From positions 3,472,001 to 3,536,000 of the forward strand of contig NZ_VFOZ01000001.1 in the NCBI RefSeq assembly GCF_006716425.1: DNA of 64,000 nt, read 5' to 3'. The stretch comes from Actinoallomurus bryophytorum. GTDB lineage: Bacteria; Actinomycetota; Actinomycetes; Streptosporangiales; Streptosporangiaceae. Numbering within the stretch: the first letter of the stretch is position 1; each line of letters begins with the position of its first letter. Of the stretch, positions 1-64,000 are shown one piece after another. The notes under the pieces were generated by a model, which was given only the letters and a program-made list of their open reading frames with translations, was not told where the DNA came from and ran no database searches. The position numbers were made by a program, and so were the translations under genes.

Positions 1-547
1 GTATCGTGCGCTTGATACGTTCGATGGCTCTTATTGACCTCACGATACGTGGTGAGGAGCGACTGATCGATCGAGTAACCAGGTGCCCTTCCCCATATCG
101 GGACTGGATTTCGGCGAGGCGGCTCTCGACTGCGATCGGCTGGCCAGCAGGTGTCGTGGTCATGTCGGAGTAGGTCAACGCATCCGAAAGAAGCTGGTTC
201 GCGGGCTCGAATTCACACACGAGCTCGTGGAGCAGACCACGCTCCTCGGCCTCGTTGGCCGCGCAGGAGTGGTGGGCGACGAGACCGCACAGATGTTCGC
301 CGGCACGCTCAACGCCGCGCAGGTATCGGGCGCCGTCGAGGGGATGGAAGCCTGTGACCACGAGACTGGGTGAGTAACCAATGTCGTGCAGCCAAGCGGC
401 AGCTTCGAGGAGGTCCGCATCCTTGCCGAGGACGGGGGCAAGACCCTGCGCCCGTCGGGCGACGCCCTGCGTGTGGGACCAGCGGCGCGGCAAGGGTTCT
501 TCCAGCAGGTTGCGGGCGATCTCAGCGGCCCAGGATGCTTGGCTCAT
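1..547 (-). CDS. HD-domain protein (partial, 3' end outside window)
   Basis: Reading leftward from the ATG at 547, the frame stays open to the window edge (about 182 codons). It encodes an HD-superfamily metal-dependent phosphohydrolase-like protein. The sequence shows a conserved Trp-Leu-His-Asp-Ile-Gly-Tyr motif near residue 52 and a later His-His-Ser segment, the usual HD metal ligands. The substrate cannot be read from the sequence; the family acts on nucleotides and other phosphoesters. It is the last visible gene of a leftward operon, 53 bp after the GntR stop. That gap carries tandem GGACGT elements, so it may also have its own promoter. Confidence 0.7.
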   Translation of the reverse strand, partial: MSQASWAAEIARNLLEEPLPRRWSHTQGVARRAQGLAPVLGKDADLLEAAAWLHDIGYSPSLVVTGFHPLDGARYLRGVERAGEHLCGLVAHHSCAANEAEERGLLHELVCEFEPANQLLSDALTYSDMTTTPAGQPIAVESRLAEIQSRYGEGHLVTRSISRSSPRIVRSIRAIERIKRTI

Positions 548-571
548 GCTTCGACGTTAGGCGGATGTGGA

Positions 572-611
572 GGGACGTCCACGGACGTTGACGGTCCATC
601 TACGGACGTCT
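572..611. promoter_or_regulatory. Tandem GGACGT direct repeats upstream of the HD gene
   Basis: Copies of GGACGT lie in the same orientation at 573-578, 583-588 and 604-609. The first two are exactly 10 bp apart, one helical turn. The same 10-bp tandem arrangement recurs at 2207-2225 upstream of the XRE gene. It is a candidate operator, possibly for the tandem-wHTH GntR protein encoded next door; that link is inference. Confidence 0.4.
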
Positions 612-1049
612 CGATACGTAGCGTCCCTTGCCGTGCCGGGTCTCGATGAGGCCAGCGGCCTCGATCGCGGCGAGCGCCTGGCGGGCGGTCCCGCGCGCGA
701 CCTGGTAGCGCTCGACGAGGACGGCTTCGCTGGGTAGCGCATCACCGGGAGCGAGTTCGCCGCGCTCGATCTGGTTGCGTAGGTCGGCGGCGATCCGGTC
801 GTACTCGTACCGTGTAGGTGCCTCACCACGTACGACACGGCCCTTGCCGGGAAGCGTCTCGATCAACCCTTCCTCCTCCAGCGCGGAGAGGGCGCGGCGG
901 ACGGTGTTGCGGACGACGGCGAACTCTCTGCATAGGACCGCCTCAGACGGGAGCGGAGAGCCGGCCTCAAGATCTCCGCTGGCGATGCGTCGCCGCAGCG
1001 CCTCGGCGATCTGTACGTACGCGCCCCATTCGGTCTGTCGTGGGCTCAC
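600..1049 (-). CDS. GntR-type regulator with two tandem winged-helix domains
   Basis: This 149-residue protein starts at a GTG at 1049 preceded by AGAGGAC. Two complete GntR winged-helix domains follow each other, at about residues 9-73 and 80-146. Each has the Leu-Pro-Ser-Glu turn, a recognition helix (VVRNTVRRAL and VARGTARQAL) and a Gly-Lys-Gly-Arg wing. There is no FCD, UTRA or aminotransferase-type effector domain, so the protein is all DNA-binding. A two-headed binder would suit the directly repeated 10-bp sites at 572-590 and 2207-2225. It lies in the leftward operon, 9 bp after the small upstream gene. Confidence 0.85.
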   Translation of the reverse strand: MSPRQTEWGAYVQIAEALRRRIASGDLEAGSPLPSEAVLCREFAVVRNTVRRALSALEEEGLIETLPGKGRVVRGEAPTRYEYDRIAADLRNQIERGELAPGDALPSEAVLVERYQVARGTARQALAAIEAAGLIETRHGKGRYVSRRP

Positions 1050-1058
1050 CGCGTCCTC

Positions 1059-1283
1059 TCACAGCTCCTGTGCTCCTGACTCCGATCCTGCATCCCTACC
1101 AGGGAGAGTGGACTCACCGCTGCGGTTGGCGAGGAAGAACTGGGCAGGGCCGGGATATCGGTTGATCAGGATCTTCAGCTGTTGCACCTCGACCACCTGT
1201 GTGGCGCCCGTGAAGTGCATGCAGTCGAGCATCGCGTAGAACTCCGCCAGGGAGCGTTGCAGGCGCTCTTCCAGCGGGCTCAC
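1059..1283 (-). CDS. Small hypothetical protein of the regulatory operon
   Basis: A 74-residue protein whose GTG start at 1283 overlaps the stop of the BldC-like gene as GTGA and has GGGAGACGTGGA upstream. An alternative GTG lies at 1301. The N-terminal half looks helical (SPLEERLQRSLAEFYAML); the C-terminal half is polar. I recognise no domain. Translational coupling on one side and a 9-bp gap to the GntR gene on the other place it firmly in the operon. Confidence 0.55.
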   Translation of the reverse strand: MSPLEERLQRSLAEFYAMLDCMHFTGATQVVEVQQLKILINRYPGPAQFFLANRSGESTLPGRDAGSESGAQEL

Positions 1284-1666
1284 TCCACGTCTCCCAGCCA
1301 CTCTCCTTCGGTTCGTGAGCCGCCCCGAGGTCTCAGGGCCGTGTGTTTCAGAAGGATCCTGCGCATGACGCCGTAGCTGTATCCGAACTTTTCAGCGACT
1401 TGGCGGACATCCCACCCTTGCTGGTAGAGCCGCGTCGCATCCTCTTCTAACTGCTCCTGTTCTGGATCTGGTTCCTTGAACAGCGCCCGGACATCTGTCA
1501 GGCGGTAGCGCCGATGACCTCCCAAGGTGGGAACGGACGGTAGTACCCCGGACCGTGCCCACCTCGCGACCGTTGCGGTCCTGACACCGAAAATCGCCGC
1601 TACCTCGCTTGGCCTCAACAGTCCCTCGCCGAGACGATCCGAATCCGGCCTCTGCCCAGCGCTCAC
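1280..1666 (-). CDS. BldC-like MerR-type helix-turn-helix protein
   Basis: This 128-residue protein starts at the GTG at 1666, which overlaps the stop of the ATP-binding gene as GTGA. Residues about 12-62 are a MerR/BldC-type HTH: LLRPSEVAAIFGVRTATVARW followed by a Gly-Gly-His-Arg-Arg-Tyr wing. A second helix-turn-helix-like stretch follows (QGWDVRQVAEKFGYSYGVMR), of the kind seen in actinobacterial helix-turn-helix-plus-phage-HTH proteins. It lacks the dimerisation and effector coil of true MerR proteins, so it is a small DNA-binding regulator, probably of developmental or mobile-element genes. Confidence 0.75.
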   Translation of the reverse strand: MSAGQRPDSDRLGEGLLRPSEVAAIFGVRTATVARWARSGVLPSVPTLGGHRRYRLTDVRALFKEPDPEQEQLEEDATRLYQQGWDVRQVAEKFGYSYGVMRRILLKHTALRPRGGSRTEGEWLGDVE

Positions 1667-2103
1667 CCGGCGTCCTCGATCAGACACTCGCACCAGACGA
1701 TCTTTCCGCCGGTCTCCAGCACTACAGATCCCCACCCCTTCGATAGCGATTCGACTAGCGCCAGCCCGCGGCCACCTTCGTCTGCCTTCGCCGCCGTCCG
1801 CTTGAGAGGAGGCGTGCTGCTTACGTCCCACACTTCGATCAACAACGTCTCCACTCGTCTGGAGACACACAGGTAGATCGGGTTCACCTTGCCGATCAGG
1901 CAGCTGTAGTCCGGATCCTCGTCGGTGATGCCTGTCTTGGTGACCGCGTTGGTCACCAGCTCGCTGACAAGGAGCTCGACCGTGTCAGCCATCGCTTCCA
2001 ACCGCCACGTGCCGAGCAGCCAACGCGTATACGAGCGCGCCTGACCGACCGTGCGCGGCAACGCCGGCATCAACATGCAGTTCGACCGTGGGGGTTGGGT
2101 CAT
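1663..2103 (-). CDS. ATP-binding protein, anti-sigma regulatory factor (HATPase_c_2) family
   Basis: Taking the ATG at 2103 with GAGGCGG upstream, the product is 146 residues. It shows the GHKL fold of actinobacterial anti-sigma-factor kinase-like proteins: the N-box helix ELLVSELVTNAV, a beta strand LLIEVWDVS (G1 region) and a glycine-rich EGGRGLALVESL (G2). The family binds ATP and often sequesters sigma factors or anti-anti-sigma factors. In actinomycetes a single-domain copy is commonly linked to BldC/XRE-type regulators, as here. It is the first gene of the leftward operon and faces the XRE gene across a 164-bp divergent promoter region. Confidence 0.8.
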   Translation of the reverse strand: MTQPPRSNCMLMPALPRTVGQARSYTRWLLGTWRLEAMADTVELLVSELVTNAVTKTGITDEDPDYSCLIGKVNPIYLCVSRRVETLLIEVWDVSSTPPLKRTAAKADEGGRGLALVESLSKGWGSVVLETGGKIVWCECLIEDAG

Positions 2104-2206
2104 CGTCCGCCTCGCAACCTGCGACTCCTGGCAGTGGCGGCCTGAACGATCCGCCACATGTCCAAACAGGCTCGCGTGTTAATCGGGACCTCTCACGGGC
2201 AGCCAA

Positions 2207-2225
2207 GGGACGTCTAGGGACGTCT
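2207..2225. promoter_or_regulatory. Tandem GGGACGTCT direct repeat in the divergent promoter
   Basis: Two perfect 9-bp copies of GGGACGTCT at 2207-2215 and 2217-2225 are spaced 10 bp apart, 43 bp before the start of the XRE gene. The arrangement matches the pair at 572-590. They probably lie near the promoter of the XRE gene. Confidence 0.45.
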
Positions 2226-2267
2226 TGTGTTAGCGTCGGTCACACCCGCGCGGCTTGGAGGATCGCG

Positions 2268-3008
2268 GTGAATGAGATCTTGAGGCGTGCGTTCGCTGAG
2301 GCGGGCGTCACAGAACAGGATGTAGCCACACACCTCGGCGTGGACACGAAGACTGTCCAGCGCTGGCTGGAGGGTCGGCGACCGTACCCTCGACACCGGA
2401 ATGGGTTGGCGAATCTCCTGGGCATCGATCAGACAAGAATCTGGCGTGCTGAAGCGCGGGTCCTGCGGGTTTCGCATCCTGGCGAGGCCGAACTCGAAGC
2501 GTCCTACGCCCACCGCTGGGCTGTGCCCCGTGGCGTGTGGGATTGGCTCTTCAGCCAGGCTGAGGAGGAGATCGGAGTCCTCGTCTACTCCGGGCTATTC
2601 CTTGCCGAGGATGTTGGGCTCCTCCGCCTTCTCGGGGAGAAGGCGCGTGCTGGAGTGTGCGTACGAATTTTGCTTGGCGATCCCGACAGTCCTGACGTCG
2701 CCAAACGCGGCGTGGATGAGGGCGTGGATGACGCCATGGCAGCAAGAGTCCGAAACGCTCTCGTCCTCTACCAAGTACTTCGCGGGGTTGAGGGTGTAGA
2801 GATACGTCTACACGAGTCCATCCTCTACGCCTCGCTATACAGGGGCGACGACGACCTCCTCGTCAACCCGCACGTGTACGGCATTGCTGCTTCACACGCA
2901 CCTGTCCTTCACGTGCGGCATGTCACGGATGGAGACATGGCCAGCACATACCTCGCTAGTTTTGAACGAGTATGGTCGTCGGCCAAGCCCGTCAAGCGAT
3001 CGACCTGA
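2268..3008 (+). CDS. XRE-family regulator with C-terminal PLD-like sensor-type domain
   Basis: This 246-residue protein starts at the GTG at 2268 after GGAGGATCGCG. Residues 1-55 are an XRE helix-turn-helix (ILRRAFAEAGVTEQDVATHL, then KTVQRWLEGRRPYPRH). The remainder resembles the actinobacterial DUF5919-type domain, which has a phospholipase-D-like fold: strands VLVYSGLFLAE and CVRILLGDP, then a degenerate His motif (EIRLHESILYASL). The canonical HKD Lys/Asp pattern is not intact, so ligand sensing is likelier than catalysis. It is expressed divergently from the anti-sigma-type operon. Confidence 0.75.
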   Translation: MNEILRRAFAEAGVTEQDVATHLGVDTKTVQRWLEGRRPYPRHRNGLANLLGIDQTRIWRAEARVLRVSHPGEAELEASYAHRWAVPRGVWDWLFSQAEEEIGVLVYSGLFLAEDVGLLRLLGEKARAGVCVRILLGDPDSPDVAKRGVDEGVDDAMAARVRNALVLYQVLRGVEGVEIRLHESILYASLYRGDDDLLVNPHVYGIAASHAPVLHVRHVTDGDMASTYLASFERVWSSAKPVKRST

Positions 3009-3024
3009 AACAACCTCCGGTCGT

Positions 3025-3351
3025 TCAACCTGCACTCTCCTCCGCCTCCTGAGCAACCACCAGGCAAGCTGAAACGGTCGCCGTCCAGAGCGCATTTTGA
3101 TGCACTTGGTAATGCAAGGTGCTCCTTGGCCCACCTGTGCGTGGCAGCGGTGTGAGCAAGCCGGCGGAGACAAGTCGCCGCATGACGGGACGGACGAGGC
3201 TGTCGCTCAGGGTTGTTTCCGATGCGATCATCCTGGTGGTCACAAACGCCGTCCCGGTGGGTGAGCGCCGGTTGATGGCCGTCACAACGTCGACGACGAA
3301 GCTGTTCCCGAAGAGGGCGTAGGACCTCTTCCGCTGTGTCTCCTGCTCCAT
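3025..3351 (-). CDS. Winged-helix transcriptional regulator
   Basis: Starting at the ATG at 3351, this 108-residue protein has a winged-helix core: FVVDVVTAINRR, then TRMIASETTLSDSLVRPVMRRL as the helix-turn-helix, then a wing (GLLTPLPRTGGPRSTLHYQV). It resembles ArsR/PadR-size one-domain regulators. It is divergent from the base-hypermodification-type gene at 3413, with a perfect palindrome in between, so it very probably controls that gene and itself. A longer upstream start would run through the divergent promoter and is not favoured. Confidence 0.7.
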   Translation of the reverse strand: MEQETQRKRSYALFGNSFVVDVVTAINRRSPTGTAFVTTRMIASETTLSDSLVRPVMRRLVSAGLLTPLPRTGGPRSTLHYQVHQNALWTATVSACLVVAQEAEESAG

Positions 3352-3369
3352 CGGGCGCACACGTGTATT

Positions 3370-3395
3370 GTGACGCGTATAGCGAAACGCGTCAC
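3370..3395. promoter_or_regulatory. Perfect 9-bp inverted repeat between wHTH and aGPT-type gene
   Basis: GTGACGCGT at 3370-3378 and ACGCGTCAC at 3387-3395 form a perfect inverted repeat with an 8-nt spacer, in the 61-bp divergent promoter. A second, imperfect pair (CGTATAGCG and CGCGATACG) overlaps it. It is the expected operator for the adjacent winged-helix regulator. Confidence 0.6.
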
Positions 3396-3412
3396 GCGAT
3401 ACGGAGACCGAG

Positions 3413-4540
3413 ATGACGATGCCGGTTGCCTCGGACCTAGAGAACGCATGCCAGCTTCCGCTGCTTGACGACGCTGCACTCGGACAGCGGAGGGAGGCGC
3501 GAGCTATCCCCATAGACGTCGTGATCGCAGGGCGGCGGCTGCACCCGACACAGGTGTTTGACACCTACTGGCGGTTTGCTGCAGCTCGCCAAGCTCTTTA
3601 CGAGGCGCGTCTACGAGGTGCGCCGCCGCCGTGGACGGATGACTCGATCTTGCGGCGCCACAGGTTCACCAACTGTTATCGGGCGTCCGATCGGGTGAGT
3701 CAGTATCTGATCGGCCAAGTGTCGTACGCGGGATCGCAGGACCCTGAAGAGGTCGTTTTCCGGACACTGCTATTCAAGGTGTTCAACCGTATATCGACCT
3801 GGGAATATCTAACAGCGGAGCTTGGTGAGATATCCTGGAAGGGATACAGCTTTGCGCTCTATAATCGCGCCCTAAGTAACGCGTTCTCCCGAGGTGAGAA
3901 ACTCTATTCCGCCGCTTACGTCATTCCGCCGCCTGCCCTCGGCGAGGATCGAAAGCATAGCAATCATCTCCGCCTGCTGGAGTTGATGATGACTACGGGG
4001 ATCGCCCGCAAAGTTCTCTGTGCTGGCTCTCTGTGCGGTGCCTTCGAGGTGCTACGGTCATATCCAGCTATTGGTGATTTTCTTGCCTATCAATATACTA
4101 TCGACCTAAATTATTCAGCGATCTTTGACTGCAGTGAGATGGAATTTGTCGTTCCTGGACCCGGAGCGCGAGACGGGATCCGAAAGTGTTTTGGTGCTGC
4201 CGCAAATGGCATCGAGGCGGAAATAATTCGATACATGGCAGATTATCAAGAAGAACACTTCGAGCGCCTCGGCTTGCGCTTCGAAGGTCTTCGTGGGCGT
4301 AGACTACAGCTCATCGACTGTCAGAACCTCTTCTGTGAAGTCGATAAGTATGCACGGGTCGCACATCCGGACGTGCAGGGGCTTAGCGGCAGAACACGGA
4401 TAAAGCAACTTTTCAGGCCGGTCGTCGATCCAGTGCCGGCCTGGTTCCCTCCGAAGTGGGGGATAAACGACACAGAGCAGAACAGCATATGTCACGTGAA
4501 AGCATCAGGCCCTGACCAAAGAACAGGAGGGCGTGACTAG
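3413..4540 (+). CDS. DNA base-hypermodification family protein (aGPT-PPlase2/HMUDK-helical type)
   Basis: A 375-residue protein whose conserved blocks match the family named alpha-glutamyl/putrescinyl thymine pyrophosphorylase (aGPT-PPlase) or nucleotide-kinase-domain protein, described by Iyer and colleagues in hypermodified-base phages and bacterial conflict loci. Visible blocks: YWRFAAARQALYEARLRG (52-69), FTNCYRASDRVSQYLI (85-100), FRTLLFKVFNRISTWEYL (116-133), a helix-hairpin-helix-like VVPGPGARDGIRKCF (246-260) and LQLIDCQNLFCEVDKY (298-313). There is no P-loop, so it is not itself the 5-hydroxymethyl-dU kinase. In phages such proteins act on a pyrophosphorylated hydroxymethyl-uracil base in DNA; a bacterial role is inference. 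Codon use is more A/T-rich than in the core genes. It is followed with 1-nt overlap by a small partner gene. Confidence 0.7.
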   Translation: MTMPVASDLENACQLPLLDDAALGQRREARAIPIDVVIAGRRLHPTQVFDTYWRFAAARQALYEARLRGAPPPWTDDSILRRHRFTNCYRASDRVSQYLIGQVSYAGSQDPEEVVFRTLLFKVFNRISTWEYLTAELGEISWKGYSFALYNRALSNAFSRGEKLYSAAYVIPPPALGEDRKHSNHLRLLELMMTTGIARKVLCAGSLCGAFEVLRSYPAIGDFLAYQYTIDLNYSAIFDCSEMEFVVPGPGARDGIRKCFGAAANGIEAEIIRYMADYQEEHFERLGLRFEGLRGRRLQLIDCQNLFCEVDKYARVAHPDVQGLSGRTRIKQLFRPVVDPVPAWFPPKWGINDTEQNSICHVKASGPDQRTGGRD

Positions 4541-4788
4541 TGAGCTCTAACGATCTCACGGTAAATCCGCCATCCGCGCATGTTGTCGTTAGTGTTGCGA
4601 CCGCATTGGAACGGCTGGCTATCAGAGTTACACGTGATCTCGACGTTGACGCCCAGGAAGGTGTTCCTCCGGAGGATCCATACTGGGCCAGCACTATCGC
4701 CGATGTCGCAGCATACGCCCGGGAATGCCTTGCAGTACTTGATGACCCCAGCGTAGTCGCGGTACTGACAGCGAAGGTGGATCGTTAA
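4540..4788 (+). CDS. Small hypothetical protein coupled to the aGPT-type gene
   Basis: An 82-residue acidic protein. Its GTG start at 4540 overlaps the preceding TAG by one base, with CAGGAGG nine bases upstream. It looks largely helical (VSVATALERLAIRVTRDL and TIADVAAYARECLAVL). I recognise no domain. Its stop codon overlaps the convergent thymidylate-synthase-like gene by four bases. It is probably a partner or accessory subunit of the upstream protein. Confidence 0.6.
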   Translation: MSSNDLTVNPPSAHVVVSVATALERLAIRVTRDLDVDAQEGVPPEDPYWASTIADVAAYARECLAVLDDPSVVAVLTAKVDR

Positions 4789-5627
4789 CTACCTGTTTCG
4801 CTGACCAGCAATGCGGATTCCGAGGCCCGAGCATTGAGCTGGGCGATCCTATATTTCGGTGAATCAACGGCGCCGACGCCAGCCACTATCATCAGCTGAC
4901 CAGGTTGCAAATCGGTCATATCACATATGTATCCGAGCAGGCGGCCAAGGCCAAGGTAATTACCATATCCGCGTTCGATGAGATGCTGGCGACGATAGTG
5001 TGCCACCAAGTGGAGAACGTTGCGTTCCAGTTGAAAAGAGCAGAAAGATAGGCACGGGAATCCCATTGGGGAGTTGTCTACACCTGGGGCGTAGACATGG
5101 ATCGGACTACTTGCGTCTCTGTGTTGAGTTTCGTCGGGGCCAGCCTCATCGCTTGATGCGTGAGGATCTGAGATATTCATTTCGTAGCGTGCAGACTTCG
5201 GTCCCGGAGTTGACAACTCAGTATTAAGCCTGCTTATTGTCTGAGCAAGCTGATCGTGTTCGCCTTTGGACGAAGGATGGGAAATAATCCGGCTGAAATA
5301 GGTGCCACGTTGATTGTTCCGGTGCAGCCTCTGCAGGGTCGGATACATGTTCCGGTAACGCTGCGTGAGATGAGCGGGGTCCCGAGAGCTTCGGGCGAGC
5401 TGTATTGGGAAAATCGTGTTAGCGACGGTCTCGACCGAGGCTTGTGGCAGCTCTTGTGAGAGCTCATCTATTGCGGCTCGAATGTCTGGATCTTCTGTCA
5501 GCGGGTCATCGATACAAGTGACGAGATGATAGAGATGGCGTCCTGGTGCGGAGTTCACCACATTGACAGTCTCCAGCCAGCTGTCAGAAATCGTCATACC
5601 GTGAATCATCTTACGTGCTAGCGTCAT
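4785..5627 (-). CDS. Thymidylate-synthase-superfamily-like protein
   Basis: This 280-residue protein starts at the ATG at 5627 after GGGGGAG. The C-terminal half follows the thymidylate synthase layout: a Pro-Cys pair at 191-192 where TS has its catalytic cysteine, FQ at 198-199, an arginine-containing YRRQ segment (211-214), a glycine/Asn turn at 220-224 and LQPGQLMIVAG (240-250), matching the TS GLKPGEF-GD region. The N-terminal part has GTYFSRI and DQLAQTISRL, like the TS YG and DQL-L motifs. The usual N-I after the PF motif is shifted and the terminal GD/HxY residues are not conserved, so standard dUMP methylation is doubtful. TS relatives make 5-hydroxymethyl pyrimidines for hypermodified DNA, which fits the neighbours. 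Function is inferred. Confidence 0.55.
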   Translation of the reverse strand: MTLARKMIHGMTISDSWLETVNVVNSAPGRHLYHLVTCIDDPLTEDPDIRAAIDELSQELPQASVETVANTIFPIQLARSSRDPAHLTQRYRNMYPTLQRLHRNNQRGTYFSRIISHPSSKGEHDQLAQTISRLNTELSTPGPKSARYEMNISDPHASSDEAGPDETQHRDASSPIHVYAPGVDNSPMGFPCLSFCSFQLERNVLHLVAHYRRQHLIERGYGNYLGLGRLLGYICDMTDLQPGQLMIVAGVGAVDSPKYRIAQLNARASESALLVSETGS

Positions 5628-5662
5628 TACTCTCCCCCAAAGTTCTGTTTGTGGAAATGGGA

Positions 5663-6619
5663 CTATTCAATCCAGCGGCGTGCTAGGCCGCTATGACGTT
5701 CCTCAACCTGGACGTCAAACGCCCATTTATTTACTTGGCTGTTCGCAGATCCGAAAATTTCGACTCGACTGGGAACGATCTGCTCAACCTCTAGAATTAA
5801 TGCGTTTGATAAACCTTGTGCAGAAGTGGTGGGCGTTGATGTGTCCGTCGGTGACGGCATGGCTGCAGAGGCTGGCATGACACGGAAAGCCTCCGGTGGG
5901 TCGATGCTCGCTTTAGCGTCATTGGTCACCGTAACAATGAGCCGATCGCCAAGATGAACGGTTAGCTCAGTACCAGCGAAATTTTTGTCTATTACCCAAA
6001 CGTCCGAACTGCTAGACGTAGGCGGAAGTGCGGCGTTGTCAAGTCTCGCCTTGATCTTTTTGGGTGGAACTCTTGCCCACTGTCGCGCCAAATCTCGACT
6101 CGCGAGTCGAAGGTTAGGTAGGTGTCTGATGGTCGAGCGATAAGACGTGCCAAGTAGCAGAGCGAGCATGTAGACGTCGTCTGGGCTCTGTGGCCTCTCC
6201 AAGCCAAGGCGGCCCAATGCGGTAAGTACTGCTCTGCGTGGCATCAGAAACCAGGACGCGAATGATTCGGCGACCTTTTCCTCATCAGTCCAGCCGGACC
6301 AGCCTTTGTCTGGAGGATCGAGATTCTCGTCAGTTGTACTTCGGTGACCAAGGCGATGATGTCCGAGCTCATGTGCCGCTGTGTGACGCTGCGCAGCGTG
6401 AGGAAGACCGTTATTCACAAGGATGCCAGGGCGAGACCTGAGCTCATTGATATATGCACCAAACTGGCGTGGCATAGGACGCCACATTAGAACTACCTCG
6501 GCGTCACCGATTGCGCTGTAAATGTCGATCGGCGGCACGGCAGTATCGACTCCAAGGTCACCATGGGCCTGGGCAGCGGCTAGGTGAGCAAGACGATTCG
6601 CCTCCCTCCAGGTTGTCAT
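5663..6619 (-). CDS. ImmA/IrrE-family metallopeptidase
   Basis: A 318-residue protein with a zincin motif HELGHH at residues 83-88, flanked by HTAAHELGHHRLGHR, and a downstream helix EEKVAESFASWFLMPR that supplies the third ligand. This is typical of ImmA/IrrE proteases, which cleave partner XRE repressors in mobile elements. The C-terminal 120 residues are a separate, less recognisable region. It overlaps the XRE gene by four bases (ATGA), the usual toxin- or phage-style repressor/protease pair. It probably relieves repression at the palindromes near 7276-7358. Confidence 0.85.
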   Translation of the reverse strand: MTTWREANRLAHLAAAQAHGDLGVDTAVPPIDIYSAIGDAEVVLMWRPMPRQFGAYINELRSRPGILVNNGLPHAAQRHTAAHELGHHRLGHRSTTDENLDPPDKGWSGWTDEEKVAESFASWFLMPRRAVLTALGRLGLERPQSPDDVYMLALLLGTSYRSTIRHLPNLRLASRDLARQWARVPPKKIKARLDNAALPPTSSSSDVWVIDKNFAGTELTVHLGDRLIVTVTNDAKASIDPPEAFRVMPASAAMPSPTDTSTPTTSAQGLSNALILEVEQIVPSRVEIFGSANSQVNKWAFDVQVEERHSGLARRWIE

Positions 6620-6972
6620 CGTCGCTGTTTCCGTCGCTCCGTGTCGGCCGAGAAGCGAAGATACTGCGCGAAGCGAACCACTTCAGCGCGATCATCGTCG
6701 GTCAAGTCGGTTACCGCCCGCGCAAGTGCGTGAACATCCTCCCCGGTATCGTCCTCGCCTAGGAGATAGCCGACCGGATGCATATACAGGCGAGAGAGCT
6801 TGCGTAGCTCAAGGCTGTCTAGCTTGCGTACGCCCCGCTCAATATCAGAAATCGCCGATCGAGGAATTCCGGTTCTATCGGCAACATACTGCTGAGAAAG
6901 GTTCAAATACTCGCGAACATTACGTAGGCGGGCACCCAGCTGCACCCACTCGGAGTCTTCGTTGCCGGTCAT
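6616..6972 (-). CDS. XRE-family repressor paired with ImmA/IrrE protease
   Basis: This 118-residue protein has an HTH_3 domain at residues 12-66 (LRNVREYLNLSQQYVADRTG, then RSAISDIERGVRKLDSLEL). A helical tail with ALARAVTDLTDDDRAEVVRF follows. The start overlaps the end of the acyl carrier gene by four bases and the stop overlaps the protease start. It is most likely the repressor of the divergent promoter at 7257-7381. Confidence 0.85.
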   Translation of the reverse strand: MTGNEDSEWVQLGARLRNVREYLNLSQQYVADRTGIPRSAISDIERGVRKLDSLELRKLSRLYMHPVGYLLGEDDTGEDVHALARAVTDLTDDDRAEVVRFAQYLRFSADTERRKQRR

Positions 6973-7256
6973 GCCCCTTCACCAACTCGACGCCCTTGCT
7001 CTGCTTCTTGGACGAGGTGGTGGACGATGGCGGCGAAGTCGCGGACTGATCGTAGGCACTCCGCTGTCTCTGGCGTAGTCGGCAGCTGAACGCCGCACCT
7101 TTGTTCCACACGCACGACGACCTCTACAGCCAACAGTGAATCGATGGGCAGATCCTCACCTTCAGCTGCCAAGCGGTCCCTCAACGCATCCGGCGTGATG
7201 CCCTCCTCCTCGGCGAGTAGCTCGATGATCAAGTTTTCGATGGCCTGGCGATCCAT
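6969..7256 (-). CDS. Acyl carrier protein-like
   Basis: This 95-residue protein starts at the ATG at 7256 with a strong AAGGAGG. It has the four-helix carrier-protein layout with Asp-Ser-Leu at 39-41, where Ser40 is the phosphopantetheine attachment site, followed by VEVVVRVEQRCGVQLP. It is not next to fatty-acid or polyketide genes. Instead it leads the operon containing the XRE repressor, the protease and the TS-like gene. A carrier for an acyl or amino-acid group delivered to a base or protein is one possibility; this is inference. Confidence 0.8.
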   Translation of the reverse strand: MDRQAIENLIIELLAEEEGITPDALRDRLAAEGEDLPIDSLLAVEVVVRVEQRCGVQLPTTPETAECLRSVRDFAAIVHHLVQEAEQGRRVGEGA

Positions 7257-7275
7257 CGGGCACCTCCTTAGATCT

Positions 7276-7290
7276 GTCGGATTTTCCGAC
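7276..7290. promoter_or_regulatory. Operator palindrome GTCGG-N5-CCGAC (copy 1)
   Basis: GTCGGA and TCCGAC face each other around TTT, 20 bp before the acyl carrier start. An equivalent palindrome lies 67 bp away at 7342-7358, on the MazG side. Both share the core GTCGG-N5-CCGAC. Confidence 0.55.
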
Positions 7291-7341
7291 GACTCTTGTC
7301 CCATCATAGAACGCATCCGTGTACTCTGTCGAGACAGCGGT

Positions 7342-7358
7342 TGTCGGAAAACCCGACA
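7342..7358. promoter_or_regulatory. Operator palindrome TGTCGG-N5-CCGACA (copy 2)
   Basis: TGTCGG (7342-7347) and CCGACA (7353-7358) lie 24 bp upstream of the MazG gene start, just before its AGGAGG site. With the first copy they bracket the divergent promoter and are good candidates for binding by the XRE repressor encoded at 6616-6972. Confidence 0.55.
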
Positions 7359-7381
7359 TCGACCTTGAGGAGGCGCTCAGC

Positions 7382-8248
7382 ATGAAGCTCCGTGAGTACC
7401 AAGAGGCCGCTGGCCAGACGGACCAGCGCTCCGGCCGCGATCTCGCTGACATCGCAGTACACCTGCTTGGCATGATCGGCGAGGCTGGCTCGGTTGCAAC
7501 CGAGTACAAGAAGCTGCTGCGCGACGGCGCCGCCCACGTAGCCTGGAAGGCTCGTGTCCGCGAGGAGCTGGGTGATGTTCTCTGGTACACGGCGACGCTC
7601 GCCAGCAAGCTTGATCTTGATCTCGAAGACGTTGCCCGCGCAAATCTTGAGAAGACGAGGAACCGATGGCTCAGGGCGAGCTCCGAGCCGCTGGACGACG
7701 ATTTCCCGGAAGACGAGCAGCTTCCTCGTGACGGCAGATTTGAGTTCATTGCCTCGACTAACGATGCCGGCAGTCCCACAGTCCGCGTCCGTTACGGAGG
7801 TCAGTGGATCGGAGACCCGCTGACCGATGCCTCCCACGTTGACGACGGTTACCGCTTCCATGACGTTTTTCATCTCGCACACGCGGCCGCGCTCGGCTGG
7901 TCGCCGGTCACACGCAAACTTCTCGGACGGAAGCGTCGCTCGGATCCGGGCATCGATGAAGCGGAGGACGGTGGGCGCGCCATCGTTATCGAGGAGGGCG
8001 TAGCCGCGATGGTCTTCGCCTACGCGACGAGCCACGATTACCTCCGCGGCATTGCCCGCCTTGACTTCGAGCTGCTCGATGGCATCCAGAATCTAGTGGC
8101 CCCGCTGGAAGTTGGCATACGCAATGCTGCCAACTGGGAGCAGGCCATTCTCACGGGTTACGACGCTTGGCGTCAGCTACGGGATGGCAACGGTGGAACG
8201 GTGCTGCTGGACATGCGACAACAGAGTCTCACTGTCGTCCCTACGTAA
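7382..8248 (+). CDS. MazG-like nucleotide pyrophosphohydrolase with C-terminal extension
   Basis: Starting at the ATG at 7382, nine bases after AGGAGG, the product has 288 residues. Residues 1-97 are a MazG-type all-alpha NTP pyrophosphohydrolase: GEAGSVATEYKKLL (33-46), EELGDVLWYTATL (61-73) and VARANLEKTRNRW (84-96), with the acidic magnesium ligands present. Residues 118-260 form a second domain (FHDVFHLAHAAALGWSPV at 159-176, IEEGVAAMVFAY at 203-214), which I take to be the MazG_C domain seen in base-modification gene sets. The family hydrolyses (d)NTPs to monophosphates, which fits clearing or supplying modified nucleotides. It is transcribed away from the acyl carrier/XRE operon under shared palindromes. 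Confidence 0.8.
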   Translation: MKLREYQEAAGQTDQRSGRDLADIAVHLLGMIGEAGSVATEYKKLLRDGAAHVAWKARVREELGDVLWYTATLASKLDLDLEDVARANLEKTRNRWLRASSEPLDDDFPEDEQLPRDGRFEFIASTNDAGSPTVRVRYGGQWIGDPLTDASHVDDGYRFHDVFHLAHAAALGWSPVTRKLLGRKRRSDPGIDEAEDGGRAIVIEEGVAAMVFAYATSHDYLRGIARLDFELLDGIQNLVAPLEVGIRNAANWEQAILTGYDAWRQLRDGNGGTVLLDMRQQSLTVVPT

Positions 8249-8307
8249 GCGGGTCTCAGAGTTGGTCTCATTTATAGTCCAGGTCAAGCCGTAACCGTCG
8301 ATGTGCG

Positions 8308-8375
8308 CCAAGATCCGGCGACGTCCCGAGACACGCTGGCGGACCTGCGCAGACGCGGACGTCGCCGGACCTCGG
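8308..8375. repeat. Long inverted repeat (hairpin) of junction unit copy 1
   Basis: The arms at 8308-8326 and 8357-8375 (19 nt each, two mismatches, core TCCGGCGACGTCC) are separated by 30 nt. Copy 2 at 9401-9472 keeps the pairing although the bases have diverged. That suggests selection on the structure, for example as a recombinase arm or single-strand-active site. Confidence 0.5.
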
Positions 8376-8403
8376 CTGTGATCGACGGAATGGCGTTGGG
8401 CTA

Positions 8404-8465
8404 ACTGCTAATGCGGTTTGGGCTTACCGTCCATCCGGGGTTCAAATCCCCGAGCCTCCGCACCA
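8404..8465 (+). other. 3' remnant of tRNA-Ser(GCT), likely attachment site (copy 1)
   Basis: The stretch contains the anticodon loop and stem (CTGCTAATGCGG), variable arm, T arm (CGGGGTTCAAATCCCCG) and acceptor 3' strand CCTCCG with CACCA, but no D arm or 5' acceptor strand. It cannot be a working tRNA. Such 3' fragments mark where an element integrated into a tRNA gene. Given the orientation, the element lies to the left and the reconstituted tRNA is outside the window. Confidence 0.7.
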
Positions 8466-8471
8466 CCTGCA

Positions 8472-8510
8472 CCCTCTCCGGTGAGCTAATCACTGGAGGG
8501 GGTGTTTTTG
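8472..8510 (+). terminator. Rho-independent terminator after tRNA-Ser remnant
   Basis: The arm CCCTCTCCGGTGA (8472-8484) pairs, after a GCTAA loop, with TCACTGGAGGGGG (8490-8502), followed by five T residues. It is presumably the original tRNA terminator carried along in the junction repeat. Confidence 0.7.
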
Positions 8511-8763
8511 GTTTCGTGGTCTCATTCGGTCTCCCAGACGGCCGAGTCGATGAGTGCGCTGGCGTCGCGGACCGGTGGAGAGGTGGCGTGCGTGTACCGC
8601 TCGGTGGTCGGTGGGCGAGTACATGCCGCGGCCTGCCATACGATCTGATGACCTTCGAGGAGCGCGACCAGGTCGACGCCGAGCGCACCGACGCGATCCG
8701 AGAGAGACCGTGGCCAGCCTGCCCGAGGCGGCCCGGTATCCGACGCTAAGGAGCCCCCCAACT

Positions 8764-9255
8764 GTGAAGATCATCGACCGCGTCAAGGCGTACTTCCAAA
8801 AGAAAGAGGGACACGACCGCTCGAGCGGCGACCCGCTCGACGGAGCGGGCGACCCCGTCCCGGCGCAGGGCGACGGCGCCAGGCACGAGCAGAGCCGCGA
8901 TGACAAGACGCCCGCGGTGTCCACAGTCCACAAGACGCCGGAGCCCGAACCGGCCACAGAGCCTGCCGTAGAGCCGGTCCCCGATTCGATAGCGGAGCCG
9001 GCCATAGAGCCGACAACTGACTCGGCCGTGGAGCCGGCCACCGATCCGATCGCAGAACCGGCCACGGAGCCGGCCGTGGAACTGACAACTGGCCCGGCTC
9101 CGGCTACACAGCCGGCCCCCGATCCGATCGCGGAGCCGGCCACAGGGCTGACCACGGCGCCCGGCGCGTGCCCGCGTTGCGGCGCAACCGGCGACGCGCC
9201 TTGCACAACTCCGTCCGGCAAGGCCACGAAGAACCACAAGGGGCGCGAGCAATGA
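8764..9255 (+). CDS. Pro/Glu-repeat protein with C-terminal zinc ribbon
   Basis: This 163-residue protein starts at the GTG at 8764, with AAGGAG 11 bases upstream. A short charged N-terminus (KIIDRVKAYFQKKEG) leads into a low-complexity region, about residues 58-136. There EPATEPAVEP-like units with DPIAEPAT and DSIAEPAI recur with a period near 10-12. The C-terminus is a zinc-binding module CPRCGATGDAPC, then TPSGK and HKGR, as found in small actinophage and actinobacterial zinc-ribbon proteins. The role is unknown; DNA or RNA binding is plausible. A degenerate copy of the repeat segment (8981-9072) occurs at 14137-14226. Confidence 0.6.
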   Translation: MKIIDRVKAYFQKKEGHDRSSGDPLDGAGDPVPAQGDGARHEQSRDDKTPAVSTVHKTPEPEPATEPAVEPVPDSIAEPAIEPTTDSAVEPATDPIAEPATEPAVELTTGPAPATQPAPDPIAEPATGLTTAPGACPRCGATGDAPCTTPSGKATKNHKGREQ

Positions 9256-9346
9256 TCAGCGGTTCTCCGGACTCCCGGACGGATCCGCGAGTCGACACCG
9301 TACGTCTGACGCACAGACCCAGGCGGTCTCTGCCAGACACGTCGGT

Positions 9347-9495
9347 GGTCCTAGAACTGGTCTCATTTGTGGCCGAGATCAAATAACCGTCGTTGATATA
9401 CGCCAAGGTCCGCCGACGTTTCGAGATACGCCTGCTCACCCGCGCAGACGCAGATGTCGACGGACCTTGGCGATGAACGGCGGAGGATCGTTGGG
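9347..9495 (+). repeat. Junction repeat unit, copy 2 (left part)
   Basis: This segment matches 8263-8405, with point differences throughout. It continues at 10465 after the inserted IS element. It carries its own hairpin (arms 9401-9419 and 9454-9472, CGCCAAGGTCCG type, three mismatches, 34-nt spacer). Confidence 0.65.
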
Positions 9496-9499
9496 CTAG

Positions 9500-10464
9500 A
9501 CGAGTAGTTCCGAATGCGGGCCGGTGTGCGGGCATGAAGAGAGGGCGTCCAAGATCATGTTGTGACGCAAGACCTGGACACCCTCTTGACCGCACTCTAT
9601 GTGAAAATCGATGACGAGCTGGAAGGAACCCGAAGGCTGGGCAGGCCACCGGGACTGACCGACTCCGAACTCTTGTGCCTGGCCGTTGCCCAGGTGCTGC
9701 TGGGTTTGCTTCGGAAGCCCGCTGGATGCGGTTCGCTCACGCTCACCTGGCCGAAATGTTTCCTCACCTGCCAAGACGGCCCGGCTACAACAAGCGGCTG
9801 CGTGCGGCGTTACCGCTGGTCAAACAGGTGATCCAGGCGCTGGCCGCCGACACCGCCTTCTGGTTCGACAACGTCTGGATCACCGATTCGACCCCGGTCG
9901 AACGCGGTCGCTCCCGCCCCACCGTGATGCGCTCGAACCTGGCCGGCTATGGCTTCTGCCGCTCCCATTCGCGGTTCTACTGGGGCCTGCGGCTGTTCCT
10001 TGTCTGTACGCCGACCGGGATGCCGATCACCTGGGCGCTGGCCAGCCCCAAAATCGACGAACGCGACGTGCTGACCGCCATGTTCGACCGCGACCCGCAC
10101 CTGACCACCGGCCGAGAAGGCCTGCCGCTCATCGCCGACAAAGGCTTCGCCTCCCGCCAGTTCGAAGCCGACCTGGCCCTACGCGGGATCACACTGCTGC
10201 GGCCCTCGTTCAAACGCGAAAAGCCCCGGCCCGGCGAACCGCTGCTCAAGTCGGTCCGACAACTGATCGAGTCGGTCAAGGACACGTTGAAAGGACAGCT
10301 CAGCCTGGAACAACACGGCGGGCGGACCTTCGAGGGCGTAGCAATCCGCGTCGCTCAGCGGATCTTGGCCATGGCCACTGCGATCTGGCACAACCACCAC
10401 ACCGGCGCACCCGTTACACGGTCACTGACCGCCTTCGACCACTGACCACATCGGAACTACTCGT
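9500..10464 (+). mobile_element. IS982-family insertion sequence (965 bp)
   Basis: The element has perfect 14-bp terminal inverted repeats (ACGAGTAGTTCCGA at 9500-9513; its complement at 10451-10464). It is flanked on both sides by CTAG (9496-9499 and 10465-10468), the apparent 4-bp target duplication. One transposase gene fills it. Removing it and one CTAG restores a continuous second copy of the tRNA-Ser junction repeat, so the insertion postdates the duplication. Confidence 0.85.
9562..10445 (+). CDS. IS982-type DDE transposase, expressed through a possible -1 frameshift
   Basis: The N-terminal part reads from the GTG at 9562 (TQDLDTLLTALYVKIDDEL, LTDSELLCLAVAQVLLG). The rest continues one base back in another frame (FASEARWMRFAHAHLAEMFP onward). 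Joined, it gives about 294 residues, the normal family length. The acidic catalytic residues appear in WITDSTPVE, LIADKGFAS and the Glu-containing segment SLEQHGGRTFEG. The switch point is the slippery heptamer GGGTTTG at 9702-9708, in the correct phase for -1 slippage. A single-base deletion would look the same, so the copy may be active by programmed frameshifting or a recent pseudogene. Confidence 0.8.
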
Positions 10465-10670
10465 CTAGCCGCTAATGCGGTTTGGGCCTACCGTCCATCC
10501 GGGCTTCAAATCCCTGAACCTCCGCACCACCTGGACGCTCTCCGGTTATCTGATCACTGGAGGGGGCGCTTTTGGTTAGTGGTCTCATTTCACGTCTCGT
10601 TCCGTCCCCCAGAGGGCCGATCCGTTGAGGGTGCTGGCATCGCGACCTGGGGTGAGGCGACATGTGTGCA
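10465..10670 (+). repeat. Junction repeat unit, copy 2 (right part)
   Basis: This segment continues copy 2 after the IS: tRNA-Ser remnant, terminator and the GTGGTCTCATT stretch, matching 8400-8605. Similarity fades after about 10670, where sequence leading into the four-gene cargo begins. Confidence 0.6.
10469..10529 (+). other. 3' remnant of tRNA-Ser(GCT), copy 2 (degenerate)
   Basis: It matches the copy at 8404-8465 from GCTAATGCGGTTTGGG to CCTCCGCACCA. Its T stem has decayed (GGGCTTCAAATCCCTGA), so it is an older, non-functional fragment. It marks a second junction of the same kind. Confidence 0.65.
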
Positions 10671-10941
10671 CCGTCCTCCTGTCGTCATTACGCCCGGTAC
10701 CAGGGGATTGGACGCCGCATCGCCCCCCACGCATGTCATGACCCGTCGTCCTGCATTGGCACGCGATGAGCCTCAGCGATCAAGGAGCAACAACGGTCAC
10801 TCGTTGGAAACTTCAACGGGCGGACCGATTTTAGTCTTTAGGTCTGTCTCCTTTGGGGACGGTCGTTCAGATCTGCTGTGGGTAGAGAGTTATTCATTCA
10901 AGACGTACACTTGCTGGAGGTACTAGTAGGAGAGGTGTCGT
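10530..10941 (+). other. Gene-free stretch before the four-gene cargo
   Basis: It holds the end of junction repeat 2, with a terminator at 10536-10574 (CGCTCTCCGGT pairing with TCACTGGAGGGGGCG, then CTTTT). After that comes about 270 bp without a convincing gene, becoming A/T-rich towards the first cargo gene, whose ribosome site is GTAGGAGAG. Confidence 0.5.
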
Positions 10942-11916
10942 TTGAGAAAGTTGGCCAAGATTCTCGGCGAGGCAGACACCGTCCTAGCTTTGACAATTTC
11001 GATTATTGCCGGTGTTCTTGGTCTGACTTCTGTAACCTCGGCATCCGTGACCCAGAATGCCATACTTGTTACATTGGGAATTTTGTCGATCTCAATTCTT
11101 CGCGATCGGTGGCGTCGAAGCGATGCAATAGAGCGGACCGTTTCTGTTTTGCAGAACTTCACAAGCGCTGCAACTGAAATAGAGCAAGTTAAATCAATCC
11201 TGGAACAAGTGCAGGTAGCTCTAGCCAGTCAATCGCTCACGCACATACTCACAACCGCCGAGCAAGTGGCGAGCGAGCACACGCAAGCACGTGAAAGTAG
11301 TGGAAGATGGCTTTTCCGTGGAGGTACGGGAACGTACATCAGAGCTGTAACGCTGCCCGGCCTTATTAAGTCCGCAAGGCGGGAACGACGCCCACTTCAT
11401 GTCCGCTTGGAAATCCTCGACCCTACAAACGAAGATGTTTGCGAGCGCTATGCTCGCTTTCGAAGTTCGGTTTCCCCTCTTCCTGATGGAACTGGTCAGG
11501 TCTGGACTACCCAACGGACCCAGCTCGAGTCATATGCAACACTGCTTGCGGCTTGTTGGTACCAGGCCGATTATACATTGCTAGACATTAAAGTAGGACT
11601 CGTCGGCACGATGGGCATCTTCAGATACGATCTATCGGATAGTCGGCTAGTTATCACCCAGGATGATGGGTTTGCGATGGTCGTTCCGCAGGAGGGCCTC
11701 CTCTATTCCTCGTATGAGACTGAGTTGAGAACCAGCTTCGAGCAGGCCAGGCACGTTCAGCTGGATGCCGCAAAACAGATCCGCCTAAGCAGCGAGCCTA
11801 CGGTCGGCGAAGCCGTTGATTTATTTAAAGCTATCGGTGTTCCCCTGGTTGTCTCGCATGACCTTATAGCTGACATTATTACTAAGGCAATCCATGCTCA
11901 GAATCCCTACATATAA
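10942..11916 (+). CDS. Two-TM membrane protein with cytoplasmic sensor-like domain
   Basis: This 324-residue protein starts at a TTG at 10942 after TAGGAGAGG. Two hydrophobic helices (about 12-32 and 39-54) are followed by a likely coiled coil (62-115). A globular domain then begins SGRWLFRGGTGTYIRAVTLP and contains RLEILDPTNEDVCERYARFR. This domain vaguely recalls the C-terminal sensor domain of the XRE protein at 2268-3008, with its strand, Asp-Pro and Arg-rich loop. Two-TM proteins with a soluble sensor are common membrane components of bacterial conflict systems, but I cannot name the family. The end overlaps the next gene by 23 bases. Confidence 0.6.
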   Translation: MRKLAKILGEADTVLALTISIIAGVLGLTSVTSASVTQNAILVTLGILSISILRDRWRRSDAIERTVSVLQNFTSAATEIEQVKSILEQVQVALASQSLTHILTTAEQVASEHTQARESSGRWLFRGGTGTYIRAVTLPGLIKSARRERRPLHVRLEILDPTNEDVCERYARFRSSVSPLPDGTGQVWTTQRTQLESYATLLAACWYQADYTLLDIKVGLVGTMGIFRYDLSDSRLVITQDDGFAMVVPQEGLLYSSYETELRTSFEQARHVQLDAAKQIRLSSEPTVGEAVDLFKAIGVPLVVSHDLIADIITKAIHAQNPYI

Positions 11917-12529
11917 GGCTATAAGAGTTCGCGAGCTTATATTAGCCCGTGACTCTGGTTTTGTACTGAGAGAAGCTGGTCGGGAGTTTATAAGGTCGGG
12001 CGCCGTTCCCGTGCGACACCCACTGGGGTTTTTGTGCTTTCCGATGCATCGGACGGCAACGTTTGGGATTTGTCTCCACGTGTGGTCAGACCAGTTACAA
12101 ATGAGACCATCAACCACTTCGCAAATTCATGCCCACAGTTGGGATCTGATCAGCTATGTAGTGGCAGGCGCACTGAGGAATGACCTCATTTCGATCGTCC
12201 CTGACCTGGTTAACCCCACTCATCGGGTATGTACCGTGCGTTCTGGTGACGGAGGTGACGAGGTGTGTCCAACAGACCAACTGGTTAACTGGAGACTCGT
12301 TGGGTCGGAACGCATAGCGAGCGGGCAATTTTATGACCTAAGCTCCGGATTCTTCCATACTACGACCGCACTCGGTGAAGCGGCCACGCTCGTTATGGCA
12401 GAGAACCAAAACCTAACTCCAGAGTTAAGCTTAGCTGATAAGTGCATACAGTCACACAAGGTAACTAGGCAACTCGGTGGGCCTACAGATATTAAGATCG
12501 CAGCGCGAACCTTGGGGATCGACCGTTGA
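11894..12529 (+). CDS. Cupin-like protein
   Basis: This 211-residue protein starts at an ATG inside the end of the previous gene. The central region (77-170) looks like a cupin: QIHAHSWDLISYVVAGALRN gives the His-x-His and Gly turn of motif 1, and GFFHTTTALGEAATLVMAE gives the later His. The metal ligands would be His79, His81 and His155. Cupins include dioxygenases and isomerases, so the reaction is open. Translation is coupled to both neighbours, and base composition is A/T-rich compared with the core. Confidence 0.5.
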   Translation: MLRIPTYKAIRVRELILARDSGFVLREAGREFIRSGAVPVRHPLGFLCFPMHRTATFGICLHVWSDQLQMRPSTTSQIHAHSWDLISYVVAGALRNDLISIVPDLVNPTHRVCTVRSGDGGDEVCPTDQLVNWRLVGSERIASGQFYDLSSGFFHTTTALGEAATLVMAENQNLTPELSLADKCIQSHKVTRQLGGPTDIKIAARTLGIDR

Positions 12530-12555
12530 CCTACTTGCGAGGAGACTGCACCAAT

Positions 12556-13425
12556 ATGCCTACATTCCTCCAGGAAGCTCGCAGGGTGGCTATCGGTGTG
12601 GCTGAAGCAGCAGGAGACCTCCTTCGATCGAAAGCAGAACGGCGCTTTCATGTATGGCCGAAGAGCGATCGTGATTTGGTTACAGAACTCGATTATGCTG
12701 CCGAAGAACTAATTTTCAAGCAACTGAGGAATGCTTACCCGGATCATCAAATCATCTCTGAGGAAGCCGGAGTGCTGCCAGGCGTCGGCCAGTGGAGCTG
12801 GTTAGTCGATCCATTGGATGGAACCAATAACATTGCACTTGGCCTGGCAATATATACGGTCGGTCTGAGCCTGTGTAAGGGCAGCCTTCCTGTAGTATCG
12901 GTTGTTCACGATCCAGTTTCTAGGCGAACTTGGTCAGCAGTTCGTGGCCAAGGTGCGTATCTAGGGCGAGATCTCCCGCTGAAACGGCGCTCACGCGTTG
13001 GTAGCCGAGAAGTACTTGCTTGGAGCCAGGGGTACGGAGTGAGTCCCCAGGATTCGACGGCCGTTGCTCTCAAGCTGATTCTTGATAGAGAAGCGACCCG
13101 AGTTTTGAGGCTTTGGGCTCCTCTCATGGCCTGGATAATGCTGGCACGGGGTGATCTTGATGGGATAGTTGGGTATCGGATCGGAGAAATTGATTTGCAT
13201 AGCGGGGCTCTTATTGCAACCGAAGCCGGGTTGAAGGTCTGCGACCCTACAGGATTTCCATTCGACTCGGAATTTCGCAGTCTACAAGAAAATCGCTCTT
13301 TGATTGCAGGAGCTAACGATCGAATTCCCCGGCTAGTCGAGCTGTGGTTGGCTGCTGATAAAATTCGCGCCCATATCGACGATTTTTGGAGAGACTATAC
13401 TCCAGTTAAGAGTAAGCCATTTTAA
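12556..13425 (+). CDS. Inositol-monophosphatase/CysQ-family phosphatase
   Basis: The ATG at 12556 with GAGGAG upstream gives 289 residues; a TTG at 12526 overlapping the previous stop is also possible. All family motifs are present: Glu69-Glu70 in IISEE, WLVDPLDGTNN (82-92) for the metal-binding Asp residues, and EIDLHSGALIATEAG (211-225). It should be a Mg-dependent, Li-sensitive phosphomonoesterase for inositol phosphate, PAP or a similar sugar/nucleotide phosphate. In this A/T-rich cargo it sits between a cupin and a RES-like protein, so a nucleotide-type substrate is plausible; this is inference. Confidence 0.85.
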   Translation: MPTFLQEARRVAIGVAEAAGDLLRSKAERRFHVWPKSDRDLVTELDYAAEELIFKQLRNAYPDHQIISEEAGVLPGVGQWSWLVDPLDGTNNIALGLAIYTVGLSLCKGSLPVVSVVHDPVSRRTWSAVRGQGAYLGRDLPLKRRSRVGSREVLAWSQGYGVSPQDSTAVALKLILDREATRVLRLWAPLMAWIMLARGDLDGIVGYRIGEIDLHSGALIATEAGLKVCDPTGFPFDSEFRSLQENRSLIAGANDRIPRLVELWLAADKIRAHIDDFWRDYTPVKSKPF

Positions 13426-13473
13426 TTTGCTCTTCTGCAAGACATGGAAGTCGACTGAGGAGCGTTGAATAGT

Positions 13474-14082
13474 GTGAATCTTTGGAGAGAAATAGACCTT
13501 GCGGCCTTTCCGCTTACCACCCTAAAACCCCAGATGCCACTCTATAGAATTTACCCGCGCCGGTGGCCCTTGTCTGGGATATCTTCCGCCGTCAGTGAGC
13601 CTGGGATCCCTGGCTGGTTCTGTGGTGAAGGGGATCACCGTTTTGACTTCCCTGTCGGTGATGCCGGAACGTGCTATCTATCGACCTCTGAGTTAGGCGC
13701 CGCTATTGAGGTTATTGGGCGTTCTAGTGGTCGTTTTGAAATCAAAGAGCGAAGGCTGGCGACGCTTAATGTCAGAGATCCTCTTGTAGTACTGGACTTG
13801 ACTTCTTATCGAAATCCGACAAGCGGCGGCTTGATTAATAGTATCCTTTGTCGGCAAAAGTTGATCTCGGGTAGGCCATCCTATATTGTTAGTCAGAGTT
13901 TTGCTCACTTTGTATTTGGGAATAACATTTCAGGAATCAAATGGCTATCCTGGAGGGATCCCGAATATCGGTCCGAAAACTTAGCGATTTTTCGCTCTGA
14001 GGCTGGCGCTGATGACGGCACATTCTTTGATATAACGTGCACGGCTGATATTAAGCGGACACTTATCGAAAAAGCAATTTGA
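13474..14082 (+). CDS. RES-domain-like protein (possible NAD+-degrading effector)
   Basis: Taking the GTG at 13474 with GAGGAG 11 bases upstream gives 202 residues (a TTG at 13465 is an alternative). The layout matches RES toxins: MPLYRIYPRRW with Arg25, HRFDFP (55-60), CYLSTSELGAAIEVIG (67-82) with Glu79, and a late IKWLSWRDPEYRSENLAIF (155-173) with Ser159. RES proteins are NAD+ phosphorylases or hydrolases usually paired with an Xre antitoxin. None is adjacent here, and the protein ends a four-gene set instead. Activity is predicted from pattern only. Confidence 0.55.
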   Translation: MNLWREIDLAAFPLTTLKPQMPLYRIYPRRWPLSGISSAVSEPGIPGWFCGEGDHRFDFPVGDAGTCYLSTSELGAAIEVIGRSSGRFEIKERRLATLNVRDPLVVLDLTSYRNPTSGGLINSILCRQKLISGRPSYIVSQSFAHFVFGNNISGIKWLSWRDPEYRSENLAIFRSEAGADDGTFFDITCTADIKRTLIEKAI

Positions 14083-14136
14083 AGGATCAAATATCGCGAT
14101 GATGGTGGCGGGTAGAGCAGTCCGACGTACTGATGC

Positions 14137-14226
14137 GTCCGATCACGGAGTCGGCCACCGAGCCGACAACTGACTCGGCCGCACAGCGGGCCACCGATCT
14201 GATCGCGGAATCCGCTACGGAACCGG
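14137..14226 (+). repeat. Degenerate fragment of the Pro/Glu-repeat gene
   Basis: It closely matches 8981-9072 of the repeat-protein gene, including an identical run around CCGACAACTGACTCGGCCG. It has no start, zinc ribbon or surrounding gene. It marks the right boundary of the cargo and abuts the broken phosphotransferase gene, so recombination occurred here. Confidence 0.7.
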
Positions 14227-14232
14227 ACCATG

Positions 14233-14662
14233 GGCGTTCCTTGTTGACGGATAGATTCTCGTCGGCGAAGAACCCTCGGCGCTCGAACGTCACCGCGCCG
14301 ATTCCCGCCACGACACGCCCCACCTCGGCGCCGAGATCAGCCAGGGACCCCTCGCTGAACTCAAGGCCGGAAAGCACACGGCTGAGCGGCGTCCCCGCCA
14401 CGTACTCCAGGACCATGGCCGGGCGAGCACCATCGCCGGACGCCATGACGAGCAGCGTCTGCGGGACGGGTACATGCCGAGAAGCCGCCGCCATGACCGC
14501 GGCTTCGACGGCCGGGGCCGCGCCACCGAGCCGTACGACGACCTGGCCATCGGTCAGCGTTAGCAGGCACGTCTCATGCGAGAAGCCGCCCGCCAACCTT
14601 GATGTTCCCAGCACAGCGCTGCCAAGCGCCGCAGCAATGCCGTGAATCTCCTCTGGCCGCAT
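14233..14662 (-). pseudogene. Truncated aminoglycoside-phosphotransferase-like gene
   Basis: From the ATG at 14662 about 143 codons of an APH-family (PF01636-like) kinase can be read: GGFSHETCLLTLTDGQVVVR for the nucleotide loop and strand, VPVPQTLLV, then AMVLEYVAGTPLSRVL. The gene stops being kinase-like after SVNKERPW, where it runs into the reverse complement of the Pro/Glu-repeat fragment. The catalytic HxD loop and the metal-binding Asp are missing. It was cut by the island boundary and should be inactive. Confidence 0.75.
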
Positions 14663-14823
14663 CGGCCCAGTCTGGTGCCACCAAGCCGTACGGCGGACCC
14701 CGAACTCCAATAGCGGCGTAGCGCAGTTCCGGACCAGCGCCATTCGGCGAAGGTTGTCGGCGTCGTATGGAACACTCGCCGTCGCAGTAAATGGTCGACC
14801 AAGCGGTAACAAAGGAGCCTCCC

Positions 14824-15303
14824 ATGGGCGTGAGCATTGGGTTCATCAGCGCGACAGCCGAGGAGCTGGACAAAGCCGAGAACGATCCGAGTTGGGCCGA
14901 TGAATACATCTACGAGCTGTACTCCGCCAATGACTTCCCAAATCGTCCCCACGGTGGCCCGGACAAGGCCTGGGCCGGTCTCCAGTTCCTGCTCGACAAG
15001 ACGGACGTGGATCTCGAGTTCCTGATGGACGGCTTCCAGATCTCGGAGGACGGCACCCTGTTCACGTGGTCTCCGGAACAGATCGAGAGCGTCGCGCGGC
15101 AGCTGCGGGCGACACCATGGGAGCAGCTGGCGGCCCACTACGCCCCGGAGCGGATGACGGCGGAGGAGGTGTACCCCAACATGTGGAGGCTCGATGCCGG
15201 GGGCCAACTGGACTGGCTTGAGCGCTCCTACGCGGAGCTGGTCACATTCTTCGCCGAGGCGGCTGAGGGCGGATACGGGGCGTTCATGAGCTTCAGCTTC
15301 TAG
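14824..15303 (+). CDS. DUF1877-family protein
   Basis: This 159-residue protein starts at the ATG at 14824 after AAGGAG. It has the YfbM/DUF1877 layout: GVSIGFISATAEELD at the start, DKAWAGLQFLLDKTDVDLEF in the middle and an acidic WLERSYAELVTFFAEAAEGG helix at the end. Members are cytosolic and of unknown role. This is the first intact gene right of the island boundary and has normal high-GC codon use. Confidence 0.75.
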   Translation: MGVSIGFISATAEELDKAENDPSWADEYIYELYSANDFPNRPHGGPDKAWAGLQFLLDKTDVDLEFLMDGFQISEDGTLFTWSPEQIESVARQLRATPWEQLAAHYAPERMTAEEVYPNMWRLDAGGQLDWLERSYAELVTFFAEAAEGGYGAFMSFSF

Positions 15304-15315
15304 ACGCGTCCGCGG

Positions 15316-15849
15316 TCAGCTCGGTGCAGGCGGCTGGGACCGTTCCCAGCGATGGACGACCCAGTCGCCCACTCGGATGGCGAGTCCCGCGCCGCACGTC
15401 TTCTCGACCACGGCGATGTCCTTGAACGCGTTGACCATGTCGCCGAGCTCGATCAGCGTCCGTTTGTCGCCGTGCTTGGCCAGGCGGGGCAGCACATCGA
15501 GCTCTTCGTCGAGGACCGACCGGCGTCCCTCGGCGATGAGTCGGGTGATCAGTGCGTCGAAGGCGTGGCTGGCCGGTTCGGCCTCGCTCAGGCCGACCAG
15601 GATCTGCTCGACCCTGCCGTCCACGTCGTGGTGGCGAGCGGCATCGACGGTGCCTTCAGGCAAAATCTTGTGGATTGCCGGATACAGAAAAAGCTCTTCG
15701 GCAACCATGTGCCGCATCAACTGGCCGATCAGCTCGTCGGCGAGCTGGCGGCGGTTTTCGCCAGGTGTCACCAGCCGTACGAGCAGGTTCGTGATGTGAT
15801 TGTGGTCACGGATGAGCACACCACTCAACGAACGGTCATCGACGCCCAT
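15316..15849 (-). CDS. Hemerythrin-like cation-binding protein
   Basis: This 177-residue protein has a hemerythrin/HHE four-helix bundle. Ligands can be read in LIRDHNHI (His16, His18), LMRHMVAEELFLYPAI (His, Glu), ARHHDVDGRVEQIL and the second bundle helix EELDVLPRLAKH. The family binds a di-iron centre for O2, NO or redox sensing. The last 30 residues (VVEKTCGAGLAIRVGDWVVH) are an extra strand-rich tail. It is a monocistronic gene between DUF1877 and the TetR regulator. Confidence 0.8.
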   Translation of the reverse strand: MGVDDRSLSGVLIRDHNHITNLLVRLVTPGENRRQLADELIGQLMRHMVAEELFLYPAIHKILPEGTVDAARHHDVDGRVEQILVGLSEAEPASHAFDALITRLIAEGRRSVLDEELDVLPRLAKHGDKRTLIELGDMVNAFKDIAVVEKTCGAGLAIRVGDWVVHRWERSQPPAPS

Positions 15850-15987
15850 CGGGCCCCCTGGTGCCCGGGTACCAGCCTCCGTATCCGTCCACCGCAGTAT
15901 ACGGCCGCGCGGTTTCCCGCCGTCGGATGCCGTTCAGGCGAGATCATCCGCACTTGCCGGCGAATGGGTGGATAAACGCGCGGGCCG

Positions 15988-16602
15988 TCACCCGTACGCG
16001 GATGGCTCGCCGCGCGTGCCGCAGAGGCGCAGTGTGCTTTCCAGGCACAGAGCCGCTGCCCGACCGGCAGTGAGGCGCCCGGCGGTGACTTCTCCTGCTG
16101 CCGCGTGCTGGAGTCCGATGACTGCGGCGACGAGCCAGGCGGCGTCGAGTGACGGATCGAAGTCGCCCGTGCGCTGGCCTCGCCGGATGAGCCGCTCGAG
16201 CCGCGGAGGTACGAGCTCGTGAGGGTCATTGTCGGGCCGGATCCGGATCGCGCCGTGATTGAGCAGGAGGGGGTAGCGGCGGATGAGCCGCCAGCCGATG
16301 TGGTGGAACTGGGCCAGCGCCTCGGCGGGTGGGGCGGTGTCGAGGCCGGCGGCGTCGAGCGCGGCGATGTACTCGGCTGCTGCGGCCTCGATGAGGGCGG
16401 CAACGAGGGCGTCACGTGACGGAAAGTGGGCGTAGACCGTCTGGCGGGTGACGTCGGCCCCGGTGGCGATCTCCTCCATGCTCGCGTCGAAGCGCTCGCC
16501 GAACACGATGCGGGCCGCGTTGAGGATGGCGTCGATGCTGCGTCGAGCGTCGGATCGCCGTGGGCGGGGCGGCATGGCGGTGTCGGGCGTATCAACCATC
16601 AC
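15988..16602 (-). CDS. TetR-family repressor of the adjacent ABC exporter
   Basis: This 204-residue protein carries the TetR HTH at about 20-65 (IDAILNAARIVFGERFDASM, then EEIATGADVTRQTVYAHF) and a C-terminal ligand domain with helix AEALAQFHHIGWRLIRRYPLL. It is divergent from the ABC exporter genes. The 62-bp intergenic region contains a perfect 16-bp-arm palindrome, so it should repress the exporter until an inducer, probably a transported drug, binds. Confidence 0.9.
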   Translation of the reverse strand: MMVDTPDTAMPPRPRRSDARRSIDAILNAARIVFGERFDASMEEIATGADVTRQTVYAHFPSRDALVAALIEAAAAEYIAALDAAGLDTAPPAEALAQFHHIGWRLIRRYPLLLNHGAIRIRPDNDPHELVPPRLERLIRRGQRTGDFDPSLDAAWLVAAVIGLQHAAAGEVTAGRLTAGRAAALCLESTLRLCGTRGEPSAYG

Positions 16603-16629
16603 AGAGAAGATACCCGTTCAGGCATAACC

Positions 16630-16671
16630 TTGACATGCCGTAAGAGATAGTTAAATCTTACGGCATGTCAA
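16630..16671. promoter_or_regulatory. TetR operator overlapping promoter and start codon
   Basis: The perfect inverted arms TTGACATGCCGTAAGA (16630-16645) and TCTTACGGCATGTCAA (16656-16671) are separated by 10 nt. The left arm is also a -35 box (TTGACA), an A/T-rich -10 lies in the spacer, and the right arm contains the ATG at 16665. A start site near 16664 would give a leaderless mRNA. Confidence 0.8.
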
Positions 16672-17681
16672 AGAACGGCATGGACAGGGACCACCCGGCG
16701 ATCGAGGCGCACGGCCTGGTCAAGCTCTACGGCAAGAACCGGGCACTGGACGGGATCGACCTCACGGTCCGGCGCGGTCAGGTGTTGGGGTTCCTCGGCC
16801 CCAACGGGGCGGGCAAGACCACCATGATCCGTATCCTGGCCACCTTGACCCGGCCCGACGGCGGTACGGCCCGTGTCCTCGGCCACGACGTGATGAGCGA
16901 GGCGGACGCGATTCGGGCCCGGATGGCGGTGACCGGCCAGGTCGCCTCCCTCGACGAGGACCTGACGGGGCACGAGAACCTCACGATCCTCGGCCGGCTC
17001 CATGGCCTGTCACGGGCCGGCAGCAGACAGCGCGCCGATGCCCTGCTCGCCGCCTTCGACCTGACCGGCTCGGCCGGCCGCCCGGTGGGCGGCTACTCGG
17101 GCGGGATGCGCCGAAGGCTCGACATCGGGGCCAGCCTGATCGTGACCCCCGACCTGCTGTTCCTCGACGAGCCGACCACCGGGCTGGACCCGCGCAGCCG
17201 TGGTCACGTGTGGGAGCTGGTCCGTCAGATCGCCGCGGCCGGTACCACGGTGCTGCTCACCACCCAGTACCTCGAAGAGGCCGACCAGCTCGCCGAGCAG
17301 ATCGCCGTCATCGACCACGGCCGGATCGTGGCCGAGGGTACGAGCGCCCAGCTCAAGGCCCAGGTCGGATCGGGCGCCCTGCACGTCCGGCTCCTCGACG
17401 GCGAGCAGCGTACGCAAGCCCAGCAGGTCCTGGCCGGCGCCCTGGAGGGGACGGTCCATCTCGCCGCCGACCCGCTCGCCCTGTCCATGCTGCTCGCCAC
17501 CCCGGCCGGCGCGACCGACGTGGGCCGGCTGGTCGGGCACGCCATGACCCGGCTCGCCGAGGCCCGGGTGGGTGTCGCGGAGTTCACTCTCGGCCAGCCC
17601 AGCCTCGACGAAGCCTTCCTCGCCCTGACCGGCCACGCGGCCGGCCCGGCCACCACCGACCAGGAGGACGTGAACGCATGA
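16665..17681 (+). CDS. ABC exporter ATP-binding subunit (DrrA-like)
   Basis: This 338-residue protein has one nucleotide-binding domain: Walker A GPNGAGKT, signature SGGMRRRLD, Walker B LLFLDEPTTGLD and a switch His replaced within LLTTQYLEEAD (Gln, as in many DrrA proteins). A C-terminal regulatory domain of about 100 residues follows. It pairs with the permease that overlaps its stop by four bases. The pair probably exports a hydrophobic drug or metabolite. Expression is controlled by the divergent TetR repressor. Confidence 0.9.
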   Translation: MSKNGMDRDHPAIEAHGLVKLYGKNRALDGIDLTVRRGQVLGFLGPNGAGKTTMIRILATLTRPDGGTARVLGHDVMSEADAIRARMAVTGQVASLDEDLTGHENLTILGRLHGLSRAGSRQRADALLAAFDLTGSAGRPVGGYSGGMRRRLDIGASLIVTPDLLFLDEPTTGLDPRSRGHVWELVRQIAAAGTTVLLTTQYLEEADQLAEQIAVIDHGRIVAEGTSAQLKAQVGSGALHVRLLDGEQRTQAQQVLAGALEGTVHLAADPLALSMLLATPAGATDVGRLVGHAMTRLAEARVGVAEFTLGQPSLDEAFLALTGHAAGPATTDQEDVNA

Positions 17682-18526
17682 CCATCCCGGCCGCCATCAC
17701 GCGCCCCGCCCCGGCGGGGGCCTACCAGATCGACATACTCCTCACGGCAGGCCCGCCACGTCGCCGTCCCGGGGCGCTCGCCGCCTCCGCGACCTTCGGC
17801 CGGCGGGCCGTGCTCAAGATCAAACACGACCCCAAACAGCTGGTGGAGTCGGCCGCCATGCCGGTCCTGTTCACCGTGCTGTTCACCTACCTCTTCGGCG
17901 GCGCCATCAGCGGCTCGTCCGGCACGTACCTGGAGTTCCTCCTGCCCGGCACGTTGAGCATGACGATCACCATCATCACCATGTACGGCGGCGCCCGTCT
18001 CGCCCAGGACGTGACGAGCGGGGCCTTCGACCGCTTCCGCTCCCTGTCCATCTGGCGCGGCGCCTTCGTGCTCGGCGGCCTCCTCAGCGATGCCGGCCGT
18101 TACCTGTTCGCCTCCACCATCGTGGTGGTCCTCGGGCTGGTCATGGGCTATCGGCCCGAAGGCGGCGCCCCGGGCGTGCTCGCCGGGGTGGCCGTGGTCG
18201 TCGCCTTCGCGCTCTCCCTGTCCTGGCTGTGGGCCGCGGTCGCCCTGCTCGTGCCGGACTCGGCCGTCTTCATGGCCATCGCCAACGTCGTACTGATTCC
18301 GCTCTCGTTCGCCAGTAACGTCTTCGTCCAGCCCCGGACCATGCCCGGCTGGCTCCAGGCCTTCGTCGACGTCAACCCGATCAGCCACGTCGCTACCGCG
18401 GCCAGGGATCTCATGAACAACACCAGCGGCACCGGCGGAGCCGTCGCCTGGTCCCTCATCGCGACCGCCGTCATCACCGGAGTGTGCGCGCCGCTCACCC
18501 TCCACCTCTACGGCAAGCGGGACTGA
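17678..18526 (+). CDS. ABC-2 type exporter permease (DrrB-like)
   Basis: This 282-residue protein starts at the ATG at 17678 (ATGA coupling). After a Pro-rich cytoplasmic N-terminus come six predicted membrane segments, including PVLFTVLFTYLFGGAI, GTLSMTITIITMYGG, IVVVLGLVMGY and VVVAFALSLSWLWAAVALLV. The ABC2 signature region NVFVQPRTMPGWLQAFVDVNPI is near the end. It forms the membrane half of the exporter with the preceding ATPase. Confidence 0.9.
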   Translation: MTIPAAITRPAPAGAYQIDILLTAGPPRRRPGALAASATFGRRAVLKIKHDPKQLVESAAMPVLFTVLFTYLFGGAISGSSGTYLEFLLPGTLSMTITIITMYGGARLAQDVTSGAFDRFRSLSIWRGAFVLGGLLSDAGRYLFASTIVVVLGLVMGYRPEGGAPGVLAGVAVVVAFALSLSWLWAAVALLVPDSAVFMAIANVVLIPLSFASNVFVQPRTMPGWLQAFVDVNPISHVATAARDLMNNTSGTGGAVAWSLIATAVITGVCAPLTLHLYGKRD

Positions 18527-18761
18527 CGCCCGCAGATCGGCGAGGTGACGGCCGACCATGTCCTGGAGGAGCGCGGCCCGCGTCGAACAGGCGCGTGAAC
18601 GTGCTGAGTCGGATGACTCAGTCCTCCCGAGTCTGCGCGTTTCTCAGCTCAGTCATCCTCCTCTATCAGGCACTTTCTCCCCCACGTAGGTTTCGAGCCA
18701 GTTGGTGATCTTGGCAGCGTTCGCTCTGCCGGGCTCCTGGAACGTAAGGGGAGAATCACAC

Positions 18762-19199
18762 GTGAAGACCCGAGTAATCGCGGCGGCGGCAGCCGCGGCA
18801 TCGACCGTCGTCCTGACGTCTCTGCCCGCGAGTGCGGCCTCGCTCGATGGCAAGGACCCGTACAGCACCGGCTGTAACAGCGGCGCCTACTCCGTCAAGA
18901 GCTCCTACATCACGAACCAGCTCGGCGACGCGCTGGGCACCGCCTATCTCTACTGGTCGCCCGGCTGCAAGACCAACTGGACCGAGGTCAGGGTGCCCAC
19001 CTACGGCTACGGCTCCGCCAACGTCTATACCGATGACGGAAGGTCGGCGCTCTTCAGCTACAGCGCCGGCAACGGCGGGCACCACTGGGGCAACATGCTC
19101 TACGCCCCCGGCGTCTGCGCCTGGGGTACCGCCACGGTGATCACCGGCACCGGCACGGTCAACCACGGCAGCGGCACGACGGCCCGCGCCTGCGGCTGA
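18762..19199 (+). CDS. Secreted DUF2690-type protein
   Basis: This 145-residue protein starts at the GTG at 18762 after AAGGGGAG. It has a clear signal peptide (KTRVIAAAAAAASTVVLTSL, cleavage near PASAA-S). The mature part has four cysteines (TGCNSG, SPGCKTNW, PGVCAWG, ARACG) and many Tyr/Gly residues, matching small secreted actinobacterial DUF2690-like domains. An extracellular, disulphide-stabilised protein of unknown role. Confidence 0.65.
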   Translation: MKTRVIAAAAAAASTVVLTSLPASAASLDGKDPYSTGCNSGAYSVKSSYITNQLGDALGTAYLYWSPGCKTNWTEVRVPTYGYGSANVYTDDGRSALFSYSAGNGGHHWGNMLYAPGVCAWGTATVITGTGTVNHGSGTTARACG

Positions 19200-19302
19200 G
19201 TCCATGGTCGGACGACGCCGGGGTACGCCGACGTGGCCGGAGCCGCCGAACGTACCCCGGCCGTCGTCAGAGACCACCAGGACTCTGTGGCAGCGTTGGC
19301 CC

Positions 19303-19725
19303 ATGCCGTCAGACAAGACGAACATCGCGCACGCGGTCGCGGCATTCCACGCGACCTTCGGCCTCCCGCGCAGCGATGAGCCGACCGCGGACATACCCGC
19401 CGAGCTCGCGGCTCTGCGGGTTCGGCTGCTCGCCGAGGAGGTCGAGGAGTTCGCCACCGCGACCGAGCAGCGCGACATCGTCGGCATCGCCGACGCGCTG
19501 GCCGACATCGTCTACGTCGCCTACGGCTCGGCGATCACCTACGGCATCGACCTGGACGCCGTGCTCGCCGAGGTGCACCGGTCGAACATGACCAAGCTCG
19601 ACGACGACGGCCGGGTGCTCCTGCGACAAGACGGAAAGGTCGCGAAGTCGCAGAACTACACGCCACCGAACGTCGCCGGCGTGCTGCGCGACCAGGCGCG
19701 AAGCCGGGCTCACGAGAGCCCCTGA
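19303..19725 (+). CDS. MazG/PRA-PH-like nucleotide pyrophosphohydrolase
   Basis: The ATG at 19303 gives 140 residues of a single all-alpha NTP-PPase domain: FHATFGLPRSDEP, RVRLLAEEVEEFATATEQRD with the EEVxE metal ligands, and IADALADIVYVAYGSAITYG with the second acidic pair, then EVHRSNMTKL. It is probably a house-cleaning dNTP pyrophosphatase. It is unrelated in position and architecture to the island MazG gene at 7382, which has an extra domain. Confidence 0.8.
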   Translation: MPSDKTNIAHAVAAFHATFGLPRSDEPTADIPAELAALRVRLLAEEVEEFATATEQRDIVGIADALADIVYVAYGSAITYGIDLDAVLAEVHRSNMTKLDDDGRVLLRQDGKVAKSQNYTPPNVAGVLRDQARSRAHESP

Positions 19726-19773
19726 CGCCCCTCGACGGCGGATCACAGGGCGGGAACGGGCGAGCGCGGACGT

Positions 19774-20205
19774 TCACCCCGCCGCCCCCAGCAAGGCTGC
19801 CAGCAGGCCGGCCGGGTCGTACAGCGAGCAAGCGCCATCGGTGACCACCCGGAGTGTGCCGGGATCGACCGGGGTGACGAAGCGCCGCTCGGTGATGGGA
19901 CCCCACGACCGGGTGAGCGTCGGCTCGCCGATGGCGGACCCAGCGGCCGAGGCGACGGCGTACGGGGCGGTGGTGAGCAACACGAAGTCGACGTCGGAGG
20001 ACGGGCGCGCGGCGCCACGGGCGCACGATCCGACCAGGAGCAGGCCGGCGACGTCGCCGCGGCCTGAGGCCCAGCGAGTGACGCGGTCGATGACCGATTC
20101 GATCTCGGCGGCTCGTGCGGCCGAGACCGAGCCACCGCGCATCAGATCACCCGCCGCGTGAAGGCGCTCCGGTCCACAAGCCGCCATCGTACGGGCGTCG
20201 GCCAC
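19774..20205 (-). CDS. Nucleotidyltransferase-domain protein
   Basis: This 143-residue protein contains the polymerase-beta-type NTase core GLLLVGSCARGAARPSSDVDFVLL, with the GS motif and the first DxD acidic pair. The remaining beta strands carry TERRFVTPVDPGTLRVV. It is small, like the MNT-type or minimal NTase proteins. No HEPN partner is adjacent. The substrate is unknown. Confidence 0.7.
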   Translation of the reverse strand: MADARTMAACGPERLHAAGDLMRGGSVSAARAAEIESVIDRVTRWASGRGDVAGLLLVGSCARGAARPSSDVDFVLLTTAPYAVASAAGSAIGEPTLTRSWGPITERRFVTPVDPGTLRVVTDGACSLYDPAGLLAALLGAAG

Positions 20206-20217
20206 AGGCGGTGAGGA

Positions 20218-20796
20218 CTACCCGCGGGCAGGGCGGGCGCTTACGTGCAGCCGCTCGCCCTGGGGGCCGAAGAGCGAGAGGTACTCCACCGGTTCGGAGC
20301 CGGCGTTGGCGAAGGCGTGCGGGATGCGGGTGTCGAACTCCGCGGCCTCGCCGGAGGTCAGCACGAGGTCGTTGTCACCCAGCAGCAGACGCAGGCGGCC
20401 GGACAGGACGTAGAGCCACTCATAGCCCTCGTGCACCCGCTGCTCGGGTGGGCAGCCGCCCGTCACGGGGAGGATCTGCTTGTACGCGCGCAGCCCGCCG
20501 AGCTGCCGGGTCAGCGGCAGGAAGGTCATGCCGTCGCGGGTGAAGGAGCGCAGGTGGACGCGGGGATCGCCGGTCGCCGGCGCGCCGACCAGCTCGTCCA
20601 GCTGCACGCCGTGGGCCTCCGCCAGGGGCAGCAGGAGTTCGAGCGTCGGCTTGCGCCGGCCGGACTCCAGCCGCGACAGGGTGCTGACGGAGATCCCCGT
20701 CTCCTCGCTCAGCCGGGCCAGCGTCGTGCCGCGCTCCCGGCGTAGCGCCCGCAGCCGTGGGCCGACGGCGGTCAGGACACGCGCGAGGTCTGCCAT
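20218..20796 (-). CDS. XRE-cupin transcriptional regulator
   Basis: This 192-residue protein has an N-terminal XRE HTH (LRALRRERGTTLARLSEETG, STLSRLESGRRKPTLELL). A C-terminal cupin_2 domain follows (EQRVHEGYEWLYVLSGRLRLLLG, then FDTRIPHAFANAGSEPVEYL). The cupin binds a small effector. It is divergent from the thioredoxin-reductase-like gene and probably controls it through the palindrome at 20805-20819. Confidence 0.85.
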   Translation of the reverse strand: MADLARVLTAVGPRLRALRRERGTTLARLSEETGISVSTLSRLESGRRKPTLELLLPLAEAHGVQLDELVGAPATGDPRVHLRSFTRDGMTFLPLTRQLGGLRAYKQILPVTGGCPPEQRVHEGYEWLYVLSGRLRLLLGDNDLVLTSGEAAEFDTRIPHAFANAGSEPVEYLSLFGPQGERLHVSARPARG

Positions 20797-20804
20797 GTCC
20801 CTAT

Positions 20805-20819
20805 TTGCCGCCTCGGCAA
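20805..20819. promoter_or_regulatory. Palindrome TTGCCG-N3-CGGCAA in divergent promoter
   Basis: A perfect 6-bp-arm inverted repeat 9 bp upstream of the XRE-cupin start and 43 bp before the flavoprotein start. It is the likely operator of the XRE-cupin regulator. Confidence 0.5.
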
Positions 20820-20861
20820 CAAACTTTGTCAAATCGCCAAGGGCCGGCACACCATCTGCGC

Positions 20862-21833
20862 ATGACTACACAGACAAGACGCTATGACGTCGTGGTCGTC
20901 GGCGGTGGGGCCGCCGGACTCAGCGGCGCACTGACCCTGGGGAGAGCACGGCGATCGGTTCTGGTGATCGACGCCGGCCGTCCGCGCAACGCTCCGGCGG
21001 GCCACGTCCACACCTACCTCGGCAGCGAGGGTGTCCCGCCCGCGCAGCTGCTGGCCACGGGCCGTACGGAGGTGACCGGCTACGGCGGCGAGATCGTCGA
21101 AGGCGAGGTCGTGTCGGCCGAGCCCGCGGACGCCGGCGGCTTCCGCGTCGTCCTCGGCGACGGAACCGACGTCGAGGCGGACCGTCTCCTGGTGACCACC
21201 GGTCTCGTCGACGAACTGCCGGACGTGCCGGGCCTGGCGGAGCGATGGGGCCGCGACGTGCTGCACTGCCCGTACTGTCACGGCTGGGAGGTACGCGACC
21301 AGGCGATCGCCGTTCTCGCCACCGGACCCCGGGCGATCCACCAGGCCCTGCTCTGGCGGCAGTGGAGCAAGAACGTGACCCTCTTCCGGCACACCGCGCC
21401 CGAGCCGAGCGAGGAGGAGTACGAGCAACTGGCCGCCCGCGACATCGCGGTGGTCGACACACGGGTCGCAGGGCTGGAAGTGACGGAAGACCGGCTCACC
21501 GGCGTACGCCTCGACGACGGCCGGGTCATCCCGTGCCAGGCCCTGACGGTCGCCACCCGCCTCACCGCCCGCGCCGGCGTACTCACCGGCCTGGGACTGA
21601 CGACGACCGAGCAGGAGATGGGCGGACAGGTGATCGGCAGCTACGTCGCCGCCGACCCGACCGGCGCGACCGAGGTGCCCGGCGTGTGGGTGGCCGGCAA
21701 CGTCGCCAGCGTGATGGACCAGGTCATCGCCGCGGCCGCCGCGGGCGTACGGGCCGGTGCCGCGATCAACGGCGACCTGATCGCCGAGGAGACCCGCCGT
21801 GCGGTCGAGACCTACAGGGAGGGGCGCGGATGA
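20862..21833 (+). CDS. Thioredoxin-reductase-like FAD/NAD(P) oxidoreductase
   Basis: This 323-residue flavoprotein starts at the ATG at 20862. It shows the FAD-binding GGGAAGLSGALTLGRARR with acidic strand end VLVIDAG, the redox-active CPYCHG at about residue 136, a second nucleotide-binding region around IAVLATGPRAI (atypical GxGxxG) and the C-terminal FAD motif GVWVAGNVA. It is typical of small actinobacterial TrxR-like proteins that can reduce disulphides in natural-product pathways. No thioredoxin gene is adjacent. It is coupled by ATGA to a methyltransferase. Confidence 0.85.
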   Translation: MTTQTRRYDVVVVGGGAAGLSGALTLGRARRSVLVIDAGRPRNAPAGHVHTYLGSEGVPPAQLLATGRTEVTGYGGEIVEGEVVSAEPADAGGFRVVLGDGTDVEADRLLVTTGLVDELPDVPGLAERWGRDVLHCPYCHGWEVRDQAIAVLATGPRAIHQALLWRQWSKNVTLFRHTAPEPSEEEYEQLAARDIAVVDTRVAGLEVTEDRLTGVRLDDGRVIPCQALTVATRLTARAGVLTGLGLTTTEQEMGGQVIGSYVAADPTGATEVPGVWVAGNVASVMDQVIAAAAAGVRAGAAINGDLIAEETRRAVETYREGRG

Positions 21834-22453
21834 CCGAGCAGGAGCTCTGGGACGACCGTTACCGCGAGAGCGACCGGATCTGGAGCGGGAACCCCAACAC
21901 CGTCCTGGTCCGTCAGGTCGAGGACATGGTGCCGGGACGGGCCCTCGACCTCGGCTGCGGCGAGGGGGCCGACGCGATCTGGCTCGCCCGGCGGGGATGG
22001 CGTGTCACCGCGGTCGACATCTCCGGCGTCGCCCTCGAACGCGCCGCACGTAACGCGGCCGAGGTCGCCGACCGCATCGACTGGCAGCGGCACGACCTCG
22101 GGACGTCATTCCCCGCGGGGAGGTTCGACCTGGTGTCCGCGCATTTCCTGCATTCCCCCGGGGACATGCCGCGAGAGAAGATCCTGCGTACGGCGGCCGG
22201 TGCCGTCGCACCGGGCGGGGTGCTTCTCGTCGTCGGGCACGCGGGGTTCCCGCCCTGGGAGGACGACCCTCACCCCGGCGTGCACCTGCCCACCCCGCAG
22301 GAGGTACTGGAAGACCTCGACCTCCCGGACGAGGAGTGGGAGGTGCAGGTCTGTGAGGAACACGAGCGGATCCAGAACGACCCCGCCGGGCGCCCGGTCA
22401 CCCGTACGGACAACACCCTCAAGGTCTGGCGCCGGGACGAAAAAACGCGGTGA
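21830..22453 (+). CDS. Class I SAM-dependent methyltransferase
   Basis: This 207-residue protein has motif I LDLGCGEGADAIWLA, motif II VTAVDISGVAL and the post motif FDLVSAHFLHSPGDMP. This is the Methyltransf_25/TehB-like fold. The short N-terminal WDDRYRESDRIWSGNPN is typical of the tellurite-resistance/thiopurine-like group. The start overlaps the flavoprotein stop, so the two are co-translated under the XRE-cupin regulator. The substrate is unknown. Confidence 0.85.
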   Translation: MTEQELWDDRYRESDRIWSGNPNTVLVRQVEDMVPGRALDLGCGEGADAIWLARRGWRVTAVDISGVALERAARNAAEVADRIDWQRHDLGTSFPAGRFDLVSAHFLHSPGDMPREKILRTAAGAVAPGGVLLVVGHAGFPPWEDDPHPGVHLPTPQEVLEDLDLPDEEWEVQVCEEHERIQNDPAGRPVTRTDNTLKVWRRDEKTR

Positions 22454-22490
22454 CGTACGGGCTCGGTGCGGAGCCGCGTACGTCACCGCG
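22446..22490. terminator. Bidirectional hairpin terminator between convergent genes
   Basis: CGCGGTGACGTACG on the left pairs with CGTACGTCACCGCG on the right, with a further GGCTC/GAGCC inner pair. It lies between the methyltransferase and the convergent secreted-protein gene. Confidence 0.7.
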
Positions 22491-22506
22491 CTCAGGCGGT
22501 CAGGCG

Positions 22507-23202
22507 TCAGCCGGTGACCGGGAGGTCGCTGGGGACCGGGGTCGGTGCGGGAGCCTCACCGGGCGGGTTGGTGCTCGGGGCCGGCGTCGGGCTGCCGGGC
22601 ATGTTCGGCGGGGTGGCGTCACCGGCGGCGGCGCAGGTGGCGGAGGAGATGTCGATCGCCTGGCCCTTGCCGCCCACGAGGCCGAGCTTGACCTCGATCG
22701 CGGTGACGGTCAGGCTGCCATCGGCGTTGTGGACCTGCTTGTTCAGGACCACCGAGACCGCCCCGAGGCCCTGGACCGGGATGTTGACGGCACTGTTCGG
22801 CGCCGCGTCGACGGCCAACTTGTGGCCACCGATGGAAGCCTTGACCAGGTGGGACGAACCCTGACCATCGACGCACTTGGCCGTGATCAGGTGGGCCGAC
22901 AGCGCAGCCTTCGCAACCTTCAGGTCGACGACGCTGGCCCGTGAGCGGCCGGCCGTCGCGGAGGTGTGCAGAACCTTCAGCTTCACCAGGGGGTTGGGCG
23001 GCAGCTCGACGAGGCTCTTGTCCTTGGGGCCCGCCACGGAGGAGACGGCGGGGAGTGCCGGCAGGTTGATCAGGCCGGTCGCGGACAGACCGTAGGCCGA
23101 GGAGACACCCCCCGTGGTCGCGGAGGCATTCGCCGCGATGATGACCGGGGCGGTGAGGGCTCCGGCGATCGCTACGTATGTGGTCAGATGCTTCAAGCGC
23201 AC
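22507..23202 (-). CDS. Secreted choice-of-anchor-P-like protein ending in LPVTG
   Basis: This 231-residue protein has a signal peptide (LTTYVAIAGALTAPVIIAAN, ASA cleavage). It has a beta-rich body (SAYGLSATGLINLP; HTSATAGRSRASVVDLKVA; LNKQVHNADGSLTVTAIEVKL), which matches the actinobacterial choice-of-anchor P family. The tail is a Pro/Thr linker ending exactly in DLPVTG. A sortase-like LPxTG motif is present, but no transmembrane helix or positive tail follows it, so normal cell-wall sorting is unlikely as annotated. Confidence 0.7.
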   Translation of the reverse strand: MRLKHLTTYVAIAGALTAPVIIAANASATTGGVSSAYGLSATGLINLPALPAVSSVAGPKDKSLVELPPNPLVKLKVLHTSATAGRSRASVVDLKVAKAALSAHLITAKCVDGQGSSHLVKASIGGHKLAVDAAPNSAVNIPVQGLGAVSVVLNKQVHNADGSLTVTAIEVKLGLVGGKGQAIDISSATCAAAGDATPPNMPGSPTPAPSTNPPGEAPAPTPVPSDLPVTG

Positions 23203-23549
23203 GGTTCTGTCTCCTCGATGATGGTTCCAGTACGGAAAAAACGTCGAGTCGGTCGATGCTGGCTCTGGTCGTGTACGAAGCCGGACGGAGGCCGTCTGCC
23301 GCCCGTCCGCGCCTTAAACGGGCGGGGCCTCCGCCGGCTGCGTACGAGGGCACGGCCAGGTACGGCTTTCGCGGCGGAACGACGCCCGTCTTGCTGCGCC
23401 GCCGCCACCTGGGTGCCCACGTTCGAGAACATCTGCTCCGACTCTCCTGATAAGCCTTGCGTCGGGTGAATACGCATAAGTGGGCACTTTGGTTGCACGG
23501 GTTCTCAAACTTTTTTCAGGCCCCTGGCCAGCGGCTTCCGGCCGGGGCC
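23203..23549. other. Intergenic region, no gene seen
   Basis: It separates the secreted-protein gene from the WYL regulator; both read leftward, so it contains the secreted gene's promoter. It is A/T-richer near 23,460-23,520. No tRNA or convincing coding frame. Confidence 0.4.
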
Positions 23550-24512
23550 TCAGCCCGCCGCGTAGCGGGCCGCGAGGGCGCGCGCGGTCTCGGTGAGGCG
23601 GGCGCGCAACTCCGGGGGCTCTACGATCTCGATGTCCGTGCCCAAGGCGAGGAACGTGCGGTGGGCGTGGTCGAGGGACTCGATGGGGAGCACGGCGCGT
23701 ACCCAGCCGTCGGACTCGGTGACACCGGTGTCGGCGAGGGCCTGACGGGCGGCCCCGGTGAGGCGGGCGGCGGCGTCCGGGGCCAGCCGGACCACCGCCT
23801 CGCCGCCGTACAGCCGGGCGTGGAAGTCCGCCTGGTAGTCGCGCCAGTACGCCGCGAGGTCGAAGCCGTCCGGAGGGGCGAACTCCTCCTCCCGTACGGT
23901 CACGTCGAGGATCTGGTCGACCCGGTAAGTACGCGGTCCCGGGCCCGCGACGACGTACCAGCGGCCCGCCTTGAGGACGAGGCCGTACGGCTCCAGCCGC
24001 CGGTCGACGTCGGTGGGCGCCTTCCACCGGCGGTAGCGCACATCGAGCACCCTGCCGTGCCATACCGCGTCGGCGACCTGCGGCAGGTGGCGTACGTCGT
24101 CGTCCGGCGCGTACCAGCCGGGCGCGTCCAGGTGGAACCGCCCGCGCATCCGGTCGGCCTGAACGCGCAGGTCGGGCGGGAGCGCCGCGCGCAGCTTGAG
24201 CTGGGCCGCCGCCAGCGCGGAGCCGAGGCCGAGCTCGGAGGCGGGCCCGGGGACGCCCGACAGGAACAGCGCCTCGGCCTCGGGCACGCTGAGCCCGGTG
24301 AGCCGGGTGCGGTAGCCGTCGAGCAGTTGGTAGCCGCCGGCGTGGCCGGCCTCGCCGTACAGGGGGACGCCCGCGGCGTGCAGCGACTCGATGTCGCGGT
24401 ACACCGTGCGTACCGATACTTCCAGCTCCTCGGCGAGCCGGGCGGCGGTCATCCGTCCCCGGGTCTGGAGCAGCAGGAGGATCGACAGCAGACGGCTCGA
24501 CTTCACTGACAC
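23550..24512 (-). CDS. HTH-WYL (YafY-type) transcriptional regulator
   Basis: The GTG at 24512 gives 320 residues. The N-terminal winged helix is SRLLSILLLLQTRGRMTAAR with RTVYRDIESLHAAG. A WYL domain follows (VRYRRWKAPTDVDRRLEPYGLVLKAGRWYVVAG), with the conserved W-Y-V variant and the arginine ligands. A C-terminal WCX extension ends near RALAARYA. WYL proteins sense nucleic acid or nucleotide ligands. It faces the frameshifted gene at 24546 with only 33 bp between starts and presumably regulates it. Confidence 0.85.
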   Translation of the reverse strand: MSVKSSRLLSILLLLQTRGRMTAARLAEELEVSVRTVYRDIESLHAAGVPLYGEAGHAGGYQLLDGYRTRLTGLSVPEAEALFLSGVPGPASELGLGSALAAAQLKLRAALPPDLRVQADRMRGRFHLDAPGWYAPDDDVRHLPQVADAVWHGRVLDVRYRRWKAPTDVDRRLEPYGLVLKAGRWYVVAGPGPRTYRVDQILDVTVREEEFAPPDGFDLAAYWRDYQADFHARLYGGEAVVRLAPDAAARLTGAARQALADTGVTESDGWVRAVLPIESLDHAHRTFLALGTDIEIVEPPELRARLTETARALAARYAAG

Positions 24513-24545
24513 AAGATGACAGTGGAGCGGGCCTACGGTCCAGCC

Positions 24546-25026
24546 ATGCCTTTTGAGGAGAAACTGCTGCGGGTGCCACCACCGATCGAGGTGGCCGGCT
24601 ACCGGATCAAGCGCTACCACGTGACCGCCGACCCGGCCGGAAATCGAGCCCGAGGTGGAGAAGGCCGCGTACGCGATCCTGCCGGACCTACTGCCCGAAC
24701 CGGACGGTACGCCACCGGCCGCCTTCATCGTGCTCCACCGCGGGAACGACGACGGCGCCTACCTCAACGCGTACACATGGGCGTGGGACAACGCCCTGCA
24801 CTTCCGCGCCGCCGCGGCCGGTCAGCACGTCCTGGGCTGCCCGGACGACGACCCGACGAACTTCGTCCCCCTGCGACCGACCCTGATCGGCTGCGTCTTC
24901 GAACTCCCCCCACTCGTCCACGAACGTAACGCCTGGGTACGCCACGTCCTCACCCCCGAGCACCCCGACCTCGACGCCTACGTCACCGACTCCTTCCGCG
25001 AAGGCACCACGGGAGCCGATCGTTAG
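24546..25026 (+). pseudogene. Frameshifted conserved protein divergent from WYL regulator
   Basis: The reading begins MPFEEKLLRVPPPIEVAGY and goes to HVTADPAG in one frame. It continues EIEPEVEKAAYAILPDLLPE to the end (LDAYVTDSFREGTTGADR) one base later. An extra G near 24,641 (GCCGGAAATC instead of GCCGAAATC) explains the break. Joined, the product has about 160 residues, with no recognised domain; a rich WAWDNALHFRAAAAGQHVLG segment suggests an enzyme-like fold. It is either a recent pseudogene or a sequencing error. Confidence 0.6.
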
Positions 25027-25916
25027 GGCTCACGCACGAAGGTCAGGTTCCGCGCGAAACGGCGGAATCCCATGGCTTGGTAGGTCGCGCGAGCCGAGGG
25101 GTAGGCGTCGTCCCCACGGGCACAGACGCGGGCGTATTCGGCTCCGAGCCCGCGTACGGCGTGGAGCGCGGCGAGCGTCGCGGCGGTGGCGAGGCCGAGG
25201 CGGCGATGATCCGGAGCGGTACCCACCGGTTCGAGGACACCGACGCGGTTGTGATCATCAAGCCACACCAGGCAGAACGACACGGCCGCGCCGCCGGGTG
25301 CCTCGATGAGCCAGTCCAGCTCCGCACGGTAGGGCCAGGCGCGCATGACCTGGAGGTAGCTGTCGGCGGTGACCATGGAAGGCGGCAGGTTCGGCAGCGA
25401 GAACGCGGCACGGTGAACGCGAGCGCGAGCATCGGCGTCGTCCTCGCCGCGTATCGGACGCAATGTGTATCCGGCTGGGACGACCGGCTCTGGCAGCCCT
25501 TCCAGGCCGCGTCGCAGATGAAGGAAGAACGGCCCAGCGGTCTGTTCCTCATAACCATGGCGGCGCAGCGCCTCGATGAGCTCCGTCTCGGCGTCCAGCA
25601 GCGTCACGGTGCGGACTCCGCCGTGGGCCACGTCGTCGAACCATCGCAGGATCTCCCCGGCGAGGCCGATGTGGGCGGGATCGAGTTGCAGGTCGAGGTG
25701 GCCGGGTGGCCGCGCCCAGGCCCACGCGACGATCTGTTCTTCCTCCATCCACAGCGACGTCTCCCCGTCGGTCTCCCGCCCCACGTGCTGGAACCGGAGC
25801 CAGACGAGTTCGCCGGCGTGCCATCGGCTTGCCGGCGACCACCGTCTCTGGGCGAGCGACTGCATCAGCCGCAGGTCGGCCGGGCCGGTGTAGGGACGCC
25901 GGCGATAGCGGCTCAA
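25023..25916 (-). CDS. Tandem GNAT acetyltransferase
   Basis: The TTG at 25916 overlaps the XRE stop as TTGA and gives 297 residues; a Met at 25863 is an alternative. The N-terminal half is a degenerate GNAT repeat (EEQIVAWAWARPPGHLDLQL, ALRRHGYEEQ). The C-terminal half (from about 145) is complete, with the acetyl-CoA loop VGTAPDHRRLGLATAATLAAL and AMGFRRFARNLTFVREP. The substrate is unknown. It is coupled to the DUF5753-type regulator upstream. Confidence 0.75.
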   Translation of the reverse strand: MSRYRRRPYTGPADLRLMQSLAQRRWSPASRWHAGELVWLRFQHVGRETDGETSLWMEEEQIVAWAWARPPGHLDLQLDPAHIGLAGEILRWFDDVAHGGVRTVTLLDAETELIEALRRHGYEEQTAGPFFLHLRRGLEGLPEPVVPAGYTLRPIRGEDDADARARVHRAAFSLPNLPPSMVTADSYLQVMRAWPYRAELDWLIEAPGGAAVSFCLVWLDDHNRVGVLEPVGTAPDHRRLGLATAATLAALHAVRGLGAEYARVCARGDDAYPSARATYQAMGFRRFARNLTFVREP

Positions 25917-26806
25917 AGCTGCTTGAGGATGTGGTGCAGGGTTTCCTTGGTGACGGTCGGAGGGTCGGCCTGCGTCGCGAGGCGGTTCATGATGTCGCGG
26001 TAGTAGTCGATGTCGTCGCGCCGGTCCGGGTAGAGCGCGCTGGTGAGCTGCTCGAGGTAGACCACGTCGGGGAGTTCGGGTTCGGGCAGGCGCAGGAGGG
26101 TGACCGGTCCCCCGGCGGCCGCGTGGCCCGCGGCGTGGAACGGCATCAGCTGGATCGTCACGTTCGGCAGGTCGCATAGTTCGATCAGGTGCTGCAACTG
26201 GGCGAACATGACGGCCGCCCCGCCGATCGGGCGTCGTAGTGCCGCCTCGTCGATCACGACCCAGAGGTACGGCGGTTGCGCGCGCTGCAGGATCTCCTGG
26301 CGGCGCATCCGGAGTTCGACGCGGCGTTCGACCTGCGCCGCCGGGGAGTGGGCGAGGGCGATGACGGCGCGTGCGTACTCAGCGGTCTGGAGGAGGCCGG
26401 GGATGAACTGGACCTCGTACGTGCGGATGATGCCGGCGGCCTGTTCGAGACCGAGGTACGGCTCGAACCAGCCGGGCACGAGATCACCGTACGCGTGCCA
26501 CCAGCCAGGGGAGTTCGCCTGCTTGGCCAGGCCGAGGAGGGTATCGATCTCGGCCTGGTCGGTGACGCCGTAGAGCTTGTAGAGGTCGACCACATCGCGC
26601 AGCTTGAAGCCGGTCCGTCCCAGCTCCAGGCGGCTGATCTTCGACTGGGACGCGCGGATCACCTCTCCCGCCTGTTCGCGGGAGATTCCGTGGGACTCGC
26701 GCAGCCGGCGGAGCAGGGCGCCGAGCACCATGCGGGTGGCCGTCGGGCCTGCCGGTCTCTCGTACAGGATCGCGCCCTCTGGTGGTACGTCCCCCGCGTC
26801 ATCCAT
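25913..26806 (-). CDS. XRE/DUF5753-type regulator
   Basis: The ATG at 26806 gives 297 residues. An XRE HTH lies at about 28-85 (LGALLRRLRESHGISREQAG, SQSKISRLELGRTGFKLRDV). It is followed by the DUF5753 domain: EQAAGIIRTYEVQFIPGLLQ, TAEYARAVI, LWVVIDEAALRRPIGG and VTIQLMPFHAAGHAA. Such proteins are abundant in actinomycetes, often next to small DUF397 genes; none is visible here. A PF04672 methyltransferase lies just upstream, also a common partner. Confidence 0.9.
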   Translation of the reverse strand: MDDAGDVPPEGAILYERPAGPTATRMVLGALLRRLRESHGISREQAGEVIRASQSKISRLELGRTGFKLRDVVDLYKLYGVTDQAEIDTLLGLAKQANSPGWWHAYGDLVPGWFEPYLGLEQAAGIIRTYEVQFIPGLLQTAEYARAVIALAHSPAAQVERRVELRMRRQEILQRAQPPYLWVVIDEAALRRPIGGAAVMFAQLQHLIELCDLPNVTIQLMPFHAAGHAAAGGPVTLLRLPEPELPDVVYLEQLTSALYPDRRDDIDYYRDIMNRLATQADPPTVTKETLHHILKQL

Positions 26807-26892
26807 TTTGACTCCCGGCGTATGACCGCCCGTGTTCACTCGGGTGCTGCCTCTCGACTGGTTCTGCGCGGGAAGATGCCCGAGCGGGGGGA

Positions 26893-27711
26893 TTACGGTT
26901 TCCGGCCTACGGCGCAGAACAGGTCCATCTCGGCGGGCTCGCCGAAGGGTGTGGCCTCCGGCCGCCACCGCGTACACGAGACCACGCCGGGCTCGACGAG
27001 TTCGAGACGGTGGAAGAACGCGGCGAGCTGCCCTGGCGTGCGGTGGGTTCCCGGCGGCGTGCCGAACTCGTTCCAGTATCGGATGGCCTCGAGCATTCGC
27101 TCGCCGGTGACCTCGATCGTGGGATGCGCGATCGCCAGGTAGCTGCCCGAGGGCAGGGCGTCCATGTACTGGTCGATGACGGCCTGTGCCTCGTCGTCGT
27201 CCACGATGTGCCACAGGACCCCGAGCATCGTGACGGCGATCGGCTTGGTGAGGTCGAGCGTCCGTGCCGCGGCTTTGACGATCTCGCGGGGGTCGTGCAT
27301 GTCGATGTCGATGTAGTCGGTGGCGCCCTCGGGGGTGCTGGTCAGCAGGGCACGGGCGTGCGCTAACACGAGCGGGTCGTTGTCGACGTAGACGATCCGG
27401 GACTCGGGCGCCACACGCTGCGCGACCTCGTGGGTGTTGTCGACCGTGGGCAGTCCGGTGCCGATGTCGAGGAACTGCCGGACCTCGGCCTCCCCCGCCA
27501 GGTAACGAACGGCGCGGCCCAGGAACACCCGGTCCATGCGGGCGTGCTCGACGATGTCGGGGAACATCGCGGCGATCCGGTCACCGACCTCGCGGTCGAC
27601 CGGGTAGTTGTCCTTGCCGCCAAGCCAGTAGTCCCAGACCCTCGCCGACTGCGAGACCGTGGTGTCGATCTCGGCGGACGACTGCAGACTGGGCGAAGGG
27701 TCGTCGGTCAC
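26893..27711 (-). CDS. SAM-dependent methyltransferase, PF04672-type
   Basis: This 272-residue protein has family hallmarks: SARVWDYWLGGKDNYPVDRE at the N-terminus, motif I FLDIGTGLPTVDNTHEVAQ, then RIVYVDNDPLVLAHARALL and MLGVLWHIVDDDEA. This actinobacterial family (formerly DUF574) accompanies XRE/DUF5753 regulators. The methyl acceptor is unknown. It is separated by 86 bp from the XRE gene and reads in the same direction. Confidence 0.9.
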   Translation of the reverse strand: MTDDPSPSLQSSAEIDTTVSQSARVWDYWLGGKDNYPVDREVGDRIAAMFPDIVEHARMDRVFLGRAVRYLAGEAEVRQFLDIGTGLPTVDNTHEVAQRVAPESRIVYVDNDPLVLAHARALLTSTPEGATDYIDIDMHDPREIVKAAARTLDLTKPIAVTMLGVLWHIVDDDEAQAVIDQYMDALPSGSYLAIAHPTIEVTGERMLEAIRYWNEFGTPPGTHRTPGQLAAFFHRLELVEPGVVSCTRWRPEATPFGEPAEMDLFCAVGRKP

Positions 27712-27812
27712 GAGGGAACATCTCCCGGAGTGAGTCTCTCCATCGTTTAACGTTCAACCTATATGCAGCCGTGCGTTGTCGGTGGCCGCATCGCGCGACT
27801 GTCCTCAAGTGG

Positions 27813-28820
27813 CTAGTTTCCGTGTCCGTGCGGTCCGAGCAGCCACGTCGCCAGCAGGAGCGAAAGCATCGACAGGGCGCTCGACGCGACGATCGCATTG
27901 CGTACGAGCGCGGTCCGCAGACCGTACTCCCGGGCGAAGATGAAGACGTTCTGCGCGGTGGGCAACGCCGAACACACCACGACGGCCAGCAGGTCGTTCC
28001 GCGACAGGTGCACGGCGTACCGGCCGAGTACGAACGCCACGCACGGCTGGATCACGATCTTGAGCAGCACCGCCACGCCGACCTCGCCGCGTGAGCGCGG
28101 CCCGGCCTCGGCCGTACGGCCGTGCAGTGACATGCCCAGCGTGACCAGCGCCGCCGGGACCGCCGCCGCGCCGAGCAGCCGGCACGGATCGAGCACCTGC
28201 TGGGGCAGCCGCCATCCGAGCCCGTCCACGGCCACACCGAGCACGCACGCGACGATGATCGGGTTGCGCGCCGGGAGCAGCAGGAGATCGCGGACTCGGA
28301 TCCGGCGGCCCTCTCCGTTGTGAACGTCGATCACGGTCAGCACCACCGGGGTCACGATCAGGACCTGGAACAGCATCACCGAGACGATGAACGACGTGTC
28401 TCCCAGAAGCTGAACGGCCACCGGAATGCCGAGGTTGGCCGAGTTGACGTAGCCGGCCGCCATTCCGCTGATCGCCTGGTCGCCGAGGTCGCGGCCGAAC
28501 ACCCAGCGGCTCGCGGCGAAGCCGATGAGGCAGGTCGACACCGTGCCCGCGGCGAACGTGCCGATCGCCCATCCGGAGAACCGATCCGGCTTCGCGCCGC
28601 TCAGTGTCGCGAACAGCGACGCCGGCATGGCGATGTGGAACACGAACCGGCCGAGTACGAGCTCCCCCTGGTCGCCCAGGATGCGCGTACGTCCGGTGAG
28701 GTAGCCGACGGCCGCCAACAGCCAGATGGGCAGGAAGCTCGCGATCACGCGACAGACACGATCAAGCAACTCACCTGCGGCCTTCTTCGTCCCGGGCACA
28801 GTACCGGGAGGTATGGCCAT
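27813..28820 (-). CDS. AEC-family (auxin efflux carrier-like) transporter
   Basis: From the ATG at 28820, a 335-residue membrane protein with about ten hydrophobic helices in two five-helix halves. It starts with ASFLPIWLLAAVGYLTGR and has the conserved Asn-containing segment GYVNSANLGIPVAV plus the second-half counterpart LPTAQNVFIFAREYG. AEC transporters export small organic acids or amino-acid-like compounds. No regulator overlaps it, and it ends 102 bp before the methyltransferase start. Confidence 0.85.
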   Translation of the reverse strand: MAIPPGTVPGTKKAAGELLDRVCRVIASFLPIWLLAAVGYLTGRTRILGDQGELVLGRFVFHIAMPASLFATLSGAKPDRFSGWAIGTFAAGTVSTCLIGFAASRWVFGRDLGDQAISGMAAGYVNSANLGIPVAVQLLGDTSFIVSVMLFQVLIVTPVVLTVIDVHNGEGRRIRVRDLLLLPARNPIIVACVLGVAVDGLGWRLPQQVLDPCRLLGAAAVPAALVTLGMSLHGRTAEAGPRSRGEVGVAVLLKIVIQPCVAFVLGRYAVHLSRNDLLAVVVCSALPTAQNVFIFAREYGLRTALVRNAIVASSALSMLSLLLATWLLGPHGHGN

Positions 28821-28913
28821 CAAACCGTCCGGCTCCCGCGTACGTGGGGGCTGGGACCTGGGAGGCCGGGGACCTGGAGGAGTAGGGGATTAGGTGATGG
28901 CGGGGCATCGACC

Positions 28914-28958
28914 GGAGTGATGACTCACTCCACCCTTGACGGAGTGAGTCATCACTCC
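28914..28958. promoter_or_regulatory. Double TetR operator with promoter
   Basis: The perfect 18-bp arms GGAGTGATGACTCACTCC (28914-28931) and GGAGTGAGTCATCACTCC (28941-28958) enclose a 9-nt spacer. Each arm is itself a GGAGTGA-N4-TCACTCC palindrome, so there are two equivalent sites. A -35-like TTGAC lies in the spacer and TACTCT at 28960-28965 is a possible -10. Together they put the transcript start at or just before the ATG at 28974. Confidence 0.75.
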
Positions 28959-28973
28959 GTACTCTCTCGGGGC

Positions 28974-29612
28974 ATGACAGAACCCACCACCCGGCGGCGA
29001 GCGCCGGGGATGTCCACCGAACAGCGGCGGGCCATGATCGTGGCTGCGGCGTTGCCGCTGGTCGCCGAGTACGGTGCCGCCGTGACCACCAGCCAGATCG
29101 CCCGTTCGGCGGGTATCGGCGAGGCCACGATCTTCCGTGCGTTCGCCGACAAGGAAGAGCTGCTGGGCGCCTGCATGGCCGAGGCGGTCCGGCCCGACCA
29201 CGCCGTACGGGAGATCGCCGCGATCCCGCTCGACCAGCCGCTGGACGCGCGCCTGGTCGAGGCCGCCGACGCGCTGGGTGCGTACCTGGCCCGCATGGGC
29301 GCGATGGCCGGCGCGCTCCACGCGTCCGGGCACCGGCGCCGGCCGCGGCCGGGTGACGAGCCGCGGCGGGGTGACGAGACGGACCGGCCGCGGGCCGACA
29401 GCCGTGAGGAGTCGATGGCGGCGATCCGCGCGGCCGTCGCGGAGCTGTTCGAACCCGGCGAGGACTACCTGCGACTGGACGCCGAGGACGCGGCCGCGAT
29501 CTTTCTGGGCCTGCTGTTCACCCGCCCGCGCTTCGACGGGGCGGGAGGGCTCAGCTCCGAGCTTCTCGTCCAGGTCTTCCTGCACGGCGCCCTGACAACG
29601 GAGGAAAAGTGA
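28974..29612 (+). CDS. TetR-family regulator
   Basis: This 212-residue protein has the TetR HTH at about 20-62 (AMIVAAALPLVAEYGAAVTT, SQIARSAGIGEATIFRAFAD). The C-terminal domain contains an Arg/Asp-rich insertion (GHRRRPRPGDEPRRGDETDR). The double palindrome just upstream implies autoregulation. Its stop overlaps the GTG of the following VOC gene, so the two form an operon. Confidence 0.9.
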   Translation: MTEPTTRRRAPGMSTEQRRAMIVAAALPLVAEYGAAVTTSQIARSAGIGEATIFRAFADKEELLGACMAEAVRPDHAVREIAAIPLDQPLDARLVEAADALGAYLARMGAMAGALHASGHRRRPRPGDEPRRGDETDRPRADSREESMAAIRAAVAELFEPGEDYLRLDAEDAAAIFLGLLFTRPRFDGAGGLSSELLVQVFLHGALTTEEK

Positions 29613-29983
29613 CCATCACCCTCAACCACACGATCGTCACGGCGGTGGACCATCAAGAGGCCGCGCGTTTCTTCGCGGCCGTCATGGGCCTGGAGTGCCT
29701 GCCGCCCGCCGGCTCACACGGCCACTTCGCGCCGGTCAAGGTCAACGACGAGCTGACGCTGGACTTCATGGCGGTCGACGACCCGTCAGGGCATCACCTC
29801 GCGTTCGACGTCGACCCGGGCACCTTCGACCGGATCCTCGCCCGCGTCCGCGACCTGGACGTGCCGTTCGGCAACGGCCCCGCCACGCCCGCCAACGGCC
29901 GCATCGACCATCCGCTGTGCCCCCGCGGCCTGTTCTTCGTCGACGCGGCCCGCAACCTCTACGAGGTCATGTCACCCGCCTGA
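29609..29983 (+). CDS. VOC-family (glyoxalase-like) protein
   Basis: This 124-residue protein starts at a GTG overlapping the TetR stop, with GGAGGAAAA upstream. Two beta-alpha-beta-beta-beta units are visible: LNHTIVTAVDHQEAARFFAAV with LTLDFMAVDD, then HHLAFDVDPGTFDRILARV with RGLFFVDAARNLYEVM. Metal ligand positions (His7, a central residue and Glu119) are present. It is likely a small ring-cleaving, isomerase or resistance-type protein controlled by the TetR gene. Confidence 0.85.
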   Translation: MTITLNHTIVTAVDHQEAARFFAAVMGLECLPPAGSHGHFAPVKVNDELTLDFMAVDDPSGHHLAFDVDPGTFDRILARVRDLDVPFGNGPATPANGRIDHPLCPRGLFFVDAARNLYEVMSPA

Positions 29984-29987
29984 GGGC

Positions 29988-30848
29988 TCAGACGAAGAGC
30001 GGCTCGGCGGCGGAGCGTTCCGCCAATGCGTTCATCGTCGCGTCGTCCGGGCCCGTGGTGTAGCGGGACGCGGCGTCGAGCACGCGGGGCAGCAGGCCGA
30101 CGTCGCCGACGCTGTTGACGAAGACCCCGGGGCGGCTCAGCGCCCACCAGACCGCCAGGTCGATGTCGTCCTTCTGCTGGAGCGGCTCGTACCAGGTCGA
30201 CCGGCTGTGCGGCCGGTCGCGCCAGTGGCGCAGCGCGATCGACTTGATGGTCTGCACCGCGACCCGCCGCTCCTGGCAGGTCGCGTAGAGCGCCTCGAAG
30301 TTGTCGGCGTAGTAGGGGTTCCGCATCGTCACGTAGTTGTAGGGCAGCAGCACCGAGTCGAAGTCGAACCGCTCGAGGCTGCGCCGATGAGTGGCGGCGA
30401 TCTGCGTGCCGTGGCCGGTCACCCCGATGTGGCGGACGAGGCCCTGCGACCGCGCCTCGATCGCCGCCTCAATGGCGCCGCCGGGGCTGAGGGCGATGTC
30501 CCACTCGATGGGGTCGGCCAGGTTGTGCAGCTGCAGCAGGTCGACGTGGTCGACCCCCATGCGCTCCAGTGAACGATGAAGCTCCTCGCGGGCGGCGGTC
30601 GCCCGGCGCTCCCCGGTCTTCGTGGCCAGGAAGAACCGCTCCGGCTCGCGTGCCAGCAGCGGTTTGAGCCGCACCTCGGCCTCGCCGTACCCGGCGGCGA
30701 CGTCGATGTGGTTGACGCCGTACTCGAGCAGAACGTCGAAGGTCTCGTCGGCGACCCGCTGGGGGACCTCGGCGAGAGCCGCCGCACCGAAGATCACCCG
30801 TGTGCTCGCGTGGCCGCTACGCCCGAATTCGGCCGTCTCGATCGTCAT
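29988..30848 (-). CDS. Aldo/keto reductase
   Basis: This 286-residue protein has a TIM-barrel AKR layout. Catalytic Asp and Tyr occur in [12 protein letters not shown], Lys in [11 protein letters not shown] and His in [11 protein letters not shown]. The NADPH-binding C-terminal region is less conserved, and the barrel is shorter than the usual 310-330 residues. The segment [20 protein letters not shown] is typical of the YghZ/Tas-like group. It probably reduces an aldehyde or ketone. Confidence 0.85.
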
Positions 30849-31100
30849 GCACCCTCCCGCGCGGATGTGGGCGTCTCCGGTCGTCGTGGTCGCCGGAACC
30901 GGCCCGCCTCGGCACCAACTTACGCCTCGCGTACGGACTCATATCGGTCCGCCGTTTCGATTGACCATGGCTACGCGATCTCTCTAGCCTTTGCCCGAGT
31001 GGCCGCGCCAGACGATCTCTGACGGGCTCTCCTTCCTTGTCCCCCCTTTTGCTTCCACCGGTCCGTGGGTTCCCGGAGCCACGCTGACCTGGAGGTGTTG

Positions 31101-32288
31101 ATGGCATCCCTCCGGCGAAGCCGGCTGGCGCAGGACCCTACTCGTGAAGGGCGCCCGGCCCCTCGCCCGGACAGGCGTGCCGGTCACCAGGCCGTGCTTC
31201 CCGGCCGGGCACGAAGCCGGTTCGGTACGTTGCGGATGGAAGGCGTGAGCCGCCATTTCGGCACGACGGTCGCGGTCAGCGACCTGAACCTCTCGATCGT
31301 CGGCGGCGAGTTCCTGGCTCTGCTGGGGCCCTCCGGCTGCGGCAAGTCGACCGCGCTGAGCTGCCTGGCGGGCCTGCTGCCCCTGACCGACGGCGCGATC
31401 TGGCTGGACGAGGAGCGCATCGACGGCATCCCGCCCGAGGAGCGCGGCTTCGGATTCGTCTTCCAGAATTACGCATTATTTCCGCACATGACCGTCCGGG
31501 CCAACGTCGCGTTCGGCCTCACGATCCGGCGCCTGCCCAAGGACGAGGTACGCCGCCGTGTCGACGAAGCGCTCGAACTCGTCGAGCTGACCGACAAGGC
31601 GGCAAGGCTGCCGGGCCAGCTCTCCGGCGGCCAGCAGCAACGGGTCGCGATCGCCCGTGCGATCGTCATCCGGCCGAGGCTGTTCCTGATGGACGAGCCA
31701 CTGTCGAACCTGGACCCGAAGCTGCGGCTGCAGATGCGCAGGGAGATCCGGCGTCTGCACCAGACTCTCCACCTGACGACCGTCTATGTCACCCACGATC
31801 AGGAGGAGGCGCTGGCACTCGCCGACCGGATCGTGATCCTCAACCAGGGCCGGGTCCAGCAGATCGGCACGCCGGACGAGCTCTACAACCGTCCCGCCAG
31901 CCCGTACGTCGCCGAGTTCATGGGCTACCGCAACCTGTTCGAGCTGCCCGTCGTCTCGCAGGAGGGCAGCCGGATCATCGTCGGGCGGTCCGGTCTGCGC
32001 CTCGTCGGCGTCGCCCAGGACGAGGTCACCAGGGGGCCGGCCATGGTCGCGATCCGGCCGGAGGACATCCGTGTCGCCGGCAGCGGAGGCGGGAGTACGG
32101 GCGGCAACACCGTACGCGTGCGCGTCGAGGTGGCGGAGTTCCGTGGCGGCGAGATCGCGGCCGAGGGCGTGACCGAGGACGGCGCCGTCATCTGCTTTCG
32201 CGCGCTGGAGCGGGTCGTGGCCGGTGAGGTCGTACGCCTCACGGTGCCGATCGAACGCGTTCTCGTCTTCCGCACCGACGCGCGTTAG
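31101..32288 (+). CDS. ABC importer ATPase (MalK/PotA-type) with TOBE domain
   Basis: The ATG at 31101 after GGAGGTG gives 395 residues. An extra 50-residue Arg-rich N-terminus precedes the NBD: Walker [11 protein letters not shown]-loop [11 protein letters not shown], signature [10 protein letters not shown], Walker [13 protein letters not shown] and switch His in [13 protein letters not shown]-terminal TOBE-type domain follows ([13 protein letters not shown]). No permease or binding-protein gene is adjacent, so it is an orphan energiser that may serve a distant importer. Its stop overlaps the convergent deaminase stop. Confidence 0.9.
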
Positions 32289-33286
32289 ACGACGTCACCG
32301 CCCGCGTCCAGCCAGGCGTCCGTCTCCCGGTGCAGGCGCTCCTTGGTCGCGGCCGGGGCGAAGGACGCGTCGACGGCCGTCCGTGACAGGTCCGCGAGGG
32401 TCTCGTCGTCGTAACCGAACGCCTCGCGGACGCGGGCGTACTCCTCGCTCAGGGAGGTCCCGGCGATCGACGGGATGTCGGTGTTCACGGTGACGGGCAG
32501 CCCGGCATCGCGCAGGCGCGGCAGCGGATGCGTACGGAAGGAGCCGGCGAGCCCCAGCGTCACGTTCGAGGACGGGCAGACCTCCAGCGGGATGGCACGC
32601 TCGCGCACCTCGGCGACGAGGTCGACGTCGTCCAGGACGCGGATGCCGTGACCCAGGCGCTCGGCGCGTCCGACGCCGATCGCCTCGCGGATGCTGTCAG
32701 GGCCGCAGGTCTCCCCGGCGTGGTGGATGAGATGCAGGCCGGCGTCGTGCGCGGCGTCCAGCACCGAGGCGAACGGCGTGAGCGGATGGGACTCCTCGCC
32801 CGCCAGGCCGATGCCGACGACGCCGTCCGGGGCATGCTTGGTGGCCAGTTCGAGGGTCCGGCGGGCGCGCTCGACCGAACGTCGCCGGGAATGGTCCAGG
32901 ATCACCCGGCACTCGATGCCATAGGTGTCCTGTCCTTCGGCCAGGCCGTCCAGCACGACCTCCAGCGGCATGTCGAGATCTCCGAGCCGTTCGCCGTGCG
33001 AGGCCGCCGTGAACGTGACCTCGGCGTAGCGCGTGCCCTGGGCGGCCTCGTCCGCGCAGAACTCCACCGCGATCCGCCGGAAGTCCTCCGGCCGGCGCAG
33101 TGCGGCCCGTACGAGGGAGTTGTGGTCGGCGAAGTCGCGGAACCCGTCGAAGACCAGCGGCCCGTCCGGCGGTGCCGGGACCTGCAGGCCGGTAGCGGCG
33201 CCGATCTCCCGCAACGTCGCCCACCGGATGGTGCTCTCCAGATGGACGTGCAGATGCGCTTTGGGCAGAAGCGTCAGGTCGCGCAT
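32285..33286 (-). CDS. Adenosine-deaminase-family amidohydrolase
   Basis: The ATG at 33286 gives 333 residues (an ATG at 33298 is possible). Zinc ligands are in LPKAHLHVHLEST, HHAGETCGPDSI, ERLGHGIRVL and NTDIPSIAGTSL. The catalytic Glu is in HHAGE. In adenosine deaminases the last motif is normally Asp-Asp-Pro; here it is Asp-Ile-Pro, so the second Asp that contacts the purine N7 is lost. The substrate may therefore be a different aminopurine or pyrimidine compound. Confidence 0.8.
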   Translation of the reverse strand: MRDLTLLPKAHLHVHLESTIRWATLREIGAATGLQVPAPPDGPLVFDGFRDFADHNSLVRAALRRPEDFRRIAVEFCADEAAQGTRYAEVTFTAASHGERLGDLDMPLEVVLDGLAEGQDTYGIECRVILDHSRRRSVERARRTLELATKHAPDGVVGIGLAGEESHPLTPFASVLDAAHDAGLHLIHHAGETCGPDSIREAIGVGRAERLGHGIRVLDDVDLVAEVRERAIPLEVCPSSNVTLGLAGSFRTHPLPRLRDAGLPVTVNTDIPSIAGTSLSEEYARVREAFGYDDETLADLSRTAVDASFAPAATKERLHRETDAWLDAGGDVV

Positions 33287-34087
33287 GGGGACAAGCATCG
33301 CGTATCGCGACCTTCATCGCATGCCGGGGCCCGGATGGGCGATCGGCGACGAGGGTCTTTCCCTCCTTGGCGGCATTAGGGAATAGGGCCGCCGCTTCCG
33401 CCGAATAAGCTAAATATCCGATACTGGCCGGCATGCTTCGGCCTTCTCATGCTCGCGGCGTATGTAATGAGAGCCTCAAATATTGCAACCCCGTATCAGA
33501 TGGATCATTGCTCGCCGTTTGCCCCGGGTGGCCGGCGCATGGACCGCTCCGGGCGTGATCTTTTTAAATCCCGTCGCAGGTCGGAGGGTGCTTTACGTGG
33601 GGCGATGCGGTGGCTCGGGCCTCGGGGGAGGCGGTGTTAATGTTGCGCTCAATCAGCATCGAGGTTCGACGTTTCTGAGATCACCGGCCACATGGAGGGT
33701 GTGTGAAGCGGCAAAAGCTGAAGGTGCGGACGACATCTCTCGTCGTCCGTGTGATTCGCCGCCGAAACCTCGACCTCCTCTCCATCGCTCACGCGATTGT
33801 CACCGCGACTCGGGCGATTCTCGGTTCGCCCGCCCATGCCGAGGAAATAACTTCTCACGCGACGGCGATAGGGGTCTTTGGCCCGGCTTGCCCGCCTTCT
33901 GTCGGTGCCGCCGCTGAGGGTGTACCGGCAACTTCCGTGGCAAGGCCCCATTCCCCACGAGAACTCCGAGCGGTGATCCACATCGCCGGTTGAACGCCCG
34001 AACAGTGTGCGAACAGAGAATCACCGCACCGGTCGGGCGAGAACCTCCCGAACCACCAGTGAAAAAATCAACACCCTTGGGGGAGAC
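33287..34087. other. Long intergenic stretch with one doubtful small frame
   Basis: About 800 bp between the deaminase and the chaplin-like gene. A 96-codon frame at 33703-33993 starts with a GTG after GGAGGG, begins with a basic segment and contains a hydrophobic stretch with a possible AHA cleavage site. It could be a small secreted protein but lacks recognisable features. The rest is A/T-richer near 33,400-33,560 and probably holds promoters. Confidence 0.3.
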
Positions 34088-34897
34088 ATGCACAAATGGA
34101 CCGTTCGCGCCGCGCGCGTAGCGCTGGTCGCGGCCGCCATCACGGCGGCCGGCACCGGCGTCGCCAACGCGGACGACACGACTGGTGACCACAGCATCCT
34201 CGGTGGCGAGCAGATCCACATTCCGATCATCGCCCCGATCGGCCTGTTCGGTAACCACGTCAACCTGCTGAGCTCGGGGATCCCGATGGGGGCCAGGCTC
34301 GCGCACATCAGTACCGACGACGACCCGGACGCGATGGCCCCGCAGATGGACATCTGCGGCAACGCCATCTCGAGCGCGAACGGCATCGGCACGGCCTCTT
34401 GCAAGGGCCAGGCCACGCTCGGCGATCCCGCACAGGCGGCACCCGCCTGGGCGCCGCCCGCGGCCGCTCCGGCCGCACCGGTGGCCGAAGAGTCACCGAG
34501 CCCGAGGATCGGCGCTCCGGCCACCTCTGTCGGTGCCCCGGGCAGCCCGGTCCCGGCCCGGCCTGAGGCTCCGGCCATCGCCCCGCCGGCCGCTCCGGTC
34601 GCCGCACCGGTCGCCGCTCCGGTGGAAGCACCGGCAGCGGCTCCGGCGGAAGCACCGATGGCGGCCCCGATCGAGGCTCCCGACGCTTCCGACGCCGACA
34701 TGAGCACCTCCGGCGACTTCGGTGTGCTCAGCGGTAACCAGGTCAAGGCGCCGGTGCGCATGCCGGTCCGGATCTGCGGCAACGCGGGTGCGCTCGGCGG
34801 CGTCGCCACGGCGGCGTGTGAGGGCACGGCCTCCAGTGGACGGCTCGGGCACCACGGTGCCTACCGTTCGCTCGGGGCCGCAGGCCTTCTCGGCTGA
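34088..34897 (+). CDS. Chaplin-like secreted surface protein
   Basis: This 269-residue protein starts at the ATG at 34088. It has a signal peptide (TVRAARVALVAAAITAAGTG, ANA cleavage). Two chaplin-type segments flank an Ala/Pro-rich linker: HSILGGEQIHIPIIAPIGLF with ICGNAISSANGIGTASC, and GVLSGNQVKAPVRMPVRICGN with GGVATAAC. The paired cysteines and Gly-Asn turns match chaplins, which coat aerial hyphae with amyloid. The linker contains about ten EAPxAAP-like units. There is no LPxTG sorting signal, so it would be released or held by assembly. Confidence 0.7.
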   Translation: MHKWTVRAARVALVAAAITAAGTGVANADDTTGDHSILGGEQIHIPIIAPIGLFGNHVNLLSSGIPMGARLAHISTDDDPDAMAPQMDICGNAISSANGIGTASCKGQATLGDPAQAAPAWAPPAAAPAAPVAEESPSPRIGAPATSVGAPGSPVPARPEAPAIAPPAAPVAAPVAAPVEAPAAAPAEAPMAAPIEAPDASDADMSTSGDFGVLSGNQVKAPVRMPVRICGNAGALGGVATAACEGTASSGRLGHHGAYRSLGAAGLLG

Positions 34898-34938
34898 AGT
34901 TGACGATCGGGCAGTTCGCCGGCGTCGGCTGAACCATC

Positions 34939-34982
34939 TGTCCGTCCGTCCGGGGGCGCCGGGCGGGCGGACACCCTTTTTT
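34939..34982 (+). terminator. Intrinsic terminator after chaplin-like gene
   Basis: TGTCCGTCCGTCCGG pairs over 15 positions (two G-U) with CCGGGCGGGCGGACA across a GGGCG loop, followed by CCC and six T residues. Confidence 0.85.
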
Positions 34983-35081
34983 CGGGGCCGCACGTGGGCG
35001 CCTTTTCCGTGAGTACGGGAGAAGGGCCCGTGTGGTCCCGGACGGACCGGCGGTGTACGGCGGCCGAATATCGGTGACATC

Positions 35082-35105
35082 GGTGACCGGGAGGTCGCCT
35101 TTTTT
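35082..35105 (+). terminator. Second intrinsic terminator
   Basis: GGTGACC and GGTCGCC form a 7-bp stem (one G-U) around GGGA, followed by a run of six T residues. Confidence 0.7.
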
Positions 35106-35456
35106 GTTTTCGGGGCGGCGGGAGACCTTGTGAGACCGTGGGTCCAGACGGTGGCAAATCCCGATCTCTCCCATTCACCTGCCATGAATACGGTCGCAGA
35201 CGTCTATCCCGTCCTGTACTGCGGATTCTTGTGGCTGAGACGATGAAATTACATTGTTCCCCTTGCACTCCACGTGCGGTGATCATGGGGTCGATAGGGT
35301 GATCGAATAACCATCCTTTTACTTTATGCCATTGGCGTCGTATCAAAATCCCGATGGTGAGCCTTGCGGCGAAAAGAGGTGATGATACACGGCGTACGGC
35401 ACGGGGTATCTGCTGATGCGAAGAAAGGCTCACACGTACCCTTTGGAGGTCAGCGG

Positions 35457-36599
35457 ATGGATTCGGTGAACCAGGCTAGGTCACAGGCCTGGAGTCTCTG
35501 GACCAAATTGGCCGCTCCAGCTTTACTGTGGAGCCCTGTCCTAGGTATCAGCGCTGTACTCGTCGTCTCGACACCGCTCGTCGCGGTGGCACGCACGCTG
35601 CCGGGCGCACAGGAAATGGTTTCGGCCGAGCCGACACATCGGCAACTGCGCGTCCTGCGTTCTTACGAGCGGTATCTGGCCCGAATGAAGGCCCAGAGCC
35701 TCAAGGCGACCCGGGCCGTCCGGTTCGCCTACCGGCAGGTCGGCAAGCCCTATCAGTGGGGCGGCGCAGGCCCGCGCACGTATGACTGCTCCGGCCTGGT
35801 GATGGCCGCCTGGCGCAAGGGCGGGCTCAGGCTGCCGCACCGCGCCGACCTCCAGCACCGGCTGATCCGCAGAAAGGTGGGCCTCAAGCATCTGCACCCG
35901 GGCGACCTGGTGTTCTTTTCCGGGGATCACCACGTCGGCATCTACGTCGGCAAGCACCACTTCCTGCACGCGCCGCACACCGGCTCGCGGGTCCAGCGCG
36001 GAACGCTGTCCGGCTGGCGGCTCCGGTCGTTCGCCGGAGCGGCACGGCCCGCGGCGCCCGCGTACCACGCGTGGCCGCACTGGGTCCGTGCTCTCGCCGA
36101 CCAGGCCGACGAGCACGGACGGCCCAGGCGGCACCGGTCACACGGTCACGGCCACGCGGCCTTCCCGTACACCGTCGGCACGGACGAGTCACCACTCGTC
36201 GAGCCGATCCTGCCGGAGCTCGAGGACGGCGACCAGGTGTCCGACCTGGACACGGCGCCATCCGCGATGACCTCGCCCACGCCGGCCGCCGAGCCGGTCC
36301 GGCCGCCGGCGCCACCGCAGGAAGCGGGCACGCTGCCCATTCCCGCGCTCACCATGTCGGCGCCCGCGCGGAGACACCACCACGCCGTACGGGCGGACGG
36401 CACGCCGCTGCCCCGCCCGCAGGACCAGAACGGTCCGGCACCGCGCCCGCACTGGCCGGGGACCTCGGTGCAGCAGCAGAACGACGAACAGAAGTTCGAC
36501 CGCGTCTACGACGGAAGAGGCGACGGCGACGACGATGACGACGGCGATCTCGGCAACGACGGGATCGACCTGCGATCACTCCTGGGAGGAGCGCCCTGA
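35457..36599 (+). CDS. NlpC/P60-family cell-wall hydrolase
   Basis: This 380-residue protein starts at the ATG at 35457 with TTTGGAGG upstream. An N-terminal hydrophobic segment (about 20-45) acts as signal or anchor. A helical stretch precedes the NlpC/P60 domain at about 85-190: VRFAYRQVGKPYQWGGAGPR, TYDCSGLVMAAW with the catalytic Cys, GDLVFF-GDHHVGIYVGKHHF with the catalytic His. The C-terminal half is His-, Pro- and Asp-rich low complexity. It should cleave the D-Glu-mDAP or related bond in peptidoglycan during growth or sporulation. Confidence 0.85.
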   Translation: MDSVNQARSQAWSLWTKLAAPALLWSPVLGISAVLVVSTPLVAVARTLPGAQEMVSAEPTHRQLRVLRSYERYLARMKAQSLKATRAVRFAYRQVGKPYQWGGAGPRTYDCSGLVMAAWRKGGLRLPHRADLQHRLIRRKVGLKHLHPGDLVFFSGDHHVGIYVGKHHFLHAPHTGSRVQRGTLSGWRLRSFAGAARPAAPAYHAWPHWVRALADQADEHGRPRRHRSHGHGHAAFPYTVGTDESPLVEPILPELEDGDQVSDLDTAPSAMTSPTPAAEPVRPPAPPQEAGTLPIPALTMSAPARRHHHAVRADGTPLPRPQDQNGPAPRPHWPGTSVQQQNDEQKFDRVYDGRGDGDDDDDGDLGNDGIDLRSLLGGAP

Positions 36600-36788
36600 G
36601 ACTGACCGTCCGCCCGCGCTGATCGGCGAACGGCGGCCGGGACCGGACATCCTCGTCGGATTGGATTGATTCAGGTCCGAGGGGGAAAGTCCCGTTCCAG
36701 CCGAGAGCGGCGGGGGCGGAAGATGGGCACAAAGGAGTGTTGTCCGGGGCGGCCATCGGCGCCCCGGACAACGCCATGCCGGGAGAGC

Positions 36789-37754
36789 GTGACGCAAGAC
36801 ACGCCGGCCGACTTACGCACGCTTCGTACCGCGTTGAGCGTCCTGGCCCGGCGCCTGCTCGCCGTCGCGGGGCTCATCCTGGCGTTCTGGGCGTTCACCG
36901 CCCTCTCCCAGGCCCACGCGGACGTGCTTCCGTCGCATTCTTCGACGACGCCGCGCCCCCTGCTCCACGTGAAACCCTCCTCTCCGACGACGGTGCGGTC
37001 CGGCACCCACGCCCTGAGCCGCACGCTGGGCGGGCTCACCGGCCGGACGGGCACCGGCACCCGGCAGCCGGTCTCCCACGTCATCCACGACGCGGGGAAG
37101 ACCGCGCTGGGCACGGTACGGAGGCCGGCCGCGCTCGTACACGCGACGGTGCCCGCCACCCGGATCCGGCTCGGCGGGCTGTCCCACGACCTGGGGCTGC
37201 CACGGACCGTCCGGCTGCCGCGCACAGCCCCCCTGCCGTCCGCCGCCGGCGCGATCAAAGCGGCCAAGAAGCGAGCCACGCGGGCAGTGCACCCGCGCTC
37301 GCCGTCCGCGCGCGACGACGACGACCCGGGCTGCGATCCGTCGCAGCCCTGGCGGCCGCGTTCACCGGCACCGTCGGCGTTCCAGGGCCCGGTGCGCACT
37401 CAGCCGATCGGCGAATGGACGCGGAGGCCGCTGACGCGACCCGGCCAAACAGGCGAAGCAGGCGAGACCGGCGAGGGGCCGGCGACGTCGCCGGTACGGA
37501 TGAAGCTGACCGGCGCCATCGTGCCCGACTCCCCACGAGATGATCTACGGCCTGGCCTGAGAACGCCCGTCCCGGTGCCCGCACCGGTCTCGGGTTCCGG
37601 GTCCGGCGGCGACTCCGGAGGCAAGACCTCCTCGAGCGCGAGCGACCTGCCGCGGCTGCACCTGCCGGCGCCCGGTCTCTGGAGCGTCGTCACCGAACCG
37701 GAGACGACGATCAGCCGCACCATCGCGGACAAGCCACCGTTCTCCCCTGACTAG
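36789..37754 (+). CDS. Secreted/membrane-anchored low-complexity protein
   Basis: The GTG at 36789 gives 321 residues; an ATG at 36723 is an alternative. A hydrophobic segment LLAVAGLILAFWAFTALSQA followed by HAD is a probable signal peptide. The mature part is Pro/Thr/Arg-rich with no catalytic motifs. It includes GTHALSRTLGGLTGRTGTG and a Gly/Ser linker near the end. I do not recognise the family. It sits among cell-surface genes and upstream of a LuxR-type regulator. Confidence 0.5.
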   Translation: MTQDTPADLRTLRTALSVLARRLLAVAGLILAFWAFTALSQAHADVLPSHSSTTPRPLLHVKPSSPTTVRSGTHALSRTLGGLTGRTGTGTRQPVSHVIHDAGKTALGTVRRPAALVHATVPATRIRLGGLSHDLGLPRTVRLPRTAPLPSAAGAIKAAKKRATRAVHPRSPSARDDDDPGCDPSQPWRPRSPAPSAFQGPVRTQPIGEWTRRPLTRPGQTGEAGETGEGPATSPVRMKLTGAIVPDSPRDDLRPGLRTPVPVPAPVSGSGSGGDSGGKTSSSASDLPRLHLPAPGLWSVVTEPETTISRTIADKPPFSPD

Positions 37755-37889
37755 CCCGATGTCGGGCCGGTGCCGGCGACACGTCTTCGACGTGTCCCGC
37801 CGCCCGCATGCCCCTTCCAGTTCCAGGTCAGTGCGTGCCTCCCGGGTGCCGGGCGGCCGCAGGTGAACTTCGTCCAAGGGGAACGACTC

Positions 37890-38495
37890 ATGATCCGTAC
37901 GCTCGTCGCCGAGCATGTGCATCTCCTGCGCATGGGCCTCGTCGTCTATCTCACCCGTGAACCCGGAATCGATGTCGTCGCCGAACTCGAAGAAGGCGAC
38001 CTGCTCGTCCCGGCGGCGTCCGAAGTGACGCCCGAAGTAGCCGTCATCGACGTCGACCTGCCGCCGGCCGGTGGGGCGAGCGTGGCGACCGAGCTCAGGG
38101 CGAAGCTGCCCGAGTGCGCCACGGTGATGCTCGTCGGCCGCGGCGACTCCTGCGCTCTCAGCCGCGCCATGGCCGTGCAACCGCTCGGCCTGATCACCAG
38201 GGAGGCACCGGTCGAGCGCCTGACCTGGTGCGTACGCCGGGTGGCCGCCGGCCGTAGCGTGGTCGACCCGGATCTCGCCCGTACCGCGCGCGCCATCGAC
38301 GAGAACCCGCTGACGCGCCGTGAGCAGGAGATCCTCCGGATCGCCGCCGTCGGCGCCTCGACGGTCGAGATCGCCGCGGAGCTGTCGTTGAGCGCCAAGA
38401 CGGTGCGCAACCATCTGTCCCGTACATTCGACCGGATCGGCGCCCGCAACCGGATGGACGCGATCCGCATCGCGAGCGAGCGCGAGTGGTTGTGA
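37890..38495 (+). CDS. NarL/LuxR-family response-regulator-like protein
   Basis: The ATG at 37890 gives 201 residues. The receiver-like domain (1-115) keeps Asp in AVIDVDLPPAGGASV. The C-terminal LuxR HTH is classic: LTRREQEILRIAAVGASTVE, IAAELSLSAKTVRNHLSRTF, DRIGARNRMDAIRIA. No histidine kinase is adjacent, so it is an orphan. The acidic pocket is partly degenerate (VAEHVHLLRMGL lacks the usual Asp-Asp pair), so phosphorylation may not be needed. Confidence 0.85.
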   Translation: MIRTLVAEHVHLLRMGLVVYLTREPGIDVVAELEEGDLLVPAASEVTPEVAVIDVDLPPAGGASVATELRAKLPECATVMLVGRGDSCALSRAMAVQPLGLITREAPVERLTWCVRRVAAGRSVVDPDLARTARAIDENPLTRREQEILRIAAVGASTVEIAAELSLSAKTVRNHLSRTFDRIGARNRMDAIRIASEREWL

Positions 38496-38546
38496 TCACC
38501 GCACGCCGTCCGGCCCGCACCCCCTGCGGGCCGGTCGGCGGGCCGC

Positions 38547-41210
38547 TCAGCCGGACCCTTCGGTGGCCGGCGAGCACAGGCGGGCGGCGCCGAGGGTCTG
38601 GAGCAGGTCGGCGACGGGCTGGAGCTTCTCGTACAACAGGAGGAGGGGCTCGCCGGGCGCGGCAAGGGTGAGGGCCATGCCGACGGCGTCCTTGAGGTCG
38701 CCCGCGGTGCGGATCCGTACGTCCGGCCGGACGTCGGTGAGCCCTTCGATGATGAGCCGTGTCATCTCCCCCGACCGCCGGCCGCGCAGGTCCTCGTCCT
38801 CGTACACGACCACGCGGTCGAAGCACCGGGCGACCTCGCGTGCGGTGTCCATCACCAGGTCGTCGCAGCGGTCTCCGGGCAGTGTCACCGCCGCGACGCC
38901 GTCGCGTCCCCACACGCGCCGCAAGAGGCTGCCGACGGCCGCGACGGCCGCGGGGTTGTGCGCGTAGTCGACGACGACGGGCGTCTCCTCGATGCGGAAC
39001 GAACAGCCTCGGCCCGGATTGCACCGGTGCGGGTCGAAGGTCCGCAGCCCGAACGCCACCATGCTCGCCGGAACGCCGAGCGCGCGTGCGGCCGCGGCGG
39101 CGGCCAGCGCGTTGGCGATCATGTAGTCGGCCTTGCCTCCGAAGGAGCCGGCGACGTCGGCGATCGGGAGCAGCGCGTTGGTCCGGCGTCCCGCCGCCTC
39201 GACGAGCCAGCCGTCCTCGGTGTAGTAGGCGACGCCGTCCATGCGTAGGTGCCGTTCGATGACCCTGTTGGTTCCGCTGCGGGCGAAGTAGCGGATGACC
39301 GGCTTGCGCCGGCGCACCGACGGGCGGTCGGCGAGCTCCGCGACGCGTGGATCGTCCGCGTTGAGCACGACATGGCCGCCGGACTTGATCTCCTCGGCGA
39401 CCAGCGCCTTGATCTCGACGAGGTCGTCGACCGAGGTGATGTCGTCGACACCGAGATGGTCGTCGGTGATGTTGGTGACGATCGCGACGTCGGCGCGGTC
39501 ATAGCCGAGCCCGCGCCGCACGATCCCGCCGCGCGCGGTCTCCAGCACGGCCGCCTCGACCGCACGGTTGCCCAGCACCATCTGCGCCGACCGCGGGCCG
39601 GACGCGTCGGCCTTGTAGAGGAGATCGGCGCCCAGGTAGACCCCCTCGGTCGTGCACATGCCCACCGTGCGGCCGTCCTGGCCCAGCAGGTGCGCGACCA
39701 TGCGCACGGTGGTGGTCTTCCCGTTGGTGCCGGTGACGGTGACGAGAGGGACCCGCGCCGAGCTTCCCGGCGGGTACATCTGGTCGATGATGTCCGCGGC
39801 GACGTCGCGGGAGCTGCCCTCGTACGGGGCCAGATGCATGCGCAGCCCCGGTGACGCGTTCACCTCGATCACTCCGATGCCGCCGGCGTCCGGCGGCACC
39901 GGCGCGCCGATGTCCGGGAGCCGCAGGTCGATGCCGCAGACGTCGAGCCCGACCGCGGACGCCACCCGGCGGCACAGCCGCGTGATGTCGGGGTGCACGC
40001 GATCGGTGACGTCCTTGCTGGTGCCGCCGGTCGACAGGTTCGCGTTGCGGCGCAGCGAGACCACCTCGCCGTCGGCGGGGACACAGCCGGGATGCAGGTC
40101 ACGGGCGGCCAGATGGGCGAGCTCGGTGTCGCCGAGCGTCAGGCGGGTGAGCGGGCGGTCGTGTCCCTCGCCGCGTGCCGGGTCGGCGTTGGCGATGGCG
40201 ACGAGCTCGGCGATGGTGGACCGTCCGTCGCCGGTCACCCGCGCCGGGCTCAGCTCCGCGGCGGCGACGACGCGGTCGCCGACCACGAGCACCCGGTGGT
40301 CGCGGCCGGGTACGTAGGCCTCCACCAGCACCTCCTCGCACACCGTCGCGGCCTCGCGGAAGGCGGTGACCACCTCGGCGGGGTCGGTCAGCTCGATCGA
40401 GACCTTCTCGCCGTGGTGGCCGGACAGCGGCTTGACCACGACCGGGCCGCCGATGTCGTGCAAGACCGACACGGCGTCGTCGGCGGATGCGACGACGTAC
40501 CCGCTCGGTACGGGCAGGCCGGCCTCCTCCAGCAGGCACTTCGTCAGCATCTTGTCCGCGGCCGCCTCCATGCCGACCGCCGAGGTCCGGTCGGTCATGG
40601 CCGCCCAGACCATGCGCCGGTGACGTCCGTGCCCGAGCTGCAGGAGGTTCAGGTGGCCCATCCGGCGTACCGGGATGCCGCGGCGCCTCGCCGCCTCGGC
40701 CAGTGCCGCCGTGCTGACACCCAGCCGGGCCTGCCCGTACGCGTTGGCGATGGCCGACAGGGGCGCGGTCAGGCCGGGAGTACGGCCGGCCAGCAGCTCG
40801 GTGACGGTCCGGATCGCGAGCCGGATCAGGTCCTCCACGACCGACGTCTCGGGCGCCTCGTCGCGCGGGCATTCGAGGATGACGTCGTAGCGTCCCGGCG
40901 CGCCCGCCCACACCGTACGGCCGAAGAAGACCTCCCGGCCGATCATCGAGGACAGTTCCAGGGTCACGTGCTCGGTGACGTGCCCGAAATAGGTGCCACG
41001 GGCCATCGCCCGCAGTAACCCGCCGGGCCGCCCGGCCGAACAGTGGTGCTGGGCCAGGCCCGGCAGCAGGGGCACCAGTCGTTCGGCGAAGCCGGCGAAG
41101 TCCGTGGTCTCCCGGCCGGTGAGCTCTTCCAGCTCGAGGCGGGCGACCGCCACCGGCCGTGAGACGTACAGATTGGGACCGCCGAGCCAGCGCAGATGGT
41201 CGAGGTGCAC
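38547..41210 (-). CDS. cphA: Cyanophycin synthetase
   Basis: An 887-residue protein of standard CphA length. The N-terminal domain (1-160) is followed by an ATP-grasp domain (about 220-470, PVVVKPLSGHHGEKVSIELT, VIEVNASPGLRMH) and a Mur-ligase-like domain with P-loop VTGTNGKTTTVRMVAHLLGQ. It also has NITDDHLG and the C-terminal VVDYAHNPAAVAAVG. The enzyme polymerises Asp and Arg into the storage polymer cyanophycin. The cyanophycinase gene lies 3 bp upstream in the same operon, so synthesis and breakdown are coupled. Confidence 0.95.
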   Translation of the reverse strand: MHLDHLRWLGGPNLYVSRPVAVARLELEELTGRETTDFAGFAERLVPLLPGLAQHHCSAGRPGGLLRAMARGTYFGHVTEHVTLELSSMIGREVFFGRTVWAGAPGRYDVILECPRDEAPETSVVEDLIRLAIRTVTELLAGRTPGLTAPLSAIANAYGQARLGVSTAALAEAARRRGIPVRRMGHLNLLQLGHGRHRRMVWAAMTDRTSAVGMEAAADKMLTKCLLEEAGLPVPSGYVVASADDAVSVLHDIGGPVVVKPLSGHHGEKVSIELTDPAEVVTAFREAATVCEEVLVEAYVPGRDHRVLVVGDRVVAAAELSPARVTGDGRSTIAELVAIANADPARGEGHDRPLTRLTLGDTELAHLAARDLHPGCVPADGEVVSLRRNANLSTGGTSKDVTDRVHPDITRLCRRVASAVGLDVCGIDLRLPDIGAPVPPDAGGIGVIEVNASPGLRMHLAPYEGSSRDVAADIIDQMYPPGSSARVPLVTVTGTNGKTTTVRMVAHLLGQDGRTVGMCTTEGVYLGADLLYKADASGPRSAQMVLGNRAVEAAVLETARGGIVRRGLGYDRADVAIVTNITDDHLGVDDITSVDDLVEIKALVAEEIKSGGHVVLNADDPRVAELADRPSVRRRKPVIRYFARSGTNRVIERHLRMDGVAYYTEDGWLVEAAGRRTNALLPIADVAGSFGGKADYMIANALAAAAAARALGVPASMVAFGLRTFDPHRCNPGRGCSFRIEETPVVVDYAHNPAAVAAVGSLLRRVWGRDGVAAVTLPGDRCDDLVMDTAREVARCFDRVVVYEDEDLRGRRSGEMTRLIIEGLTDVRPDVRIRTAGDLKDAVGMALTLAAPGEPLLLLYEKLQPVADLLQTLGAARLCSPATEGSG

Positions 41211-41213
41211 GGC

Positions 41214-42029
41214 TTACTCCTCTTCTTCCCGTGTCGGGCCGAACCACGGTTTGCGCTGCTCCAGGTCGAAACAGCAGCCGGCCGGAAGGAGATGCAGACG
41301 AACGTCGAACAGGGCCATCGGGTTGTTCGCGGCAGGGGCGACGGTGGCCCGGTCGGCGTCCACGACGGTGACCACGCCGCTGCCGATCACCTCGAAGCGG
41401 TCGCCGTCGACCACGATCGCGGTGTCCTCGTCGATCCCGACGCCCAGGTACTCCACGTCCAGGGCGATCCCGCTGAGCAGGCGAGGCAGCCGGCCCCGTT
41501 CGGCGAAATGCATGTCGATCAATACGTTGCCGAGCAGATCCAGCCCCGGCCCGATCCGTACCGAAGACGTCGTCCCGTCACCGCCGAGGATCATCCAGCG
41601 GCCGAGCGCGGTCGCACCCGCGCTGGTGCCGGCGATCACCAGTCCGTCGCGTTGGAGCCGGTGGTGCAGGAGGACGTTGGTCTTCGAGCCGACGAGCATG
41701 CTGAGGCGTGACTGGTCGCCACCGCTGATCAGCACGCCGGTCGCCTGCTCGAGCATGGTGAGTGAGGCCGGGTCATCGGCCGTCGTGCGGCCGATGAGCC
41801 GCAGCTCGGTCACCGATGAGGCGCCGAGGCGGCTGAACACCGTGGTGTACTCCGCGGTGACCTCTTCGGGTACACCGGTGGCCGTGGTGACGACGACGAT
41901 GCGTGAACGACGCGCCCCCGAGAGGGCGACGAACTCCTTGAGCGGTCCAGTGCCGCAGGTGCGGTTCTCCCTGCCGCCGATGACCAGAAGCCTGCCCTCG
42001 CCGACGTCCCCCTCCGTTATGTCGGTCAC
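41214..42029 (-). CDS. cphB: Cyanophycinase (peptidase S51)
   Basis: A 271-residue serine exopeptidase with the S51 nucleophile elbow GTSAGATALG and GGRENRTCGTGPLKEFVAL at the N-terminus. Other visible blocks are GVLISGGDQSRL, RGRLPRLLSGIALD and GVGIDEDTAIVVDGDRFEVI. It releases beta-Asp-Arg dipeptides from cyanophycin. It is the first gene of the leftward cphBA operon. The end and the synthetase start are separated by three bases. Confidence 0.95.
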   Translation of the reverse strand: MTDITEGDVGEGRLLVIGGRENRTCGTGPLKEFVALSGARRSRIVVVTTATGVPEEVTAEYTTVFSRLGASSVTELRLIGRTTADDPASLTMLEQATGVLISGGDQSRLSMLVGSKTNVLLHHRLQRDGLVIAGTSAGATALGRWMILGGDGTTSSVRIGPGLDLLGNVLIDMHFAERGRLPRLLSGIALDVEYLGVGIDEDTAIVVDGDRFEVIGSGVVTVVDADRATVAPAANNPMALFDVRLHLLPAGCCFDLEQRKPWFGPTREEEE

Positions 42030-42534
42030 GACAGCTAGCTACCCGATTGTCACAGCAAGTAGTCGCCGACTGTGACACCTGGCATGGCGCGGTTTTCTTG
42101 ATCAATTGTCTGCCGAACCCGGTGATTCGGTCCGGGGCGGCCCGGTCTGAACCAACCGGGAGCACTCCTTTGAGATACCGGAGGGTATTTCAAAAATGCT
42201 CGGCTATTCGGACAATAATCGTGTCTAAATACAGGGTTTTCGCCGACCGATAATACCGGAGGGGATCATGTCGACGGTGGTCGTGTACTGCGGCGCTTCC
42301 ACGATCCATGCTGTCCAGAGGGCAACTATCCTCTTACTTCGGCCGCCCGAGTGGAACTTACCGGTGAACCGGAACTGCAACTCTTACGTCTAAGAGACGC
42401 ACGTTTCGTCACGATGTGGAGGTGGCTTGAGGGGCGTAGGGGAAAATGGACGCCATGGTCTACCTCTGAGAGGCACACTCACTCCGAAGTGGAGCGAATG
42501 AGGGCGGACGGCCCAGTTCGTTTTGGAGGTGCCC
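42030..42534. other. Intergenic region with a possible small ORF
   Basis: It separates the divergent cyanophycin operon from the cyclase-like gene. It is unusually A/T-rich around 42,180-42,260, where promoters probably lie, and contains the small frame at 42268-42393. From 42394 on I see only the leader of the next gene. Confidence 0.4.
42268..42393 (+). CDS. Possible 41-residue peptide
   Basis: An ATG at 42268 follows a good GGAGGGG site and an A/T-rich promoter-like region. The product begins STVVVYCGASTIHAVQRATI and ends NRNCNSYV, with no similarity I recognise. The ribosome site is the only positive evidence; it could be a leader peptide. Confidence 0.3.
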   Translation: MSTVVVYCGASTIHAVQRATILLLRPPEWNLPVNRNCNSYV

Positions 42535-43206
42535 ATGTCGTGCACGAACGGTTTTGGCAACGTTCGGCTTATGTACCGTCTTGTCATGGCGGTGGACGTC
42601 GAGAAGTACAGCGCGCGGGACGCGCGTGAACAGCTGCGGGCGCAGACGGAGCTGCACCGCATCATCAACGTCGCCGCCCAGAACACCGGGCTCGACCAGC
42701 GTGAATGGTACGAGCAGGTCAGCGGCGACGGCGAGCTGGCGGTCCTGCCCGAGGACGTGGATGTCTCCGTGGTGGTCGGCGACTTCACGCGTCAGCTCGA
42801 GACGATCCTCGGAGAGTTCAACCGGAAGGCCGCGACCCGCCTGCGGCTGCGGGTGGCGATGCACCACGGGACGCTGACGCCCGGACCGTTCGGACCCGCC
42901 GGCGACGCGCCGATCGTGGTCAGCCGGCTCCTGGACGCCAGGCCGCTGCGCCGGCTGCTCGCCGACGAGCAGGATCGCGACCTCGCGCTCATCGTCTCGC
43001 AGAGCCTGTACCAGGACGTCATACGTACCGGGTTCTGCTCGCTCGATCCCGAGGAGTTCCAGCCCGTGCGCGTGAACGCCAAGGGCATCCAGTACCACGG
43101 TTTCGTCCGGCGTACCGAACACGCGCGGATGGCTCCCGTGGCGCTGCGGGCGGCCGCGGCCGGAGGCGGGGTGGGCCTCATCGCGATACCCGGCGGCCGC
43201 GCCTGA
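42535..43206 (+). CDS. Class III cyclase-homology-domain protein (degenerate)
   Basis: This 223-residue protein starts at the ATG at 42535 after TTTTGGAGG. The fold of a class III nucleotidyl cyclase is suggested by YRLVMAVDVEKYSARD (first metal Asp), QVSGDGELAVLP (second Asp), RLRLRVAMHHGTLTPG and PIVVSRLLDARPLRRLL. The adenine-selecting Lys/Asp and transition-state Asn/Arg are not evident, so catalysis is uncertain. It ends in an Ala/Gly-rich tail. A related protein lies at 45899-46696, and both may be regulatory or effector proteins. Confidence 0.6.
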   Translation: MSCTNGFGNVRLMYRLVMAVDVEKYSARDAREQLRAQTELHRIINVAAQNTGLDQREWYEQVSGDGELAVLPEDVDVSVVVGDFTRQLETILGEFNRKAATRLRLRVAMHHGTLTPGPFGPAGDAPIVVSRLLDARPLRRLLADEQDRDLALIVSQSLYQDVIRTGFCSLDPEEFQPVRVNAKGIQYHGFVRRTEHARMAPVALRAAAAGGGVGLIAIPGGRA

Positions 43207-43308
43207 CCCGTCCCCCGCCATCGGCCCCGCCCGCTTGCTCCACGTCCCCCGGTCGGTCACCGTCCGCGCGCCATCACGGCCGCGCGGGCGGTACCCGTCT
43301 TTTCGGGA

Positions 43309-43704
43309 TCAGTACCTGCGGAGCACCTCGTCGAACCCGTCCGAGTCCGCGTACGAGCGGTACTCCCGTCGCGGCCCGGCCGTACCGCGGGCGACCCGCC
43401 GGGCGAGCTCGGCCGGCGGGGGCAGGGGGCCGCCGCCGAGATGCACGGCGCCCTCGAGTGCCGTGCGTACGCCCTGGGCTCCGGAGCCGAACCGGCCGAT
43501 TCGCCAGCCGGTCACCTCGTCCCAGACGAGCGCACGGGTGTCGGCGAGAACGACGGTGGCATCGCGGGGATCGCTCGGGTCGAGCCAGCTGCGATCGATG
43601 CCGAGTCCTCGCTGGAGAAGGGCGTGAACGCTCTGCGTCATGTAGTTCCGCGCGGCGTCCACCCAGGAATCCGGGTGCTCTAGTGGTTCGCGGTGATCCG
43701 TCAC
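43309..43704 (-). CDS. DUF6292-type protein
   Basis: This 131-residue protein has the pattern WLDPSDPRDATVVLADTRAL, WDEVTGWRIGRFGSGAQGV and GGGPLPPPAELARRV. I associate this with actinobacterial DUF6292 proteins of unknown role. The start is a GTG at 43704. It is a monocistronic gene between the cyclase-like and GNAT genes. Confidence 0.55.
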   Translation of the reverse strand: MTDHREPLEHPDSWVDAARNYMTQSVHALLQRGLGIDRSWLDPSDPRDATVVLADTRALVWDEVTGWRIGRFGSGAQGVRTALEGAVHLGGGPLPPPAELARRVARGTAGPRREYRSYADSDGFDEVLRRY

Positions 43705-43798
43705 AGCAAGACACCTTTCTACGAGCCTGCCCGAATTATGCGTTAAAAGTTGCTGATCATTCCCAGCTTCATGGCGGAGGCAGGCCGATCTGGTGTGT

Positions 43799-44380
43799 TC
43801 ATGAGGTCGTTGACCAGGCGCTCGGCTCTTCTACCAGCCGGCGAGTATTGGTTTTCCGGGTGTCCTCCGCGGCCTTCTGGAAAAGCGCCCCGGATGGGTA
43901 GGACGGGTCGGGGCAGCTGCCGCAGCGGATGAAGCCCTGCCGTTCGTAGTAGTCGTGCAGGCCGGAGTTGGTGCTCCAGACGTCGACCCGGACCCACTCG
44001 ACGTGCCGCGTTCTGAGCTCCCGCTGGACCGCCCAGTCGATCATGAGGCCGCCGAGGTCGCGACCGGCGTACGCGCGGCTCACGACCAGGCGATGAACGT
44101 AGACGGCGTCCTCTTCATCCCCGTCGGGCCAGACATCCGGGTTCGCGCGTTCGCAGATCGTCATGGTGGCCGCCGGGGTGTCGCCGTCCCAGACGATCCA
44201 CGTCTCACCGAGTTCGAGGCCGCGCCGGACGCGCCCGTCCCGCCGGCGGCGGTCCGGCCACGGCCTGGCCCACTGGTCGGTGTCCCTGCCGCGCAGCCAT
44301 TCGGAGGCCTCGTCGATCAGGCCGATCACGATCGGCTGCTGGCCGACCGTGGCGAGACGCATGGTGAAGGTGGTGTCCAT
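43799..44380 (-). CDS. GNAT-family acetyltransferase
   Basis: The ATG at 44380 gives 193 residues. The fold is shown by IVWDGDTPAATMTICERANP, AVYVHRLVVSRAYAGRDLGG with the acetyl-CoA loop, and the last strand/helix WSTNSGLHDYYERQGFIRCG. The tail is hydrophilic. It follows the GntR/UTRA regulator by 43 bp and is probably in its operon. The substrate is unknown. Confidence 0.85.
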   Translation of the reverse strand: MDTTFTMRLATVGQQPIVIGLIDEASEWLRGRDTDQWARPWPDRRRRDGRVRRGLELGETWIVWDGDTPAATMTICERANPDVWPDGDEEDAVYVHRLVVSRAYAGRDLGGLMIDWAVQRELRTRHVEWVRVDVWSTNSGLHDYYERQGFIRCGSCPDPSYPSGALFQKAAEDTRKTNTRRLVEEPSAWSTTS

Positions 44381-44423
44381 GGCTTCCGGGGTGATGTGGG
44401 ACCGGTGGTCGCCGGCGGAGCCG

Positions 44424-45224
44424 CTACGCGGGCCCGTCGACCTCGATGCGGGCCTCCGGTACGTCACCGATGTTGTAGTAGAGCAGGTTCCGGTCCGCCG
44501 GATAGACGGTGACGGTGAACCGGATCGGCTCGCCGCTGTCGGCATAGGCGGTGCGAGAGAGCTCGATCAACGTGACGCTCGCGTTCTCCGGCAGGTCGAA
44601 GAAGACCGACTCCTCCTGGTCGGGAGGGCGTACGGCGATGAGGTCCTGGTAACCCGCCTGGGTGAGCCCGAGCTCCTGCTCGAGATACTTGACCACGCCC
44701 TCTTCGACGTCGACCGCGTCCACGAGGCGCTCGGCACCCCTGTTGACGAACGCCATGGGATAGAACGACGTTTGCAGCGACCACGGGTCGTCGTCGATGA
44801 GCCGCTGCTGGTGCCGGCTGACGACCCGCGCGCCCTCCTCGATCTGAAGCTGCCGGGCCACCAGGCCGGTCGCCTTGCGGATCTCCACCCGGGGGTCGGA
44901 GGTGCTCGGCCGGCGGTTCTGGATCTGGGCGCTCGCGACGTACGCGCTGCCGTCACCGCCGCCGGGCCCGAGGCCTGGCTGCGGGGACAGCTCGACGGCG
45001 AAGGGCGTGATCTTCCGGGAGACGAAGGTGCCCCGCCCGGCGTGGGTCACGACCAGCTGCCGCTGCGTCAGCCACTTGATGGCATCCCGGACGGTGTTGC
45101 GGGAGGCGTCGTACTCGACCTGGAGCTCCAGCTCGGTCGGCAGCTGGGCCCCTCGGGCGATCTCGCCCCCGTCGATCTTCTTGATCAGGTCGTCCGCGAT
45201 CGAGCGCCACTTGGAGACCGCCAT
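44424..45224 (-). CDS. GntR/HutC-family regulator with UTRA domain
   Basis: The ATG at 45224 after GGAGGAG gives 266 residues. The N-terminal winged helix is WRSIADDLIKKIDGGEIARG, LPTELELQVEYDASRNTVRD with wing VTHAGRGTFVS. The UTRA effector domain has ARVVSRHQQRLIDDDPWSLQ, TSFYPMAFV and PIRFTVTVYPADRNLLYYNI. UTRA domains bind small metabolites. An inverted GGGATGA/TCATCCC pair lies upstream (45382-45414). Confidence 0.9.
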   Translation of the reverse strand: MAVSKWRSIADDLIKKIDGGEIARGAQLPTELELQVEYDASRNTVRDAIKWLTQRQLVVTHAGRGTFVSRKITPFAVELSPQPGLGPGGGDGSAYVASAQIQNRRPSTSDPRVEIRKATGLVARQLQIEEGARVVSRHQQRLIDDDPWSLQTSFYPMAFVNRGAERLVDAVDVEEGVVKYLEQELGLTQAGYQDLIAVRPPDQEESVFFDLPENASVTLIELSRTAYADSGEPIRFTVTVYPADRNLLYYNIGDVPEARIEVDGPA

Positions 45225-45535
45225 GATCACTCCTCCAGCCCGGCCGCCCGCCGACGAGGCGAATGTATGACGTCCGCCGCCGTGCAGGTGTCGCCTGGCC
45301 CATCTTGGTCACATGGAAGGAATCAGTCAAACAAGGTTAATGATTCCACCGAGGGGTATTGAAGGTATTGATCGAATGGTTGGGATGAGTCAATCTTAAC
45401 AGAGTGATCATCCCGGTAGGGCGGGACGGCAGAGTCGCCGGGTCGCCACGGGCCCTCAGGCATCCGCGAGGGCCACATCAGGGGGCGGAACGGAAACCCG
45501 CACAATCCGTGCGGTGCGAGCGAGAGGGGAAGCTC
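45225..45535. other. Divergent intergenic region with candidate operators
   Basis: It lies between the GntR gene and a small membrane-protein gene. It contains GGGATGA (45382-45388) facing TCATCCC (45408-45414) and A/T-rich stretches that could be promoters in either direction. No gene seen. Confidence 0.4.
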
Positions 45536-45787
45536 GTGAGTTTGCTCGACCCGGCAAGTCTCGTCCTACTCGTGATCGCGGTCGCGTTCTTCGGCGCGGC
45601 CGCGGAGATGCTCTGGGCGTTCATCAGGTCCAGCAGCCGTGACCCACTGACCCCGCTGGCGCCGGACGAGCGCTCAGCGTGGGCACGAAAGTGGGCCGGA
45701 GTCTACGTCCGGCGGCCACAGCCGGCCGAGGTCCAGCACACCTCGCTGGACCGGCACGCCTCGCTGGACCGCGAGCACGCCGCCTAG
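45536..45787 (+). CDS. Small single-pass membrane protein
   Basis: The GTG at 45536 with AGAGGGGA upstream gives 83 residues. One hydrophobic helix (LVLLVIAVAFFGAAAEMLWA) is followed by a charged cytoplasmic tail with a short tandem repeat (TSLDRHASLDREHA). It is not recognised. It precedes the cyclase-homology gene in the same direction with about 110 bp between. Confidence 0.45.
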   Translation: MSLLDPASLVLLVIAVAFFGAAAEMLWAFIRSSSRDPLTPLAPDERSAWARKWAGVYVRRPQPAEVQHTSLDRHASLDREHAA

Positions 45788-45898
45788 CACCTGTCACCCG
45801 ACCGCCCCTCGACGCCGGCAGCGCTGCCGGACGTCGTGGGGCGGACTCATCGCTCGGTCCCTTCCGGTGACCGCGGCTGAGAGGAGGATCCGATCACC

Positions 45899-46696
45899 AT
45901 GGAGACCCCCAACCACCTACGTACCGGGGCGACCGGCCTGGTCCGGTCCGCCTCCCACCTTCATCCCCGTGCGGCGCGCCGGCTGTCGGCGAACCTGGGC
46001 CGCACGATCGGACGGCGCCTGTCCGCCCAGGTCCTGTCGCACCTGCCGGACCCGCCGATCGGGGGCAGGTCACAGCAGTGCTCGATCGTGGCGTTCGACG
46101 TCGTGGCCTTCGGCGACCGCCGTCGCGACGATGACGTACAGCTCTACGTACGGTCCGGGCTCTACCGGATCATCGAGAAGGCGTTCGACACGGTGGGCGT
46201 GCCGTGGCGGGCATGTCACCGCGAGGACCGCGGCGACGGCGTCCTCGTCGTGGTACCGGCCCCGTACGCCACCGAAGCCCTCATCTCTCCCCTGGCCGAC
46301 CGGGTACGCGCCGGGCTGCGGCGGCACAACAAGCTCTCCAGCGAGGCGGCGCAGATCCGGCTGCGGATGGCACTGCACGCCGGCCACGTCCACTTCGACG
46401 AGTACGGGGTCGCGGGGCAGACGCTCGTGCACGCCTTCCGGCTGCTGGAGGCGCCGGCGTTCAAGACCGCGTTCGCCGCCACCCGCTGCGAACTCGGCTT
46501 CGTGGTGTCCGACCGGTTGTACGACGACGTGATCCGGCACGGCCCCGGCTTGATCGACCCGGAGCTGTACGACGCGATCAACGTGTCGCTGAAGGAGACC
46601 GAGGCGCGCGCCTGGGTGCACTTCCCGCCCGGGGCCGTACGCCCGGCACTGAGCGCCTGGCCGCACGCCGTGGGCCCCGTGGCGGCGGGCGCGTGA
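45899..46696 (+). CDS. Class III cyclase-homology-domain protein
   Basis: This 265-residue protein starts at the ATG at 45899 after GAGAGGAGG. A basic N-terminal extension precedes the cyclase-homology domain: CSIVAFDVVAFGDRRRDDDV (first metal Asp), CHREDRGDGVLVVVPAP (second Asp), IRLRMALHAGHVHFDEYG and VHAFRLLEAPAFK. The substrate-specifying residues are not clearly those of adenylate cyclases. It resembles 42535-43206 but is not a close duplicate. It may be a signalling or effector protein. Confidence 0.65.
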   Translation: METPNHLRTGATGLVRSASHLHPRAARRLSANLGRTIGRRLSAQVLSHLPDPPIGGRSQQCSIVAFDVVAFGDRRRDDDVQLYVRSGLYRIIEKAFDTVGVPWRACHREDRGDGVLVVVPAPYATEALISPLADRVRAGLRRHNKLSSEAAQIRLRMALHAGHVHFDEYGVAGQTLVHAFRLLEAPAFKTAFAATRCELGFVVSDRLYDDVIRHGPGLIDPELYDAINVSLKETEARAWVHFPPGAVRPALSAWPHAVGPVAAGA

Positions 46697-47899
46697 TCAA
46701 AGGACCGAGATGTCCCACGCGACGCCGACCGGCACGGCGGCGCCCGAGCCGCCGCTCACCGCGATCGTGGCGTTGCCGGGCAACGTGATGAGACCGCGGT
46801 TGAGGCTCACCTGGACCGTCACTTGACCGTGGTCGCGGATCGTGCCCCCGGCCCTGGTGAGGGTGACCTGGGGGCTGGACGCGGCGGCGCTCCACGAGAC
46901 CGGGCCGCCCTTCGCGCCGAGCACGATGGCGGCGATCGTGTCATGGCCGTGGAAGTGGATCGAGACGGGGCTGACGACCAGCACGCCGTTGCGCCCTCCC
47001 GGCGGCGGCGGAGTGCTGGGGAGCGTCGGCGTCGGCGTGGGGAGTGCCTGCGGGGCGGTGGTCGGCGGTATGCCGCCGCCGGCGCCGGGAGCCCCATCCT
47101 GCCCGTCCGGCCTGCGGGGATGATGGGTCGGCGCCTTGGAGGTGTGCGGCTTGCCGCCCGGCCACTGGATGTCCGGCACCGGGAGGTTCGGGTCCATCAG
47201 CATGAGGACCACGACCGCGGTCACCAGCGCGGTGAACAGTCCCGCGGTCGTGAACGCCCAGCGCCGCGCGAGGTGTGAGGGCGCGTCGGGCTGGCGCGGC
47301 ATGCCGTCGGGGGTCAGCGCGCCGCCCCTGGCCGCGATCTCGGCGCGGTAGCCGGCCAGCTCTGGATCGGTCCCGGTGTGCAGGACGCGGTGACGCAGGG
47401 CGGCGGGCAGGACGGGCGCCGGGGCGGAGTCGAGGAACTCTTCCGCCTCGGGAACCTGCTCCTGCGCGCGCTGGAGCCGTGCCTCGGAGCGGCGGAGTGA
47501 CACGCCGAGCGTCACGGCGAGGTCGTCACCGGTCAGGTCGTGCCGCAGGGCGAGGAACAGCGCCTCGCGCTTGAGGAAATCCAGGCTGGCGAGCGGGTCA
47601 CCTTCGGCCGCGTCGAGCTGGAGCTTGCGCTGCATGCAGCGCCGGCGCGCGGCGGCGTACAGCCAGGCCCGCAGCCGGCCACGGTCGCGCATGCGGGGCG
47701 CGCGGCGGGCGGCGTCGATGAAAGTGTCGTGTACGACGTCGGCGGCGACCCGCTGGTCGTCCAGCAGTGCCATGCAGTAGTCGTACAAGCGCTCGGCGTA
47801 CACGTCGTAGAGCGTGGCGAGCACATCGTCGTCCCCGTCGTGCAGTCCCTTGACGAGACGGCGATCGGCGTCGGGGGCGAAGCGTGACCACCTTGCCAT
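46697..47899 (-). CDS. Sigma-factor-like protein fused to TM and extracellular beta domain
   Basis: This 400-residue protein. Residues 8-90 resemble ECF sigma region 2 (LATLYDVYAERLYDYCMALL, DDQRVAADVVHDTFIDAARR, LRAWLYAAARRRC). Residues 95-145 resemble a weak region 4 (LRHDLTGDDLAVTLGVSLRR). A single membrane helix follows (about 215-236, FTTAGLFTALVTAVVVLMLM), then a Pro/Thr linker and a C-terminal beta domain (GPVSWSAAASSPQVTLTRAG, TVQVSLNRG). The last part looks like a BACON/Ig-type extracellular fold. A membrane-bound sigma-like protein could only act after proteolysis, or serve as a sensor. Confidence 0.75.
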   Translation of the reverse strand: MARWSRFAPDADRRLVKGLHDGDDDVLATLYDVYAERLYDYCMALLDDQRVAADVVHDTFIDAARRAPRMRDRGRLRAWLYAAARRRCMQRKLQLDAAEGDPLASLDFLKREALFLALRHDLTGDDLAVTLGVSLRRSEARLQRAQEQVPEAEEFLDSAPAPVLPAALRHRVLHTGTDPELAGYRAEIAARGGALTPDGMPRQPDAPSHLARRWAFTTAGLFTALVTAVVVLMLMDPNLPVPDIQWPGGKPHTSKAPTHHPRRPDGQDGAPGAGGGIPPTTAPQALPTPTPTLPSTPPPPGGRNGVLVVSPVSIHFHGHDTIAAIVLGAKGGPVSWSAAASSPQVTLTRAGGTIRDHGQVTVQVSLNRGLITLPGNATIAVSGGSGAAVPVGVAWDISVL

Positions 47900-48054
47900 G
47901 TACGTGCTCCACGATTTGAACAGCGTGTTCCTACTTACCCCAAACCCTATTGGTTAGGGGCCACCTCACCGTATTAGTGCAACTTGTCCGGTTGTGCGGG
48001 TTTTCGGAGTCCGGGGCGTCCGAGTCGCCCCGAGTCGCCCGGGGGGTAGGGATG

Positions 48055-48089
48055 ACGATGCCCCGTGCCCGGTGGGCGCGGGGCATCGT
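48055..48089. terminator. Hairpin downstream of the first phosphodiesterase gene
   Basis: ACGATGCCCCG and CGGGGCATCGT are perfect complements around a short loop. There is no long T run, but the position after the leftward gene suggests a transcription end. Confidence 0.5.
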
Positions 48090-48155
48090 TGGCAGCGGCT
48101 GTTATAGAACCTTCGCCTTACGGGCTTGGATCTTTAGGTCCTTCCCGGCCCGGAC

Positions 48156-49283
48156 TCAGCCGAAGACGCGGTGCCGGGTCGAGACGGCGAGGGCGGAGTC
48201 GTCGGAGAAAATGCCGTCCACGCCGAGCTTGTAGAAGTCGGCGAGGAGCCGTGAGGCGTCACCCTCGGCCTTGGGGAAGCTCGGCGAACCGGGGTTGCCC
48301 TCCTGGTACTCCACCGGCAGGAAGGAGTTCTCCGGCCGTACCGTCCAGGGGTGCACGGCGAGACCGGCGTGGTGAGCGTCGGCGACCAGCGTCGTCGGCG
48401 GCAGCGCGTGGCTGCTCGCGTCCACCGGGATGATCCGGGTGAGACCCGGGCCGATCCCGTAGGCGTACTGCGCGATCCCCTTCAGCCCGGCCGGTGTGAC
48501 CAGGTCGGAGTAGGTCCGCGGGTCGTGGTTCGCGACGAAGTCGTACGGCGCGCCCTGCGTGTCGATCAGCTGGATCAGCTTGATGCTGGTCCTCTTGTGG
48601 AGCGCCCGCAGGTTCGAGGTCTCGAACGACTGGATGAAGACCTTGTCGTTCCTGCCCTTGAAGCCGTACTGGGCGAGATCCTTGAGCAGCTCGTCCTCCA
48701 GGGGCAGCCCGATGCTCCGGAAGTAGGTCGGGTGCTTGGTCTCGGGGTAGACGCCGACGTGGTGGTCCTTGGCGATCTGCAGCACCTCGTCGAGACTCGC
48801 GACGGGGTCGGTGCCGTCGAACGCGCTGCTGCCCTGCCGCAGGTCCGGCAGACGCTCCTTGAGCCGCAGCGTACGAAGCTGGGCGTAGGTGAAGTCCTCG
48901 GTGAACCAGTCGGTGTGCGCCACACCGTCGATCGTCTTGGTCTTCTTCAGACTCGCGAACTCCGGATGGTTCGCGACGTCCGTCGTGTCATTCAGCCAGT
49001 TGTCGTGCCGCGCGACCAGGACATGGTCCTTGGTGGTCACGATGTCCGGCTCGATGTAGTCGGCGCCCATCTCGATGGCGAGCTCGTACGCGCTCTTGGA
49101 CTCTTCGGGCCGGTACTCGCTGGCACCCCGGTGGGCGATCACGATCGGCAACCGTGCGCCCTGGCGTGCCTGTGGCGCTGCCGGCGCCGAGGCGGCGCCG
49201 CTGCTACTTGCGAACGCGGCGTACGCCGTACCGGCCGTCACGAGGGCGAGCCCCCCGGCCAGCAAGCGTCGGGACAGTGACAT
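48156..49283 (-). CDS. glpQ: Secreted glycerophosphodiester phosphodiesterase
   Basis: This 375-residue protein has a signal peptide (LLAGGLALVTAGTAYAAFAS). The GDPD TIM barrel shows all catalytic motifs: IVIAHRGASEYRPEESKSAY with the first His, MGADYIEPDIVTTKDHVLVA with the metal acids, RHDNWLNDTTD with the second His, GVYPETKHPTY and FIQSFETSNLRAL. It is a periplasmic or exported enzyme of the GlpQ type that releases glycerol-3-phosphate from phospholipid head groups, or acts on teichoic-acid-like polymers. Confidence 0.9.
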   Translation of the reverse strand: MSLSRRLLAGGLALVTAGTAYAAFASSSGAASAPAAPQARQGARLPIVIAHRGASEYRPEESKSAYELAIEMGADYIEPDIVTTKDHVLVARHDNWLNDTTDVANHPEFASLKKTKTIDGVAHTDWFTEDFTYAQLRTLRLKERLPDLRQGSSAFDGTDPVASLDEVLQIAKDHHVGVYPETKHPTYFRSIGLPLEDELLKDLAQYGFKGRNDKVFIQSFETSNLRALHKRTSIKLIQLIDTQGAPYDFVANHDPRTYSDLVTPAGLKGIAQYAYGIGPGLTRIIPVDASSHALPPTTLVADAHHAGLAVHPWTVRPENSFLPVEYQEGNPGSPSFPKAEGDASRLLADFYKLGVDGIFSDDSALAVSTRHRVFG

Positions 49284-49674
49284 GAGCTACCTCCTGGTTC
49301 GGAACGTGCGGAGGCTATGACGGCTGCGTGACGAATGGGAGACCTGATCCTTACAGGAGTCAGGTCCGAAACCGGCCAGTCAGATTCTTGCTTTCGCAGG
49401 GCGGCGCTTGACGGCGACGTTAGGACGGTTTCGGGCCTGATCGGCCGACGCCCGATCGAGCCGGCCGCCCGCGTTCTCATGACGCTTGCCGACGGGTTGT
49501 CCACAGTCCGGATTGATCTGTGGACAGTGGTTGTGGATCGTAGATCCGGCCGTCCGGCCGTCCGGTGGTGGCGCGTGCGAAGCGGCTTGACGCACGGGTC
49601 AACCGACGCCGACCTGCGCGCGTGCACCGATTCGCGCGCCGCCGCTGACTCCCGGTACACTCGTCGGGCAGCTA
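49284..49674. other. Intergenic region upstream of tRNA-Arg
   Basis: About 390 bp without a convincing gene. It contains a cluster of three DnaA-box-like sites (49497-49539) and the promoters of the leftward phosphodiesterase gene and the tRNA. Confidence 0.4.
49497..49539. promoter_or_regulatory. Cluster of three DnaA-box-like nonamers
   Basis: TTGTCCACA (49497-49505) equals the high-GC actinomycete DnaA box. TGTGGACAG (49519-49527) is its reverse complement with one mismatch, and TTGTGGATC (49531-49539) is one mismatch from the general box. There is no dnaA or dnaN nearby, so this is not an obvious oriC. Confidence 0.4.
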
Positions 49675-49747
49675 GCAGCCGTAGCTCAACGGATAGAGCA
49701 TCTGACTACGGATCAGAAGGTTGGGGGTTCGAATCCCTCCGGCTGCG
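49675..49747 (+). tRNA. tRNA-Arg(ACG)
   Basis: A complete cloverleaf: acceptor GCAGCCG pairing with CGGCTGC, D arm GCTCAACGGATAGAGC, anticodon stem TCTGA/TCAGA with loop CTACGGA (anticodon ACG), and T arm GGGGGTTCGAATCCCTC. 73 nt with a G discriminator; CCA is not encoded. Confidence 0.95.
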
Positions 49748-49753
49748 CAGGTC

Positions 49754-49787
49754 AAGGGCCTACTCCGATCACGGGGTAGGCCCTTTT
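49754..49787 (+). terminator. tRNA-Arg terminator
   Basis: AAGGGCCTAC and GTAGGCCCTT form a stem around TCCGATCACGGG, followed by TTTT. Confidence 0.85.
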
Positions 49788-50015
49788 GACGACAACGGAC
49801 CCGCTGATGGCGACTGCGGTGGCGAAGAACCTGCCGGCTCGGGCGAGGCCGGGCCGCCGGCGGTGGTGTACCTCAGGCTGGGGTGGCCACGGGGTCTCCG
49901 GATGCGGGGTTCTTCTTGGTCGAGGAACCCGCTTCCGGAGGCCCCCCAATCATCGAGAAGGGCATGCGGCCCGGTCAGGCTCCGGGCGATGGTCGGGATT
50001 CTTTCTGGAGCTGAA

Positions 50016-51059
50016 TCAGTTTTGGCAGGGGTCGGTGCCGGGTCGGCCGGGGCGGACGATGCCGCGCTGGTCGAGGAGGTTTTCCAGGACCTGTGGCCAG
50101 GCCGCCATGATGCCGTCGGCGCAGGCGTTGATAAGGGTGTTGTAGGCGTCTTCGTTCTCCGGCGCGGTGCCGCTGAACCAGACGTGGACCGCGTAACCGT
50201 CCGCGTGGGCCTTGGCGATGAATTCCTTCGTCGCGACCGGCATCCCGTTGAGGTTCACCGGGATCTGCAGGGCCACGGTCCCATCGATCGGCCGCGTGCC
50301 GGACAAGAAGTAATTGGTGAGGCCTTGTTGTCCGGGTGCCAGCCCGATGGCCGGCGCGAGTTCGTGAAATTTGGCGATGGCCTCGTCGTTGAAAGAGGTC
50401 ACGATGATGTCGCTGCGGTGGATCCGGTTGAGGATCGTGGCCAGCAGTTCCGCGTTGTGCAGGAACGAGGCGGTGTCGGCGTCGCTGGTCCCCTTGATCT
50501 CGATGTTGACGGGCACGTGCCGGAACGTGGCGAGGACCTTGTTCAAAGAGGGGATGGCGAAGTCACTCGCCCGGTAACCCGACGGTGGCTGTTGCTGGTG
50601 GGTGCGTACGCCGCGCAGCGGATACGACGAGGGCGGCAGACCCGGAACCGCACTACGGCCCGGCACGAAGTTGTACGCCGCGTCCAGGGCGTGGACCTGG
50701 CGGAAGGTCATGTCGCGGACCAGGCCGGTGCCGTTGGTGGTCTGATCGACCGAGGAATTGTGCATCACCACCAGCCGGTCATCCGACGTCGACTGCACAT
50801 CCAGCTCGACCATGTCCGCGCCCAGCCTGACCGCGCGTTCGAACGCGTACAGGGTGTCCGCCGGGGCCTCACTCTCACCACCGGCATGGGCCATGTTCAT
50901 GACCCGGCGAGCAAGCCACGGATTATCCGACGCGCTGGACGCCGACGCGGTGGGAACCAGACCGGCGACCGCGACGGCCAGCGACGCGACGACCGCCGCC
51001 ACACGAGCAGACGGGCGGGGGACAGAAAAAGCAAGAACCCTTGATTTCCTAGACCACAT
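50016..51059 (-). CDS. Secreted phosphodiesterase of the GDPD family, altered active site
   Basis: This 347-residue protein has a signal peptide (RVAAVVASLAVAVAGLVPTA, ASA). GDPD barrel motifs are MNMAHAGGESEAPADTLYAF, GADMVELDVQSTSDDRLVVM with HN, VPVNIEIKGTSD and IIVTSFNDEAIAKF. The first motif is His-Ala-Gly instead of His-Arg-Gly; the Arg normally contacts substrate phosphate. The metal acids and second His are kept, so activity on an altered substrate is possible. It is a second copy near 48156 but distinct. Confidence 0.8.
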   Translation of the reverse strand: MWSRKSRVLAFSVPRPSARVAAVVASLAVAVAGLVPTASASSASDNPWLARRVMNMAHAGGESEAPADTLYAFERAVRLGADMVELDVQSTSDDRLVVMHNSSVDQTTNGTGLVRDMTFRQVHALDAAYNFVPGRSAVPGLPPSSYPLRGVRTHQQQPPSGYRASDFAIPSLNKVLATFRHVPVNIEIKGTSDADTASFLHNAELLATILNRIHRSDIIVTSFNDEAIAKFHELAPAIGLAPGQQGLTNYFLSGTRPIDGTVALQIPVNLNGMPVATKEFIAKAHADGYAVHVWFSGTAPENEDAYNTLINACADGIMAAWPQVLENLLDQRGIVRPGRPGTDPCQN

Positions 51060-51209
51060 TTACTTCGGACTCCCTTGATCGGAATCTATCTCTTTTGGAG
51101 CGCGATGCCGATACCGCCCTTTTCCAAACTGGTATCGGCATTGCGGAGCACGGCCGGCTTTAGCCGTATAAACGACGCTGCAACCCGCTTATCTTAGGGG
51201 GTCGTGGTA

Positions 51210-52358
51210 TTAGCTGAATGGTAGTTCGGTCGAAGGTTTCCCCGGTTTGGTGTCGGTCCATGCTGCCGATCGGACGGTCTCGTAGTTGATGATGAAGCCT
51301 GGTTTCATCTCCGCGTACTCGCCGCTGGGCTTGGTCAGTTCTTCTTGTATGGACAGCAGCGCGCCGGTGCGTTCGTCGAAGACGGCCACGGAGCGGGAGC
51401 GGTAGGTCCCGCCGTCCTCTGGGTAGCCGTTCGTCATGTCGTTGGAGGCCAGCGCGATGCCGTGGCGGCCCAGTGGGTCGGTGTCGGGGCCGATCGAGTG
51501 GACGCCCGGCTGGGTGGCCAGCGCCCGTATCATTCCCGCCCGTACCTTCGGCGGCACGGGGGCGAACAGGAGTCCGACCACCGTCCTGATCTGGACGCGA
51601 GGGATGGCCGCCGGCGTGGCGGGTCGGTTCGCCGGCTTCGCGAAGCCCATCGCTGATTGGGTCAGGAACATCTCGGTGAGCTTCGCCGGATCGGCCGGCA
51701 GATTCTGTAGCTCCTCGGCCGACCTCCCGCGGAATTTCCCTCCGCCGCGAGGGTCGATACCGGCGCCGTTGCCGCTGTCCCGCCAGCTCGTTCCCTTGGT
51801 CGTGAAGCTGTCGTAGTGGTCGCCGGACCAGACACGGAAGCGCGATGGCGACCCCGCCTTGCGCCACAATGACGTGTCCTGCGGGTGGGCCGGGAGGTCG
51901 CGGGCGTAGTAAACCTCGCCCATGCCGGGCTTGACGCCCTGCCAGTTGAACATTTCGCTCTGTGAACCGGTGACCGCGTAGGTCCCGGTCTTGGCGCGGA
52001 TGATGTAGGACTGTCCGTCAATGATGTCGAGGGACCAGTACTTGCCGATCGGCTGCTGTTCCGCCCTGTCCGCCGCCGCGAGGATCGCTCCCTTGGCGTC
52101 CAGGTGCACCGGGCCGGGCGGCGGCGTGGGCGTGTTCCCGCCGGCGAGTGTGATCGCAACGGTCACCGCGGCGCCCGCCGCGACCGCCACGCCGCCCAGC
52201 CCCCACCGCGCCCGGGGCGGCGGGCGGCGCCGTGACGTGTTCTGTAGTGCCTTCGCCCGGGCGATCTCCTGGGCGGTGGGCGGGGCGGCGGGGCGAACGA
52301 TCTCGACGCCGGTCGCATGAGTCCGGACGGTCGAAGCGCCGTTGCCGAGTGCGTGCAC
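51210..52358 (-). CDS. CU044_5270-type membrane protein
   Basis: A 382-residue protein starting at a GTG. The cytoplasmic N-terminus is Pro/Arg-rich, one TM helix (WGLGGVAVAAGAAVTVAITL) follows, and a large extracellular domain includes KYWSLDIIDGQSYIIRAKTG, GAGIDPRGGGKFRGRSAEEL and RTGALLSIQEELT. This matches actinobacterial CU044_5270 proteins, which usually sit with an ECF sigma factor as an anti-sigma-type partner. No sigma gene is adjacent here. It lies downstream of the response regulator gene, 109 bp away. Confidence 0.65.
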   Translation of the reverse strand: MHALGNGASTVRTHATGVEIVRPAAPPTAQEIARAKALQNTSRRRPPPRARWGLGGVAVAAGAAVTVAITLAGGNTPTPPPGPVHLDAKGAILAAADRAEQQPIGKYWSLDIIDGQSYIIRAKTGTYAVTGSQSEMFNWQGVKPGMGEVYYARDLPAHPQDTSLWRKAGSPSRFRVWSGDHYDSFTTKGTSWRDSGNGAGIDPRGGGKFRGRSAEELQNLPADPAKLTEMFLTQSAMGFAKPANRPATPAAIPRVQIRTVVGLLFAPVPPKVRAGMIRALATQPGVHSIGPDTDPLGRHGIALASNDMTNGYPEDGGTYRSRSVAVFDERTGALLSIQEELTKPSGEYAEMKPGFIINYETVRSAAWTDTKPGKPSTELPFS

Positions 52359-52467
52359 GGCATTCGGCGCGCGGTCGAGGTCGGCTCCCTCCCCGCGGGC
52401 ATCCGCGCCGCCGAACCGCGTCCGCGGATCATCGACGCGATCGCGTCCCGGCTGCGCTGAGACGCCC

Positions 52468-53160
52468 TCATGACCCCGCGCGCAAGGCGTAGCCGAAGCC
52501 GCGGACCGTGTGGATCATCGGTGGGCCGGTCCGGTCCAACTTCTTGCGGAGGTAATAGACGTACGTCTCGACGACCTGTGCGTTGCCGTCGAAGTCGTAG
52601 TTCCAGACCAGGTCGAGCAGTTGTTCCTTGGACAGCACCTGGCCCGCGTGCTCCATCAGGCAGCGCAGTAGCTTGAACTCGGTCGGAGTAAGGGTGACCT
52701 GGTCGCACGCGCGGCGCACCGTACAGGTGTCGACGTCCAGTTCCAGGTCGCCGACGCGCAAGCGGCGGGGCGCGTCCGGCGCGGTCCGGGTACGGCGCAG
52801 CACCACCCGCACCCGGGCGTGCAGTTCCTGCAGGCTGAACGGTTTGGTGATGTAGTCGTCACCGCCGGAGGACAGGCCGGTGAGCTTGTCCTCCAGCGTG
52901 CGGCGTGCGGTCAGGAAGATGATCGGCGGGGCTTGGCCGAGGCCCTGCAGCCGGTCGCACACCCGGAAGCCGTCGATGTCGGGCAGCGAGACGTCCAGCA
53001 CGATGAGGTCGGGGCGGAACGCCTCCGCCTGGGCCAGCGCCGACCGGCCGTCGGCCGCCGTGGCCACCTCATAGCCCTGGTAGTGCAGGCCGGTCGCGAC
53101 CAGGTCGCGAATGTTCTCCTCGTCGTCCACCACGAGCAGCCGCGCCGAAGATGTCACCAC
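52468..53160 (-). CDS. OmpR/PhoB-family response regulator
   Basis: This 230-residue protein. The receiver has the acidic pair in LLVVDDEENIRDLV, the phospho-acceptor Asp in LIVLDVSLPDIDGF and Lys in DYITKPFSLQELHA. The winged-helix output domain is RVGDLELDVDTCTV, LTPTEFKLLRCLMEHAGQVL, VVETYVYYLRKKLD and IHTVRGFGYALR. It is divergent from the histidine kinase gene at 53239. The pair probably controls the lipoprotein/exporter genes that follow. Confidence 0.95.
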   Translation of the reverse strand: MVTSSARLLVVDDEENIRDLVATGLHYQGYEVATAADGRSALAQAEAFRPDLIVLDVSLPDIDGFRVCDRLQGLGQAPPIIFLTARRTLEDKLTGLSSGGDDYITKPFSLQELHARVRVVLRRTRTAPDAPRRLRVGDLELDVDTCTVRRACDQVTLTPTEFKLLRCLMEHAGQVLSKEQLLDLVWNYDFDGNAQVVETYVYYLRKKLDRTGPPMIHTVRGFGYALRAGS

Positions 53161-53238
53161 CCGGCCATCGTGACCCGATCACGGGGCAGTCGCACCTTTT
53201 CTGACCGGATTATGAGCCGGCGAGGCGACCATTGAGGC

Positions 53239-54690
53239 ATGTCGCTACGGATGCGCATCCTCGCCGGACTCGTCGGCCTTCTCGTCCTCGGCCTCGCCGC
53301 CTTCGGCGTGGGCATCAACCGGCTGATGAAGGGCAAGCTGGAGAACCAGCTCGACCAGCAGCTGGTGGCGGTGGCGGGCACCGTACGGCAGGTCCTCGTC
53401 ACCGACAAGGACCAGCGCGGCCTGGACCGGCTCTTCGACATGCCGTTTCCCGAGAGGAAGGTCCCGCCCGATCCCGACCTCCCGCTTCCCCGGAAGGCGG
53501 GTGCCGGCATCCTGGAAGGGCCGCAGGGCGTCTCTGACCTGGCGGCCTTTCCGCCCGGCCTGGTCGTCGAGGTCCGCAGCCAGAGCGGCACCCTGCTCGA
53601 CCGCCAGATGTTCCCCAGCAAGATGAGGGTCGAGGACCTCCCTGCCGGCCGGCCCACCGTCGCCCCGACGGGACCGGGTCACCGGCGGACGCTGACGACG
53701 ACGATGCACGAAGGCGGCACCCCCGTACTGGTGACACTGGCGATCCCGATCGCCCCGGTCGACGGGGTCCTCGGACAGCTCACCGTCATCGAGCTCGTCC
53801 TCGGCGTCATCATCGTGGTGATCGGAGCCGGGCTCGCGCTGGTCGTGGCGCGGGTCACCGCGCGGCCGCTCGCCCGGATCGCGGCCACCGCCGACGCCAT
53901 CTCCGGAGGCGACCTCACCCGGCGGGTCCCCGACAGGAACCCCAAGACCGAGGTGGGCCGGGTCGGGCTGGCGCTGAACGCCATGCTCGGAGAGATCCAG
54001 CGGTACGTCGAGCGGCTCGTGGAGTCCGAGCAGCGGATGCGGCGGTTCCTCGGCGACGCCTCGCACGAACTGGCCACGCCGCTCACCTCCATCCGCGGCT
54101 ATTCCGAGCTGTTCCGCAGCGGAGCCCAGGACAGGCCGGAGGACCTGGCACGTGCGATGAGCCGGATCGAGGCCGAGGCGGCCCGGATGACCGGGCTCGT
54201 GGAAGAACTGCTGCTGCTCGCGGAGCTGGACGAGGGCCGCCCGCTGCGCCCCGCGCGGGTGGATCTTCGGGCGATCGCCGCCGACGCCGTGGACGACGCC
54301 CGGCTCGCGGCTCCGGATCGGACCATCGAGCTGGAGGCCACCGCCGGCCTGTACGTCCACGGCGAGGAGAACCGGCTCCGGCAGGTCGCCGCGAACCTGC
54401 TGTCCAACGCCTGCCGGCACACCCCGCCGGGCACGCCGATCACGGTCACCGCGGCGCCGGGCGTCCTCGAGGTGGCAGACGATGGGCCGGGCATGGACGC
54501 TGTACGGGCCGCGCGCGTCTTCGACCGCTTCTACGGCGACGGTTCCGGGCTGGGTCTGGCGATCGTCGCCTCGATCGTGGCCGCCCACGGCGGCACCGTC
54601 CAGGTCACCAGTGCGCCCGGGGAGGGCACGACGTTCCGGGTCGAGCTGCCGCCCGTACGCGAGTCTGACCGGATTCTGACCGGAAGCTGA
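53239..54690 (+). CDS. Sensor histidine kinase
   Basis: This 483-residue membrane kinase has two TM helices (about 5-25 and 181-205) that bracket a roughly 150-residue extracytoplasmic sensor. It then has a HAMP domain (LARIAATADAISGGDLTRRV), the phospho-His box DASHELATPLTSIRGYSELF, and the ATPase motifs N-box NLLSNACRHTP, G1 VADDGPGM and G2 GSGLGLAIV. It is opposite in orientation to its regulator gene, an unusual arrangement, with 78 bp between their starts. The downstream lipoprotein gene begins 35 bp after its stop. Confidence 0.95.
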   Translation: MSLRMRILAGLVGLLVLGLAAFGVGINRLMKGKLENQLDQQLVAVAGTVRQVLVTDKDQRGLDRLFDMPFPERKVPPDPDLPLPRKAGAGILEGPQGVSDLAAFPPGLVVEVRSQSGTLLDRQMFPSKMRVEDLPAGRPTVAPTGPGHRRTLTTTMHEGGTPVLVTLAIPIAPVDGVLGQLTVIELVLGVIIVVIGAGLALVVARVTARPLARIAATADAISGGDLTRRVPDRNPKTEVGRVGLALNAMLGEIQRYVERLVESEQRMRRFLGDASHELATPLTSIRGYSELFRSGAQDRPEDLARAMSRIEAEAARMTGLVEELLLLAELDEGRPLRPARVDLRAIAADAVDDARLAAPDRTIELEATAGLYVHGEENRLRQVAANLLSNACRHTPPGTPITVTAAPGVLEVADDGPGMDAVRAARVFDRFYGDGSGLGLAIVASIVAAHGGTVQVTSAPGEGTTFRVELPPVRESDRILTGS

Positions 54691-54725
54691 GCCCGTCCCG
54701 AGCCCCGCACCCGAGGCTCACCGGC

Positions 54726-55247
54726 ATGCGAATCCTCTCTCTCGCCACTGCCGCCGTCCTGGTGATCGGCGGTGCGACCGCCTGCGGCTCGAACGGCTCC
54801 GGAGCGGCCGTGACCAGCACTCCGACGCTCGGCACGGCCGCCAAAGAGGCCAAGGCCCGCCAGTTCGTCGAATGCGCCCGCAAGAACGGCATCCCCAACG
54901 TCGCCGACCCCACGGTGAACGCCGACGGCGACATCGACATCAGCCCGCCGCCCGGCCTCACGAAGCAGAGCCCGATCGTGCAGAAGGTCATGAAGATCTG
55001 CGGCAAGTACATGGACGGCGTCCTCACCCACCGGACCGAGGACCCCAGCCTGGAGTACGACAAGGCGCTCAAGGTGGCGGCCTGCGTCCGGCAGCACGGC
55101 GTGCCGAACTTCCCCGACCCGTCCCCGCCGACCGAGGGCGGCGAGGGACAGAAGATCCACCCCGGCAACGGGCTGAACAAGGAGGCCATCGACAAGGCGA
55201 TGCGAGCCTGCGGCATCACTCCCCAGCCCAAGCCGAACGACCGCTAG
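54726..55247 (+). CDS. Lipoprotein with two Cys-Pro-Asn-Phe-Pro-Asp repeats
   Basis: This 173-residue protein. The lipobox ends ATACG after a short signal (LATAAVLVIGGATACG). Two repeats each carry a Cys and a PN-DP motif: FVECARKNGIPNVADP and VAACVRQHGVPNFPDP. They end in ICGKYMDGVL and MRACGITPQP. The conserved Cys spacing suggests a disulphide-linked two-repeat fold. It is a surface lipoprotein of unknown role at the head of the exporter operon. Confidence 0.7.
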   Translation: MRILSLATAAVLVIGGATACGSNGSGAAVTSTPTLGTAAKEAKARQFVECARKNGIPNVADPTVNADGDIDISPPPGLTKQSPIVQKVMKICGKYMDGVLTHRTEDPSLEYDKALKVAACVRQHGVPNFPDPSPPTEGGEGQKIHPGNGLNKEAIDKAMRACGITPQPKPNDR

Positions 55248-55250
55248 CTC

Positions 55251-56351
55251 ATGAAACGCCTCGGAATCTCGCTCACCGCCGTGGGCGGCCTCGCCGTCAT
55301 CGCCGCCGGAGTCCTGTGGACCACTGCCTCCAAGCCCTCCGCCACCGCCTCACCCACCCCGTCCGCGGGGACCACGACCGCCACCGTCACCCGTGCCGAC
55401 CTCGTCGAGACCGACGAGGAGCAGGGCACGCTCGGCTTCGACGGGGCCCGTACCCTCCAGTCGTCGGCGTCCGGCGTCCTCACCGCCGAGCCCGCCGAGG
55501 GCACCACCGTCACCCGCGACCAGACGCTGTACGGCGTCGGCCTGCACCCGGTGCGGCTCTTCTACGGCGCCGTACCGTTGTCGCGCACCCTCGCCCTGGG
55601 CGTCTCCGACGGCAGGGACGTCAAGCAGCTGGAGAGCAACCTGCGCACCCTCGGGTACGACCCGTACCACGGCATGACCATCGACGATCACTTCTCCGTC
55701 GCGACCCAGGCCGCCGTCGAGCGCTGGCAGAAGGCGCACAAGCAGACGAGGACCGGCCGGGTCACCCTGGCCGACCTGGTGTTCTTGCCAGGCTCGCTCC
55801 GGATCGGCACCCAGCACGCCAAGCCCGGCGACCGGATCGGGGCGGGCGCCCGGCTCCTCGACATCACCGGCACCGCCCGCATCGCCACCGTGGACCTGCC
55901 CGCGGACAGCGATCTCGCGCACGCCGGGGACAAGGTCACCGTCGAACTGCCCGACGGCAGCGGGACGCCCGGCGTCATCACCGAGGTCAGCACGACCGCC
56001 GCCGGCAACTCCTCCGGCTCGGAGAGCAACGGCAACTCGGGCTCGGGCAACGACGCCACCGTCGCGGTGACCGTACGGCTCACCGAACCCAAGGCCGGCG
56101 GCGGCTTGGACCGGGCTCCGGTCACCGTCGGCTTCACCCGCCGGCGCGCCAAGAACGTCCTCGCCGTACCGGTCGCCGCGCTCGTCACCCTCTCCACCGG
56201 CGGGTACGCCGTGGACGTCACCAGCGGCGGAGCCGTACAACGAGTCGCGATCAAGACCGGCATGTTCGCCACCAACGGCGCCGGCACGGGTCGGGTGGAG
56301 ATCTCCGGCCCGGGCATCAGCGAGGGCCTCCGGGTGGTGGTCCCGCAGTGA
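55251..56351 (+). CDS. Membrane-fusion-type adaptor with peptidoglycan-binding domain
   Basis: This 366-residue protein with an N-terminal TM/signal (LGISLTAVGGLAVIAAGVLW). A HlyD-like hairpin region is split by a PG_binding_1 domain (VKQLESNLRTLGYDPYHGMT, ATQAAVERWQKAHKQTRTGR). A C-terminal beta barrel follows (VTVGFTRRRAKNVLAVPVAA, GGYAVDV). It is the adaptor of a MacAB-like or lipoprotein-release-type exporter. Its stop overlaps the next GTG as GTGA. Confidence 0.85.
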   Translation: MKRLGISLTAVGGLAVIAAGVLWTTASKPSATASPTPSAGTTTATVTRADLVETDEEQGTLGFDGARTLQSSASGVLTAEPAEGTTVTRDQTLYGVGLHPVRLFYGAVPLSRTLALGVSDGRDVKQLESNLRTLGYDPYHGMTIDDHFSVATQAAVERWQKAHKQTRTGRVTLADLVFLPGSLRIGTQHAKPGDRIGAGARLLDITGTARIATVDLPADSDLAHAGDKVTVELPDGSGTPGVITEVSTTAAGNSSGSESNGNSGSGNDATVAVTVRLTEPKAGGGLDRAPVTVGFTRRRAKNVLAVPVAALVTLSTGGYAVDVTSGGAVQRVAIKTGMFATNGAGTGRVEISGPGISEGLRVVVPQ

Positions 56352-57019
56352 GTCCGGTCATCGAGCTCCACGACGTTCGCAAGACCTATCCGGGGCCGGT
56401 CGAGGTCCTGCACGGCATCGACCTGACCATCGAACGCGACGAGCAGGTGGCGATCCTCGGCCCGTCCGGCTCCGGCAAGTCCACGCTGCTCAACCTCATC
56501 GGCATCCTCGACCGCCCGACCTCCGGCACGCTCGTCGTGAACGGCCAGGACACCGCCGCATTGACCGACGGGCGGCTCGCCGGGCTGCGCGCCACCACCA
56601 TCGGCTTCGTCTTCCAGCAGTTCTTCCTGCTCGACTACCGCACCGCGCTGGACAACGTCGCCGACGGCCTCCTCTACACCGCCACCCCCCTGCGCGAACG
56701 CCGCCGCCGGGCCGCCGAGGTCCTGGACCGAGTAGGCCTCGGCGGCCGGTTCGGGCACCGCCCGGCCCAGCTGTCCGGCGGCGAACGCCAACGTGTCGCC
56801 ATCGCCCGCGCCCTCGTCGGCCGGCCCACCCTCGTGCTGGCCGACGAGCCGACCGGCGCCCTCGACACCGCCAACGGCGCCGCCGTCCTCGAACTCCTCG
56901 GCGAACTGCACGACGACGGCACCACCCTCATCGTCATCACCCACGACCCCAGCGTCGCCGCCGCCATGGACCGTGAGATCCACATCCGCGACGGCCGCAT
57001 CCACCCGGAGCCGACATGA
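56348..57019 (+). CDS. ABC exporter ATPase (MacB/LolD-like)
   Basis: This 223-residue NBD: Walker A GPSGSGKST, Q-loop FVFQQFFLLDYR, signature LSGGERQRVA, Walker B LVLADEPTGALD and switch His in LIVITHDPSV. It belongs to the MacB/LolD/FtsE branch. It is coupled to the adaptor (GTGA) and to the permease (ATGA). Together they may export peptides, antibiotics or lipids. Confidence 0.95.
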   Translation: MSPVIELHDVRKTYPGPVEVLHGIDLTIERDEQVAILGPSGSGKSTLLNLIGILDRPTSGTLVVNGQDTAALTDGRLAGLRATTIGFVFQQFFLLDYRTALDNVADGLLYTATPLRERRRRAAEVLDRVGLGGRFGHRPAQLSGGERQRVAIARALVGRPTLVLADEPTGALDTANGAAVLELLGELHDDGTTLIVITHDPSVAAAMDREIHIRDGRIHPEPT

Positions 57020-58200
57020 GTTCCAGCCGCCTCACCACCGCCGATCTGGTCCGCGTCTCGCTCCTCGGCATCGGCGCACGTAAACTCCGGGCCGCCCTTT
57101 CCGTCCTCGGCATCGCCATCGGCATCGCCGCCATCGTCTGCGTTCTGGGTATTTCACAGTCCAGCGCGGCCGGCCTCCAGCACGAGCTCGACCGGCTCGG
57201 CACCAACCTGCTCACCGTCCAGCCCGGCGAGAGCCTCACCGGCGACCAGTCCACCCTTCCGCTGTCCGCCGAACAGACCCTCACGAACGCCCCGTACGTC
57301 CAGCAGGTGTCCGGCATCGCCCCGGTCTCCGGCACCGTCCTGCGCAACCAGCGCATCGGCTCCATCATCACCGGCGGCATCGGCATCAAGGCGGCCCGTC
57401 CCAACCTGCCCTCCGCTCTGCACGGCAAAGTCGCCCAGGGTGTCTTCCTGAACGCCGCCACCAGCGACTACCCCGTCACCGTCCTCGGCGCGGTGGCCGC
57501 CCAGCGCCTCGGCATCACCACCCTGCGTCCCGACACCGCGGTACGGGTCGGCGGCAAGACCTTCACGGTCGCCGGCATCCTCGCCCCCATCGAGCTGGCC
57601 CCCGACATCGACCGCTCCGCCCTCATCGGCTTCGCCGAAGCCGAGCGGGCCTTCCGCGTCGACGGTTCGGCCGCCACCGTCTACCTGCGCACCGACCCTG
57701 ACCACGTCGGAGAGGCCGCCAAGACCCTCGCCGCCGCCGCCAATCCCGCCCATCCCGACCTGGTCAGTGTCAGCCAGCCCTCGGCCGCGCTCAGCGCCCA
57801 GCTCGCCGCCAAGAAGACCTTCAACGGCCTCCTCCTCGGCCTCGGCGCGGTCGCCGTCCTGGTCGGCGCGATCGGCATCGCCAACGTCATGGTCATCTCG
57901 GTGCTCGAACGCCGCAGTGAGATCGGACTGCGCCGCGCCCTCGGGGCGACCCGCGGGCACATCGGCGGCCAGTTCGTCGGCGAATCCCTCGCCCTCGCGC
58001 TCCTCGGCGGTCTCGCCGGCTGCGCCCTCGGCACCCTCGTCACCGTCGGCTACGCCCATTACAAACACTGGGAGGCCGTCATCCCGGCCACGGCCCTGCC
58101 CCTCGGCCTGGCCGGCAGTCTCCTCATCGGCACCATCGCCGGCCTCTACCCGGCCGCCCGCGCCGCCCGTCTTCCCCCCACGCAGGCTCTGGCCCGATGA
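57016..58200 (+). CDS. MacB-like ABC permease (FtsX/MacB fold)
   Basis: This 394-residue protein with four TM helices in the FtsX/MacB pattern: the first after LRAALSVLGIAIGIAAIVCV, then a large MacB_PCD periplasmic domain (about 45-250, GTNLLTVQPGESLTGDQ), then GLLLGLGAVAVLVGAIGIANVMVI with the conserved RRSEIGLRRALGATRGHI loop, and a final pair ending near the Ala-Arg-rich C-terminus. With the upstream ATPase and adaptor it forms a complete tripartite exporter. Confidence 0.9.
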   Translation: MSSSRLTTADLVRVSLLGIGARKLRAALSVLGIAIGIAAIVCVLGISQSSAAGLQHELDRLGTNLLTVQPGESLTGDQSTLPLSAEQTLTNAPYVQQVSGIAPVSGTVLRNQRIGSIITGGIGIKAARPNLPSALHGKVAQGVFLNAATSDYPVTVLGAVAAQRLGITTLRPDTAVRVGGKTFTVAGILAPIELAPDIDRSALIGFAEAERAFRVDGSAATVYLRTDPDHVGEAAKTLAAAANPAHPDLVSVSQPSAALSAQLAAKKTFNGLLLGLGAVAVLVGAIGIANVMVISVLERRSEIGLRRALGATRGHIGGQFVGESLALALLGGLAGCALGTLVTVGYAHYKHWEAVIPATALPLGLAGSLLIGTIAGLYPAARAARLPPTQALAR

Positions 58201-58300
58201 CCCTGGCCAACGTCCTGGGCTGGGGTTCGGGCGCGGCCACCGCGCAGCGGGAGCTGGAGCGGTTTCGGCCGACCCCTTCGGCCAGCGTTTGAACAAAGTG

Positions 58301-58335
58301 TTGACAACAGATCGTTTACTTCTTAACGTGAAGGC
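58301..58335 (+). promoter_or_regulatory. Promoter of the small HTH gene
   Basis: TTGACA at 58301-58306 is a perfect -35 box. An A/T-rich TTTACTTCTTAACG stretch 10-20 bp later contains a plausible -10. The ATG is at 58336 with a GAAGG just before it. Confidence 0.5.
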
Positions 58336-58758
58336 ATGACCGACGACCCTTTCGTAACCCCCGATCCGGCCGGCGCCCATGCCAGGCGCAGGTACCCCGC
58401 CCTGATGAGGATCACCGAGCGGCACGCGCGCGGTGAGCTGCGGGAACGCTGGGAGCGGTCCCAGCTGCCCATGGGGCCGCTGGACGCCTGGCGCCAGGTC
58501 GTTCTCGTCGCGGGAGGCGGGCTGGTGCCACGGGACGGTGAGCCCGGCGCGGACGCCAATGACATCGCCGCCGCGCTGACCCTGGTCGACTCGGCGCGGG
58601 GAGAGGTGGACGCGATGGAGATCGGGCTGCTGGAGATGGCACGGGGGCGAGGCATGACCTGGCAGCAGATCGCCTTCCACATGGGGCTGGGTTCGGCCCA
58701 GGCGGCTCGTCAGCGGCACCAGCGCCTTGCCGCCCGTACGGACTCCGCGGCAGGTTGA
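58336..58758 (+). CDS. Small HTH-like regulatory protein
   Basis: This 140-residue protein. The C-terminal part has a helix-turn-helix-like stretch MEIGLLEMARGRGMTWQQIA with FHMGLGSAQAARQRHQRL, similar to DNA-binding domains of small actinobacterial regulators. The N-terminal half is charged with no named domain. It has its own strong -35 box. Probably a transcription factor. Confidence 0.55.
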   Translation: MTDDPFVTPDPAGAHARRRYPALMRITERHARGELRERWERSQLPMGPLDAWRQVVLVAGGGLVPRDGEPGADANDIAAALTLVDSARGEVDAMEIGLLEMARGRGMTWQQIAFHMGLGSAQAARQRHQRLAARTDSAAG

Positions 58759-58772
58759 TCGGTGCCGTCGGC

Positions 58773-59055
58773 TCAGTGAGGGCCACCGGGCCGGCCAGGG
58801 GCGGTCTCCTCGCGCTCGCCGGGCCGGGGCGTCTCCGCCGGCACGCCCGCGGCCGCGACGATCCGGCTCAGCGCCGCGGCGTGCCGCTGGAACGCCTGCC
58901 GCCCCGGCGCGGTGAGCTGCACGTAAGTGCGCCGCGTCCCCAGGTCCCGCGCCTTGCGTACCGAGACGTACCCGGCGTTCGCCAGAGCGGAGCCTGCTTG
59001 GACAGCGCCGAGTCGCTGGTCGCGATCGTGTCCCGCAGAAAGCCGAAAGGCCGGC
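58773..59055 (-). pseudogene. Remnant of a winged-helix (MarR/HTH_34-type) regulator
   Basis: Reading leftward, FGFLRDTIATSDSALSKQ and then, in a shifted frame, SALANAGYVSVRKARDLGTR and TYVQLTAPGRQAFQRHAAAL can be read. They match the recognition helix and wing of winged-helix regulators of transport genes. The N-terminal third is absent and a frameshift lies near 58,990. It is a decayed gene. Confidence 0.6.
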
Positions 59056-59113
59056 CGACGGGGTCGCGTGGCGATCCCGTGGCCGGCCCTCGATCGGTTC
59101 AGATCTTGATGTG

Positions 59114-60643
59114 TCAGCCCTTGTGGCCGGTCCGTACGCCGACCTGTGCGTCCAGTCCGCTGACGCCGAGTGTCCCCGATCCGAAGGACCACGAGCCGGT
59201 GGCCGTCACGTGGGTTCCGGTGCCCTTCAGCACGCTCACCGCGCCGTCGGTGCCGTTCTCCTTCGGCGCGCCGGCGACCAGGTCGCCGTACCCGTCGCGG
59301 TTGACGTCGAGCACGCTCACCGTCCAGCCGAGCGAGTCGTTCTTCTCGGCCGTACCGGCCACACCCGCCGTGCTCTGTGAGAAGGCCTGCGCGCCGGTGC
59401 CGGTCAGCCCGGTGGTGCCGCCGTACAGCGCGACCGCCTCACCGGCCACGGTCTTGCCGCTGACCGTCTTGTAGGGCGCGCCCACCACGAGGTCGTCCTT
59501 GCCGTCGGCGTTGAGGTCACCGGCCGCCACGGAGTACCCGAAGTGGTCGCCCGACGCCGCCGCACCGGGCACGCCCGACGTGGATTGCGTGATGGTGTTG
59601 AACGTGGCCATCGACAGGGTGGAGTCGCCCATGTAGACGGTCACGTGGCCGCCCGTACCGCCGCTTTCGCCGCTGTAGCCCACGGCGACGTCGGAGGACC
59701 CGTCACCGTTGAAGTCTCCGCTGGCCAGCGAGGTGAGCGGCGTGTAGACCGATTTCACCGGCACGCTGCCGTCCGGCGAGCTGGGGTAGACGTCGAACCC
59801 GGAACGCTGCGCCGGGTCGGTGGCGGACGGGTCCTGCCAGCCGATCACGATGTCGCCCGCCTGGTCACCGTTCACGTCGGCGATCGCGGGGAAGAAGGAC
59901 AGGGTCGAGGTCGCCGCGGCGGTCACCGTCTTGCCGGCGACCTTGTGCCGCAGCGGCCGACCATGGCTGCCGGACGGGAACGACCTCGCGGAGGCGGCCT
60001 TCACGGCGGCCGTCGGCGTGGTCGTCGTGTACCACCAGAACGCCGCACCCGGCGCGGTGGTGACCCAGTCGGTGTAGCCGTCGCCGTCGGCGTCGCCCTC
60101 GGCCATCGAGGCACCGAACCGGTGCCCGGCTCCCGGCCCCTCGCTTCCGTTGCTGGGTTCGTTGTCACTGACCGAGCCGGTGCCACTCAGCCCCGACGAG
60201 GAACCCCAGAGGATCCACTCGGCGCCGGCGTCGACCCCGGCACCCGTGTCCTCGTCGGGGGCGCCGACGATCAGGTCGGCGTAGCCGTCCCTGTCGACGT
60301 CGAAGGACGTGAGCGCCATGCCGAAGTGGTCGCCGGCCTCGGCGCTGCCCGGCACACCCGTGGTGTTCTGGCTGAGGATCTTCTTCTTCGACGTGACCGG
60401 CCCCTTTGCCGAGCCGGGCACGATCGTCACAAAACCGGCGCTCGAGTGGCCGCTGACCTTGCCGTACGGGCTGCCGAACGCCAGGTCGGCGTACCCGTCA
60501 CCGTTGAAGTCGTACGGCTTGCCCTGCGTCACCGCAAGCGCCGATGGACGGGCCGTCGCGTGGGCGACGTGCACCAGTCCGGCCGCTCCCACCGCGCTGA
60601 CCGCGCCCGCGGACAACGCCAGAGCGAGAATGCGAGAAATCAC
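59114..60643 (-). CDS. Secreted FG-GAP/integrin-alpha-like beta-propeller protein
   Basis: The GTG at 60643 with AAGGAGG gives 509 residues. A signal peptide (ISRILALALSAGAVSAVGAA, VHVAHATA) precedes at least six FG-GAP repeats, each with a calcium-binding DxDxDGxxD loop. Examples are DFNGDGYADLAFGSP, DVDRDGYADLIVGAP, DLNADGKDDLVVGAP and DVNRDGYGDLVAGAP. The result is a calcium-binding beta-propeller secreted outside the cell, typical of actinomycete surface or degradative proteins. An inverted repeat overlaps the promoter side (60652-60689). Confidence 0.85.
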   Translation of the reverse strand: MISRILALALSAGAVSAVGAAGLVHVAHATARPSALAVTQGKPYDFNGDGYADLAFGSPYGKVSGHSSAGFVTIVPGSAKGPVTSKKKILSQNTTGVPGSAEAGDHFGMALTSFDVDRDGYADLIVGAPDEDTGAGVDAGAEWILWGSSSGLSGTGSVSDNEPSNGSEGPGAGHRFGASMAEGDADGDGYTDWVTTAPGAAFWWYTTTTPTAAVKAASARSFPSGSHGRPLRHKVAGKTVTAAATSTLSFFPAIADVNGDQAGDIVIGWQDPSATDPAQRSGFDVYPSSPDGSVPVKSVYTPLTSLASGDFNGDGSSDVAVGYSGESGGTGGHVTVYMGDSTLSMATFNTITQSTSGVPGAAASGDHFGYSVAAGDLNADGKDDLVVGAPYKTVSGKTVAGEAVALYGGTTGLTGTGAQAFSQSTAGVAGTAEKNDSLGWTVSVLDVNRDGYGDLVAGAPKENGTDGAVSVLKGTGTHVTATGSWSFGSGTLGVSGLDAQVGVRTGHKG

Positions 60644-60651
60644 CGAACCTC

Positions 60652-60689
60652 CTTGATCACCATCCGCACGACGGCGAATGGTGATCAAG
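60652..60689. repeat. Perfect 12-bp inverted repeat between FG-GAP gene and LysR gene
   Basis: CTTGATCACCAT (60652-60663) and ATGGTGATCAAG (60678-60689) enclose 14 nt. The left arm abuts the FG-GAP ribosome site. It may be an operator of that gene or the terminator of the LysR gene without a T run. Confidence 0.5.
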
Positions 60690-60745
60690 AGACGCCGCAG
60701 ATGGCCTGGAGGTTTACCAGGGTTTCTTCTGATTTCGGGGCGTGG

Positions 60746-61645
60746 TCAGCTCGCTTCGGTGCACAGGCATTGGAAGCACGCGTCGACGAAGATCCGGATG
60801 GCCTGGCGGTCATCGTTCGTGCGCCACACGACCGCGAGCCGGCTGGGCGAGAGTCCGGTGACGGGACGGAAGGCCACGTCGTCGCGTCGGTAGGTCTCCG
60901 CGTTGCCGGCCGCCAGGAGCGCCACGCCGAGGCCGGAGGCGACCGCTTCGAAGGTCTCTTCGGCTGTTTCGGCCTCGGCGGCGATCCGCGCTGGGGCCGA
61001 GCGTTCCTCGGCGGCCAGCCAGAACCGCCGCAGCGGGCCCGCGGCGGCGGGCAGGGCGATGAACGGCTCGTCCGCGAGATCCGTGAGTGAGAGGGTGGAA
61101 CGCCGCGCGAGGCGATGATCCACCGGCAGCGCCACCCATCGTTCCTCGGTCGCGACAACGCGCCAGGAAAGCCGTCCGGTGTCCGGTACGGGAAGCCACG
61201 CGACCGCGACGTCGACTTCGGAGCCGGCCAGGCCCGCGGTGGGGTCCTGCCAGGAGACCTGCCGGAAGGTCAGCTTCCATCCTGGCAGCAGCCGCGCCAT
61301 CCTCGCGGTGACACCGGGGATGAGCCCGCGGCCGATTCTGGTCTGGAACCCGACCCTCAGCGTCGTGTCCTGCGCCGCGGCGGCTTCGGCCACCGCGTGC
61401 CGGGTCTCGTCCCACTGGGCGAGCAGGAGCCGAGCCTGCGCCAGCATGACCTCGCCCGCCTTCGTCAGGCTCACCGTGCGACGGTCGCGCTCGAAGAGCT
61501 TGGCGCGCAGGGAGATCTCCAGCTGCCGGATCTGCCGGCTCAGCGTGGGCTGAGAGATGAAGAGCCGCTCATTCGCGGCCTTCGTGAAGCTGAGTTCTTC
61601 CGCGACGGCGACGAAGTACCGAAGGTCGCGAAGATGAGCATCCAT
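60746..61645 (-). CDS. LysR-family regulator
   Basis: This 299-residue protein. The HTH occupies 1-60 (HLRDLRYFVAVAEELSFTKA, RLFISQPTLSRQIRQLEISL), with a substrate-binding domain (EVDVAVAWLPVPDTGRLSWR, EPFIALPAAAG, VASGLGVALLAAGNAETYRR). It is divergent from the LLM oxidoreductase gene and probably activates it. A T-N11-A palindrome overlaps its start codon. Confidence 0.95.
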   Translation of the reverse strand: MDAHLRDLRYFVAVAEELSFTKAANERLFISQPTLSRQIRQLEISLRAKLFERDRRTVSLTKAGEVMLAQARLLLAQWDETRHAVAEAAAAQDTTLRVGFQTRIGRGLIPGVTARMARLLPGWKLTFRQVSWQDPTAGLAGSEVDVAVAWLPVPDTGRLSWRVVATEERWVALPVDHRLARRSTLSLTDLADEPFIALPAAAGPLRRFWLAAEERSAPARIAAEAETAEETFEAVASGLGVALLAAGNAETYRRDDVAFRPVTGLSPSRLAVVWRTNDDRQAIRIFVDACFQCLCTEAS

Positions 61646-61658
61646 AGCAAAAAGCTAT
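61644..61658. promoter_or_regulatory. LysR-type box ATAGC-N5-GCTAT
   Basis: A perfect 5-bp-arm palindrome fits the T-N11-A LysR binding pattern. It overlaps the start codon of the lysR gene, so autorepression is likely. The LLM gene starts 85 bp away. Confidence 0.55.
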
Positions 61659-61742
61659 TACAGCAGGTCTTGGACGGAAACCTCCTGCGAGCCGCACGAT
61701 GGGTTCTCGGCATCGACTTGATCATCGCTGGAGGAGTGACCC

Positions 61743-62588
61743 GTGAAACTGGGTGTGCAGGGGCTGAACGCCAAGGCGACGCTGAGTCCGGCAGTGACAC
61801 GCCGCCTGGCGCGACGGGCCGAAGAACTGGGCTATTCGTCCTGGTGGGCGGGCGAGCATGTGGTGCTGCCCAGCCCCCGGACGCCCGACTCGCCGATGGA
61901 CCCCAAGGATCCGATCCTGGACCCGCTGGTGCACCTGAGCTACGTCGCCGCCGTCACCGAGAAGATCGAGCTGGGCACGGGAATCGTCATCCTGCCCCAG
62001 CGCAATCCCATGGTTCTCGCCAAACAGGTCGCAAGCCTGGACCTTCTCAGCGGAGGCCGACTGCTGCTCGGCATCGGCGCCGGTTACCTGGAGCCGGAGA
62101 TGACCGCGGTCGGGGTGCCGATGTCCGAACGGGGCGGGCGGACCGACGAATATCTCGACGCGATGACCGCGTTGTGGACGAGCGAGGCCCCGGCCTTCCG
62201 CGGCCGGTACGTGGCATTCGAAAAGATCGACGCGCATCCGCGGCCGGTACGGCCCGGCGGTCCGAGGATCGTGGTCGGCGGCCACAGCCCGGCGGCGTTC
62301 CGCCGAGCCGTGACCCGCGGTCACGGCTGGTTCGGCAACGGTACGCACGACGACCTGGTCGCCTGCCTCGCCGGGCTGGGCCGCGCCGCCGCCGAGGTCG
62401 ACCGCCCGGCCCGGCTCGGCCGCCTGGAGATCACCTTCATGCAGGTGAACCCGGTGACCGTGGACGCCGACGCCGCTCGCCGTTACGCGGATCTCGGGGT
62501 CGACCGGCTGGTGGTCTATCCACTGCCGATCGAGGATCCCGACGACGTCATCAGGTTCCTCGAGCAGCACGCCGACCTGCCCCGCTGA
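61743..62588 (+). CDS. LLM-class F420-dependent oxidoreductase
   Basis: This 281-residue protein starts at the GTG at 61743 after GGAGGAG. The TIM barrel of the luciferase-like family is seen in MKLGVQGLNAKA, LGYSSWWAGEHVVLPSPRTP, KIELGTGIVILPQRNPMVLA, GGRLLLGIGAGYLEPEM and RGHGWFGNGTH. F420 or FMN hydride transfer is likely. It is regulated by the divergent LysR protein, with the quinone-reductase-like gene 23 bp downstream. Confidence 0.9.
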   Translation: MKLGVQGLNAKATLSPAVTRRLARRAEELGYSSWWAGEHVVLPSPRTPDSPMDPKDPILDPLVHLSYVAAVTEKIELGTGIVILPQRNPMVLAKQVASLDLLSGGRLLLGIGAGYLEPEMTAVGVPMSERGGRTDEYLDAMTALWTSEAPAFRGRYVAFEKIDAHPRPVRPGGPRIVVGGHSPAAFRRAVTRGHGWFGNGTHDDLVACLAGLGRAAAEVDRPARLGRLEITFMQVNPVTVDADAARRYADLGVDRLVVYPLPIEDPDDVIRFLEQHADLPR

Positions 62589-62611
62589 TCGACCATTCGA
62601 GAGGATCGACC

Positions 62612-63577
62612 ATGCGTGCTCTGGTGCACGATGCCGATACACCTGGGGGGCTGCGTCTCGCCGAGGTCGCCGAACCCGTGCCGCGCGAGTCGCAGGTCCT
62701 CGTCGAGGTCCACGCGACCTCGCTCAACCTCGGTGAGCTCGCCTATCTGGCGGAGCGGCGCTGGCCGGGCGAGATCCCGGGCTGGGATGCGGCCGGCGTC
62801 GTCGTACGGGCGGCCGCCGACGGCTCCGGGCCCGCGCCGGGCACCCGGGTCACGACCTTCGGGTGGCAAGGGGGCTGGGCCGAATACCGGGCGGCGGAGA
62901 CCGCGGACCTCGCCGTCGTGCCCGACGCCGTGGACCTCCGAGCCGCCAGCACGCTTCCCGTCGCGGCGGTCACCGCACTGCAGGCCCTGCGCCGGCTCGG
63001 CCCGGTACTCGGGCGCCGGGTACTCATCACCGGAGCGTCCGGGGGCGTAGGCCGTTTCGCGGTACGGCTCGCGGCCCATGCGGGCGCGGAGGTCGTCGCG
63101 GCAGTGGGCGATCCCTCCCGCGGCGAGAACCTGAGCCGACTCGGCGCCGCACAGATCGTCACCGCTCTGGAAGACATCGGGGATCCCGTCTTCGGCGTCC
63201 TCGACAACGTGGGGGGCGCCATGCTCGCGGGTGCTTTCGGCCTCCTCGAGCCCGGTGGCACCGCCCTCAGCATCGGGCAGGCCTCCGGCCAAGCGACCAC
63301 CATCGATTTTGAGAACGAACGGCTCAGAGGCGGCGGACGGCGGCTGGAACCCTTCGTCGTGAGCACACCCTTCGGCGCCGACCTCACCTACCTCGTCGGC
63401 CTCCTGGCCAAGGGATCGCTCGACCCGCAGATCGGGTGGCACGGGCCGAGGCATCGGGCGGCCGAAGCCGCCGAAGCACTGCTCTCCCGGAGAGTGCTCG
63501 GCAAGGCCGTCCTGGACGTCCCGCACACCGGCTCCGACAGGTCACCGCTGCCGCCGACGCCCACGATTTCGGGTTAG
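62612..63577 (+). CDS. Zinc-type alcohol dehydrogenase/quinone-oxidoreductase-like protein
   Basis: This 321-residue MDR protein. The N-terminal GroES-like part (EVHATSLNLGELAYLAERRW, PGWDAAGVVV) lacks zinc ligands. The nucleotide-binding part has VLITGASGGVGRFAVRLAAH. The C-terminal region has FGLLEPGGTALSIGQASGQA. It belongs to the NADPH:quinone reductase/enoyl reductase branch. It lies directly downstream of the LLM oxidoreductase gene and is probably co-transcribed. Confidence 0.9.
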   Translation: MRALVHDADTPGGLRLAEVAEPVPRESQVLVEVHATSLNLGELAYLAERRWPGEIPGWDAAGVVVRAAADGSGPAPGTRVTTFGWQGGWAEYRAAETADLAVVPDAVDLRAASTLPVAAVTALQALRRLGPVLGRRVLITGASGGVGRFAVRLAAHAGAEVVAAVGDPSRGENLSRLGAAQIVTALEDIGDPVFGVLDNVGGAMLAGAFGLLEPGGTALSIGQASGQATTIDFENERLRGGGRRLEPFVVSTPFGADLTYLVGLLAKGSLDPQIGWHGPRHRAAEAAEALLSRRVLGKAVLDVPHTGSDRSPLPPTPTISG

Positions 63578-63586
63578 CGTGGCGGG

Positions 63587-64000
63587 ATGGCGTCATACGG
63601 GTCGTTTCTGGTCTTCGCGGTCGTCCTGGTGCTGGTGCCAGGTCCGGACTTCGCGGTCGTCACCAAGAACACGCTCGCTTCGGGGCGGTGGCGTGGGGCC
63701 TGGAGCGCCGGTGGTGTGGCCGGTTCCAACGCCGTACAGGGGGCCGCCGCCGCGACCGGGCTCGGAACGGTGATCGTGCGGGTCGAGCCGCTGTTCGAGG
63801 CGATCAAGTGGGCCGGCGTCGCCTACCTCGCGTTCCTCGGAGTCCAGGCCGTCAGGTCCGCGATCAAGGGTGAGTACGCCTCCCTCGGCGGCGGCGGCGG
63901 CGATGACGACGCGACGGCGGATCGGCGCGCGGCCGGGGCGGCGCTCGGGGGCTGGCGCCAGGGGTTCCTGTCCAACATCACCAATCCCAAGGTGCTCGTC
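63587..64000 (+). CDS. LysE/RhtB-family amino-acid exporter (partial)
   Basis: The frame starts at the ATG at 63587 and runs off the right edge after 138 codons. The LysE signature VLVPGPDFAVVTKNTLASGR sits after the first TM helix, and the third helix (IKWAGVAYLAFLGVQAVRSA) and the second-half motif GFLSNITNPKVLV are visible. The acidic/glycine-rich cytoplasmic loop (GGGGGDDDATADRR) is unusually long. It exports amino acids or homoserine lactones. Confidence 0.9.
   Translation, partial: MASYGSFLVFAVVLVLVPGPDFAVVTKNTLASGRWRGAWSAGGVAGSNAVQGAAAATGLGTVIVRVEPLFEAIKWAGVAYLAFLGVQAVRSAIKGEYASLGGGGGDDDATADRRAAGAALGGWRQGFLSNITNPKVLV

Follow-up and report, generated by a model that had tools for sequence, protein, structure and literature searches.

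Organization of the locus

The window (the whole 64,000-nucleotide stretch of Actinoallomurus bryophytorum DNA analysed, positions 3,472,001 to 3,536,000 of contig NZ_VFOZ01000001.1) opens within a long element, element 1, whose left part lies outside it. Two successive 3' pieces of tRNA-Ser(GCT) follow. Between them lies element 2, gutted to about 1.1 kb apart from an IS982 in its core, and beyond them a third remnant, element 3, which extends to about 14,232. The GC contents of the three are 62%, 65% and 52% respectively (the last for 10526-14232), against 70% for 14233-64000. The features are listed below; arms and target duplications were read from the sequence, and the arms are putative integrase sites.

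1-8403, no strand: right part of element 1, from the 81-bp repeat and GC; left part outside the window at G000:C1:3464024-3472000
7319-8248, plus: MazG and MazG_C cargo gene, last before attR (PF18722, 245.8 bits; PF03819, 30.1 bits)
8252-8274, plus: P arm of element 1, a pair of GGTCTCA sites at 8252 and 8264, spaced 12 bp
8295-8388, plus: strong hairpin separating P arm from core (fold z -4.92; 32-nt arms with 81% complementarity)
8404-8461, plus: tRNA-Ser(GCT) 3' piece 1, attR core (58/58 positions identical to the intact gene); the exact attL repeat extends to 8484
8469-8505, plus: predicted element-borne intrinsic terminator (fold z -7.56)
8517-8526, plus: P' arm of element 2, with a single remaining GGTCTCA site (12 bp shorter than in attL)
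8525-8647, minus: element 2 integrase 3'-end remnant (tblastn, Int residues 422-462, 58.5%, E 1.5e-11)
8764-9255, plus: gene Z, EPAT-repeat protein ending CPRCG...CTTPSG...HKGREQ, cargo of element 2 (from homologues in relatives)
9347-9370, plus: P arm of element 2, an intact site (9359) and a decayed one
9387-9483, plus: hairpin of element 2 (fold z -6.49)
9496-9499, no strand: CTAG target duplication, left copy (unit 1 has CTAA there)
9500-10464, plus: IS982-family insertion interrupting attachment junction 2 in its core (transposase ORF 9675-10445; NF033520)
10465-10468, no strand: CTAG target duplication, right copy
10468-10525, plus: tRNA-Ser(GCT) 3' piece 2 (92.7% over 55 nt to the intact gene)
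10525-10580, plus: apparent decayed terminator (fold z -1.43, matched by 19 of 200 shuffles)
10580-10589, plus: P' arm of element 3, one intact GGTCTCA site
10600-10688, minus: element 3 integrase 3'-end remnant (tblastn, Int residues 433-462, two frames, E 2.6e-6)
10878-14082, plus: low-GC cargo of element 3 (inositol monophosphatase family, RES domain, unknowns)
14140-14232, plus: gene-Z copy fragment marking the right end of the island (translation, and an 82-nt match at 78% with G005 gene Z, E 1.8e-12; limits outside 14145-14226 set by eye)
14233-14812, minus: APH-family gene, apparently cut at the island edge (PF01636, 30.9 bits, ORF 14087-14812)

Element 1 and the intact tRNA-Ser(GCT) gene

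The first-pass annotation had placed an element to the left, with the region up to about 8,400 as its right part, and had proposed looking beyond the window for an intact tRNA-Ser(GCT) and an integrase. Both are present in the same genome. The intact tRNA gene is at G000:C1:3463991-3464081, about 7.9 kb left of the window, and a gene for a 462-aa tyrosine integrase (PF00589, 95.6 bits) lies 72 bp from it. An exact 81-bp direct repeat (L022:2024-2104 and window 8404-8484, 16,380 bp apart) bounds the element as attL and attR, which agrees with the predicted placement and sets its limit at 8403. Element 1 is therefore a 16,380-bp element resembling an actinomycete integrative and conjugative element (AICE), running from the intact tRNA region to the att repeat at window 8404. 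It includes an xis gene (TIGR01764, 46.3 bits, cut-off 28.8) and an FtsK/TraB-like gene (PF01580, 43.8 bits, cut-off 24; NF041214 TraB, 148 bits, far under the cut-off of 800); int, xis and the FtsK/TraB-like gene all lie left of the window. The P arm shares repeat class and spacing with the P' arm at L022:2138/2150. Among the matches listed, the eight most similar integrases (66-69% identity) all have a tRNA-Ser(GCT) within about 0.5 kb. Element 1 is probably able to excise. The hairpin at 8295-8388 is a probable terminator of the MazG gene.

Element 1 displays several AICE characters: its site-specific integrase gene adjoins an att site located in a tRNA gene, the two ends carry att sites as direct repeats, and an excisionase gene is present. 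The replication initiators of AICEs are RepSA, RepAM or Prim-Pol. Profile searches of 26 chosen element 1 ORFs gave no Rep or primase-polymerase over cut-off, and the one Replic_Relax match (E 0.0087) is under its own. Because no replication gene was recognised, the element is not filed here as a full AICE, and it may therefore be mobilisable only. A replication initiator of an unrecognised type is possible; several of its ORFs match nothing. Relatives of the integrase are also encoded in 898 of 50,697 phage records, every one below 60% identity, and an HTH protein (window 1280-1870) shows a weak terminase-subunit match (E 0.0014, under cut-off), as might be expected of a prophage or phage satellite. 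However, none of the 26 ORFs scanned in Pfam matches a structural phage gene over cut-off, and the FtsK/TraB-like, NUDIX, HD and XRE-type genes recall the AICEs described in PMC3218068, so that a phage origin, as opposed to a conjugative-type element, is highly improbable.

Two attachment junctions of separate origin

The first-pass annotation described a duplicated junction unit. Its repeats are real and start at about 8252 and 9347: 8252-8287 matches 9347-9382 (36 nt, 75%), 8296-8403 matches 9391-9498 (108 nt, 77%) and 8401-8513 matches 10465-10577 (113 nt, 88%). They are not due to chance. Comparison with the intact gene bears out that both tRNA pieces lack the 5' half. Each unit is a whole attachment junction, composed of P arm, hairpin, tRNA 3' core, terminator, P' arm and int 3' end.

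A whole-genome search with the unit retrieves the intact gene (E 1.7e-75) and, besides the query itself, the split unit (8.7e-45 and 2.3e-20), while the next-best match has an E value of 0.13. As strong matches comprise the intact gene and the two units only, a tRNA-like repeat family, the objection raised in that annotation, was rejected. At gathering thresholds Rfam identifies no family at the units and a tRNA at 49675 only.

The common part order and the 75-88% identity could also be read as tandem duplication of one junction unit within the chromosome, followed by divergence, with a single integration ever. However, the P side of unit 2 (gap columns left out) shows 94% identity to the P side in G005 and 91% to that in G002, both from further species of the genus, whereas it reaches only 71% against unit 1, which argues that the units came with separate elements. 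Moreover, a separate int 3' end accompanies each unit, and divergence among the right sides is uneven (attL and unit 1, 91%; attL and unit 2, 84%; unit 1 and unit 2, 79%). Duplication of one unit, the part of the earlier description that did not stand, was rejected on the P-side identities and retains very little probability. On these sequence comparisons, units 1 and 2 come from related, separately acquired elements, as the suggestion of a second event adding the next unit had anticipated.

Decay of elements 2 and 3

The gene Z ORF opens at 8554, and the GTG start at 8764 was picked by eye; ORF 8554-9255 matches no Pfam or NCBIfam family. Its homologues in relatives lie beside or downstream of tRNA-Ser or tRNA-Arg. 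As read from the DNA, an IS982 insertion accounts for the gap in unit 2: transposase (NF033520, 145 bits, cut-off 130), terminal inverted repeats and target duplication occur together, the copy has 20-nt perfect inverted arms, CTAG included, and its DNA matches annotated IS982.

Integrase 3'-end remnants lie to the right of both tRNA pieces, which suggests that a third element once followed. A search of the right edge for a third tRNA piece or the native terminator found none, so that attR of element 3 appears to be lost and its right limit is placed by GC and by a gene-Z scrap shorter than 100 bp. The APH-family ORF at this edge (14087-14812) matches positions 3-121 only of the 239 of the PF01636 profile, and the gene appears truncated. 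One exact TGGTCTCATT occurs on the minus strand at 12100-12109, outside every junction recognised.

Probable accretion at tRNA-Ser(GCT)

The tRNA pieces at 8404 and 10468, each with an int remnant behind it, are the signature of an accretion array, and the locus is very probably a site-specific array of three related elements at tRNA-Ser(GCT). Recombination by integrases of one family would join the attP of a circular element to the part of the tRNA gene from anticodon loop to 3' end. Every integration would rebuild the tRNA with element-borne sequence, bring its own terminator and shift older elements rightward. Element 1 would be the newest, the last to arrive. Element 2 would have shrunk by internal deletion to its two ends and gene Z, and an IS982 entered its right core; element 3 would retain its integrase end, low-GC cargo and gene-Z scrap, joined to the cut chromosomal gene. 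Comparable stacks are found in G005 (L057) and in G083, where three att cores lie within 4.4 kb. G002 has a gene Z-P-tRNA-Ser piece 29 kb away from the tRNA, past the tRNA-Arg region. Simple accretion does not explain this piece, which counts against the array explanation.

The array is of a known kind, AICE-type accretion and decay. In a Streptomyces population, AICEs and defective AICEs have accreted at tRNA-Arg (PMC9513070). As described there, elements with different integrases are stacked at one tRNA with direct repeats between them, an old remnant lacks traB, and decay leaves partial integrase and repeats; here the target is tRNA-Ser(GCT), the genus is another, and a remnant of about 1 kb carries an IS in its att core. 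Tandem AICEs inserted in one tRNA include Fean5518/Fean5534 (tRNA-Lys) and Sav3708/Sav3728 (tRNA-Arg), with HD, Nudix and XRE genes as here (PMC3218068). According to that account tRNA remnants are usable as sites, and Fean5518 and Fean5534 excise alone or together; unlike the pairs it describes, our array combines one complete-looking element with two remnants. The array preserves, as a clean fossil record, how one tRNA repeatedly captured related elements, and it reveals what remains of attachment junctions during decay.

Arm repeats and integrase residue 36

A by-product of the analysis matters more than the array itself. The arms are repeat pairs spaced 12 bp, and their class tracks a single residue of the integrase (Arg36 here). 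Arg accompanies GTCTC arms (62/62 loci) and Trp or Tyr accompanies GTTGC arms (48/48), without exception among the 110 loci of the two main classes, which have several tRNA targets, in a survey that leaves 37 of 161 loci unclassified and includes only five supported pairs with independent arm-class switches. In all five elements whose two ends were seen, the arms flanking the core, about 2-16 kb apart, share one class.

The same holds for pCM32 (NZ_KM260754.1), a circular integrative plasmid of Saccharopolyspora endophytica, whose Int is 38% identical over 97% of the query. Its sequence includes the complete inferred attP, in which an arm pair, the tRNA 3' core, the terminator and a second arm pair precede int. 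Like the array, it has a tRNA-like 3' core and terminator flanked by GTCTCAGT arm pairs, two in all, with 12-bp spacing; unlike element 1, it has another core (serine-type as read by eye) and an annotated primase-polymerase, which was not found in element 1.

The 12-bp-spaced repeats overlap or abut the int 3' end and adjoin the terminator, and might thus be regulatory or terminator parts. Their equal class on both core sides and their tracking of an N-domain residue make this unlikely, and favour arm sites bound by the Int N-domain. This domain has no Pfam match, and its sequence retrieves among solved structures only B-raf kinase (E 1.1 or worse). A phylum-wide search of 396 genomes found it in three; a genome-contig scan with Int gave no confirmed locus.

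A two-residue rule (WHG+1 and RRH+1) was tried, and RRH+1 was dropped: fresh loci L143 and L180 are RRH-R with GTCTCA. Arg specifying GTCTC regardless of context was also rejected, by seven further loci with Arg in other motif contexts and other arms (six with WHARVP and TTGTC, one with YEARVW and GCTCA). Eight full-length Arg loci (L168, L169, L172, L173, L175, L183, L184 and L187) have no tRNA at the int 3' end and no pair of known class.

We lean slightly towards the view that the residue after WHG (Arg36) sets the arm repeat read, elements switching this residue and all arm sites together, whatever the tRNA. An incoming integrase would then address or ignore stacked units by its arm class. 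If one N-domain residue mainly sets the class, arm recognition in this integrase branch would be predictable from sequence and open to test by a single exchange; the rule would also tell which stacked elements can excise together and which cannot.

A literature search on the bare repeat GTTGCAGTT returned unrelated titles among the matches listed. In Cluster K1 mycobacteriophages, attP has pairs of arm sites around a tmRNA core, with a terminator between core and arm, and the arm consensus varies between phages along with Int residues 17 and 19 (PMC3203893). That description concerns four phages, inverted P3/P4 and small consensus changes, whereas here the pairs are direct, whole classes differ, and the correspondence extends over 110 loci and several tRNAs.

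Stacked elements at tRNA-Ser(GCT)

The first-pass annotation placed an integrated element left of the repeated tRNA remnants, with an intact tRNA-Ser(GCT) and an integrase to be sought in the left flank, and both are present there. Some 7.9 kb beyond the left edge of the window is the intact tRNA, and a tyrosine integrase gene (462 aa, PF00589, 95.6 bits), which runs on the opposite strand, terminates 72 bp away. Behind the integrase are genes for an excisionase-type protein (46.3 bits to TIGR01764, cut-off 28.8) and for an FtsK/SpoIIIE protein (43.8 bits) similar to plasmid TraB (148 bits against a cut-off of 800). NUDIX, HD, IrrE-type, XRE-type and MazG genes follow farther on. This element 1 is bounded by attL and attR, an exact 81-bp repeat whose copies lie 16,380 bp apart. 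It is termed here AICE-like rather than an actinomycete integrative and conjugative element (AICE) because Pfam scans of 26 chosen ORFs, a subset of its six-frame ORFs, gave no replication initiator over cut-off. The window itself corresponds to C1:3472001-3536000 of its genome, G000, and the features of the locus are as follows (bare coordinates are window positions).

C1:3463991-3464081, intact tRNA-Ser(GCT) of G000, the genome of the window
L022:2154-3542 (left-flank locus with attL), integrase gene of element 1
3413-4540, protein with a full-length 5-hmdU DNA kinase helical domain (PF18723, 379.5 bits)
5663-6619 and 6616-6972, IrrE-type peptidase (PADLOC capP, 46.3 bits) adjoining an XRE-type regulator
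6969-7316, carrier-protein-like gene
7319-8248, MazG/MazG_C gene
from about 8252, unit 1, with tRNA piece 1 at 8404
8764-9255, gene Z (EPAT-repeat protein)
from about 9347, unit 2, with tRNA piece 2 at 10468
9500-10464, IS982-family element (145 bits, cut-off 130)
12100-12109, minus strand, exact arm-type site TGGTCTCATT
about 14140-14232, scrap of gene Z (78% over 82 nt)
49675-49748, tRNA-Arg(ACG)

Within the integrase is a long stretch rich in cysteine; it probably represents an insertion into the catalytic domain, because the Pfam match is confined to positions 60-169 of 172. The PF18723 protein shares one element with the MazG/MazG_C and carrier-protein-like genes, which may possibly form a nucleotide or DNA modification cargo. 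The IrrE-type/XRE-type couple resembles pairs that control element excision or defence.

The repeats named in the first-pass annotation are also borne out (36 nt at 75%, 108 nt at 77% and 113 nt at 88% identity). Each tRNA piece runs from the anticodon loop through the 3' end; piece 1 is identical to the intact tRNA-Ser(GCT) at 58 of 58 positions, piece 2 at 92.7% over 55 nt. The core of unit 2 is split by the IS982-family element, with CTAG read directly at either side. Right of piece 1 lie a P' arm (the short repeats right of the tRNA core) and the 3' end of an integrase gene (residues 422-462, 58.5%, E 1.5e-11). The same arrangement follows piece 2 (residues 433-462, split over two frames, E 2.6e-6). 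Each unit therefore joins one element to the next as a P-core-P' junction, and two further elements lie behind element 1.

That a single unit was duplicated does not hold: the P side of unit 2 is 94% and 91% identical to the P sides found in relatives G005 and G002, whereas its identity to the P side of unit 1 is just 71%. Judged from these identities, the two units were brought in by different elements. Gene Z sits between them, and its homologues in relatives lie beside or downstream of tRNA-Ser or tRNA-Arg. Element 3 retains low-GC cargo (52%, against 70% to its right) and the gene Z scrap, after which comes an apparently cut APH-family gene, its match to the profile being limited to positions 3-121 of 239. 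The arm-type site at 12100-12109 lies in this cargo with no surrounding junction.

On the expectation that every arriving element inserts into the intact tRNA, element 1 would have come last and element 3 first. This order would fit the perfect piece 1 and imperfect piece 2, the fold z of the terminator hairpins (attL -6.90, unit 1 -7.56, unit 2 -1.43) and the P' arm of unit 1, which is 12 bp (one repeat unit) shorter than that of attL. The initial finding is real and well interpreted, and of a kind already known: AICE accretion at one tRNA with decayed remnants is described in parts of PMC9513070 and PMC3218068.

The locus and integrase family in related genomes

In four of the seven genus relatives (G001, G002, G003 and G007) a different terminator follows an intact tRNA-Ser, and DNA similarity to the locus ends at the tRNA end. 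Synteny with the window returns at about 32.3 kb in the last three, and at about 20.8 kb in G001 with changed order. The element-type terminator is present in G005, G006 and one contig of G004. G002 also carries a gene Z-P arm-tRNA-Ser 3' piece with a native-type terminator (L053:8230-9315; G002:C16:38230-39315), 29 kb from its intact tRNA-Ser and past the region matching the window's tRNA-Arg, a position for which simple accretion fails to account. This tRNA-Arg(ACG) is probably a second island site, as its right flank varies between relatives and gene Z copies occur there in G002, G003 and G007.

In a search of 120 family genomes, the integrase found matches at E <= 1e-80 in 26 genomes, G000 counted. 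L072-L079, the eight of highest similarity among the matches listed (66-69%), each have a tRNA-Ser(GCT) no more than about 0.5 kb away. At 54-56% there are five full-length integrases (L080-L084), all with tRNA-Lys(TTT), and two at 58-59% (L098, L099) have tRNA-Thr(CGT), about 0.7 kb away in L098. No tRNA was called in 5 of 28 scanned integrase loci. Att cores are stacked in G083 (three in 4.4 kb) and G005 (L057) as well.

Arm repeats and the integrase N-domain

The core is flanked on both sides by short direct repeats, mostly pairs spaced 12 bp: GGTCTCATT in G000, GTTGCAGTT in most relatives and GGTGAGCA in G117. In all five elements with both ends seen (G000, G109, G117, G064 and G083) the arm class is the same on both sides, the P' side of G083 having a single copy instead of two. 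The circular element pCM32 also has arm pairs either side of the core. A repeat matching at 8 or more of 9 bases at spacing 12 occurs in 119 of 161 full-length integrase loci, against 1 to 21 at any other single spacing from 9 to 30 and a mean of 9.0 (maximum 16) in first-order resampled sequence. Class motifs at this spacing occur in 124 of the 161, against 0-3 resampled and 4 on the other strand. By analogy with the general model of arm-binding integrases, as set out in part of PMC8138268, the repeats are presumably bound by the integrase N-domain.

The residue after the N-domain motif WHG (Arg36 in the G000 integrase) varies with arm class. This link was noticed on first loci and then tried on fresh ones; together, 65 of 94 distinct loci were classifiable (29 lacked an exact pair or had a short frame), and none paired Arg with GTTGCA or Trp or Tyr with GTCTCA. 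A further 84 loci, a weak test of the Trp side because the query was an Arg-type N-domain, gave 48 classifiable (44 Arg/GTCTCA, 4 Trp/GTTGCA) and none contrary; the other 36 lacked an exact pair in any class named by that point. For the pooled set, motifs were loosened to five bases and two classes added post hoc, after seeing the data, and 124 of 161 loci were classified. All 62 GTCTC loci have Arg, and 48 GTTGC loci have Trp (47) or Tyr (1), with one more whose residue was unread; GAGCA (2 loci) goes with Phe and GAGCC (4 loci) with Ala. Arg alone is insufficient for the GTCTC class, since six TTGTC loci and one GCTCA locus also have it, in motif contexts other than WHG. Among the 37 unclassified loci, 25 have Arg.

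Among N-domain columns at least 80% filled, only this residue splits the two main classes fully (next best 87%), and the elements at Ser(GCT), at Thr(CGT) and at Arg(CCT) each include both classes. A tree built without the N-domain, parts of which are unsure owing to several long branches, has nine changes of arm class and seven of residue. All five supported independent pairs agree, and the best tree irrespective of support holds six pairs. The link is strong but short of formal significance (sign test on independent pairs, p 0.0625).

In four K1 mycobacteriophages, part of PMC3203893 describes arm pairs with a terminator between core and arm, and an arm base linked to Int residues 17 and 19. 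For Cluster J phages, part of PMC3706429 reports no systematic site difference paralleling the N-domain difference. Among the matches listed in open-licence literature on the specificity, covariation or coevolution of arm-type sites, no title or abstract opening gave the arm-class rule, the part of this analysis that merits bench testing. An integrase clade (L192, L205, L287-L290) in which WHARVP replaces WHGxV and the arm pairs are TTGTC forms a further arm class; tRNA-Ser(GGA) is called beside five of its six members.
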